A DNA stretch of 37,755 bases from assembly GCA_017423025.1 (NCBI GenBank), contig JAFPGC010000034.1, positions 1 through 37,755 of the forward strand, given 5' to 3'. The number at the start of each line of letters is the position of its first letter. Within the stretch, counting starts at the first letter, position 1. Positions 1 through 37,755 of this stretch are shown in pieces. The DNA is from Bacteroidales bacterium (GTDB lineage: Bacteria > Bacteroidota > Bacteroidia > Bacteroidales > UBA932). A program made the position numbers and the translations under genes. Below the pieces are notes generated by a model. It worked only from the letters and a program-made list of their open reading frames with translations. It was not told where the DNA came from and ran no database searches.

Positions 1-32
1 CCATGATTTACGAAGACAACGAGGACTTCTAG
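1..32 (+). CDS. C-terminal end of a gene entering from the left
   Basis: Reading from position 3, ten sense-frame codons end at TAG (30-32) and give an acidic tail (MIYEDNEDF). The gene body lies outside the window, so no function can be given. It would converge on the histidine kinase gene, whose stop begins two bases later. Such tight convergent packing also occurs at 4004/4009 in this window. The reading is an inference from only 32 bases and could be chance. Confidence 0.3.
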   Translation, partial: MIYEDNEDF

Positions 33-34
33 TT

Positions 35-1906
35 TCAGGCTTCCTCTTTGGGAATCTTAAGGACGAAGCGGGCACCATCCGTATAGCTGGTGTCCAGCCA
101 AACCTTGCCGCCCAGGCTGGTGGCAATGAGCCGGCAGATGGAAAGGCCCAGGCCCGCCCCCTGTTTGTGCGCATCCAGTTTCACAAAGCGGTCGAAGATT
201 TCCTCGGCCTTGTCAATAGGTACGCCGGGGCCGGTATCGGCCACATAGAAGGTAATAAACCCGGGATTCTCCGTGAGGGAACTTCCAAAGATAATTTCTC
301 CGCTGGTGGTGTTTTTGCAGGCGTTGGTGAGGAAGTTGATCATGATTTGCTGGATGCGCATGCCGTCCGTCCTGTAGCGGTCGTTGTCGTTCAGGCCGGG
401 CTTGTGGACGAATGTAACCCCCGGCGGAATGCGGGATTCGGTGGCCTTGATGGCCTGGCGGGCCATTTCATTCAGGTCGGTGGGGGCTTTCTGTACAGAG
501 ATGCGTCCGTTTTCCATATCGGCAATGCCCAGCAGGTCGTTCACCATGATGGTGAGCAGCTGGGAGTTGTTCATGATATAGCTCAGATATTCGCTTTTTT
601 CATCTTCTGAAATATAGCCATCCGGCAGGCACAGCAGCTGGGAAAAGCCGGTAACGGCATTGAGGGGCGTGCGTACCTCGTGGCTCATGTTCTGGATGAA
701 GGCCGTCTTGAGGTTACTGGCTTTCTGGGCCATGTTGCGAGCCTTTCTCAAAGAACCCATGCTTTGGGCCATGCTGAGGAAAACCAAAATGAGCAGTATA
801 GTTGCCGCCCAGAGGATTTGTCTCTTGTACCCTTGCCAAATGGTCTTGGGGGCGCCCACCACCAGGGCATCATCCGGGATAAGACTGGTGTCCAGCCCAA
901 AGTGCTCCATGGCGCGGTAGTTGAGGGTGGGAATACCGGCTTCCAGGTAAGAGAAGGGCATTTGAGACGGATTCAAGCCGTGATCCAGCACGTCCTGGAT
1001 ACGTTGCAGGACCAATCGCTCATATTCTTCCTGGGAGTAAGAGAAAAAACCTACCTGATAGGGATGCTTCTCCAGGTTATTGCGGAACAGGGTATATACC
1101 GGCGCGATGTGCTCAATAAGGGACACTGTGTTATGGCGGGTGGAGGAACTCTCATGATAACCCTCCCGGAGGAGCCAGGAGCCAAAGTAGACGGCGGTAT
1201 TGGGCCCGCCCTCCTGTTCCAGGATGCTAAGAAGCTTGTCTGTGCTGGTAGTGGTAGGTGAGATAGCCTGGTAGGTCACTTCCGGGTGGTTCTTTTCCAG
1301 GTATTGTTCTATGCGCCACTGGCGTTCCTTGATCAGGTAGTTCTCACCGGCAATGAAAAAGATTTTTTCCAGATTGGGCTGTACCTGGAAAATCATTTCC
1401 ACCGTGCGCCTGTAATGGGCAGGTGTACTGATGAGTGTGAGATTGTAGCCGTAGTTCTTCAGAACGGAAAGGGGGTAGCGGTTGGCCAGGGGATTTCCCG
1501 GGCCGTGAAGGGTGTACTCCAGGTCGCAGTAATAATCCTGCTCTCCAATGAGCAGCATGGGGATGCCGTGCCAGTGCCGCTGTAGGATGGGGGCGAAGCT
1601 GAAACAGCTGCCTCCCAGCAAGATCACCATCCTGGGCTGGGCGGGATAGCTGTTCAGGATGTTGTCCAGGGCGTTCTCCAGGGATGCAACATTGGGAAAA
1701 GAGATGAACGGGAAATGTTCAAAGCTAATGGAAAGGTCTGGCCGATTGTCGACCAGCCCGTCCAGAGGCGGCAGCATGCCCTGCTCCCACTCGCTACTTC
1801 GGGAATGGGAAGATATAATTAGCAAATCTACGGCATTGTCCTTGGCGGCCAAGTACAGGGGCGTAAGGAAAACCAGCAGGAGGCAGAGTCGGATGCGGCG
1901 CAGCAT
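35..1906 (-). CDS. Orphan sensor histidine kinase with periplasmic ABC-type substrate-binding-like sensor
   Basis: 623-residue inner-membrane histidine kinase. Residues 1-21 look like a signal peptide. Residues 25-355 form a large periplasmic region with alternating hydrophobic strands, resembling the ABC-transporter substrate-binding folds used as sensors. One membrane helix lies at about 362-382. The kinase core follows: H-box with phospho-acceptor His409 (NMSHEVRTPLN), N-box around Asn528 (NFLTNACKN), D-box at Asp557 (DTGPG), F-box FDRF near 571 and G-box GAGLGLS near 583. There is no receiver or DNA-binding domain, so it is not a hybrid two-component protein, and no response regulator gene lies beside it. 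The start follows a TATCTTTG -7 box with a leader of roughly 20 bases. The ligand is unknown. Kinase identity is certain; the sensor-fold assignment is inference. Confidence 0.9.
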   Translation of the reverse strand: MLRRIRLCLLLVFLTPLYLAAKDNAVDLLIISSHSRSSEWEQGMLPPLDGLVDNRPDLSISFEHFPFISFPNVASLENALDNILNSYPAQPRMVILLGGSCFSFAPILQRHWHGIPMLLIGEQDYYCDLEYTLHGPGNPLANRYPLSVLKNYGYNLTLISTPAHYRRTVEMIFQVQPNLEKIFFIAGENYLIKERQWRIEQYLEKNHPEVTYQAISPTTTSTDKLLSILEQEGGPNTAVYFGSWLLREGYHESSSTRHNTVSLIEHIAPVYTLFRNNLEKHPYQVGFFSYSQEEYERLVLQRIQDVLDHGLNPSQMPFSYLEAGIPTLNYRAMEHFGLDTSLIPDDALVVGAPKTIWQGYKRQILWAATILLILVFLSMAQSMGSLRKARNMAQKASNLKTAFIQNMSHEVRTPLNAVTGFSQLLCLPDGYISEDEKSEYLSYIMNNSQLLTIMVNDLLGIADMENGRISVQKAPTDLNEMARQAIKATESRIPPGVTFVHKPGLNDNDRYRTDGMRIQQIMINFLTNACKNTTSGEIIFGSSLTENPGFITFYVADTGPGVPIDKAEEIFDRFVKLDAHKQGAGLGLSICRLIATSLGGKVWLDTSYTDGARFVLKIPKEEA

Positions 1907-1931
1907 AACAGCTTATTATATGGTTACTTCG

Positions 1932-1939
1932 CAAAGATA
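1932..1939 (-). promoter_or_regulatory. -7 promoter element of the histidine kinase gene
   Basis: The minus strand reads TATCTTTG, a perfect match to the Bacteroidota -7 consensus TAnnTTTG, about 26 bases before the ATG. No good -33 TTTG is seen at the usual distance, so the promoter may be weak or activator-dependent. Confidence 0.5.
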
Positions 1940-1951
1940 GTTATTTAACGC

Positions 1952-1981
1952 AAAAAACCTCCAATTGCTTGGAGGTTTTTT
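1952..1981 (-). terminator. Rho-independent terminator after tRNA-Val
   Basis: AAAAAACCTCC and GGAGGTTTTTT flank a short AATTGCTT loop. The stem is followed by a T run on both strands, so it can act in both directions. It sits three bases beyond the tRNA 3' end and separates the tRNA from the kinase promoter. Confidence 0.85.
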
Positions 1982-1983
1982 AG

Positions 1984-2058
1984 TGGGCGGTACTGGATTC
2001 GAACCAGTGACCCTCTGCTTGTAAGGCAGATGCTCTGAACCAACTGAGCTAACCGCCC
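1984..2058 (-). tRNA. tRNA-Val (anticodon UAC)
   Basis: The minus strand folds as a complete 75-base cloverleaf. The acceptor stem is GGGCGGT/ACCGCCC with discriminator A. The D stem is GCTC/GAGC, the anticodon stem TCTGC/GCAGA encloses loop CTTACAA, and the T arm is ACTGG-TTCGAAT-CCAGT. Anticodon TAC reads GUA (and other GUN) valine codons. CCA is not encoded. The gene has its own promoter and terminator. Confidence 0.96.
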
Positions 2059-2069
2059 GAAAGGGTTTG

Positions 2070-2100
2070 CAAAGGTAGTAATTAAATTTGAATTGACAAA
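2070..2100 (-). promoter_or_regulatory. Promoter of tRNA-Val
   Basis: On the minus strand a TTTG (-33, at 2097-2100) is followed after 19 bases by TACCTTTG (-7, at 2070-2077), a perfect Bacteroidota housekeeping promoter. It interlocks with the opposite-facing prsW promoter. Confidence 0.8.
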
Positions 2101-2116
2101 TTTTATCGCTATCTTG
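2087..2116 (+). promoter_or_regulatory. Promoter of prsW-phosphatase unit
   Basis: TTTG (2087-2090), 19 bases, then TATCTTG (2110-2116), one T shorter than the TAnnTTTG consensus. The start codon follows about 20 bases later. The element shares bases 2087-2100 with the divergent tRNA promoter. Confidence 0.6.
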
Positions 2117-2135
2117 CAAGATAAATTGAAGAAAA

Positions 2136-2858
2136 ATGATAGCAGTGATTGCGTTGGCGGTGTTACCGGCCCTCATTCTCTTGTATTATGTTTATCAGCA
2201 GGATAAACTGCAGCGGGAACCCGTAAGGAACCTGGTAAAGGCGTTCTTTTATGGCGGTATGGCTGTGTTTGCGTCGCTTCTTATTTCCAAGCCCGCTTTT
2301 TATCTGGGCCTTTTCCCTGCACAGATCACATCCTTCTGGGGAGCCTTCTGCACGGCCTTCTTTGGTGCTGCCATTCCGGAAGAGACGGCCAAACTGGTGC
2401 TTCTTTTCCTCTTCCTTCGCAAGTGCAAGGATTTTGACGAGCGTATGGACGGCATTGTGTACAGCGCCTGCATCGGCCTGGGCTTTGCCTCTTTCGAGAA
2501 TATAGAATACCTCTTTGCCTCCGGTACCGACTGGATAACCGTGGGCCTGGGCCGTTCCGTAACGGCCATTCCCGGCCACTTTGGCTTTGCCGTGGTTATG
2601 GGCTATTACTTCTCCCTCTATTATTTTGACCGTTACCGCGCCCCGGGTGCAGGCCTCAAGATGTGGCTGTATCCCGTACTGCTGCACGGTGCCTACGACT
2701 GGATCGCCATGTCTCAGGCCGTTACGCCGGAGCTTAGCGGTGCCGTCAGCGTGGCCATTCTCCTTCTTTGCTTCTGGCTTTTGAAATCGGCCCGTATGCG
2801 TATAAAGGAGCACCTGATTGCGGATTCTTACCGGATGTCCGGAATTGACGAACAATAA
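2136..2858 (+). CDS. prsW: PrsW-family intramembrane glutamic protease
   Basis: 240-residue polytopic membrane protein. It shows the three signature motifs of the PrsW branch of the CPBP/PrsW superfamily inside predicted helices: EExxK (Glu82-Glu83-Lys86), FxxxE (Phe117-Glu121) and HxxxD (His184-Asp188); His148 is another polar residue in a helix. In Bacillus, PrsW cleaves the anti-sigma factor RsiW; the substrate here is unknown and no anti-sigma gene is adjacent. The length is typical of the family. The ATG lies just after a TATCTTG promoter. The stop is 12 bases before the alkaline phosphatase ATG, which suggests co-transcription, although the two functions have no obvious link. Family assignment is firm; the protease role is by homology. 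Confidence 0.88.
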   Translation: MIAVIALAVLPALILLYYVYQQDKLQREPVRNLVKAFFYGGMAVFASLLISKPAFYLGLFPAQITSFWGAFCTAFFGAAIPEETAKLVLLFLFLRKCKDFDERMDGIVYSACIGLGFASFENIEYLFASGTDWITVGLGRSVTAIPGHFGFAVVMGYYFSLYYFDRYRAPGAGLKMWLYPVLLHGAYDWIAMSQAVTPELSGAVSVAILLLCFWLLKSARMRIKEHLIADSYRMSGIDEQ

Positions 2859-2870
2859 TAATTCACTGAT

Positions 2871-4004
2871 ATGAAAAAGCTTTTACTCTTTGTTCTGGCC
2901 GCTGCCGTGACCTTCCAGGCAGGCGCCCAGGAAATCAAGAAGGGAGCCATTGAAGCCGTTCCGGCCCAGGGCTCTTACCATCCCACTTATTCTACGGACG
3001 GTGCGTCTTTCGCGCCCAAGAACGTCATCCTCATGATTGCCGATGGTACGGGTCTGGGCCCCATCGCTGCCGGTTATTTTGCCAATCATGGAGAGCTCAC
3101 TTACTTCAACCTCAAATATATGGGTTGGGTAACCACTCAGAGCGCCAGCGATTTTACCACCGATTCGGCTGCCTCCGGTACCGCTTATTCTACTGGTCAG
3201 AAAACCTACAACGGCGCCGTGGGCATGGATTTGCAGAAGCGTCCCATCCCCAACATCCCCGAGCGTGTGATTGAGCAGGGCATCATCTCCGGCGTAGTCT
3301 CCACCGACGACCTCAATGGCGCCACTCCGGCCGCCTTCTTCGCCCACCAGGAGCAGCGCGGCATGACGGACGAGATTTGGGCCGATATGCCCGGCAGCGT
3401 CCTCCGGTACTTCGCCGCCGGCAGCAAGGAAAAGTTTGAAAAGCGCCCTGTGGCCACCCAGAAAGCCATTGAGAAGGCCTTCACCGTGGTCAATTCCCTG
3501 GACGACCCCGCCTGCGCAACCGCAGAGCGCCTGGGCGTGCTTCCTCCGGCCGTAGAAACCGGTTACATTGTAAATGGCCGTACGGACTTCCTGCCCCGCG
3601 CCACCCGTCAGGCTATCGACTTCCTGAATGCCCGCAAGAACGAGGGCAAGGGCTTCTTCCTAATGGTGGAAGGCGCCCGCATCGACAAGGCCTGCCACAA
3701 AAACGATTTCCCCAGCGCCGTGAAGGAACTCCTGGACTTTGACCAGGCCATTGCCGAGGCCATCAAGTTTGCCGACGAAGACGGCAATACGCTTGTGGTG
3801 ATATCGGCCGATCATGAAACCTCCGGTCTGGTGCTTTGGGATGGCGATCCTTCCAAGGGTAATGTGGAAGGCGTACACATCAGTGGCGGTCACACGCCGG
3901 TGCCTGTCCCGCTCTTCGCCTACGGCCCTCACGCCCAGGATTTCATGGGTGTCCAAGGCAATGAGCAGGTAGCCCAAAAGATTCTGAAACTCCTGCTTCA
4001 GTAA
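2871..4004 (+). CDS. Alkaline phosphatase (PhoA family), secreted
   Basis: 377-residue metal-dependent phosphomonoesterase. The first 20 residues are a classic Sec signal peptide ending AQA-G-A-Q, so it should act in the periplasm. Conserved active-site residues are visible: Asp58 (IADGTG), nucleophile Ser99 in TTDSAASG, Thr152 in GATPAAF, Glu267-Asp272-His276 (MVEGARIDKACH), Asp314-His315 (SADHETSG) and His341 (GGHTPVP). These match the two-zinc/one-magnesium site of E. coli PhoA. At the position of E. coli Asp153, usually Asp or His in the family, this protein has Gly150, which may weaken the magnesium site. It likely shares a transcript with prsW. No Pho-box was recognised. The stop is four bases from the convergent AraC-regulator stop, with no hairpin terminator between them. 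Confidence 0.95.
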   Translation: MKKLLLFVLAAAVTFQAGAQEIKKGAIEAVPAQGSYHPTYSTDGASFAPKNVILMIADGTGLGPIAAGYFANHGELTYFNLKYMGWVTTQSASDFTTDSAASGTAYSTGQKTYNGAVGMDLQKRPIPNIPERVIEQGIISGVVSTDDLNGATPAAFFAHQEQRGMTDEIWADMPGSVLRYFAAGSKEKFEKRPVATQKAIEKAFTVVNSLDDPACATAERLGVLPPAVETGYIVNGRTDFLPRATRQAIDFLNARKNEGKGFFLMVEGARIDKACHKNDFPSAVKELLDFDQAIAEAIKFADEDGNTLVVISADHETSGLVLWDGDPSKGNVEGVHISGGHTPVPVPLFAYGPHAQDFMGVQGNEQVAQKILKLLLQ

Positions 4005-4008
4005 ATTT

Positions 4009-5076
4009 TTATTTAAGCACTTGCTTGTATTCGGCAGGGGATTTCCCTGTAATATCTTTGAAATTGCGCCAGGCCGTGGTGCGGGAACGGAAGCCTGCAT
4101 TGAAGAAGGCGCTTTGGACGTCTATGTCCGGATTGGCCTCAATCTGAGCGGCTACCCCCGCCACCCGTTTGGCGTTGACCAGTTCCTTAAATCCATGGCC
4201 GGTCTCCTGCTGGATGACGCGGCTCAGGTAGGTGATATTGGTGGCGCAGAGCCGGGAGAAAGAAGCTAAAGACAAGTCAGGGTCTCTCCATACCTCTTCC
4301 TGGTCCATCAGGCGGCAGATGCGGGCCCACAGATCCGACTCCAGCGGGGCCGATGAATCCGCCTCATAATTGACGGCAATCTCCTCGACGGGGCGCAGGC
4401 GTTCCCGTAGTTCATACTCCGTAGAGAAAACGTAGAACGTAGAAACCATTATGGGCAGGACAATCATGAGGATGCTGCTATTGGTGAGCATGAGGGCAAT
4501 GTGCGTGAGGCAAATGAGCAGAAGTCCCAGTGAATAGGTCCAGATCCAACTGCGGGTAGCACTGCTTCGATGGAAATTGTAAGGAAGCAGGAAGAGGATG
4601 AGGCAGTAGGGAATCATAAGGAAAAGGGAGGCCAGACGGACAATCACATCCGGTTCTTCCACATGCGTCCAAACGTCAGCCGGGGTATGGAGAAGTGTCC
4701 ATTTGGACGTAAAAAACATATAAACGATGCCCAGAATGAGCACGGGTAAAAAAAGGAACGTGAAATGCTTGGGCGTGAGCCAGTCCGGCCGGACAACCGA
4801 TATGGGATAAAGCACCATGACAATACTAATACCCATATATAGGAGTCCAATCCAAGGCTGCAGCACAAAGTAGGACATTTCGTGAATGGCCATGCCGATA
4901 TTTCCCAGTACAACCAGCAGTGCCATGAGCCCGCTTAAAAGGGCTCCCAGGGCCAGCATGCGGCGAGAGCGGTCGTAAGTTTCTCTCTGCAGACGCCACA
5001 AATTTCGGGCGCAAATCAAGCATGTTGCCATTTCAACGGCGGTGGCCGCTAAGGACAAGGAAAAGAGTAAGTTCAT
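4009..5076 (-). CDS. Membrane-anchored AraC-family transcriptional regulator
   Basis: 355 residues. The N-terminal half has six to seven hydrophobic helices (about 4-24, 40-62, 69-92, 104-122, 146-166, 176-218). A charged linker runs from about 219 to 250. Residues about 253-353 form an AraC-type double helix-turn-helix: LSLASFSRLCATNITYLSRV, then the C-terminal signature with FFNAGFRSRTTAWRNFK and GKSPAEY. This layout, a multi-helix membrane part fused to an AraC DNA-binding domain, is common in Bacteroidetes. The signal sensed is unknown. The gene is divergent from the fimbrial operon, and the intergenic GTTTCA repeats overlap its own promoter, so it probably regulates both directions. The start follows a TAAATTTG -7 box by about 24 bases. 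Confidence 0.85.
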   Translation of the reverse strand: MNLLFSLSLAATAVEMATCLICARNLWRLQRETYDRSRRMLALGALLSGLMALLVVLGNIGMAIHEMSYFVLQPWIGLLYMGISIVMVLYPISVVRPDWLTPKHFTFLFLPVLILGIVYMFFTSKWTLLHTPADVWTHVEEPDVIVRLASLFLMIPYCLILFLLPYNFHRSSATRSWIWTYSLGLLLICLTHIALMLTNSSILMIVLPIMVSTFYVFSTEYELRERLRPVEEIAVNYEADSSAPLESDLWARICRLMDQEEVWRDPDLSLASFSRLCATNITYLSRVIQQETGHGFKELVNAKRVAGVAAQIEANPDIDVQSAFFNAGFRSRTTAWRNFKDITGKSPAEYKQVLK

Positions 5077-5083
5077 GCTAAGT

Positions 5084-5151
5084 GTTTCAATTCTGGTTTC
5101 AAATTTAGTAAAAAATTTCGAGAAGTTTCACTTTATTTTGAATTATGAAAC
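5084..5151. promoter_or_regulatory. GTTTCA repeat cluster, candidate operator of the AraC-type regulator
   Basis: GTTTCA occurs at 5084-5089, 5096-5101 and 5125-5130, with an inverted copy (TGAAAC) at 5146-5151. The first two are 12 bases apart; the last two form an inverted pair. The first lies in the predicted leader of the regulator gene and the second overlaps its -7 box. Repeated half-sites between an AraC-type gene and its divergent target suggest autoregulation plus control of the fimbrial operon. Inference from pattern and position only. Confidence 0.45.
5100..5107 (-). promoter_or_regulatory. -7 element of the AraC-type regulator gene
   Basis: The minus strand reads TAAATTTG, a perfect TAnnTTTG, 24 bases before the ATG at 5076. 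It overlaps a GTTTCA repeat. No clear -33 element is present. Confidence 0.5.
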
Positions 5152-5192
5152 ATCTTAACGTGTGCGTAAGCGCGTTGAACTGGAACTTTCTG

Positions 5193-5200
5193 TAACTTTG
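5193..5200 (+). promoter_or_regulatory. -7 element of the fimbrial operon
   Basis: TAACTTTG matches the TAnnTTTG consensus perfectly. The nearest upstream TTG (5175-5177) is only 15 bases away instead of 19-20, so activation by a regulator is plausible. Transcription would start near 5207 and give a leader of about 80 bases that contains the G9 tract. Confidence 0.5.
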
Positions 5201-5242
5201 TATCATTAAGCGAAAATATGAAAACCCCTCGTACAAATCACT

Positions 5243-5251
5243 GGGGGGGGG
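5243..5251 (+). repeat. Homopolymeric G9 tract in the fimbrial leader
   Basis: Nine consecutive G lie between the predicted transcription start and the ATG at 5290. A CCCC at 5225-5228 could pair with part of it. Mononucleotide runs of this length are prone to slipped-strand length change, so the tract may vary between cells. It is not in a coding region, so any effect would be on RNA structure, promoter geometry or translation. Confidence 0.7.
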
Positions 5252-5289
5252 TAAGTAAAGATTCGTGGTGTTATATTTCATGAATTTGC

Positions 5290-6639
5290 ATGAAAAAATG
5301 GGTGTGTAGTCTGGCACTTGTCGGGCTCGTCGTTTTAGTTCCCCTAAGAGTGGATGCGCAGGAATTTTCCATGCGCACCAACCTGTTGTGGGACGCCGTT
5401 TCGGAGCCAAACATCGGCCTGGAATTTTCTGTGAGTGACCACTGGTCAGTGGGCGGGAACGCCGGTCTGAAGAGCTGGCCCCGCTGGCTGGCCTGGGACT
5501 GGGACGTTCAGAATCCCACCCACTGGCGAAACTTTGCTATAGTGCCCGAAGCCCGCTATTATTTCAATCAAGTTTACGACGGCCTGTTCCTGGCCTGTGA
5601 TGCCATCTATACCCATTACAACGTAGGTAGCGTTAAGTTCCCCTTTGGCCTCTATCCAGAGGTGAGGGACTACCGCCTTCAGGGAGATTTCTATGGCGGC
5701 GGTCTGTCGTTGGGCTATTCATGGTGGATTGCTCCCCATTGGCGCATCGAAGCTGAAGCTGGAGTGGGCGTTGGTTATGTGAAGGCGGATAAGTTTGAGT
5801 GTGCCCACTGTGGTTCACAGGTGGGAACCAAAGAGGGCGTGGCCCTGGTCCCCAAGCTCGGTATTAACCTGGCGTACAACTTCAAACGCCGTGAACAAAA
5901 GAAGCAAGAGATACTGGAAATCATTGCTCCCATGGAACCCGAGCCTCAGCCGGCAGTGGAACCTGAGCCTCAGCCGGTGGTGGAACCCGAGCCGCAGCCC
6001 GTTTCTGATCCCATTCTTCCCTTCCTGCAGCACCCCGTGGTGCGAATGGCCAGCGAGTATCAGCCCTATACTCCGCAACGCATACTCCGCAAGGAGAAGG
6101 GCGCGTTGTATGTATTCTTCCCGGTGGGCAATGCCGACGTCCGACGTTCCTTCACTGAAGGAAGCACGAGCCGTGACAATGGTCCCACCCTGGATGAAAT
6201 CATTGACGTAACGGACCAGATTCTTAAAGCTCCTATCGCACAGATTTCCTGCATTCAGATTATTGGCATGTCTTCCGTTGAGGGCGCCAGCGATAGGAAC
6301 CGTAACTTGTCTCTGGATCGCGCCCGTGCCCTGCAAAGATACATCCAGGATAAACTTCCAGTTCCTAGCGGACTCTTTGAGATTGTGGGTGGCGGCGAAG
6401 CATGGACAGAACTGAAAGATATTATACAGGACCTGAAGGCTGGCGTAGGTAAGAGTCAACTCTCCTCTGACCAGTTGGACCAGGTACTGGAAGTATTAGA
6501 GAATGACGGGGATGCCGCCAGCCGGGAGCGTAAGTTGAAGGCGCTGGACGGCGGCCGCGTGTACCGCATATTGGTAGAAACCCTTTTGAAAGACCTGCGT
6601 AATTCCGGTTACGTGCGGGTTTATATTGAAAGTAAATGA
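5290..6639 (+). CDS. DUF3575 / OmpA-like fusion protein, first gene of the fimbrial operon
   Basis: 449 residues. A signal peptide (1-23, ending VDAQ) precedes a DUF3575-type domain (about 24-200) rich in alternating strands typical of an outer-membrane barrel (RTNLLWDAVSEPNIGLEF start, LGINLAYNF end). A linker with three perfect-length EPEPQPxV repeats (216-239) follows. The C-terminal region (about 270-449) ends in an OmpA-like peptidoglycan-binding fold, with the motif SSVEGASDRNRNLSLDRARA near 328-347. DUF3575 genes often precede type V fimbrial genes in Bacteroidales, where they are thought to help export or anchor the system. The proline/glutamate linker would span the periplasm between membrane and cell wall. 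The stop overlaps an upstream in-frame ATG of the next gene, and the likelier ATG lies 17 bases on. Confidence 0.82.
   Translation: MKKWVCSLALVGLVVLVPLRVDAQEFSMRTNLLWDAVSEPNIGLEFSVSDHWSVGGNAGLKSWPRWLAWDWDVQNPTHWRNFAIVPEARYYFNQVYDGLFLACDAIYTHYNVGSVKFPFGLYPEVRDYRLQGDFYGGGLSLGYSWWIAPHWRIEAEAGVGVGYVKADKFECAHCGSQVGTKEGVALVPKLGINLAYNFKRREQKKQEILEIIAPMEPEPQPAVEPEPQPVVEPEPQPVSDPILPFLQHPVVRMASEYQPYTPQRILRKEKGALYVFFPVGNADVRRSFTEGSTSRDNGPTLDEIIDVTDQILKAPIAQISCIQIIGMSSVEGASDRNRNLSLDRARALQRYIQDKLPVPSGLFEIVGGGEAWTELKDIIQDLKAGVGKSQLSSDQLDQVLEVLENDGDAASRERKLKALDGGRVYRILVETLLKDLRNSGYVRVYIESK
5935..6006 (+). repeat. Three tandem 24-bp repeats coding EPEPQPxV
   Basis: In-frame near-identical 24-base units encode the proline-rich linker of the DUF3575/OmpA protein. 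Copies differ mainly at third codon positions, so they are older than a very recent expansion. Unit number may vary among strains. Confidence 0.8.
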
Positions 6640-6656
6640 TAAACAATACGCGTATT

Positions 6657-9134
6657 ATGAAACGTACTTTACTCTTATCACTAATTCCTTTGCTTCTGGC
6701 AGTGGTTGGTTGTCAGCGCGAAACCAACTTGTATAATCCCGAGTTGGGGAGCCAGGAAGTAAAGGCTCAGTTTGTGTTTAACATTGACACTGGGAAGCGC
6801 CAGGAAACCAAACAGACGGCCGATGCCACTCAGGCGGCGGGTTCAGAAGATGGTTATTTCCGCGGAATCGGAGACGGCAAGTTGCTTACCTATGCCCTTA
6901 CCAAAACACAGGGCACTGATCAGGTGTACGACGACGGCCAGATTCTTATGACTGACCAGGATGCCGCCAAGATTTATAATCTTTCCAATGTCATGGGAGG
7001 TGTTAATGGCCAGTTCTCAGGAGAACTTAATTCCCGCCGCGTGCTGGAGATGTCTTTCCCTTTGCAGACCAACACCTTGCTGTTCTATGGAAAGAGTCCG
7101 GATACCTCGGTCGATAAAGATGTCATGGTGGACGGAGTCACATCTGTCACTTTCTCTGCCAAAGATTATTACGGATATCTGGATGACAACACCGTTTCAG
7201 TCAAAACCGGCTCGGCCAATTTCCAATTGGGCAAGCGATTGCAGGATGAGGATGGTTACGATGCGATGAAAAAGCTCATAGCCTGTGCTCTTACGGCCAT
7301 AATGAACACGAACCTGAAGGGTACTAATCACGTTGCCATTACTGGAGTTGATTCGTATCCTGAGATTTCGTGGTCCGATTACGCTAATACCGGCACGGGA
7401 GATGCCAAGGGTACGAAAAGTCCTGTGACACCCGCAGAAGATTTGTTTCCTCTGGAGCAAAAACTGGCCACCCTATATGAGGAAATGACAACTATCCACT
7501 ATAAAGAATCGGGTACGGGCGGCCAGCAGGTGAAGGAGGTGGAACTTCGTGCCGGATCCGGAGAGGCCACTCTTAGGATTTTGAAGGATATGTGGACAGT
7601 CATCAATGGCGTGCGTTGTGCCACTCCTACTTGTAAGGAGGAAACTGTGGCCAAGTTCCTGGCCCAGAAGATTAGTGATCACCTTCAGTACTATGTGACA
7701 TCCTATATTAGTACAGACTCAGGAGAGGTGGAAGGTATTCCTAGTGATGGGTCGGCCATCACGATAATTGCTTACAAAGATCTGGCTCGCGATGGTGATT
7801 CTGAGGATCAGCGTTCTGGTTGGGGGGTTGTCAAGAGTTTCCAAAACGATGCTTATTACCCCACCTGGACAGAGACTACAGCCAACCCCACGGATCCGTA
7901 TTACCCCGTCCTCAGCGATATTGATACGGATATGAAATTGATTGAGTTCCCGATGAGTTTTAATATCCCACGTGGAGCATCCTACATAGTCTTCAAGGAT
8001 GGTTACTTCTACTACCCGGATCATTTCAATACCGACGCTATGGGTGGCGGTAATCCCACAGGAGACACCAGTACCGGATTCTCGGTAGACGATTACTATT
8101 ATCCTGCCGAACTCCTATACTTTGGCAACAGCCCGGTCCGTACCTCCGAAAAATCCTTCAAGACAAGCGAGTACCCGGCCTCTACGGCTGCCGACTGGGT
8201 GGATGAATCAAAGTGGTCTGCAACGGAAGGCACAGGTGATAACATTACCAAAGTCTGGGGCGGAACCCACGTGGAGTCCAAAACCCACTCTGTGGCCATG
8301 AAGTATAACATTCGTTATGGCGTGGCGTTGCTGAAGACAATGGTTGGGTATACCCAATCTGCTCTCACTCAAGGTTTCTTGGAGGATAATAACGCTGCCA
8401 TCCAGGCCCGCTACGGAGGATCGGAACAGAACAAGCATATAGCAATCGGAAACGGCTCGTTTAAGCTCACCGGAGTCATCATTGGCGGGCAACCGAAGAA
8501 TGTGGGTTGGGACTTCCTCCCTTGTTCGGACCCCGACTATGCCACTCCCGCTTCGGGAGACACGCCTGCGGTACCTTCTACCACTTATTCTCAAGGTTTT
8601 ATTTACGACAAGGCTGTGGTGAATCAAAGCGTTCCTAAAGGGAACGGCAGTACGTTTGTACCTAATTACACCACCGTGTTCGATAATTACAAGACCGGAG
8701 CGCAAGACGACCAGGAGCCCGTATATGTGGCTTTGGAATTCCAGAACAATACCGGAGAAGATTTTTACGGCAATTTCAACCTCATTCGAGACGGGGGGTA
8801 TTTCTACCTGATCGGTGAGTTGAATATTTCTGATAAAGTAAATTCTCAGACTGTTTACAAGTCCATTGACTGGCCGGACGAGACGGATGGACGTATTATT
8901 CCGCCGTATAATACAGCTGCAACTGCAGAGGATAAAAAATCTAAACGGATTACCCGTGTTTTCATTCAAGACTTTATGACCTCGGCAACGTTCAAGTTTG
9001 GCCCTACCTCGCTGCAGGCGGCCTACCTAACCGTTCCAGACTTACGGGCCAGTTCACTTACTTTTGGCCTTTCCGTTGATATCAACTGGCAGCAAGGCCT
9101 CAAGTACGAAGAAGTAGTGATGGGCGGAAATTGA
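6657..9134 (+). CDS. Mfa1-like major fimbrial subunit, paralogue 1 (lipoprotein precursor)
   Basis: 825 residues from the ATG at 6657. That start is preferred over the one at 6636 because it begins directly with a lipoprotein signal peptide (MKRTLLLSLIPLLLAVVGC, lipidated Cys19). The N-terminal part has the fimbrillin pattern of an FxFNIDTG strand followed by a Thr/Lys-rich stretch and KLLTYAL. The C-terminal third carries blocks shared with the next gene: YYPAELLYFGNS, LTGVIIGGQPKNVGWDF, FNLIRDGGYFYLIGELN, RVFIQDFMTSATFKF and TVPDLRASSLTFGLSVD, like the fimbrillin C-terminal domain of Mfa1-type proteins. In type V fimbriae such precursors are lipidated, moved to the surface, trimmed by a protease and polymerised by strand exchange. 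It is larger than P. gingivalis Mfa1 (about 560 residues). It is probably a shaft subunit; an accessory role is possible. Confidence 0.8.
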   Translation: MKRTLLLSLIPLLLAVVGCQRETNLYNPELGSQEVKAQFVFNIDTGKRQETKQTADATQAAGSEDGYFRGIGDGKLLTYALTKTQGTDQVYDDGQILMTDQDAAKIYNLSNVMGGVNGQFSGELNSRRVLEMSFPLQTNTLLFYGKSPDTSVDKDVMVDGVTSVTFSAKDYYGYLDDNTVSVKTGSANFQLGKRLQDEDGYDAMKKLIACALTAIMNTNLKGTNHVAITGVDSYPEISWSDYANTGTGDAKGTKSPVTPAEDLFPLEQKLATLYEEMTTIHYKESGTGGQQVKEVELRAGSGEATLRILKDMWTVINGVRCATPTCKEETVAKFLAQKISDHLQYYVTSYISTDSGEVEGIPSDGSAITIIAYKDLARDGDSEDQRSGWGVVKSFQNDAYYPTWTETTANPTDPYYPVLSDIDTDMKLIEFPMSFNIPRGASYIVFKDGYFYYPDHFNTDAMGGGNPTGDTSTGFSVDDYYYPAELLYFGNSPVRTSEKSFKTSEYPASTAADWVDESKWSATEGTGDNITKVWGGTHVESKTHSVAMKYNIRYGVALLKTMVGYTQSALTQGFLEDNNAAIQARYGGSEQNKHIAIGNGSFKLTGVIIGGQPKNVGWDFLPCSDPDYATPASGDTPAVPSTTYSQGFIYDKAVVNQSVPKGNGSTFVPNYTTVFDNYKTGAQDDQEPVYVALEFQNNTGEDFYGNFNLIRDGGYFYLIGELNISDKVNSQTVYKSIDWPDETDGRIIPPYNTAATAEDKKSKRITRVFIQDFMTSATFKFGPTSLQAAYLTVPDLRASSLTFGLSVDINWQQGLKYEEVVMGGN

Positions 9135-9163
9135 TAATTGAAAATATTAATATAAAAGTGATT

Positions 9164-11629
9164 ATGAAACGTAGTTTAACCCTCATCGGAGTTGTGTCGC
9201 TTCTTTCTGTGGCAGCCTGCCATAGGGAGATGGAGACTCCCAGTCCCTATTACGACGACCAGACCAACACCGTCCGTACAGAGTTCGTTATGAACATCTC
9301 TACCGGAACGGGCCGGGACACCAAGACCACGGCCACGTATGTGCAGGATGGTACAGACTTCCTGGGAATGGATGCCGTGCACATCCTGGCCTATGCCCTC
9401 CCGGATTCTCTTAAGACCACGGAGCACGGTTCATTCTACTATGCTCCTTTTTATGCAAGCGGGAAACCCATCCCTGCTGTCCGAGATTTTAATCTGGGTA
9501 CATTGTTCCCTGCTAAAGCCGTAGACGCAGACAATTCGTCTCGTACGATGGAACTGGCCCTGCCCTTGGGCACCAATGCAATGCTTCTGTATGGTAAGGC
9601 CCTTAAGACCCGTTCCGACGATCTTCAGGGAAAGATTGAGCCAGCTGGAGATCCCTCCAACCTGACTACTCTTACCTTCTCTCTCCAAAGCCGCCTTACT
9701 TCCCAGGCCGACTTTGATGCCGGCGCCTATCTCTTCTCCCGGATGCTCACCTATTTCACCCTGGCGGGACTGGTGGATAATTCGTCCTTCTGGAGGGTGG
9801 GTGGAAAGGTGGTGAGCACCGGAACCAGTGATGATAGTTATGGTTTCTGGTGGCCCACTCCAACGACCCAAGTAATGGAAGATCTTCCCGAAAATCCCCT
9901 GGACGGGAGAACAGCGGAGGTGTCTGGTCAGGAATATGTGTATTATGCCGGCCAGGTAAGTTGGAAGCAGATGGGTCGGATGTATGATTATGACCACGAT
10001 GAAGATGACGCAACCAATCCGAATAAGTTGGTAAAGACGAATAACGGTACCTTTCTTAGCTTGGCTCCGCTGGTAGAGGTGCTGGGCAGCGCCTATTCTC
10101 AGCTCACCACCATTCCTAGTGACGGTGGCCTAAAAGAACTTCGTGCAGGTAGCGCTGGGGCTTTGCTCCGTACGATGCAGGATTTGTACGACGTGATTGA
10201 ACGTGCCGCTGATACGGATGCCACTGGCTGGGAAGAAGAGGTTGCCCACCTATTGGCCCATAATATTAAAGCCCGCATGGATCGCTATTTCACTCGTACC
10301 TCTGACGGTTTCGATTTCATTCACAACTCGGCCGGTGCGGTGGATGTGGCTTCTATCTTGCTTGTTTTGCCCACCTGTGTGGATCCAACCGAATGGGCAA
10401 GTTACCGCAGCATCGTGCAGTCTAAGTTGAATGCTTCATACTTTGTCAGTAACGATAACGAAGGCTTCCCCATCAATGTGGGGCTCCCTCACGGAGGCGC
10501 CATCCTTGCCACAACCATTGATCCGGATATCAGGACCGTGGATACTTTTGCCTACTCCACCGACATCCCGGCCTATGGTTTCGGGAACCATACCTTCCCC
10601 ATCACCAATTACCGTTATCCGGCGGAACTGATGTATTATGGCAATTCGGCGCTTCGCATTAACAAGGAGTCGGTTAAGGCCGATAAGTACCCTTCTAATG
10701 TAGAGCTGTGGCCTCAAGAATCCCAGTGGCCGACCGGATGGGTGAAATATGGCACGGTAAAGTCTGACACCCGCAGCGTAGCTATGGTGAATAATATCAA
10801 TTATGGTACGGCCCTGCTGTCTTCAACCGTTGTTTATGGTGCCACCAAATTGAGTGATAACAACCACGCCCTGCATCCTACCGAGCAAGATCAGGTTTTG
10901 GACGTGAGTGCGTTCACTTCGGGTCAGGGCTTCCGTGTGACCGGTATTGTGGTAGGCGGCCAGGCTGATGTGATGGGCTGGGATTACACCCGTCAGCCAC
11001 TGAATCCCCAGAACAAGGATATCCGCTTTGACGGAAAGAAGTTCACGGGTATGATCTTCAGCGAGACAGACTCGGACGGTAATGTTACCGCAGAGAACCT
11101 CTTTGACAAGATGATCTATGACAAGGTAACCACCCCTTATTGGGTAGGTGTCACTCCTACCCCCATTTACACGATGGTGTGGGACAACTATGATGCCACT
11201 AAGGATATTGATAAACAATCCGATGTGTACGTGGGTGTGGAGCTGGTGAACGATACGGATATGGACCTTTGGGGTGAGATGAACCTTATCCGTAAGGGCG
11301 GTACTTTCTATCTGCTGGGTAAGTTGGACCTGGCAACTGCTGTTACCAATGCCCGCAAGGAAAATGCAGCAGCCTTCGGGGACCTGGACCGTTCGGATCA
11401 CTGCTACCCGCCGTATGACCCGGCCACTGGTGAAACCATCAATGCTCCGCGCGTGTTTATGCAGGACTATAAGACCTCGGCAACGCTCAAACTGACGGCT
11501 GACTGCTTGAAGCACGCCTATGTCACGGTGCCGGATCTCCGTTCCAGCCAGATTTCTCTGGGTGTTTCCATCGATTTGGATTGGGAGCCCGGTCTGGCCT
11601 TCGATGTGAATATGGGAACATTGAATTAA
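9164..11629 (+). CDS. Mfa1-like major fimbrial subunit, paralogue 2 (lipoprotein precursor)
   Basis: 821 residues from the ATG at 9164, chosen because the lipoprotein signal (MKRSLTLIGVVSLLSVAAC, Cys19) starts there; the in-frame ATG at 9131 would only add eleven polar residues. It parallels the preceding gene along its length: FVMNISTGTGRDTKTTATYV near the N-terminus, then YRYPAELMYYGNS, VTGIVVGGQADVMGWDY, MNLIRKGGTFYLLGKLD, RVFMQDYKTSATLKL and TVPDLRSSQISLGVSID towards the C-terminus. The pair is an old tandem duplication: blocks are conserved but the central regions differ. It is likely a structural fimbrial subunit, either co-polymerising with paralogue 1 or an alternative to it. It lies 29 bases after paralogue 1 and ten before the Mfa2-like gene. 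Confidence 0.8.
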   Translation: MKRSLTLIGVVSLLSVAACHREMETPSPYYDDQTNTVRTEFVMNISTGTGRDTKTTATYVQDGTDFLGMDAVHILAYALPDSLKTTEHGSFYYAPFYASGKPIPAVRDFNLGTLFPAKAVDADNSSRTMELALPLGTNAMLLYGKALKTRSDDLQGKIEPAGDPSNLTTLTFSLQSRLTSQADFDAGAYLFSRMLTYFTLAGLVDNSSFWRVGGKVVSTGTSDDSYGFWWPTPTTQVMEDLPENPLDGRTAEVSGQEYVYYAGQVSWKQMGRMYDYDHDEDDATNPNKLVKTNNGTFLSLAPLVEVLGSAYSQLTTIPSDGGLKELRAGSAGALLRTMQDLYDVIERAADTDATGWEEEVAHLLAHNIKARMDRYFTRTSDGFDFIHNSAGAVDVASILLVLPTCVDPTEWASYRSIVQSKLNASYFVSNDNEGFPINVGLPHGGAILATTIDPDIRTVDTFAYSTDIPAYGFGNHTFPITNYRYPAELMYYGNSALRINKESVKADKYPSNVELWPQESQWPTGWVKYGTVKSDTRSVAMVNNINYGTALLSSTVVYGATKLSDNNHALHPTEQDQVLDVSAFTSGQGFRVTGIVVGGQADVMGWDYTRQPLNPQNKDIRFDGKKFTGMIFSETDSDGNVTAENLFDKMIYDKVTTPYWVGVTPTPIYTMVWDNYDATKDIDKQSDVYVGVELVNDTDMDLWGEMNLIRKGGTFYLLGKLDLATAVTNARKENAAAFGDLDRSDHCYPPYDPATGETINAPRVFMQDYKTSATLKLTADCLKHAYVTVPDLRSSQISLGVSIDLDWEPGLAFDVNMGTLN

Positions 11630-11639
11630 TAAGTTACTG

Positions 11640-12680
11640 ATGCGTTTCGCAATTCGTTTAAGTGTCGTATTGTCGCTCCTGGCTGCAGTCTCTACGGGCT
11701 GCAGCTGGGTGGACGACGACTTGAGTGACTGCGAAACGGAATATACGCTGGATTACGAGTTACGCCTGGTCACCAATATGACCGCAGAACTTCAAACCCA
11801 GCTTTCCTTGGACACGGACCTGGCCGTTTCCACCGCTCTTAAGGACTACTTGAGCAATATCTTTACTGATTACGCCCACGATGTGGACCTGGGCTTCTAT
11901 GATGTGGAGGAAGATTCTGTGCTGCTGTACAGGGAGTCCCATATTATGGACGCCAATCAGACCAGTTATACCATCTTTATTCCGGTTAGGCAGTATATGC
12001 ACCTGGCTATGGCCAACGTATCCCGGAATCAGGAACTGGTATTCCGGGGTGCTGATTACTGTCACCGCGCCCAGTTGGCCCAGCAAGAGACGTTGGACAC
12101 CATTGCTCCCCACAGGGCCGGGATATTCACCGCCCGTCTTCCTATGGACATCAAGGAAGGGGAGGACCAGCAGTTTGACGTGAGCCTGTATATGGCTAAT
12201 TGTGCCTCTGCGCTGGTGATTGACACGTTGGGGAGCGGTATCAGGGATATGAAAGTGTACTTGGGTGGCTTTGCAACAGGTTTTAATATTTGCGATAGTC
12301 TGTACCGTTTTAACGATATTTCCCCCCTGGTCCGTCCCGACCGCATTGAAGTGAAAGGCTCAACCAGTCTTTGTTTTGCGGCCGCCCATTTCCCTTCCCG
12401 GGAGCCGGAGGTGTCCAAGACCATCATAGATGTAGACGATTCATCCACAATACCGGAAGGAGAGGACAACTTGTGGAAGGCTTGGATATATGTGTCATTA
12501 CCTGATGGCACCATTACCCAAAACGTTCTGGGTTTCAACTCTCCCATCCGTTCCGGCCATCTCAAACTATTGAAGGGCAAAGTCTATACAAATGGGGTGG
12601 TGGCAACAGAAGATCCCACCGTCACCGTAAGTATTGCCATTGACTGGGTGCCCGGTCTGGAAATTCCAGTTGATTTATGA
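11640..12680 (+). CDS. Mfa2/FimB-family fimbrial anchor lipoprotein
   Basis: 346 residues. The lipoprotein signal peptide ends STGC (Cys21), followed at once by the family's hallmark acidic stretch with a second Cys (WVDDDLSDCETEYTLDYELR). The body is beta-rich, with the IPVRQYMHLAMANV strand and a closing VTVSIAIDWVPGLEIPVDL strand typical of FimB/Mfa2 proteins (formerly DUF1812). In P. gingivalis Mfa2 and FimB anchor the fimbria in the outer membrane and limit its length; the same role is inferred here. The length is normal for the family. The gene follows the two large subunits, as mfa2 follows mfa1 in P. gingivalis, and its stop overlaps the next ATG by four bases (ATGA). Confidence 0.87.
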   Translation: MRFAIRLSVVLSLLAAVSTGCSWVDDDLSDCETEYTLDYELRLVTNMTAELQTQLSLDTDLAVSTALKDYLSNIFTDYAHDVDLGFYDVEEDSVLLYRESHIMDANQTSYTIFIPVRQYMHLAMANVSRNQELVFRGADYCHRAQLAQQETLDTIAPHRAGIFTARLPMDIKEGEDQQFDVSLYMANCASALVIDTLGSGIRDMKVYLGGFATGFNICDSLYRFNDISPLVRPDRIEVKGSTSLCFAAAHFPSREPEVSKTIIDVDDSSTIPEGEDNLWKAWIYVSLPDGTITQNVLGFNSPIRSGHLKLLKGKVYTNGVVATEDPTVTVSIAIDWVPGLEIPVDL

Positions 12681-14608
12681 TGAAAGGGTTGAAAATACTG
12701 GGGTTGATAACCTTATTGATTACGGCTTTCTCCTGCAAGAGAGAAAGCGTGGGAGGTTATGGTATTCTCAGTCAGGACAATCTGGAATCTGTTTCTCTGG
12801 CTTTGGGAGTGGGAGCAGATGTCCCTGTCACAAAAGGAGATCCGCTTGTTTTGATTGAAATGGACGAGGAGAACAATGTAGGGAGGTTCCGTGGTGTGGA
12901 TGCTCTGTTCTTGTTTCCTTTCGCATCACTTACTCCACTTACATCTGAATCTGAGTACGCCAGTCTTTCAAAGATGTCGGTGTTGCCGGCCTTTTATAGT
13001 GTGATGGGAAACAGCCGTTCCCATCTTTATCCCAAAGAAGTGGTTCTTGTACCCAGAGGTACCGGCACAGTATTGGCCTATGCGCGGGCAGCCCAGAGAA
13101 GCGAAGACCTCACAGTGGAACACCGCCACGCGTACGGCTCCCTTTCTCCTGTTGGCTTAAACCGTAATAAGGATCATTCCACAACCAGTGATTTGGGTTT
13201 TGATGCCGTCCCCATCTATAGCGGGACCTCCCTTCCCCAGGAGGGGACGAACATAGCGCAGGTCCTGACAAATATTGTGGGTCAGGTGTCCTTCACCGGG
13301 GAGGGCGCCTATTGCCCTTCCGGAAGCAGTGACTATACCAATATAGACATACCACCCGTCAAATGGAGTGCTGAAATGGAGAATGATGATTTCCGAGGAT
13401 GGTTCGAGTGGATGACAAACAAGGGACAGCTGATTCCCGGATCCGGCACCAATGTAGAGTATATGCTCTCCGAGTTGTACGAGTTCTTGAGTACATACGA
13501 GTGTGACGATCATACGGAGCTTTACTACGAACTGTACAACCACACATTCCCCGTAGTTTTTCGGAATAATCACAACCGCCCGATGACGGTGGCAGACCTC
13601 TACAACGGCCTTAGGGATGAGATTTTGGGCAGGATAGAGAAAGAGAATTTGGAGGTGAACGGAACCACCGTATCATTTAAAGAAGCCGATAACAACCTTC
13701 ACGCTTATCCGGCCAGCCGAGGGCTGCCCGACGGGGCCGCAGTCATTCGATGGAACGGCGTTGAATATACGGCTGTTGCAGACCAGCTGGACGGTATGGC
13801 ACCCTTGACAGCCTATTGCTACCCGCCGGAGCTCTGGTATTTTGCCAATACCACCATCAAGACATCGAAAACAGATCTTTCCGAATATTATGAAGATACG
13901 GAGGCCAACAAGGGCAAAACCTGGGCGGAGATTAAAGACTTGTATACCTTGTATACCGACGGTCCTACAGTAAAGCATTCTACGCTTTCCGTTGCGTTGG
14001 AAGATCCGCTTCATTTTAGTTGCAGTATGCTCCGGGCTACGGTAAAGGCAGAGTCTGCGTCCCTTACCGATGCCGCCGGCCAGTCGATTGCTGTCACGGA
14101 CGAGAAGTTTCCGCTTACGGGAGTGATTTTGGGCGGACAACGGAATTTGCGTTTTGACTTTTCCCCCAAGACCACGGGCGACGAATATTTCATGTACGAC
14201 AACCAGTTCAGTAATGACACCAATGGATATTTCGTTTATCTGACCGACCAGGAATCCGGAGTTTTCCGTTCATTTGTGTCTGAAACCGTGGATGGACAAG
14301 ATGTATATTTCTGCCTGGAGTTTCTCAACAACAGCAACGAAACCTTTGTGGGAGCTGAAGGAAACGTCCTGCCCGGATCCAAGTTCTATCTGGTGGGAAA
14401 GCTTGACAAACCCGGGAACGAAGACCGGGAAAATGGCCTTACCAGTGTTTTTATGAGAGATCACGTGACAGACGTGAAATGTTTGATAAAAACCCTGAAA
14501 GAGGCACATAACGGCGTTCCGGATATGGAGGCCCCTCGTATTACCCTGGGAATCCGTACCCAGATTACCTGGCAGCAAACAACTCCTGCCACTTTGATTC
14601 TGTCCTGA
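12677..14608 (+). CDS. Third, shorter Mfa1-like fimbrial lipoprotein
   Basis: 643 residues; lipoprotein signal with Cys20 (LLITAFSC). The start at 12677 overlaps the previous stop, and an adjacent second ATG at 12680 would remove one residue. The C-terminal half keeps diverged versions of the blocks in the two large subunits: CYPPELWYFANT, FPLTGVILGGQRNLRFDF, GSKFYLVGKLDKPG, SVFMRDHVTD and GVPDMEAPRITLGIRTQITW. It is thus an Mfa1-type fold, but shorter and more divergent, which suits an accessory or adaptor subunit rather than the main shaft. It lies after the anchor gene, in the position of the minor subunits mfa3-5/fimC-E in P. gingivalis; one-to-one correspondence is not claimed. Confidence 0.72.
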   Translation: MMKGLKILGLITLLITAFSCKRESVGGYGILSQDNLESVSLALGVGADVPVTKGDPLVLIEMDEENNVGRFRGVDALFLFPFASLTPLTSESEYASLSKMSVLPAFYSVMGNSRSHLYPKEVVLVPRGTGTVLAYARAAQRSEDLTVEHRHAYGSLSPVGLNRNKDHSTTSDLGFDAVPIYSGTSLPQEGTNIAQVLTNIVGQVSFTGEGAYCPSGSSDYTNIDIPPVKWSAEMENDDFRGWFEWMTNKGQLIPGSGTNVEYMLSELYEFLSTYECDDHTELYYELYNHTFPVVFRNNHNRPMTVADLYNGLRDEILGRIEKENLEVNGTTVSFKEADNNLHAYPASRGLPDGAAVIRWNGVEYTAVADQLDGMAPLTAYCYPPELWYFANTTIKTSKTDLSEYYEDTEANKGKTWAEIKDLYTLYTDGPTVKHSTLSVALEDPLHFSCSMLRATVKAESASLTDAAGQSIAVTDEKFPLTGVILGGQRNLRFDFSPKTTGDEYFMYDNQFSNDTNGYFVYLTDQESGVFRSFVSETVDGQDVYFCLEFLNNSNETFVGAEGNVLPGSKFYLVGKLDKPGNEDRENGLTSVFMRDHVTDVKCLIKTLKEAHNGVPDMEAPRITLGIRTQITWQQTTPATLILS

Positions 14609-16173
14609 TGCGCACGTTGAGGCTCATATGGCTCTTCTTCTTACCGGTCCTATTGCTGGCTGGTTGTGATCGCATTCCGGTTTTCCCCGAGGAGCTGGAA
14701 CAGCCCGAACTGGGACTTTATATTGAGATTCCAGGGCCAATGGCAACCAAGGCTGATGAAGGAGAGATTCCTTCCAAGTGGGCAGCTGAGTATGCCATCA
14801 AAACCCTTCAGCTTTGGATCTTTGAGAGTGCCGTCAATAATGAGGGGAAGCACGATTTGGTAAAATACATTCCCCTGACGCAGGCGCAATTCCCTGTGGA
14901 AGGCAATGTACGATACTATTCCTTCCCCGTGGATTCAGACTTTGCCCACAACCGCCCGGACGTGGATGTGTTCGTTGTGGCAAACGCGGCCTCCATAGGG
15001 TTAAAAGACGAAGACCTTGGGGATGAAACTTCTTGGGAAGAGTTGGAATTATTAAAGTTTGGTGGCTCTAACTTTGGTCCGGACCAGGACTTGGTAGTGA
15101 CGCCTTCGCTTCCCAATGGGCTTCCTATGTCCGGTGTAGGGAAAAACCTGAAACTGGAGGGGTCGGCACCGGTGCTGATGGTGGAGAAGACCGTTCAGCT
15201 TACGCGGGCTGTTTCCAAGATGCGTTTTGTTTTCTGCAAGACGATGAATGAGGCGGGAAGTGAGGCCAATGTAACTGTGAATTCTATCCAGGTGAACGGC
15301 GTGAACGGCTATATGGTTCCCAATGAGGAATACGTTTTTCCTGCTGGAGATACCCCCTGGCATTTCCCGGCTACATATTCCGATCAGGGTCTGTCGTTTT
15401 CATTTTCCCCTGCGTTGCAGCCTGTACAGAATAAGGATCCGCAGTCGTTGGTCTATAATAACCAGGACCCCGTGGCCTATGAGCAGTTGTTGGATAATGC
15501 CGTTGCGGCCGGAGAATTAAGTGATTGTGGCGTGGTTTACCTCAGAGAAACGGATCAGCTGCTCCAGGTGAGCCTTTCTTATACCATAGATGATACACCC
15601 AAACCGGCAATTTTTACCATGCAGGCCCCTCCTGAGGGCCCTTACCAGCCTGGCGATTTTGCCCGTAACCACAGTTGGACCGTATACGGCTATTTCTTGA
15701 GCGACCGGAATATCAAACTTACCAGCACTGTTCTTCCCTGGACGTACAAGGAAGAAACGCTTGTGAACACCGACGATGCCATATCGGTGGATTCCACCAA
15801 TCCGTTCACCATAGAGCCGCCTCACGAAGCCACGTGGGTTAGTTCTAATGAAAAAGGTGGTGATAACTATAATGTATATGTGGCATCTGGCGAAACGGTG
15901 GTAGTGAAAGTGGCCATAGAGGCGCCTAAGGGTGGTAAGTTGGTGGTCCAGGCCAAAGGTTCTGCCGGTTCTTTCGATGTTTATCCCAAATCCGAAGACA
16001 TTACGGGTGACCCTATTACCATTACGGTTTCGCCTAAGGCAGGTGTGAGTTACAATCCCGATGTGGAAACCTTCGTTACCCTATCTTTTACGGTAGAGCA
16101 CCATGACCGTGAAACAGATATTAACACCGAGGTTTTCAATAAGGATGTTTATCGTTTTTATTTAACTGAATAA
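14608..16173 (+). CDS. Fimbrial-operon lipoprotein, probable minor subunit
   Basis: 521 residues with a clear lipoprotein signal (LPVLLLAGC, Cys20). After the signal come a beta-strand (LGLYIEIPG) and a KADEGEI stretch like those of fimbrillin-type proteins, then IKTLQLWIFES and VDVFVVANAAS strands, which recur in Bacteroidales minor pilins. The last 130 residues (from about 395) form a separate beta domain with VVVKVAIEAPKGGKLVVQAKG. I do not recognise a specific named family. Its position between an Mfa1-like subunit and the two large putative tip proteins suggests an adaptor or minor subunit. The start overlaps the previous stop by one base (TGATG), indicating translational coupling. Confidence 0.65.
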   Translation: MRTLRLIWLFFLPVLLLAGCDRIPVFPEELEQPELGLYIEIPGPMATKADEGEIPSKWAAEYAIKTLQLWIFESAVNNEGKHDLVKYIPLTQAQFPVEGNVRYYSFPVDSDFAHNRPDVDVFVVANAASIGLKDEDLGDETSWEELELLKFGGSNFGPDQDLVVTPSLPNGLPMSGVGKNLKLEGSAPVLMVEKTVQLTRAVSKMRFVFCKTMNEAGSEANVTVNSIQVNGVNGYMVPNEEYVFPAGDTPWHFPATYSDQGLSFSFSPALQPVQNKDPQSLVYNNQDPVAYEQLLDNAVAAGELSDCGVVYLRETDQLLQVSLSYTIDDTPKPAIFTMQAPPEGPYQPGDFARNHSWTVYGYFLSDRNIKLTSTVLPWTYKEETLVNTDDAISVDSTNPFTIEPPHEATWVSSNEKGGDNYNVYVASGETVVVKVAIEAPKGGKLVVQAKGSAGSFDVYPKSEDITGDPITITVSPKAGVSYNPDVETFVTLSFTVEHHDRETDINTEVFNKDVYRFYLTE

Positions 16174-16175
16174 TT

Positions 16176-18728
16176 GTGAGGCGCGTTCCAGCATATCTTC
16201 TTATCTTTTGCCTGTTGTTGTTTTCTTGCGTGAAGGAGCATCAGGAAGAGGGCTCCGGCATCATCCTCCGGGTTCAGTGCGACCAGACGGCAGCTGTCAC
16301 CCGTGCTGAGGTGTCCGGTGAGAAGGAAGGCATCAAGGAGTTGAAGGAGAATTACTTGAAAACGATAGATTTCTTCTTCTATAAAGGAGGATCCCCTCTG
16401 GCCAGTGACGAGGCCCTGTTGCACCGCCGTTATCAGTCCGGTAGCACCACCGGCTCGGCCGAGTTCCGTGTCCAGCTAACTTCCCAGGAAGTCCATGACC
16501 TTTTTCCCGAGAACGGGAGTAAAGTTACCGTTTTTGCCCTGGTGAATTATCCGGGCGACGAGACCTTCCCCGGGGGAACATCCCGTCAGGCTCTGGAGGC
16601 GCTTGCGGTTACTACGGATTTTGTATTGTCGGCCGGCGAATATGTCCAGCCCTGGTTCCTGATGAGCGGAACACAGGTGATTACCTGCAACGACGTTACC
16701 CATATCGTTACGGCTACGGGAGAGATCAGTCTCAAACGTTATGCCTGCAAGATGACGGTGGATGTGAAAGTGCTCCCGGAAGTACGGAAGAAAAAGGATG
16801 ACAGTTCGGAAGAGGTTTATGAGGTGTGGGAACCCATCCTGGAAGATTTGGCCGTTTATATGGACAATGCCGTAAAAACGGTGTCCTTGTCCGGAGAATA
16901 TGCATCTCCCGGGAATGATGACTATTTCTCCTATACCAAAAACAGGAGAAAGTATGTCAAGAAGAATGCGGACAACTCCTATTCTCCCATTTACGGGGTT
17001 GATGGGGAAACCGGTTACTATTACTCGGTGCCCATGTATATGTACCCCCAGCACTGGCATTTTGCCTCAGCTGAGGGAGGGGACCGGGAACCCTACTTGA
17101 AACTGGTTCTTCCCTGGGCCCGTAAGGCCGACGAAGAACACGGCATTGTGGGCACCTCCCGCCAGTTCTATTACAAGATTGTGCTTCCCAACAGCATTAC
17201 GGAAACGGACGATGAGGGATGGGATGGCAGTTTTGTAAGGAATTGCTGGTATCATATGAATATTGAGGTGGGCTACCTGGGGTCCGACAACGACGGCGCC
17301 AGCGTACCTGTGGACGGCTTTTGCTACTTGGTGGACTGGCAGGACAAGAATGTGGTTATCAAGAAGGCAACCATTGGTAAGGCCCGGTACCTGTCCGTAG
17401 ATAAGAACGAATATGAGTTGCAGGATGCCTCGCATACCCAGATTAACTACGTTTCAAGTCATGAGGTAGTGATTAAGCCAAATTCCCTTCGCGTTACGCG
17501 TCCATATTACGGGGATGCCGAAGAGGGCTATAATAAGGATCTGGGCGGTACCGTGAGGAAGGTGAATGAAGAAGACCCTGAGAAAGCATATTATCCCGTG
17601 GAGTCCAAATATTTGGATCTGACCTACAGAGACAACGCGTATTGGGAGAATCCTGCATGTCTGTCGTGGCTTACCCAGAACGATGTGGGGAGCTATTTCT
17701 CCTTCATCCACCAGTTGATAGACGATTATAAATCGGTGAAGTTCGACTATTCACCCTACCGGATTGCTTTCACCTTGGTTCACGAGGACAAGAAAGATGA
17801 TCCAAACGCAGATTATAGCCAGGATATAATAATTTGGCAGTATCCGGGTGTTTATATTGAGGCCCATCCCAATTCGGACACTACATTTGAATTTATACAG
17901 ATGATGGCTGATGGAAAAAGGTCGTACTGGTCGTCCGAAAACTGGGGATATGTTTTTGTGGACAATCAAAAACTTCACCGAAATGAAACGCCAGATGTTC
18001 AAGAGCATAACCTGAGTTGGTGGGCAAAATACTATAGGGAAAAGGGTTACACCTTTGAGAATGACGAGGATTTCCATTGGCGCGCAATCTGGTATACAGG
18101 CGGTAGCCGGGATATCTTTAATATCAACGTGACGGTGATTCCGCAGGGAACCGATTTTATCATCGGTGACCCGCGCGCGGACGAGATAGATAATTTGAAG
18201 GTTCTCCCCAAGACTTTCCACTCGGCTGAAGCGCTATATTATGACAAAAGCAGTGAGCGTCCCCTACGGTATTATTATCCTACCGAAAGCTCCAGTCGTA
18301 CGGAGGATATGCTGGCTCCCAGTTACCGGATTGCTTCCAAGTGCGGCGGCGTAGAGTTTGGAGGTGTTACTATGGAGCAGGCGCTTTACCGCTGCGCCAC
18401 GTATCAGGAAGACGGTTTTCCGGCCGGGCGCTGGCGGCTTCCCACCAAGGGTGAAATCAAATTTATTGCTATGCTGTCGGCTAACAAAGCCTTTACTTTT
18501 CTGTTTTCCCTCAATGGAGAGTATTGGTCGGCCAACGGTGCTATCAGAGTATCTTCGGGAAAAGTAGAGGACTCTGCCAGCACCAAGGCTCTACCCCGCT
18601 GCGTTTACGACAGTTGGTATTGGGATGACATAGATACAAAGCGGCAAAAGGAACAGAAAAATAGGACGTTTGATGAGTTTTTGCTTGAGCAGCGAAAATC
18701 TTTTGTATGGGGGGATGAGCCTAGATAA
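16176..18728 (+). CDS. Large fimbrial lipoprotein with lectin-like (FISUMP/DUF1566-like) C-terminus, GTG start
   Basis: 850 residues. The only start giving the lipoprotein signal (MRRVPAYLLIFCLLLFSC, Cys18) is GTG at 16176, two bases after the previous stop; no in-frame ATG precedes it. The N-terminal two-thirds is a beta-rich fimbrillin-like region (DFFFYKGGSPLASDEALLHR, SRQFYYKIVLPNS, CWYHMNIEVGYLG). At about 705-815 lies a module with the motifs ALYRCATYQEDG, GRWRLPTKGEI and LNGEYWSANG. This pattern belongs to FISUMP/DUF1566-type domains, related to C-type-lectin/sulfatase-modifying folds. Such a module at the end of a fimbrial protein suggests ligand binding at the tip. That role is inferred from the domain and from position near the operon end. 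The GTG start may lower expression, as suits a tip protein. Confidence 0.7.
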   Translation: MRRVPAYLLIFCLLLFSCVKEHQEEGSGIILRVQCDQTAAVTRAEVSGEKEGIKELKENYLKTIDFFFYKGGSPLASDEALLHRRYQSGSTTGSAEFRVQLTSQEVHDLFPENGSKVTVFALVNYPGDETFPGGTSRQALEALAVTTDFVLSAGEYVQPWFLMSGTQVITCNDVTHIVTATGEISLKRYACKMTVDVKVLPEVRKKKDDSSEEVYEVWEPILEDLAVYMDNAVKTVSLSGEYASPGNDDYFSYTKNRRKYVKKNADNSYSPIYGVDGETGYYYSVPMYMYPQHWHFASAEGGDREPYLKLVLPWARKADEEHGIVGTSRQFYYKIVLPNSITETDDEGWDGSFVRNCWYHMNIEVGYLGSDNDGASVPVDGFCYLVDWQDKNVVIKKATIGKARYLSVDKNEYELQDASHTQINYVSSHEVVIKPNSLRVTRPYYGDAEEGYNKDLGGTVRKVNEEDPEKAYYPVESKYLDLTYRDNAYWENPACLSWLTQNDVGSYFSFIHQLIDDYKSVKFDYSPYRIAFTLVHEDKKDDPNADYSQDIIIWQYPGVYIEAHPNSDTTFEFIQMMADGKRSYWSSENWGYVFVDNQKLHRNETPDVQEHNLSWWAKYYREKGYTFENDEDFHWRAIWYTGGSRDIFNINVTVIPQGTDFIIGDPRADEIDNLKVLPKTFHSAEALYYDKSSERPLRYYYPTESSSRTEDMLAPSYRIASKCGGVEFGGVTMEQALYRCATYQEDGFPAGRWRLPTKGEIKFIAMLSANKAFTFLFSLNGEYWSANGAIRVSSGKVEDSASTKALPRCVYDSWYWDDIDTKRQKEQKNRTFDEFLLEQRKSFVWGDEPR

Positions 18729-21700
18729 TGAGAAAGTGGTTATTCATATGGATGGTCCTGGTGGGCCTTGTATCTTGCTCCCGTGAACAGGACGCGGAGC
18801 GGGAAGATGATGCCTCTCTGGAGGGAAAGATGGTGACGGTCACGTTCTCCGTAACGGCCGACTGTATGGAAGCGCCTACCAAGGCGCTGGACGAGACGGC
18901 TGAACTGCACAACCTCTATCTGGCGGTATTCGGGCGCTCCGGCTACCTGAAGCAGTATGTTCAGGCACAAAATCTTACTTGTAAAGACGAAAATGGGGAT
19001 AAAATGTACCAAGAATACGATGATTGGCAAGGAGAGACAAAGACAGGAGTCAAATACACTTTCACGGCTCAGTTGGCTTTGTCCGAGAACCCCCGCATCA
19101 TCCATTTCATCGGGAATGCCCCAAGTTCTATTTCCTATGATAATTGTGAGGTGGTTCTTCCAGCCCTTATGTCGGAAAACCCCGGAGACTGCTCCTTCTG
19201 GCAAATGATAGAGGTGCCTCATATCCGTGCCAAGAAATATAAGGGGTCTGTCAAAACAGATGGCAAAGGTAACAAACTGGTTCCGGGTGACTATATTGAT
19301 ATAGACGGCAATAAAATCACCAGTGGAACGGGGTATATTCCGGAGGACGACACGAAAGTTCTTTTAAATGAGATCCCCCTCATCCGTAACTGGTCCAAGA
19401 TAGTGGTGGAAAAGGACACGGATCCAGGTGATCCTGACTACCCGGAAGAACAGGATAGGGAAAACGACTGCTACTTTGACCCCATCAGCTATGCCGTAGT
19501 GAATGCACCTACCCGCGGTACGCTGGTCCCGCATTGTGCCAACACCGGCTTTGTTCAGGATTATCAAAAGAAGTCTCACGATGAGTTGCTGAGAGAGGGC
19601 TATACGGGTAATATGCCGGATCTCAGTGTCTTTGACTCTGACCTTTCCAATATTCCCGGCGAGGAGTTGTTCGAGAATCCCAAACTCCCTGCAGCCAAAG
19701 GGAAAGTGGCTGATGCTTCAGATCCCAACGCGGGCGTATATCTTTACGAACGTGCTATACCCACGGATAAGATACCGGCTACTTATGTCATTGTATATGG
19801 ATACTATAGGGCGGTGGACAATCCGGATGACAGAGATCCCGCCAATAATGCATACTGCTATTACAAGATTGATTTGATGTCCAAAGCAGATGACGATGCT
19901 TCGCCTCAGTATTACCCGATTTTCCGCAATTTCAAGTATCAGATTCTAATCCAAAAGATCCGCTCCAAGGGCCATCCCACCCCCCGCGCCGCCGCAACCG
20001 CCGTGGGTAGTGGTGATGTCTCGGCCGATATCAATGCACGCCATTTGTCTGATATTTCCGACGGGGTGGGCCGTTTGATGATTACCCCTTGGATGGCGCA
20101 TACTTTTGTGGAAGCGCGTACTGAAGAAGATGAGGCTAAAGGGCCTATTCTCTTTGCGGCGTTTATGAAAGATGTGCACAAGGAAGAATATGATGATGGA
20201 ACGGTCAAGGTGAGGGCTCTGGATATGGCCAAGGGAGTTGACCCTGTTATTGAGACTCTTTCTATTGATTCTACGCCAAACGCTGAAGGCTGGCGGGCTA
20301 TTCATTTTACAACATATCCCAAGAGCGATCGCACCCGAAGCCAGACCATCCGTGTGACAGGATCCCATGCATCCGGCAGTCTGTACCGGGATATTGTAAT
20401 TACCTTGATGCCCTATCAGACCATGTCCCTGAGCTGCCCGTCCCGGGTTCTGGCACTGAAGGGAGAGGAAGTGACCCTGTCCATCAAGATTCCGGACGGG
20501 CTTTCGGAGAGTATGTTCCCGCTGGACTTTACCATTGAACCGGAGGATATGACCCTTACCCCAGACAACTCGGGAGCAGAATCCCTACCGGTGGGTTGGG
20601 GAACGTCCATATCCAAGAATGACGGCTACAAAGGAAAGCAGTCATTCCATTATACACGCACCCTCACCTGGGCAGAATACAGTGATTATACAACCATGCC
20701 CCGTGAAGTGGATGAGAATGGAAAGTATTGGAGAACGTTTTATGCTCACTTCTGCACCAACCGGGATTTTAGCGAGACCACCCTTTGGGTGTATAACGAT
20801 TACTTTGGAGAACCGACGAGCATCGCTTTTACCAACTATGAGTTGGCCGAATTCCGGAATCTGTACTTTACGTCTCCGGTGATTGTTCCCGACGTCGGTG
20901 AGAATCCTATGCCAGCTACGGCTACTTTCTATGTCACTGAGCTGCCGGAAGGAGGATTTCCCCAGATTCATCTTACTCCTATTGGGGTGACGGATATTAA
21001 AGTTGATGGAGCATCCGAATCCAATCAACCTGTGTGGAACGAAACAGAAGGTTATTTCACTTATACACCCACATCCAGAACAGTAAATCTGAGTATGTTG
21101 GTAAACGGCACCACTTCGGATGTGCAAGTCACTCTTGAGGCAGAAGGTTATGAATCCAACGTTATCCGTCCTTATCGCTTCTCCGATGCCGGTTTGCGTG
21201 TGGGTGCGCGTTATGGTACTGATTCCAATCTCAGAAAAACGTTTTCTGGAGTGATAAGCGGCTATACTGATGAGGAAAGCGGTATCTGGGACAATTTTGT
21301 GACAAGCAAAGATGAGAAAGTGGTCTTCGCTTATCTTGACGATCCTGCCAAACCCAATGTTCCTGTGACGCTAGTCTTAAAAGGCCTGGTGACGGATTCC
21401 GGTAACAAAACCACCTATTCATTTAGTCCCACCGGTCCTACGGGTACTAATTCCGTAGAGAACTATCACGAGATTCTTCTCAAGGCATCTGCGGGGACAA
21501 CTCCTGTTTCCTTCACGCTTACCGCTGAGGGTTATTTGCAGGAAAAGCATATCTATCCACGCTATACCGGTACCGTCAAGGGGGTACTTGTTGGGCGAAA
21601 TCAGAATGAGAAGGTGTTTAGACCCAATAACGATTATGGTTTTTCCACTACGAATCCTAAATTCACAATTAAGAATAGTTGGAACGTTAGTTTCAATAAG

Positions 21701-22099
21701 ATTTACACCTTGAACAGTAATGGTGTTATCCTTAATGGAGGTGAAGAAGAACCCTTTGTTATAACCGTGGAGTCTGTGGAGGAGAATTATAATATCTCTC
21801 TCATAAGAATTGAGACTGCTCCTGTTGCCACTTCTTGGGTCTGGAAAGACGACAGCGGACATATCAATGCCACGGTCAAAGCCAAGACATCTGCCGAAGG
21901 GGCTGAATTCAAAGAAATTCCTAATAGTTTCTGTATTGCTCAGGGTGATAAAGAGTATTTTTACGCCACCATTCCTAACCCCACATCTGGCAATCCGGGC
22001 CCGGTTCAGGTCCAGATAACGCTAACTGTTCCTCAGGGGCAGCAAATATGCTTCTGCGGTATGGCCTTACGATCCTTTAATGGAACATTCCAGAATTAG
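18728..22099 (+). CDS. DUF4906-type large fimbrial lipoprotein, putative tip adhesin
   Basis: 1123 residues, the largest and last gene of the operon; lipoprotein signal with Cys17 (VLVGLVSC). Near residues 390-460 it has the block YYPIFRNFKYQILIQKI, then SGDVSADINARHLSDISDGV and a MITPWMAHTF strand, which I associate with DUF4906 proteins of Bacteroidales fimbrial loci. The C-terminal half is a series of beta-sandwich-like segments (LKGEEVTLSIKIPDG; GTSIAFTNYEL-like strands; PVTLVLKGLVTDSG), consistent with stacked Ig-like or BACON-like domains. By size and place at the end of the operon it is the best candidate for the tip adhesin. The start overlaps the previous stop by one base (TAATG). 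The DUF4906 label is from memory; the adhesin role is inference. Confidence 0.7.
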   Translation: MRKWLFIWMVLVGLVSCSREQDAEREDDASLEGKMVTVTFSVTADCMEAPTKALDETAELHNLYLAVFGRSGYLKQYVQAQNLTCKDENGDKMYQEYDDWQGETKTGVKYTFTAQLALSENPRIIHFIGNAPSSISYDNCEVVLPALMSENPGDCSFWQMIEVPHIRAKKYKGSVKTDGKGNKLVPGDYIDIDGNKITSGTGYIPEDDTKVLLNEIPLIRNWSKIVVEKDTDPGDPDYPEEQDRENDCYFDPISYAVVNAPTRGTLVPHCANTGFVQDYQKKSHDELLREGYTGNMPDLSVFDSDLSNIPGEELFENPKLPAAKGKVADASDPNAGVYLYERAIPTDKIPATYVIVYGYYRAVDNPDDRDPANNAYCYYKIDLMSKADDDASPQYYPIFRNFKYQILIQKIRSKGHPTPRAAATAVGSGDVSADINARHLSDISDGVGRLMITPWMAHTFVEARTEEDEAKGPILFAAFMKDVHKEEYDDGTVKVRALDMAKGVDPVIETLSIDSTPNAEGWRAIHFTTYPKSDRTRSQTIRVTGSHASGSLYRDIVITLMPYQTMSLSCPSRVLALKGEEVTLSIKIPDGLSESMFPLDFTIEPEDMTLTPDNSGAESLPVGWGTSISKNDGYKGKQSFHYTRTLTWAEYSDYTTMPREVDENGKYWRTFYAHFCTNRDFSETTLWVYNDYFGEPTSIAFTNYELAEFRNLYFTSPVIVPDVGENPMPATATFYVTELPEGGFPQIHLTPIGVTDIKVDGASESNQPVWNETEGYFTYTPTSRTVNLSMLVNGTTSDVQVTLEAEGYESNVIRPYRFSDAGLRVGARYGTDSNLRKTFSGVISGYTDEESGIWDNFVTSKDEKVVFAYLDDPAKPNVPVTLVLKGLVTDSGNKTTYSFSPTGPTGTNSVENYHEILLKASAGTTPVSFTLTAEGYLQEKHIYPRYTGTVKGVLVGRNQNEKVFRPNNDYGFSTTNPKFTIKNSWNVSFNKIYTLNSNGVILNGGEEEPFVITVESVEENYNISLIRIETAPVATSWVWKDDSGHINATVKAKTSAEGAEFKEIPNSFCIAQGDKEYFYATIPNPTSGNPGPVQVQITLTVPQGQQICFCGMALRSFNGTFQN

Positions 22100-22155
22100 C
22101 ATCGCTCCTGCATCGCTGTAGGCTCGCTGCACTCTCACATCATTCTCTCATCTCT

Positions 22156-22317
22156 CGCTCTAACCGTACTCTATACTCAAAGAGTAAGGCTAGAGTGTGG
22201 CATATGCCTGCCTGCTGCATAGGAGTAGGCAGGTCGTTATGCCCTCCGTTCTCCAGTATATATCCAGTACTTGTCCAGTAAATGACTGGACATATAGTGC
22301 AAAACTACTGCACTTTT
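22156..22317 (+). other. Structured non-coding region after the fimbrial operon (four hairpins)
   Basis: The 332-base gap between the fimbrial operon and the antitoxin gene has no convincing ORF. It holds (1) an interrupted stem, CTCTA..TACTCT with AGAGTA..TAGAG, at 22156-22197; (2) CCTGCCT/AGGCAGG at 22207-22233; (3) GTCCAGT/ACTGGAC at 22273-22291; (4) AGTGCA/TGCACT at 22296-22314 followed by TTTT, the best terminator candidate. The stretch at 22112-22160 is pyrimidine-rich. It may end the long fimbrial transcript, encode a small RNA, or be the remnant of an insertion. Confidence 0.5.
22252..22291. repeat. Three TCCAGTA repeats at exact 11-bp spacing plus an inverted copy
   Basis: TCCAGTA begins at 22252, 22263 and 22274, and an inverted ACTGGA lies at 22285-22290, again 11 bases further on. 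The copies therefore lie on one face of the helix, about 120-155 bases upstream of the toxin-antitoxin promoter. Such phased iteration suggests a cooperative protein-binding site. No binding protein is known. Confidence 0.55.
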
Positions 22318-22383
22318 ACTGAATAAGAACTATACCATCTCCCTTTGAAAGAGCTTATTCCTCCTTGAGTAGTATGACCCCAC

Positions 22384-22415
22384 TTTGTATTTCACAGATT
22401 TTGTTCGTATTTTTG
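22384..22415 (+). promoter_or_regulatory. Promoter of the toxin-antitoxin-like operon
   Basis: TTTG (22384-22387), 20 bases, then TATTTTTG (22408-22415), matching both Bacteroidota elements. Transcription should start only about ten bases before the ATG at 22432, so the mRNA leader is very short. Confidence 0.7.
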
Positions 22416-22430
22416 TACAAAATATTGTAC
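22415..22430. promoter_or_regulatory. Palindromic operator before the antitoxin gene
   Basis: GTACAAAATATTGTAC pairs GTACAA with TTGTAC around a 4-base centre. It overlaps the last base of the -7 box and the expected transcription start and ends one base before the ATG. Phd/YefM antitoxins usually repress their own operon through such palindromes. Confidence 0.6.
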
Positions 22431-22431
22431 C

Positions 22432-22686
22432 ATGCAAGTAACATCCATTTCGGCCTTCAGGGCCAACATCAAGCAGTACTATGACAATGTCCTCCTCACG
22501 GAGGAGCCTCTTATCATTACCAAAGGAGATACGGGAGCCGTGCTCATTCCCCTTAAGGAATACAATGCCATGCAGCGCAGTCTGGAGAACCTGAGGAACC
22601 AGCCTCTGCTGAAGGATATCCGTGAGGCCACCCTGCAGATGGCGGCAGGTCAGCTCATCGAAGTAACGGACATTGACGCCCTATGA
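22432..22686 (+). CDS. Phd/YefM-family antitoxin
   Basis: 84 residues, the normal length. The N-terminal part (SISAFRANIKQYYDNVLLTEEPLIITK, then GAVLIPLKEYNAMQRSLENL) is the Phd/YefM DNA-binding fold, with the typical strand-turn-strand ITKGDTGAVLIPL. The C-terminal tail (about 60-84) would wrap the toxin. It acts in the cytoplasm as a toxin neutraliser and autorepressor. The palindrome directly before the ATG fits autoregulation. The stop overlaps the toxin ATG by four bases (ATGA), the standard antitoxin-first arrangement that ties synthesis of the two proteins together. Confidence 0.9.
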   Translation: MQVTSISAFRANIKQYYDNVLLTEEPLIITKGDTGAVLIPLKEYNAMQRSLENLRNQPLLKDIREATLQMAAGQLIEVTDIDAL

Positions 22687-23426
22687 AACTGTACCTGAGC
22701 CCCAAGGCCCAATACCAGTACCAGTGTCTGAAGGGTCGCAGTGTCCAGTACGCCGAGCAGGTAAAAACCATCTTACTGGACATCAAGGAGCATCCTGCAG
22801 AGGGCTTGGGCACGCCTGAGGCCGTCGATTTTTCCCTTGCCGGGTACTGGGAGCGCCGCTTCAACGGAAGCGGCATGGTTACCTATTATTATGAGGGTGA
22901 CTATGTGGTCATTATCAGCGTCGGCAACGAACTCCTGCCTTCCCACGAAGAGTTGCCCCTGAAGTTGCAGGAAATGTCCAAGCAGGATTATGCCCAGGTT
23001 ATCAGGCAAATGGAGGCCAACCGGGGACATGGAGATGACCCTAAGGTAGGAATCTTCTGGTACAACGTGGCCTGGAAGGAGCTGTTTGGCGTGGTTTCCC
23101 ATCCCGTCCGGGATTATTCCAAGGCCAATGCATCCGATGGGCGCATCACCTGTTCGGAAATGCATGAAGATGTCTGGCGTAAGGAATACAACAGGCAAAA
23201 GCACCACGGAGACGGCAAGGGGCCCTTCATAGGCGCTTATGAGAACAAGCCTCGAGGGCGGGTATTCTATAATATGGAAGAGGGCCGATTTATAGTGGCC
23301 GTCGGCAAATGGCTGGAGGAAAATCCCGAAGCCCGGCAGCTCATTCTGGATGAATTTGACCTTCCTGCCGATAAAACCACTTTCGAGTATGCCATCCACT
23401 GGGACATCGGCCACTGCTGGCGCTAA
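22683..23426 (+). CDS. YoeB-fold protein with degenerate active site fused to an extra C-terminal domain
   Basis: 247 residues, three times the length of YoeB. Residues 1-84 align with E. coli YoeB without gaps: shared residues include MKL at the start, Pro38, Gly41, Gly43, Pro45, Glu46, Leu52, Gly54, Trp56, Arg58-Arg59 and Tyr68. Of the YoeB catalytic set, Glu46 is kept, but Arg65 is Met, His83 is Glu and Tyr84 is Leu, so mRNA cleavage by this domain is doubtful. Residues about 121-247 form a second domain: KVGIFWYN start, EDVWRKEY, ENKPRGRVFYN (187-197), GRFIVAVGKWL, and an ending with His239, His244 and Cys245. It resembles small stand-alone proteins found widely in bacteria with the PRGRVxYN motif, whose function I do not know. 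The antitoxin pairing suggests a toxin whose activity may have moved to the C-terminal domain. Confidence 0.8.
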   Translation: MKLYLSPKAQYQYQCLKGRSVQYAEQVKTILLDIKEHPAEGLGTPEAVDFSLAGYWERRFNGSGMVTYYYEGDYVVIISVGNELLPSHEELPLKLQEMSKQDYAQVIRQMEANRGHGDDPKVGIFWYNVAWKELFGVVSHPVRDYSKANASDGRITCSEMHEDVWRKEYNRQKHHGDGKGPFIGAYENKPRGRVFYNMEEGRFIVAVGKWLEENPEARQLILDEFDLPADKTTFEYAIHWDIGHCWR

Positions 23427-23470
23427 TTGATTCTCTCTGTCCTTTCCGTCTGGGTATTAGTTCTTTATCG

Positions 23471-23498
23471 GCCTCCATATGGGAGGCTGATTCTTTTT
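23471..23498 (+). terminator. Terminator of the toxin-antitoxin operon
   Basis: Stem GCCTCC/GGAGGC with loop ATATG, then TGA and TTCTTTTT. It lies 45 bases after the toxin stop. Confidence 0.75.
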
Positions 23499-23550
23499 AT
23501 ACTATTCTGTATCAGGCTTTTACCGGTCAGATTTATTGAGGCCTTTTTAA

Positions 23551-23581
23551 TTGGAAAGCGGAGGGCTATTCCTTAAGTTTG
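23551..23581 (+). promoter_or_regulatory. Putative promoter of the repeat lipoprotein gene
   Basis: TTG (23551-23553), 20 bases, then TAAGTTTG (23574-23581), ending 14 bases before the ATG at 23596. The in-frame TTG at 23551 is part of this promoter, which argues against its use as a start codon. Confidence 0.5.
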
Positions 23582-23595
23582 CGGAAAAAAGAATT

Positions 23596-25581
23596 ATGAA
23601 GACTAAACCATATCTTTGGGCGGCAATGATGACGGCCCTGGTTCTGGCAGGCTGCAGCAGGGTAAATGAACCGGACGGAGAACAGAGAATCCAGTTCACC
23701 GTCCCCGGGCTGTTCCAGGCAAAGGTGGATACCAAGGCCGCGGAAGTAACCTCGCTGGCCGAGTTTCACGTGGGATGTGTGACCGGAACACTGGGTGTTT
23801 CCGAGGTGGAGGTGTGGAATACCACTTTCACAAGCAGCGGGGGAGAGACGCCGGTCTATGTCTCGGACAAATACTGGCCGGGAAGTGACCTGGGATACAA
23901 GTTCTACGCGAGCAATATGCCTTTGACCCCATCGGCCACCGGATATACGGTATGGGCCTCCAACGCCACGGACGTGGTATGTGCGGTTTTGGCCGATCCG
24001 GGTTACTGCACCACCAACGTCCTTTCCTTCGAACATGTCTTTTCCCGGCTTGGGAACGTGACCGTCGAGGCCTTTCCGGGCTACACCATCACCGGCGTAA
24101 GCATCACGATGACCCCGAAGACGGGTGGCACGTACAACCTCCGCACGAAGGACTGGTCCGGAATTACAACAGGCACCGCCACGGCCATAGCCAACAGTAC
24201 CCCCGGGACCAAGGCGAACGACCTCTACACGGTGCCCGGCATATATACGCTGACGGCCAGCTGGACGGCGACGGATTCCGGAAGCAATGCCGTGTCTTAT
24301 ACCAACCGTACGGTTGATGTGGAGCTGGAAAAAGGGGTTGTGAACAATGCCACCATCACCCTGGGCGGCAATATTACCGTTGGTGTGAGCCTGGAGGAAT
24401 ATGTCTTTAACGACTATCTTCAGGGTCTGGAGCCCTTGACGTTCGAGGTGCTCGGGAATGGCAATATCCTGTGGAAGACAAACAATGCCGTCTGGGAAAA
24501 GACGATTGAATACTCAAAGGACGGGGTTAACTGGACATCCGTAACGTCTACGGTGGATGGCGCGGCTATCCCGGTAAGTACTGGGGATAAAGTGTACATA
24601 AGGGGGAATAACGCCACGTATGGCTCCAGTTCCAATTATTGCACTTTTGGTGGAACTGTTAATTACTATGTATATGGCAATATGACGGACCTGCTGGCGC
24701 CGGGGCATAAATATCGATTGGATGATTATTGTTTTAAATATCTATTCAATGAGAATACTTATGTTAGAAGTCACCCATCAAAGAGAATCTACTTGCCATC
24801 CAAAATACTGAGTTTATGGTGTTATTATAATATGTTTGGCAGTTGCGACAATTTGACAATCCCCCCGGTTATGGATGCGATTGTGGTATCGCAGTATTGT
24901 TGTGACCGTATGTTCTATAATTGTACCAGCCTTCAGAGTACTCCCGTTCTCGAAGCCCCGGTTATGGCATTCTATTGCTATAATATGATGTTTTATGGCT
25001 GTACAAGTCTTTCTACCGTTCAGCCGATTAAGGCAAAAGTTCTGGAACAAAGCTGTTTTTCCCAGATGTTCCAGGGATGTTCCCATCTTACTACCGCCCC
25101 GGAACTTCCTGTGACACTATTGGCGGGAAACTGTTATTATCAAATGTTCTATGGATGCTCGAGCCTCACGGCCACCCCGGCACTTCCTGCCACCACAGTG
25201 GCGAACTCTTGTTATTTTAGAATGTTTTATGGCTGTATTAATTTGGTAGAGGCTCCTTCCATCTTACCCGCCTTGAAGCTGGCGAATAGTTGTTACACTC
25301 AAATGTTCTATAATTGTTCAAAACTGGCTGCCGCGCCAGAGTTGCCTGCAAAAATACTTGTCACCGGTTGCTATAACCAAATGTTTCAAGGTTGTTCAGC
25401 CCTTAATTATATCAAGGCATTATTTACGACAAAGCCGAATACTAATTATTGTCTGTCGTGGGTTTCCAACGTTGCCTCTAGCGGCACTTTCGTCAAGGCG
25501 GATGATGCTACCTGGAATGTTAGCGGCAACAATGGCGTTCCGAGCGGTTGGACGGTGTATACCGAATCTCAATGGCCGTAA
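23596..25581 (+). CDS. Surface lipoprotein: fimbrillin-like N-terminus and cysteine-containing 26-residue repeats
   Basis: 661 residues from the ATG at 23596, where the lipoprotein signal begins (TALVLAGC, Cys20). Residues about 25-275 look like a fimbrillin-type fold: QFTVPGLF strand, KVDTKA, YWPGSDLGYKFYAS, and the NVTVEAFPGYTITGVSI and TITLGGNITVGVSL strands. Residues 409-618 are eight tandem repeats of 26-27 residues with consensus CYxxMFYGCSSLxxxPxLPAxxLAxS, related to BspA-like/LRR_5-type surface repeats. The protein ends with about 45 non-repeat residues. It is probably exposed on the cell surface and may bind host or matrix ligands (inference). It has its own putative promoter and is not part of the fimbrial operon. 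GC content falls sharply around 24700-25050, suggesting a mosaic origin. Confidence 0.75.
   Translation: MKTKPYLWAAMMTALVLAGCSRVNEPDGEQRIQFTVPGLFQAKVDTKAAEVTSLAEFHVGCVTGTLGVSEVEVWNTTFTSSGGETPVYVSDKYWPGSDLGYKFYASNMPLTPSATGYTVWASNATDVVCAVLADPGYCTTNVLSFEHVFSRLGNVTVEAFPGYTITGVSITMTPKTGGTYNLRTKDWSGITTGTATAIANSTPGTKANDLYTVPGIYTLTASWTATDSGSNAVSYTNRTVDVELEKGVVNNATITLGGNITVGVSLEEYVFNDYLQGLEPLTFEVLGNGNILWKTNNAVWEKTIEYSKDGVNWTSVTSTVDGAAIPVSTGDKVYIRGNNATYGSSSNYCTFGGTVNYYVYGNMTDLLAPGHKYRLDDYCFKYLFNENTYVRSHPSKRIYLPSKILSLWCYYNMFGSCDNLTIPPVMDAIVVSQYCCDRMFYNCTSLQSTPVLEAPVMAFYCYNMMFYGCTSLSTVQPIKAKVLEQSCFSQMFQGCSHLTTAPELPVTLLAGNCYYQMFYGCSSLTATPALPATTVANSCYFRMFYGCINLVEAPSILPALKLANSCYTQMFYNCSKLAAAPELPAKILVTGCYNQMFQGCSALNYIKALFTTKPNTNYCLSWVSNVASSGTFVKADDATWNVSGNNGVPSGWTVYTESQWP
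24820..25449 (+). repeat. Eight in-frame 78-81-bp repeats (CxxxMFxxCxxL units)
   Basis: Each unit begins with Cys and has a second Cys eight residues later. Units 6 and 8 are 27 residues, the others 26. DNA copies are well diverged, so they are not a recent expansion. The region belongs to the lipoprotein gene at 23596-25581. Confidence 0.85.
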
Positions 25582-25601
25582 TCTGTTGGCCCTGAGGCGG
25601 A

Positions 25602-27788
25602 TTAGTCGCCGGCCACGGTAAACCGGATGGTGGCTGAGTTGCCGTCGCCGTCTACTACCGTAAGGGTGTGCTTGCCCGAAGCGGGTGCCAGCCGGAGTTC
25701 GTGGAAGAAGCGGGTTTCGCCCACATAAGTCTGGTCCAGGTGCCACCAGAGCGTAGCATCGGAGCGGTGATGCGCCACGCGGAAGACGGCCCCCTCCACC
25801 TGCCCGCTTAGCTGCCGTGGAAGGTAAAGCGTGGTACCGGAATGAGGATAAATGAACTCAATCTCCTGGGAGGGAAGGGCCGATCGGGCCCCCGCATACT
25901 CCGGGTGGTGCGGCCTGTAGAACCACTCCATGGCCGGTGTAAGCACAAATTCGCCTGTGCGATGATAAGGGCAGGGCTCGCTCTGGAGTCCCGCGGCGGG
26001 AATAAGCATCTCACGGGCCGGGCAGTCAGGCGTGGCCAGCATGCCGGACTGGGTACAAACGTTGGCATAAACGCCAACGTTTGCATTTAATGCCATTTCG
26101 TCATGCCCGACTTGATCGGGCATCTCAAACCATTCATCGCTGGCGGGAAGCAGGTTGAGGATATCGAACATTACCGGACCGGCGGTGCGGGCTCCGGTGA
26201 GGCCGGGCACACCGTGCCCGTCGGCATTGCCGGCCCACACGCCAATGGTGTACGCGGGCGTCATACCCACGGCCCACGCATCGCGGAAACCATAGCTGGT
26301 GCCGGTCTTCCAGGCCGCTTTCCGCACGGAGCGGATGAGCCGCCAGTCCAGCTCGTCCGGCCGGTTAACCTCTTGCAAGGCCTCCAAAGTGTACCACACG
26401 GAAAGAGTCCCGCTGGTGGCCATGGCAGAATAGGCCCTGGTGATTTCGTCCAGGCGACCTTCTCCTCCTCCCAGGATGAGGGAGAGGCCATAGTAGTCGG
26501 GGCTTTGGGTAAAGGTGGTGAGGCCGGCCTTCTGGAGAAGGCTGTGGAATTTAGGCACGCCGTACTGCCGCAGCAGGAACACGGCCGGGACGTTAAGGGA
26601 GCGGGCCAGGGCCTCGGAGGCTGGTACGGCACCGTAGAACTGCCGGTCAAAATTCTGCGGGGCAAAGCCACCCAGGTTCACAGGAATGTCCGGCAGCAGG
26701 GTGTGGGGCAGGATTTCACCCTCCTGCAGCGCGGCGGCAAACAGGAACGGTTTGAGAATACTCCCCGTGGAGCGCGGCGAGGCGGCAATATCTACCTGCA
26801 CGCCGGTCCGCTCCCGCTCCGGCGAGGCATTGCCTACATAAGCGACTATCTCCCCGGTGGCATTATCTATAACCACGACGGCCATGTCGGCTACGCCCTC
26901 CTTGGCCAGGTCGTCGGACTGCCGGTCCGCCACGGCCGATACGGATTTCTGAAGCGGCAGTCGGATTCCGGTCCGGGTCCTCACGCCCTTGGGGCAGCGT
27001 TCGACCCAGTGCAAGGCATAAGAGGGCAGGGGCAGGGGCGCATCGGGCAAAGGCTCTTCCAGCGCCGCTTCATAGGTATCGGCCGATATATCCCCGTGCT
27101 CCAACAGCCGTTTCAGCAGGCGGTTGCGCTTTTGGAGGAGGTCCTCCCGGCCCTTGCCCAGGTGTAGCGTGGAGGGTGCGTTGGGCAGTACGGCCAGGGT
27201 GGCAGCCTCGGCCCAGGAGAGCTCGGATGCCGGTCGGCCAAAATAGCGCCAGGCAGCGGCCTCCAGCCCCACTACATTCCCCCCGAAGGGTGCGTGGGAA
27301 GCATACAGGGACAGGATGCGCTCCTTGGGATAGCGCAGTTCCAGCCGCATGGCCAGCACGGATTCAATGAGTTTCTGCCAGACGGTGCGTTCTTTCTGGC
27401 GGCTCAGGCGGATGACCTGCATGCTAAGGGTGCTGCCGCCGCTTACCACATGGCCGGAGTGGAGATTCTGCAGCAAGGCCCGCCCCATGGCCACGGGGTT
27501 TACGCCCGGGTGCCACCAGAACTGCCGGTCCTCAAACTGCACCAGCGCCGTCGCAAAGCGCCCCGGAACGGTATCACAGGGCGGAAACCGCCACTGCCCG
27601 TCGGCCGCAATGCGCGCCCCCAGCAGCTCCCCTTCGGCACTCTCCACCACCGTGGAGTAGGAGACCCCTTTAAACAGGTCCTTTGGAAGACAAAACAAGT
27701 AGGCTAGCAGAAGAACTGCCAACCCTAAAGAGATCCCCGGCCGGAGCCGGGGATGACGAGGTCTTTTATGGTCGGGTTGTCCGGCCAT
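25602..27788 (-). CDS. pbpC: Penicillin-binding protein 1C (bifunctional glycosyltransferase/transpeptidase)
   Basis: 728 residues, inner membrane with the enzyme domains in the periplasm. A membrane helix lies at about 18-34. The glycosyltransferase domain (about 55-225) has catalytic Glu86 in FEDRQFWWHPG and the GGSTLSMQ motif at 117-124. The transpeptidase domain (about 295-545) shows SxxK (Ser343-Lys346), SxN (Ser397-Asn399) and KTG (494-496). A C-terminal BiPBP_C-type beta domain (about 640-726) completes the PBP1C layout. The start shares one base with the stop of the macroglobulin gene (TAATG), and yfhM-pbpC linkage is widely conserved. Two small palindromic elements lie inside the frame: one codes part of the cytoplasmic tail (RHPRLRPGIS) and the other sits in an apparent insertion at about 556-577. 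Neither touches a catalytic motif. Confidence 0.95.
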   Translation of the reverse strand: MAGQPDHKRPRHPRLRPGISLGLAVLLLAYLFCLPKDLFKGVSYSTVVESAEGELLGARIAADGQWRFPPCDTVPGRFATALVQFEDRQFWWHPGVNPVAMGRALLQNLHSGHVVSGGSTLSMQVIRLSRQKERTVWQKLIESVLAMRLELRYPKERILSLYASHAPFGGNVVGLEAAAWRYFGRPASELSWAEAATLAVLPNAPSTLHLGKGREDLLQKRNRLLKRLLEHGDISADTYEAALEEPLPDAPLPLPSYALHWVERCPKGVRTRTGIRLPLQKSVSAVADRQSDDLAKEGVADMAVVVIDNATGEIVAYVGNASPERERTGVQVDIAASPRSTGSILKPFLFAAALQEGEILPHTLLPDIPVNLGGFAPQNFDRQFYGAVPASEALARSLNVPAVFLLRQYGVPKFHSLLQKAGLTTFTQSPDYYGLSLILGGGEGRLDEITRAYSAMATSGTLSVWYTLEALQEVNRPDELDWRLIRSVRKAAWKTGTSYGFRDAWAVGMTPAYTIGVWAGNADGHGVPGLTGARTAGPVMFDILNLLPASDEWFEMPDQVGHDEMALNANVGVYANVCTQSGMLATPDCPAREMLIPAAGLQSEPCPYHRTGEFVLTPAMEWFYRPHHPEYAGARSALPSQEIEFIYPHSGTTLYLPRQLSGQVEGAVFRVAHHRSDATLWWHLDQTYVGETRFFHELRLAPASGKHTLTVVDGDGNSATIRFTVAGD
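26056..26083. repeat. Perfect 11-bp inverted repeat inside pbpC
   Basis: CAAACGTTGGC and GCCAACGTTTG flank a 6-base loop (ATAAAC) within codons for NANVGVYANV of PBP1C. It lies 15 bases from the palindromic element at 26098-26126. No T run follows, and it is within a gene, so it is not a terminator. Confidence 0.8.
26098..26126 (-). repeat. Small palindromic element, copy 1 (in-frame in pbpC)
   Basis: On the minus strand: GAGAT, stem GCCCGA/TCGGGC around TCAAG, then ATGACGA. It shares flanks and layout with the copies at 27730-27759 and 36611-36637, but the stem bases differ while still pairing. It encodes residues around EMPDQVGHDE of PBP1C, in what looks like an extra segment before VCTQSGMLATPDCP. 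Confidence 0.75.
27730..27759 (+). repeat. Small palindromic element, copy 2 (in-frame near the pbpC start)
   Basis: On the plus strand: GAGAT, stem CCCCGG/CCGGGG around CCGGAG, then ATGACGA. It has the same flanks as copy 1 in the opposite orientation relative to pbpC. It is read as RHPRLRPGIS in the cytoplasmic tail of PBP1C just before the membrane helix. Confidence 0.75.
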
Positions 27789-30700
27789 TATTTGGTTACT
27801 ACGGCTGTGCCGGAGGCGGTGGCCGCCTGGACGGCAGGCTCGTACATGGCTTCGACTACAGCGGACGGCAGCATATATCGGCCCTCATAGGCGGCGCGGA
27901 GCTGCACGGTGAAGGTCTTGCTGCGGCCGGCGGGCAGGGCGAAGAACCAGTTCACGCGGTCATCGCGGATGTCCTTGTGGTCGTAGGCGTCTTCAGAGGC
28001 CCCGCCCGTCAGGCGCTCGTTCTGGATTTCCCAGCCGGAAGGCACGGGGAAGTTCAGGGCCAGGTTCTCGTAGGCCTTGAGCGAGGAGGGGTTGGTTACC
28101 TTGATGGTAGCCTGGAAGCGGGTTCCCTGCGCCAGGGAGGCGGGATTCACTGCGGCGCCGGTCTCAGAAGAAGTGTACTTGATCTCGAGCTTGAGGCCGT
28201 TGGCGGTTGCGCTACGCACAGCCGTGCGCTGCGTCTTCACCAGGGTGCCGTACACTATGCCTTGGGAGAGGTTCTTCACCTCCTGCTCCATCTCTACCGG
28301 AACCGACAGGCTCTTATCGGCCGATACCGTCTTACCGCCCAGGCTGATCTTCACCTCGCCGGTGGGAACCTTGTCATAGAGGTGCCTGTAAGCCACTGCG
28401 GCAAAAGCCGTCTCCTGGGTGCTCATGGATCGGTCGGCGGGCTCAGAAGCCACAGAGAGGGCTTCGGTAATGTTCCCGCAAAGGACCAGGGCATCCAAAG
28501 CCACCATCTTGTCACGGAAGCCGGTACCGTAGGTGATATTGTAGGGCTCGTATTCCGGGAAGTCCTTGCCGTTGCCCTCCAGCAGGCTCTGGCCCAGGGT
28601 GGCTTTGCCGCTGAGGGCATAGGCGGCGGCCAGCATATAGCGGGCCCGCTCACCAATGTTGGAGGCTTCCTTGAGGCGGTTCATTCCGGAGACCTGGGCG
28701 TTGCCGGAGAGGGCCATGGTGTACAGGCGATAGGCTTCATCCAGATTGGAGAAGAAGTTGTCACCTGCCACGCGGAACACCTGACTCATCTTCTGCTGGT
28801 ATTCTTTCCATTTCTTGAGTACGCCGCTGTTCACTTCAAAGCCGGCCTTGGAGGCTTCGGTAAGGAAGTGTCCGGCCATGGAACTCACCCAGGGGTCGCT
28901 CTGGCCGCCGGTCCAGTAGGCAAAGCCGCCGTTGCCGTTCTGGCGGGCGTATAGCTTGGAGATGAGGGTGGGGATGAAAGCCTTGGCATCGGCCGCATCC
29001 TCCTCCGACAGCATAGGCAGCAGGCTCACCAGCGTGAGACCGCGGGAACTGAGCTGTTCGCCGCACTCATAGGAGTAGTTTTTCATGTTGAGGTACCAGG
29101 CCTGGGCATCGGGGGCCGGGAATCCGGCCATCATCAGCATGCCGGGCTCTACCTTCCGGCCCTCTCCGGCCTTCAGGCTGAAGCGGGAAACCGTAACAAT
29201 CTCGGGCTGGGGATTCCGCACGGTGAGGGCAATGGTCTCGGTAGCCTTGTGACCGCTGCCGGAAGCTTCCACGGTGATGTGGGCCACGCCTTCCTCGCCG
29301 GTGGCCTTGAGGGCAAAGTTCACCAGCTGGTCACCCTTGGCGGCGAAGGTGAGCTTCTGCGAGGCAGAGCCGGTGAGGGTCACCGGTCCATCGGCCTTTA
29401 CAGAAACCGTGGCTTCCTTGACGCCGTCTTCCATGGCAAATACGTTCACCGGAATCTGGCATTCTTCGTTAATGCCCATCACGCGCGGCAGGGTGGTAAC
29501 CACCATCAGGGGGTTCTGCACGGGGACGGTCTTGTCGGCACTGCCGAAGGCGCCGTTGTGGCCGGCCACCACCATCACGCGCACACTGCCCACGTAGGTA
29601 GGAAGCTTGAGTTTGAGCTCATCGCTGCCGCCCGCGAGGGTCTTGGGCTGCAGGAACAATACCACAGGATTGAAGCGGTTGTCTTTCCGGGCCGATACGA
29701 TGTTGTCCTCGTCGCCACCGATGGAAGCGATGGGGGTAAACTTGCCGCTGAAGGCGCCCACCACCTGGTCGTACAGATCCCAGGTCTTGACGCCCAGGGC
29801 TTCGCTCTTGTACATATGGTTCCAAGGGTTGGGAGTCTTGAAGGCCGTCAGGTCCAGCAGTCCTTCGTCCACGATGGCCAGTGTGTAGGTCATGGGCTTA
29901 CCCGACTTTTCGGATACCTTCAAGGTGAACTCTTCGTCGGGGTGCAGGACCTTGGGAAGGGTGATGACCGGATCCAGGTGCGAGGCGGGGTTCTCCACCT
30001 TCACGCGCTGGACGCCGTACATTCGCAGCGGGAGGTCATTCTGCGCAGCCCCGTAAGGCTGCAGCAGGGTTATGTGCACATAGATATTGGGCGCCATGCC
30101 GGGCTCAACGGTAAACTTGTAAGGGGTGTCTTTCTCGGACAGGGTAACCCATTCGCGCCGGAGCACGCCGCCGGCGTTCTCCAGGGAGACCAATGCCTGG
30201 CCACCCTTGGCGGCCGGGATGAACACCGTGGCCTTCTCGCCCACCTGGTAGGAGGGTTTGTCGGTAGAGAAGGTGAGCATGGTCAGGGCTTCGGGATCCT
30301 GGCGGCTGGCGCGGCCCCGGAAGTCGGGCCAGTCAACGGTGACGAAGCGTCCGCTTACGTGGCCGGAAGTCAGATCCCTGGCCAGGATGAGGTAGTTCCC
30401 CCATTCGGGATAGTTCACGCGGAGGGTGAAGCCGGTGTCTTCGCTGCCGGAGGTAAGGGTTCCGGAATCGATCCGTTTCACGGAACTGCCGTTCACGTAG
30501 GCATCCAGGTCGGCTCCCGGATTGTCCCACCACCAGTTCCAACCGGTCTGGAACACGGCATATTCCACCTTGTGACCCTTTACGCGCTGGCCTTTGGCAT
30601 CTATCACGGCCAGCTTGACGGGCTGGTCCTTATCGGTTTCCAGGAAGTCTCCCTCGGGCACTTTGATGCCTACATAGGCGCTGTAAGGGGAGTAGGAGAG

Positions 30701-32875
30701 GGTTTCGGTGGTAAAGCTTTCGTCTCCGCCGGGTTCTTCCACGCTGGTTACCACAAAGGCCTGCAGCAGGCCGGGTGCGCCCTCGGCAGCCGGGAACTTG
30801 ACCGGAACGGCGGCATTGCCACTGCCGTCCAGGCGGGCCTTGAAGAGGATGCTTTCGGCCGATGAGAATTTCGAGGCCGGGTTGTTGAAGGTGTATTTCT
30901 CAAATCCCTTGAAGGGGACGGAGGTTTTGCGAAGGGTCATTTCGGCCCTTACGTTGCAGTCGGAGGCCGCTCCACCGGTGAGCCAGCTGGCGGCTACCCG
31001 TACGGTATTGGTTTCGCCGGCCTGAAGCATCTCGGGATAAGCGGTGGTTATTTTGAGGCGGTTGGGCTTAACCGTCTCAACGTGCAGTGTCTTGTGGAAG
31101 GTGTTGCCACCCACCTTGAAATAGGCGTCCCAGTAGCCGGTGGGGTCATCGGCCTTGGTGGCTACCTCGTAACTGAAGAAACCGTCGGTGCCTTTGGCTA
31201 CCTGGCGGGAGTAGAACTGGCCTTCCGGGGTGTACACTTCCAGGGTGGCGGGATGGCCTTCGGGCAGGTTCTTGCCCTTGTCCTGGAGGATGAGGGTCAG
31301 GTGCATGGTGTCGCCGGGACGCCATACACCGCGTTCCCCGTAAACAAAGCCCTTGATGCCTTGCTGCACGGTCTCACCGCCCACATCGAAGCGGCTCAGC
31401 GAACGTTCATTGCCATTGGTGACTTTGAGGTAGGAGGTGCTGCCGCCGGCCTTGGCCACTACGGCAAAAGGCTTGCGGGATACGCTTATCTGGACGAGGC
31501 CCTTAGCGTCGGTCTTGGCTTCCCCTATCTTTTGGAGCTGGTAGTCATACACTTCCAGGTTTACTCCCGAGACTCCCTTGGCAGTGAGGAGGTCCGTGGC
31601 GGCCACCCAGAGGGTGTTGCCTTCGGCGTATTCGGCCATCAGGCCCAGGTCGGTGGCCAGCAGCTGGACGGCCGGGAACCGGTCACTGTCCATATAGTAG
31701 GAAGGCTTGGTGGGGTCATCCTGCTCGTCCCAATCATAGTTCTCCCAGTCGTAGTCGTTGTCCCACCAGTAGGGGCTGGGAGTGTCCCAGGCGGCTTCAT
31801 CGGCCGGCGTGGGTTTGCCGGTGAGGGCCTGTGCGCTCACGATGGGCTCCTTGCCGCCGTAGAGGCTCTGGTCCTGGCGGAAGCTCAGGCGCACCCGGTA
31901 GAGGGCGCCGGGCTCCTGCCGGATAAGCCCGCCCAGATAAATGCTATGGGTGTTCCAGCGGTGCAGGTTCTTGGAGGCGTCCAGCTGGACATCCCCGCGG
32001 TACACCAGGCGGCCGCTGCGGCGCAGGCTGCTGGACCCGTCCAGGTCGTTTTCCTGGAGGAAGGACAGCACGTTTTTCTCGTATATCTTAATGACCCTCA
32101 CTTCCACGGCGCTCAGATTCACGGCGCGGAAGGGGAGGATGAGCTGGTTTTTGTCGGGAAGGATGGTTCCGCTGACCAGCAGCTCTACGGCAGGCTTGGG
32201 CTCAGAGGCCGTGAAGTTGCGCACGAAACTCTCTCCCAGAGTGTTTCCGTCCTTGTCCTTGAGGCTCTTGTCCAGGGTGAGTACCAGGTCTTCCTGCTGG
32301 CCTTCAAAATGCACTTTAAGCACGTTGTCTTCCACCTGCACATAGCTGCGCGTGGCGCCCTTGAGCTCTACCAGACCCTTGATGGAGGCGTTGACAGGAG
32401 CCTGGGTGAGCGTTACTTCCACCAGGTTTTCCTTGAGTTCGGACTTAACCACCCGGAAGGGATTTCCGTTGTCTGGTTCAAGGACGATTTCTGTCTCTAT
32501 GCCTTTGCCGCGGACCGCCAGGCTGAAAGTGAACGGGGAAGGGGCGTCCTTGATAACCTTGTCCAGTGCAAAGCTTATGGTATAAGTCTGGCCCGGGTTC
32601 AGGGATTCCGGGGTAAAGGTGACGGTAGTGGGGGACACCCACTGCGTAGTACCTTGGACCTGGGGCTGGATACTGAACAGTCCTTGGGTGGGCTGATTCG
32701 TGGCGTCTTGCGCCAGGACTATCCGTATGGCGGTGTCCTCTCCCACGATGCCGCCGGTATACGCCTTTACGTACTCGGCAAATTCCTGGGCCGAGGGAGT
32801 TTCGACCGCCGTCTTCTTGGGCCCGCAGGCCGCCATGACCGCCGCGGCGGCCAGGAGCAAAACAAACTTGCGCAT
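27788..32875 (-). CDS. Bacterial alpha-2-macroglobulin lipoprotein with thioester (YfhM-like)
   Basis: 1695 residues. The lipoprotein signal ends AAC (Cys17). Multiple macroglobulin-type beta domains fill the first 1100 residues, including the LTLILQDKGKNLPEGHPATLEVYTPEG-type strands (split over about 528-555). The thioester motif Cys-Gly-Glu-Gln is intact at residues 1271-1274 (YECGEQLSSRG), followed by an alpha/alpha-toroid complement-like domain (GGFAYWTGGQSDPWVSSMAGH). Family members are periplasmic protease traps: a bait region is cut, and the thioester couples to the attacking protease. The neighbouring pbpC product is thought to repair peptidoglycan after such attack. Around residues 370-400 is a Trp/Asp/Tyr-rich stretch (WWDNDYDWENYDWDEQDD) unlike the rest. 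The gene starts three bases after the aminotransferase stop, so the genes are co-transcribed. Confidence 0.93.
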   Translation of the reverse strand: MRKFVLLLAAAAVMAACGPKKTAVETPSAQEFAEYVKAYTGGIVGEDTAIRIVLAQDATNQPTQGLFSIQPQVQGTTQWVSPTTVTFTPESLNPGQTYTISFALDKVIKDAPSPFTFSLAVRGKGIETEIVLEPDNGNPFRVVKSELKENLVEVTLTQAPVNASIKGLVELKGATRSYVQVEDNVLKVHFEGQQEDLVLTLDKSLKDKDGNTLGESFVRNFTASEPKPAVELLVSGTILPDKNQLILPFRAVNLSAVEVRVIKIYEKNVLSFLQENDLDGSSSLRRSGRLVYRGDVQLDASKNLHRWNTHSIYLGGLIRQEPGALYRVRLSFRQDQSLYGGKEPIVSAQALTGKPTPADEAAWDTPSPYWWDNDYDWENYDWDEQDDPTKPSYYMDSDRFPAVQLLATDLGLMAEYAEGNTLWVAATDLLTAKGVSGVNLEVYDYQLQKIGEAKTDAKGLVQISVSRKPFAVVAKAGGSTSYLKVTNGNERSLSRFDVGGETVQQGIKGFVYGERGVWRPGDTMHLTLILQDKGKNLPEGHPATLEVYTPEGQFYSRQVAKGTDGFFSYEVATKADDPTGYWDAYFKVGGNTFHKTLHVETVKPNRLKITTAYPEMLQAGETNTVRVAASWLTGGAASDCNVRAEMTLRKTSVPFKGFEKYTFNNPASKFSSAESILFKARLDGSGNAAVPVKFPAAEGAPGLLQAFVVTSVEEPGGDESFTTETLSYSPYSAYVGIKVPEGDFLETDKDQPVKLAVIDAKGQRVKGHKVEYAVFQTGWNWWWDNPGADLDAYVNGSSVKRIDSGTLTSGSEDTGFTLRVNYPEWGNYLILARDLTSGHVSGRFVTVDWPDFRGRASRQDPEALTMLTFSTDKPSYQVGEKATVFIPAAKGGQALVSLENAGGVLRREWVTLSEKDTPYKFTVEPGMAPNIYVHITLLQPYGAAQNDLPLRMYGVQRVKVENPASHLDPVITLPKVLHPDEEFTLKVSEKSGKPMTYTLAIVDEGLLDLTAFKTPNPWNHMYKSEALGVKTWDLYDQVVGAFSGKFTPIASIGGDEDNIVSARKDNRFNPVVLFLQPKTLAGGSDELKLKLPTYVGSVRVMVVAGHNGAFGSADKTVPVQNPLMVVTTLPRVMGINEECQIPVNVFAMEDGVKEATVSVKADGPVTLTGSASQKLTFAAKGDQLVNFALKATGEEGVAHITVEASGSGHKATETIALTVRNPQPEIVTVSRFSLKAGEGRKVEPGMLMMAGFPAPDAQAWYLNMKNYSYECGEQLSSRGLTLVSLLPMLSEEDAADAKAFIPTLISKLYARQNGNGGFAYWTGGQSDPWVSSMAGHFLTEASKAGFEVNSGVLKKWKEYQQKMSQVFRVAGDNFFSNLDEAYRLYTMALSGNAQVSGMNRLKEASNIGERARYMLAAAYALSGKATLGQSLLEGNGKDFPEYEPYNITYGTGFRDKMVALDALVLCGNITEALSVASEPADRSMSTQETAFAAVAYRHLYDKVPTGEVKISLGGKTVSADKSLSVPVEMEQEVKNLSQGIVYGTLVKTQRTAVRSATANGLKLEIKYTSSETGAAVNPASLAQGTRFQATIKVTNPSSLKAYENLALNFPVPSGWEIQNERLTGGASEDAYDHKDIRDDRVNWFFALPAGRSKTFTVQLRAAYEGRYMLPSAVVEAMYEPAVQAATASGTAVVTK

Positions 32876-32878
32876 GGT

Positions 32879-34054
32879 TCAGTAAGATTTAAGTCCTTCT
32901 TTAAGTCGGTTAAGTCCGTCCAGCAGACGGGTTCGGGGGCAGGCGATGTTGAGGCGCTCGAAACCTTCGCCGGCGGCGCCGTAGATGGTTCCGGTGCTCA
33001 GCACCAGGCCGTGCTTTTCCCGCAAATGAGTGGCCAGGCGCTCGGAGAGGCCTTCCAGGGGCTCACCGGGCTTGAGGGCGCAACGGCAGTCCAGCCACAT
33101 GAGGTAGGTGCCTTCCAGCGGCGGGCAAATGACTTCCGGCATTTCGTCTTCCAGGAAGCAGCACACCGTGCGGGCGTTGTGGTAGAGGTAGTTCCGCAGC
33201 TCGTCCAGCCAGGGACCACCGGCAGAATAAGCCGCCTTCAAGGCCGTGACGCCAAAGACGTTCACGTCGCAGCACTCGTTGTCGTTGATGGCGCGGTCCA
33301 TCCTGGCCAGGATGGCAGGATCGGCCGCAAAGATGTTGGCAATCTGGATGCCGGCAATGTTAAAGGCCTTGGTGGGGGAGATGCAGGAAACGGAGTTCTT
33401 GACATACTGCTCCGGCAGGGTGGCCCAGGGGGTGTAGTCGTGGCCGGGGTAAGTGAGTTCGCAGTGAATCTCGTCGGATACCACGAACACGTCGTTGCGG
33501 CGGCAGATCTCTGCCATCAGGAGCAGTTCTTCCCGTGTCCAGACACGGCCCACGGGATTGTGGGGGTTGCAAAGGAGGAATACCTTGGCCTGGGCGCACT
33601 TGGCTTCAAAATCGTCCCAGTCCACTATGAAGTGCTTGCCGTCAAACTTGAGGGGGCTCTCCAACTGGCCGCATCTGTTGTTGCGGATGGCGGGGAAGAA
33701 GGCGTTGTAGCAGGGCGTCATCACCAGCACTTTGTCGCCGGGTACGGTCATGGCCTTGATGGCGGCGCTGTACGCGGCAATGACACCGGTGGTGGGAACG
33801 ATGTTCTCCCGGCCGATTCCTTCCCAGCCGTGCCGCGAGGCGAACCATCGGCCCATGATGCCGAAGTAGTCGTCGGGGATGAGTTCATAGCCGAAGACGC
33901 CGTGGTCCAGCCTTTTTTGCAGGGCCTCCTGAATCTCGGGGGCAATGCGGAAGTCCATATCGGCCACCCACATGGGCAGCGTTCCGGGATACAGGTCCCA
34001 TTTCACACTTTCGGTCCCCTTCCGTTCGGGGCATTGGTCAAAATTGTATTTCAT
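32879..34054 (-). CDS. MalY/PatB-family PLP aminotransferase (probable cystathionine beta-lyase)
   Basis: 391 residues, the normal length for fold-type I enzymes of the MalY/PatB group. Visible family features: LPMWVADMDF (26-35), FGYE (54-57), CNPHNPVGR with PLP-binding Asn166, SDEIH with Asp194 contacting the pyridine ring, and the Schiff-base Lys229 in SPTKAFNIAG. Members cleave C-S bonds of cystathionine or cysteine, releasing pyruvate, ammonia and homocysteine or sulfide, in the cytoplasm. The initial MKYNFDQCPERKGTESVKWD block is typical of PatB-type proteins. It lies ten bases after the DUF3737 gene and three before the macroglobulin gene in the same orientation, so it is probably transcribed with them, although no shared pathway is obvious. 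Confidence 0.9.
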   Translation of the reverse strand: MKYNFDQCPERKGTESVKWDLYPGTLPMWVADMDFRIAPEIQEALQKRLDHGVFGYELIPDDYFGIMGRWFASRHGWEGIGRENIVPTTGVIAAYSAAIKAMTVPGDKVLVMTPCYNAFFPAIRNNRCGQLESPLKFDGKHFIVDWDDFEAKCAQAKVFLLCNPHNPVGRVWTREELLLMAEICRRNDVFVVSDEIHCELTYPGHDYTPWATLPEQYVKNSVSCISPTKAFNIAGIQIANIFAADPAILARMDRAINDNECCDVNVFGVTALKAAYSAGGPWLDELRNYLYHNARTVCCFLEDEMPEVICPPLEGTYLMWLDCRCALKPGEPLEGLSERLATHLREKHGLVLSTGTIYGAAGEGFERLNIACPRTRLLDGLNRLKEGLKSY

Positions 34055-34064
34055 AGGGGTTAGG

Positions 34065-34913
34065 TTAATCCGTCTGCGTTATCTCACAATTACCGGGCGC
34101 TTTGATATTGGGGTCCAAGATAATCTGGCCGATGGAACCGGCCTTGATGAAGCCGCTGCGGGGGTTCTTCACGGAATGGATGGCCCCCCGGACCGTGGCC
34201 TGGACGCTGCTGTACTCGAAGGCCAGGTCGGCGTCGGGCTCGAAGGTGCAGTTCTCCAGGATCAGGTTCTCGCAGTAGCACAGGGGCTGCGTTCCGCCAA
34301 TGTGGCAGTTCACAAGTCTCAAGTTTTTGGCATACCAGCCCAGGAATTCCCCCTGGATGCGGGAGTCGTAAACCGTGACGTTTTCGCTTTCCCAGAACGC
34401 ATCCTTGGTGTCCAGGTCGGAATTGCGGATGACCACGTTCCTGGAGTACTGGAAGGAGTAATTGCCCTGCAGCCTGAAGTTGTCAATGTCGATGTTGTCC
34501 GTGTGCATGAAGATGTAATCGGCCTTCTGCACCTCTACATTGCGCAGGGTGACGCCGTCACAGTCCCAGAAGGTTTCCAGGGCGTTGGTGAGCCGGACGT
34601 TCTCCAGATAGGTGCTGGTGATGCGGCGGAACATCTTGGGGGCTTCCACCAGGGTGTCGAACATGCGGCAATCGCGGGTATACCAGAGGGCCGCACGGGC
34701 GCCTTCCCGGAAGATGCAGTTCCGGATGGTAAAGCCGTCGCATTCCCAGAAAGGATATTTGCCGTTGAATTCGCAGCCTTCGGCCTCAATGTTGGCGCCT
34801 TCTTTAAGGGAGGATTCCCCCGGGCCGATGGTGACGTTTTCCAGTCTCAGACCCTCGCGCCGGGCATACAGGGGACGCTCCCCTTCGAAGTGTTGATTCT
34901 TGATAAGTTCCAT
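34065..34913 (-). CDS. DUF3737-family beta-helix protein
   Basis: 282 residues from the ATG at 34913 (MELIKNQHFEGERPLYA). A longer reading from TTG at 34922 is rejected because that TTG lies in the -7 box. The whole protein is a run of short strands with the pattern of a right-handed beta-helix: LENVTIG, IEAEGCEFNGKYPFWECDG, FTIRNCIF, NVRLTNALETFWDCDG, VTLRNVEVQKADYIF, VVIRNSDLDTKDAFWES and so on. No signal peptide is seen, so it is likely cytoplasmic. The family is widespread in gut bacteria; function unknown. It is the first gene of the group leading to patB-like, yfhM-like and pbpC. Confidence 0.88.
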   Translation of the reverse strand: MELIKNQHFEGERPLYARREGLRLENVTIGPGESSLKEGANIEAEGCEFNGKYPFWECDGFTIRNCIFREGARAALWYTRDCRMFDTLVEAPKMFRRITSTYLENVRLTNALETFWDCDGVTLRNVEVQKADYIFMHTDNIDIDNFRLQGNYSFQYSRNVVIRNSDLDTKDAFWESENVTVYDSRIQGEFLGWYAKNLRLVNCHIGGTQPLCYCENLILENCTFEPDADLAFEYSSVQATVRGAIHSVKNPRSGFIKAGSIGQIILDPNIKAPGNCEITQTD

Positions 34914-34919
34914 AACATA

Positions 34920-34927
34920 CAAAGTTA
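34920..34927 (-). promoter_or_regulatory. -7 element of the DUF3737-to-pbpC operon
   Basis: The minus strand reads TAACTTTG (perfect TAnnTTTG), with the ATG only six bases after it, so the transcript would be leaderless or nearly so. The upstream side is the groEL terminator, which leaves no good -33 element. Confidence 0.55.
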
Positions 34928-34928
34928 C

Positions 34929-34957
34929 AAAAAAAAGACATCCCTTTTGGGGATGTC
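34929..34957 (-). terminator. Rho-independent terminator of groES-groEL
   Basis: On the minus strand GACATCCC, loop CAAAA, GGGATGTC, then eight T. A perfect 8-bp stem located 20 bases after the groEL stop codon. Confidence 0.93.
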
Positions 34958-34977
34958 CTTCATTTATGTGCTGATTT

Positions 34978-36600
34978 TTACATCATTCCGCCGGCGGGCA
35001 TGGCGGGGGCGGCCGGAGCGGGCTCGGGGATGTCCACGATACCGCATTCGGTGGTGAGGAACATGCCGGCTACGGAAGCGGCATTCTCCAGAGCCACACG
35101 GGCTACCTTGGTGGGGTCGATGACACCGGCCTCGTACATGTTCACGTACTCGTCGGTGCGGGCGTTGTAGCCGAAATCGGCCTTGCCTTCACGGATCTTG
35201 TTGATGATGACGGAGGCTTCTACACCGGCGTTGGCGGCAATCTGACGGAGGGGTTCCTCGATGGCGCGCTCGATGATGCGGATGCCGGTGGTCTCGTCCT
35301 CGTTCTCACCCTTGAGACCCTTCAGGGCTTCTGCGGCGCGGATGTAAGCTACACCGCCGCCCGGCAGGTAACCTTCTTCCACAGCGGCGCGGGTGGCGTT
35401 GAGGGCGTCGTCCACGCGGTCCTTCTTCTCCTTCATCTCCACCTCGGTGGTGGCACCTACGTAGATGACTGCTACGCCGCCGGCGAGCTTGCCCAGGCGC
35501 TCCTGGAGCTTCTCACGGTCGTAGTCGCTCTTGGTGGTCTCGATCTGGGAACGGATCTGATCGGCCCTGTCCTTGATATCGGACTGCAGGCCTGCACCGC
35601 CTACGATGGTGGTGTTTTCCTTGGTGATGGTGACCTTCTCGGCCTTACCCAGCATCTGGACGTTGGCGTTCTGGAGGGTGAAGCCGCGCTCCTCGGAGAT
35701 GACCACGGCGCCGGTGAGTACGGCGATGTCCTGGAGCATTTCCTTGCGGCGGTCTCCGAAGCCGGGGGCCTTGACGGCGGCTACCTTCAGGGTGCCGCGC
35801 AGACGGTTCACCACCAGGGTGGTAAGGGCCTGGCCTTCCACGTCTTCGGCAATGATGAGGAGGCTCTTGCCTTCGCGGGCCACGGGCTCCAGTACGGGCA
35901 TGAGGTCTTCCATGTTGGCGATCTTCTTGTCCGTGAGGAGGATGTAGGCGTCGTCCAGGACGGCTTCCATCTTGTCACCGTTGGTCATGAAGTAAGGGGA
36001 GATGTAGCCGCGGTCGAACTGCATGCCTTCCACTACCTTTACCTCGGTCTCGGTGCCCTTGGCTTCCTCGACGGTGATGACGCCGTCCTTCTTCACCTTG
36101 GCCATGGCCTCGGCGATGAGTTTTCCGATCTGGGCGTCGTTGTTGGCGGAAACGGTTCCCACCTGCTCTACCTTGGAGTAGTCGTCACCCACGGGCTGGC
36201 TCTGCTTCTTCAGATTGGCCACCACGGCGGCGACGGCCTTGTCAATACCGCGCTTGAGGTCCATGGGGTTGGCACCGGCGGTGACATTCTTAAGACCCAC
36301 GTTGATGATGGCCTGGGCCAGCACGGTAGCGGTAGTGGTACCGTCACCGGCCTGGTCGTTGGTCTTGGAGGCAACCTCCTTCACCATCTGGGCGCCCATG
36401 TTCTGGAACTGGTCCTCCAGCTCCACTTCCTTAGCCACGGTAACACCGTCCTTGGTAATCTGGGGTGCACCGAACTTCTTGGCGATAACCACATTGCGGC
36501 CCTTGGGACCCAGGGTTACCTTGACAGCGTTGGCGAGGGCATCGGCACCGTCCTTCATGGCGGCGCGTACCTCGGTATTGAATTTGATTTCTTTTGCCAT
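34978..36600 (-). CDS. groL: Chaperonin GroEL (Hsp60)
   Basis: 540 residues from the ATG at 36600 ([26 protein letters not shown] split at residue 20; the conserved Bacteroidales start). A spurious five-residue extension upstream comes from the palindromic element and is rejected. Hallmarks: [11 protein letters not shown] (about 29-39), the [16 protein letters not shown]-binding loop near 87-99, [13 protein letters not shown] in the apical domain, and GGGVAYIRA. The C-terminus ends MPAGGMM, a short version of the GGM tail. It folds proteins in the cytoplasm as a double heptamer ring with GroES. It follows groES with a 42-base gap that contains a palindromic element, and ends at a strong terminator. 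Confidence 0.99.
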
Positions 36601-36610
36601 AATGTTAATT

Positions 36611-36637
36611 GTCATGGCCGGCTGGACCGGCCATCTC
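36611..36637 (-). repeat. Small palindromic element, copy 3 (between groES and groEL)
   Basis: On the minus strand: GAGAT, stem GGCCGG/CCGGCC around TCCAG, then ATGAC. It has the same layout as the two elements in pbpC. It lies ten bases before the groEL ATG, so the hairpin would form in the groES-groEL mRNA close to the groEL initiation site. Confidence 0.75.
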
Positions 36638-36642
36638 CTTCC

Positions 36643-36909
36643 TTAAAGGATTGCCAAAATATCAGACTGTTTTACGATGAGGTACTTCTTGGTTTCTACG
36701 GTGACCTCGGTGCCGGCGTATTTGCCATAGAGAACGGTGTCTCCCACTTTCACTTCCATGGGTTCGTCCTTTGCGCCCGGGCCTACGGCCACAATCACGC
36801 CCTGCTGGGGTTTCTCTTTGGCATTGTCCGGGATGTAGAGGCCCCCGGCGGTCATGGTCTCGGCCTCTTTGGGCTCGATCACCACTCTGGTTCCTAAAGG
36901 TTTCAGCAT
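36643..36909 (-). CDS. groS: Co-chaperonin GroES (Hsp10)
   Basis: 88 residues, slightly shorter than E. coli GroES. Clear family blocks: [16 protein letters not shown] (2-17), the mobile loop [20 protein letters not shown] (19-38), [15 protein letters not shown] and the closing [13 protein letters not shown]. It caps the GroEL ring in the cytoplasm. It is the first gene of the groES-groEL operon. The leader is A-rich, usual for Bacteroidota translation starts. I could not identify a confident promoter or a CIRCE element upstream. Confidence 0.98.
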
Positions 36910-36987
36910 AATATTTTGTGTTTTTAGTTAATTTGCGTTGTGCCCTGATTTCATCAAGGCGCGTGCCAGTCCGCTTTCACTGACAAA

Positions 36988-37017
36988 TTGGCAGATAAGA
37001 TTTTTTTCCTACCTTTG
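36988..37017 (+). promoter_or_regulatory. Promoter of the small secreted protein gene
   Basis: TTG (36988-36990), 19 bases, then TACCTTTG (37010-37017), a full Bacteroidota promoter. It ends 22 bases before the ATG at 37040, which excludes longer upstream starts. Confidence 0.78.
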
Positions 37018-37039
37018 CACTTATAATATATACATACAT

Positions 37040-37435
37040 ATGCGCAAGATTATCCTTACTGTCGTTCTGCTGTTATCGGCCTTGGTGCTCAAGGCCCAGG
37101 ATTATAAGATTGTGGCCGATGCCTCCATCCCTGCCGAGGCCGCCCAGGTGCTGGTGCAGCGTTTTACCCAGATGCTCACCTCCGGCGGTTTCACCGTTTC
37201 GGAAGAAGGGGCCGATGTCATCCGCCTCATCCCCACCATCACCAGCAAGATGGAAGTGTCGGATTCCCAACTGGCGCTTTCCATAGATTTGAAGGCCAGC
37301 GTAGGGGAGGTCTCGGAGGTTTTCCCCATCAAAGGCGTAGGAGAGAATGAGGCCGATGCCTGGCTGCGTGCCGCCAAGCTCATTTTGCCCCGTTCCAAGG
37401 CCGCCCAGGGCTTCGTGGAAAAACTCAAAAATTAG
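37040..37435 (+). CDS. Small secreted protein of unknown function
   Basis: 131 residues from the ATG at 37040, chosen because the signal peptide (MRKIILTVVLLLSALVLKAQ) begins there and the promoter lies just before. The mature part (about 110 residues) alternates helices and strands: AAQVLVQRFTQMLTSGGF, VIRLIPTITSKMEVS, LALSIDLKASVGEVSEVFPI, ADAWLRAAKLILP. The pattern resembles small periplasmic domains seen in CsgG/LpoB-like folds, but I cannot assign a family. No cysteine is present at the cleavage site, so it is not a lipoprotein. It is monocistronic between groES (divergent) and the rRNA operon. Confidence 0.8.
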   Translation: MRKIILTVVLLLSALVLKAQDYKIVADASIPAEAAQVLVQRFTQMLTSGGFTVSEEGADVIRLIPTITSKMEVSDSQLALSIDLKASVGEVSEVFPIKGVGENEADAWLRAAKLILPRSKAAQGFVEKLKN

Positions 37436-37512
37436 CTCAAAATCGCAAACGATTGATAATGAGCAGCGTTTTAAAAATTTTTAAAAATTCTTGAAAAATT
37501 TCCGCAAAAAAA

Positions 37513-37543
37513 TTTGCAGGATAAAAAAAAGGTAGTACCTTTG
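37513..37543 (+). promoter_or_regulatory. rRNA operon promoter
   Basis: TTTG (37513-37516), 19 bases, then TACCTTTG (37536-37543), an exact consensus promoter. The 45 bases before it (from about 37468) are A/T tracts that could act as an UP-like element, as expected for a strong rRNA promoter. Confidence 0.88.
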
Positions 37544-37723
37544 CAGTCCCGTTTGAGAAGAACGGGATTTTTTACGGCCAAAAGCCAACAAAAAGTTCAT
37601 TGAAAAGACTGAAAGAAAGTACAAGCAAGTACCGAGAAATTGTGTAACACAATTTACTAATAAACGAGCGTCAGTTTCTTTTAAGAAACAGCGTCAGGGC
37701 AGGCTAGTCATTTAAAAAAATAT
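37544..37723 (+). ncRNA. rRNA leader with hairpins
   Basis: 180-base leader between promoter and 16S. It holds TCCCGTT/AACGGGA (37547-37567) followed by six T, located at the very 5' end of the transcript; AAATTGTG/CACAATTT with loop TAA (37637-37655); and GTTTCTT/AAGAAAC (37674-37689), framed by direct repeats GCGTCA (37668-37673 and 37691-37696). These are probably antitermination and processing structures. No ORF is seen in 37436-37723. Confidence 0.7.
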
Positions 37724-37755
37724 ACAATGAAGAGTTTGATCCTGGCTCAGGATGA
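37724..37755 (+). rRNA. rrs: 16S ribosomal RNA, 5' end (partial)
   Basis: GAAGAGTTTGATCCTGGCTC, the universal 16S 5' sequence (primer 27F region), is present from 37729; by comparison with E. coli, base 1 falls near 37724. The bases ACAAT before it and GGATGA after it are as in Bacteroidales. The gene continues beyond the window. Confidence 0.97.

Follow-up and report, generated by a model that had tools for sequence, protein, structure and literature searches.

What is held under control in a toxin-antitoxin operon whose second gene begins like the toxin YoeB, has lost residues of the YoeB active site and then runs on into another domain? This question is raised by a locus in the window, the whole stretch of 37,755 nucleotides of Bacteroidales DNA that was analyzed here. 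The draft genome from which the window comes (87% completeness) has 88 contigs, of which the window is number 40, and one copy of the fusion was found in it. The sequence-only reading that preceded this work had described a Phd/YefM antitoxin gene, an ATGA overlap with the gene of the fusion protein, and an operator palindrome ahead of both. All three were borne out: the antitoxin matches its Pfam family (Table 1), its TGA stop (22684-22686) overlaps the ATG start of the fusion gene (22683-22685), and the palindrome is an inverted repeat, GTACAA-N4-TTGTAC, at 22415-22430. The DNA ahead of the antitoxin gene also contains TATTTTTG, a candidate Bacteroidota -7 promoter box (consensus TAnnTTTG). 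Farther upstream lies a run of large genes, all in one direction, with lipoprotein-like starts (6636-22099), the last of which (18728-22099) has a Fimbrillin_C match (PF15495).

Table 1. Features of the antitoxin-fusion locus, in window coordinates. CTD, C-terminal domain.
Feature	Position	Strand	Basis
Candidate Bacteroidota -7 promoter box, TATTTTTG	22408..22415	+	sequence, compared with the consensus TAnnTTTG
YefM-type operator: cores TGTACA (22414-22419) and TGTACC (22426-22431), 12 bp centre to centre	22414..22431		sequence; geometry as in PMC7730913
Phd/YefM-family antitoxin, 84 aa	22432..22686	+	PF02604, E 7.8e-14 (Pfam)
Fusion protein, 247 aa	22683..23426	+	start overlaps antitoxin stop (ATGA)
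YoeB-like domain, residues 1-84, lacking catalytic R65/H83/Y84; putative antitoxin-binding adaptor	22683..22934	+	PF06769, E 7e-8; catalytic columns; charge
Variable linker, residues 85-109	22935..23009	+	mean pairwise identity 0.31 in 34 fusions
CTD, residues 110-247; putative effector	23010..23423	+	constant residues across 76 family rows
PRGR motif of CTD, residues 190-193	23250..23261	+	P190 in 75, R191 in 76, G192 in 76, R193 in 75 of 76
HWD motif of CTD, residues 239-241	23397..23405	+	H239 in 76, W240 in 76, D241 in 71 of 76

The fusion is widespread among Bacteroidales

The sequence-only reading had allowed that the fusion might exist in this genome alone, as a chance read-through. This was ruled out by a genome survey, which recovered 36 distinct full-length fusions, all from Bacteroidales. 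In a set of 101 genomes, the source genome among them, the whole protein had some match in 27 and a full-length match in 8. Among 400 genomes of the genus, 101 matched the fusion profile, a count that includes ordinary YoeBs and stand-alone CTDs, and 29 had a match covering at least residues 13-246. Matches to the CTD were found in 13/393 genomes sampled from the order (two of them weak) and in 2/395 sampled from the phylum, with the source genome included in both samples. In a collection of species genomes (84,980 species by its description), 256 relatives of the CTD were confirmed, and the 80 that are listed consist of 39 of the fusion type (L031-L068 and L070) and 41 stand-alone CTDs. The named relatives are Bacteroidales, and rumen or faeces appears in many of the record titles.

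The YoeB-like domain has lost its catalytic residues and kept its core

Residues 13-80 of the fusion match the Pfam family YoeB_toxin (PF06769) with 32.8 bits (cut-off 27), and the score against the NCBIfam YoeB equivalog (TIGR02116), 26.5 bits, lies far below its cut-off of 51.8. The sequence-only reading would have fallen had the N-terminal domain not folded like YoeB/RelE, a condition that was examined here at the level of these sequence profiles. In YoeB, as PMC3814384 describes it, E46 is the general base, R59 and R65 serve the transition state, H83 is the general acid and Y84 contacts the mRNA. We compared these columns between 34 aligned fusions, an alignment that excludes the cut or broken L034, L047, L057, L065, L067 and L070, and 15 of the stand-alone YoeB-type matches from related genomes. 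The stand-alone YoeBs keep E46, R59, R65 and H83 in 15/15 and Y84 in 14/15. Among the fusions, R65 and Y84 are kept in 0/34, E46 in 6/34 and R59 in 12/34; H83 is kept in 1/34 (L064), and because the H83 and Y84 columns stand beside a gapped region, this match is possibly an alignment accident.

Set against the 15 stand-alone YoeBs, the substitutions that had been claimed for the window protein (M65, E83 and L84) are real. The accompanying claim, that E46 and the Trp56-Arg58-Arg59 core are retained, is correct for the window protein, which has only E46 and R59 of the five RNase residues, but does not extend to its relatives. Because E46 and R59 are lost in most of them, the degeneration goes deeper than the first reading of the single sequence had seen.

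Other residues of the YoeB core persist in the 34 fusions: G41 in 32, G43, P45 and R58 in 33 each, W56 in 31 and Y68 in all, and the only invariant residues of the domain are M1, K17 and Y68. The mean net charge of the YoeB domain is -1.1 in the fusions versus +5.2 in the stand-alone YoeBs, and a gap as large arose in 0/100000 label permutations, a procedure that ignores kinship. Judged by its residues, the YoeB domain of the fusions is catalytically dead.

Antitoxin and operator are retained with the fusion

The proposal of an antitoxin-binding scaffold would have been in difficulty if most full-length homologues had no antitoxin as neighbour. An antitoxin gene was found upstream of 34 of the 35 distinct full-length fusions with usable upstream DNA, a count from which L032 is excluded, as the contig start cuts its upstream DNA, and in which the antitoxin of L148 is called by pattern match only. 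The one exception, L063, is the only full-length fusion known without an intact antitoxin gene, of which it retains just the C-terminal tail, and it is also the only one that is missing G43, P45 and R58. This pairing of antitoxin loss with core loss is a single case, instructive but not a statistic.

An ATGA-type overlap joins the genes in 29/32 antitoxin-fusion pairs examined, and the C-terminal tail of the antitoxin is acidic in the 32 aligned. Operators of the form GTAC-N8-GTAC precede 26/31 loci with enough upstream sequence (0.005 expected by shuffling), and the remaining five have a one-base variant in one operator core. The YefM and Axe operators are described as having TGTACA cores 12 bp apart (PMC7730913). 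Catalysis and basic charge have been lost while the core, the antitoxin and the operator have been kept, which is the pattern expected of an antitoxin-binding adaptor.

Divergence of the antitoxin was also compared with that of the two parts of the fusion. With L154, a second kind of fusion considered below, left out, the partial correlation was 0.62 with the YoeB domain versus 0.44 with the CTD, both beyond all 2000 permutations; with L154 included, the values were 0.80 and 0.24, respectively, and are partly driven by that locus. This co-divergence gives modest support to the adaptor reading, and the antitoxin tracks the CTD too.

The C-terminal domain belongs to a strongly conserved family

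The two domains of the fusion evolve at different rates. Mean dN was 0.213 in the CTD and 0.667 in the YoeB domain, which had the larger value in 555/561 pairs, and 48 of the 51 invariant columns in the 34 aligned fusions lie in the CTD. The dN/dS ratios, for which only three close pairs were usable, were low for both domains. Across 76 family rows (28 fusions, 42 others and 6 phage proteins), M110, G123, F125, W126, H161, W165, Y186, R191, G192, W210, H239, W240, G243 and W246 are constant. The sequence-only reading had pointed to a terminal His/His/Cys; its first histidine, H239, is present in 76/76 rows, whereas H244 is present in 52 and C245 in only one. The invariant aromatic, histidine and arginine residues are suggestive of a pocket for binding or catalysis.

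The CTD had no convincing match in Pfam, NCBIfam, PHROGs or PADLOC (four proteins were searched against PADLOC), and its profile found no relative among PDB sequences beyond a chimera chain (E 1.2) that was judged a chance match. A GNAT acetyltransferase family, PF17668, reached 14.1 bits with the window CTD (cut-off 25) and gave E values of 0.5 or less in 3/69 CTD rows (best 0.0046); this and further sub-threshold profile matches were likewise judged to be chance.

Stand-alone homologues, for which an HMM search had been proposed along with the original interpretation, do exist, 41 of them among the matches listed. All 41 loci are free of a Phd/YefM-type antitoxin in the DNA scanned, which extended at least 1.2 kb upstream, and of a YoeB domain in the same DNA. 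In 31 further stand-alone, phage or helix-N loci (with some overlap), neither was found. The helix-N loci (L116, 1366-1965; L117, 1492-2127; L118, 1339-1941) encode the CTDs nearest to the fusion type, at 45-51% identity, behind a different, probably helical N-terminal stretch that replaces the YoeB domain, and they have no Phd/YefM-type antitoxin. A Fic-family gene (PF02661), a toxin-antitoxin gene of another kind, lies two genes upstream of the L117 CTD.

Among the neighbours of stand-alone CTDs, none of the 25 largest gene clusters occurred in more than four stand-alone loci, with the exception of an antisense frame over the CTD gene itself (7 loci). In L124 (1477-2614), a stand-alone CTD gene is followed by an unassigned gene of 85 residues and, 0.3 kb downstream of the CTD, by a ParE-family toxin gene (PF05016), a gene order which indicates that a stand-alone CTD can adjoin a toxin-antitoxin pair. 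A distant CTD in L112 (1075-1923) occupies the N-terminal part of a 282-residue protein, with a region of ~120 residues behind it.

Relatives were also sought in mobile DNA. GenBank phages and PLSDB plasmids contained no match to the window CTD or to the stand-alone CTD L081, and a scan of IMG/VR with the window protein gave no relative. Profile scans of IMG/VR recovered ten loci with CTD relatives, some of them near-identical, on contigs of 34-202 kb, and the YoeB domain is absent from all ten. The viral status of these contigs is that assigned by IMG/VR; 3/8 neighbouring proteins tested match a PHROG.

A similar YoeB domain is joined to another CTD subfamily

At one further locus, L154, a Phd-type antitoxin accompanies a YoeB-like domain that also lacks the catalytic residues, with TGTAC repeats in the upstream DNA. 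The whole L154 protein is 31% identical to the window fusion, and its CTD is 54-55% identical to the stand-alone CTDs L119 and L120. In the CTD tree, L154 groups with L119-L121 and L124 (95/89), while the YoeB-domain tree, built from few columns and with a long branch for L154, places it on the fusions' side (split 99/99). By these comparisons, L154 is a similar, apparently dead YoeB domain joined to a different CTD subfamily. A first clade test had indicated an independent origin (p 0.000285), and was rejected after its constraint was seen to displace L116-L118, rows that lie inside the fusion group. When these helix-N rows were dropped, a single clade of fusion CTDs gave p = 0.365; because this is the fair test, we make no claim that the domains were fused twice independently. 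The placement in the YoeB tree also fits one lineage of dead YoeB domains that came to carry a different CTD. In 150 genomes around that of L154, no second copy of this type was found.

Natural variants separate the parts of the module

Several loci have lost one part and kept another. The CTD is missing or interrupted, with the antitoxin and YoeB domain retained, in L012, L057, L157 and L160. The antitoxin is gone, or present as a tail only, with the CTD frame retained, in L034, L063 and L065, and in these antitoxin-less loci the YoeB part has a broken frame (L034), a decayed core (L063) or is split from the CTD (L065). Multiple parts are broken in L155/L067, L156, L158 and L162. Most queries were CTDs, hence CTD-keeping loci are over-represented in this sample. 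The variants fit a conditional effector or, as well, a need for both domains. The listed CTDs without a Phd/YefM antitoxin (41/41), together with L034, L063 and L065, argue that the CTD is not strongly and constitutively toxic, and it is probably not constitutively lethal.

The surroundings of L065 (5202-9293; the same locus as L161, G1175 C18) form a toxin-antitoxin island, next to which lies a gene for a penicillin-binding protein like the one at window 25602-27788. The island holds pairs of a small protein and a PIN protein (PF13470) and a HigB/HTH pair (PF09907, PF01381). The CTD stands behind one PIN gene, and the dead YoeB domain ends with the last residues of a PIN protein, an arrangement that looks like an exchange of 3' ends.

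A proposed antitoxin-controlled effector and the alternatives

We consider it somewhat probable that the operon is a YefM-YoeB module in which the toxin half was converted into an adaptor that places a CTD effector under antitoxin control. The antitoxin and the dead YoeB domain would form the usual complex, which would act on the two TGTACA-type sites to repress the operon and would keep the fused CTD scarce and perhaps inactive. A drop in the labile antitoxin, by protease action or by translation shut-off (e.g. phage infection), would then lift repression and leave the CTD free to act. Repression and holding are what the antitoxin family, the conserved operator, the acidic tail and the fold core would predict, and release upon antitoxin loss is proposed by analogy with other type II modules. 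The original idea of an adaptor with a new effector is therefore supported as far as antitoxin control of an effector is concerned; that the CTD is a new toxin in need of neutralization is not supported, given the antitoxin-free CTDs and the CTD frames that persist where the antitoxin was lost. Since phages carry the CTD and it also stands alone, it is likelier to be a conditional effector, with a possible link to phages, than a constitutive killer.

The pocket-like set of invariant residues, rich in aromatics with histidine and arginine, would also suit a sensor or ligand-binding CTD that modulates the antitoxin/YoeB complex, making the module a self-regulated switch without a toxin. Such a switch agrees with the strict form of the operator in 26/31 loci and with stand-alone CTDs that need no Phd/YefM-type antitoxin. 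However, the sole output of the switch would be the module's own transcription, and the stand-alone and phage CTDs suggest an activity of their own, so we regard this explanation as unlikely.

The natural variants bear on another explanation, in which the YoeB domain has stayed toxic by taking on another target or chemistry, in the way that ParE attacks gyrase, and the CTD plays an accessory part. ParE sets a precedent, as a RelE fold without RNase residues (as described in PMC11980606), the four loci without an intact CTD keep the antitoxin and YoeB domain, and the damage or separation in antitoxin-less L034, L063 and L065 falls on the YoeB part, whereas the CTD frame persists. However, the CTD queries favoured CTD-keeping loci, in L065 a YoeB domain occurs although no antitoxin of the Phd/YefM type was found there, the evolutionary rate of the domain is about three times that of the CTD, and with only M1, K17 and Y68 invariant, no conserved polar surface for a new active site is visible. 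A YoeB domain that is still toxic thus appears a shade less likely again than a sensory CTD.

If harm needed both domains, their separation in antitoxin-free L065 would be expected, as it would be if the dead YoeB domain docked in the ribosomal A site and so brought the CTD to ribosomes or mRNA, with the antitoxin blocking docking. YoeB is described as contacting the 70S ribosome extensively (PMC3814384), and of the helix positions given there, position 32 is basic in 23/34 fusions (8/15 stand-alone YoeBs) and position 35 in 8/34 (0/15). Other positions speak against delivery to the ribosome: no fusion (0/34) has a basic residue at position 21 or 25 (9/15 and 6/15 stand-alone, respectively), position 22 is basic in 9/34 (10/15) and position 36 in 1/34 (5/15), R59, which contacts G530, is retained in 12/34, and the positive charge of the domain is gone. 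We think docking of this kind improbable. That the fusion is the decaying remnant of a selfish toxin-antitoxin module is very improbable, since deletions, frameshifts, stops or recombination in eleven loci (L012, L034, L057, L063, L065, L067/L155, L156, L157, L158, L160 and L162) have to be weighed against the 36 distinct full-length fusions, of which 34 come with a complete antitoxin frame, and against 51 invariant columns, 48 of them in the CTD.

Relation to known systems

The operon resembles YefM-YoeB in that the antitoxin comes first, the genes are coupled, the operator cores TGTACA lie 12 bp apart, as in the operators described in PMC7730913, and the YoeB domain scores above the Pfam cut-off. 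It differs in that the fusion lacks the catalytic residues, has the opposite net charge and misses the TIGR02116 equivalog threshold. In addition, the YoeB toxin is a single domain of ~84 residues ending in His-Tyr, whereas the fusion runs to residue 247, with ~160 residues added as linker and CTD.

A survey of multidomain BECR-fold toxins (Gerdes 2025; PMC11980606) describes YefM-YoeB and RHH-YoeB fusions, PtuZ and ToxM, and in PtuZ a PIN-like domain without catalytic residues is joined to a BECR-fold domain. Judged by sequence profiles, the present operon likewise encodes a RelE/YoeB-fold (BECR) domain in a multidomain protein, together with a further conserved domain. In the survey's examples, however, what has been added is either an antitoxin, or a membrane segment followed by one more domain, or a PIN-like domain that is dead. 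The abstract, outline and sections 20 and 27 of PMC11980606 describe no YoeB with a C-terminal effector, and the paper notes that its account omits many BECR proteins with several domains. A fusion of a YoeB domain with a C-terminal effector is likewise unannounced in the titles and abstract openings of the open-licence papers searched.

Two other systems invite comparison. ParE-type toxins share a RelE fold without RNase residues, according to PMC11980606, but the present domain is of YoeB lineage by Pfam, evolves fast and is fused to a conserved CTD. PfiT of phage Pf4, a member of the ParE/RelE superfamily, is described in PMC13048266 as a RelE-superfamily toxin with a C-terminal extension; that extension is one 15-residue helix that shapes the toxin-antitoxin complex and is not a separate domain.

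If the adaptor reading is true, toxin-antitoxin modules are more than a toxin and its antidote: the antitoxin-binding fold of a toxin can be reused as a handle through which an unrelated protein is controlled, and some annotated YoeB or RelE toxins with extra domains might be mis-described. A broader proposal, which we advance tentatively and hold at somewhat less than an even chance, is that evolution may keep dead toxins as handles, a dead YoeB domain allowing a YefM-type antitoxin to regulate and restrain any domain joined to it, that this platform took up at least two subfamilies of a new effector domain, one that is also borne by large phages and perhaps carried in the virion, and that the CTD would act as a new effector in conflicts between phages and bacteria. 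The CTD family is strongly conserved, spans Bacteroidales and large rumen phages, has no model that was found in the four family libraries and should be easy to assay.

A shared leader in phage loci with the CTD

The rumen phage contigs L125, L130 and L131 have a common type of leader, MKLRINE or MKLKIPE. Written as M-x(2-6)-[IL]-x-E, it starts 11/13 ORFs in L125 (0.9 expected), including the CTD homologue itself, 6/18 in L130 and 5/12 in L131; it is absent from L126-L128 (0/13, 0/20 and 0/14 ORFs), and bacterial loci have it in 24/436. The internal proteins of phage T4 are reported to carry short capsid-targeting leaders that are cleaved after Glu (PMC3012670, PMC5694885). The likeness lies in the look of the leader, a short one that some phage CTD homologues share with many neighbouring ORFs. 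Because the L125-type leader resembles that of T4, some phage CTDs may be carried in the virion, which we offer as a lead only, and many of the small L125, L130 and L131 proteins may likewise be packaged and injected.
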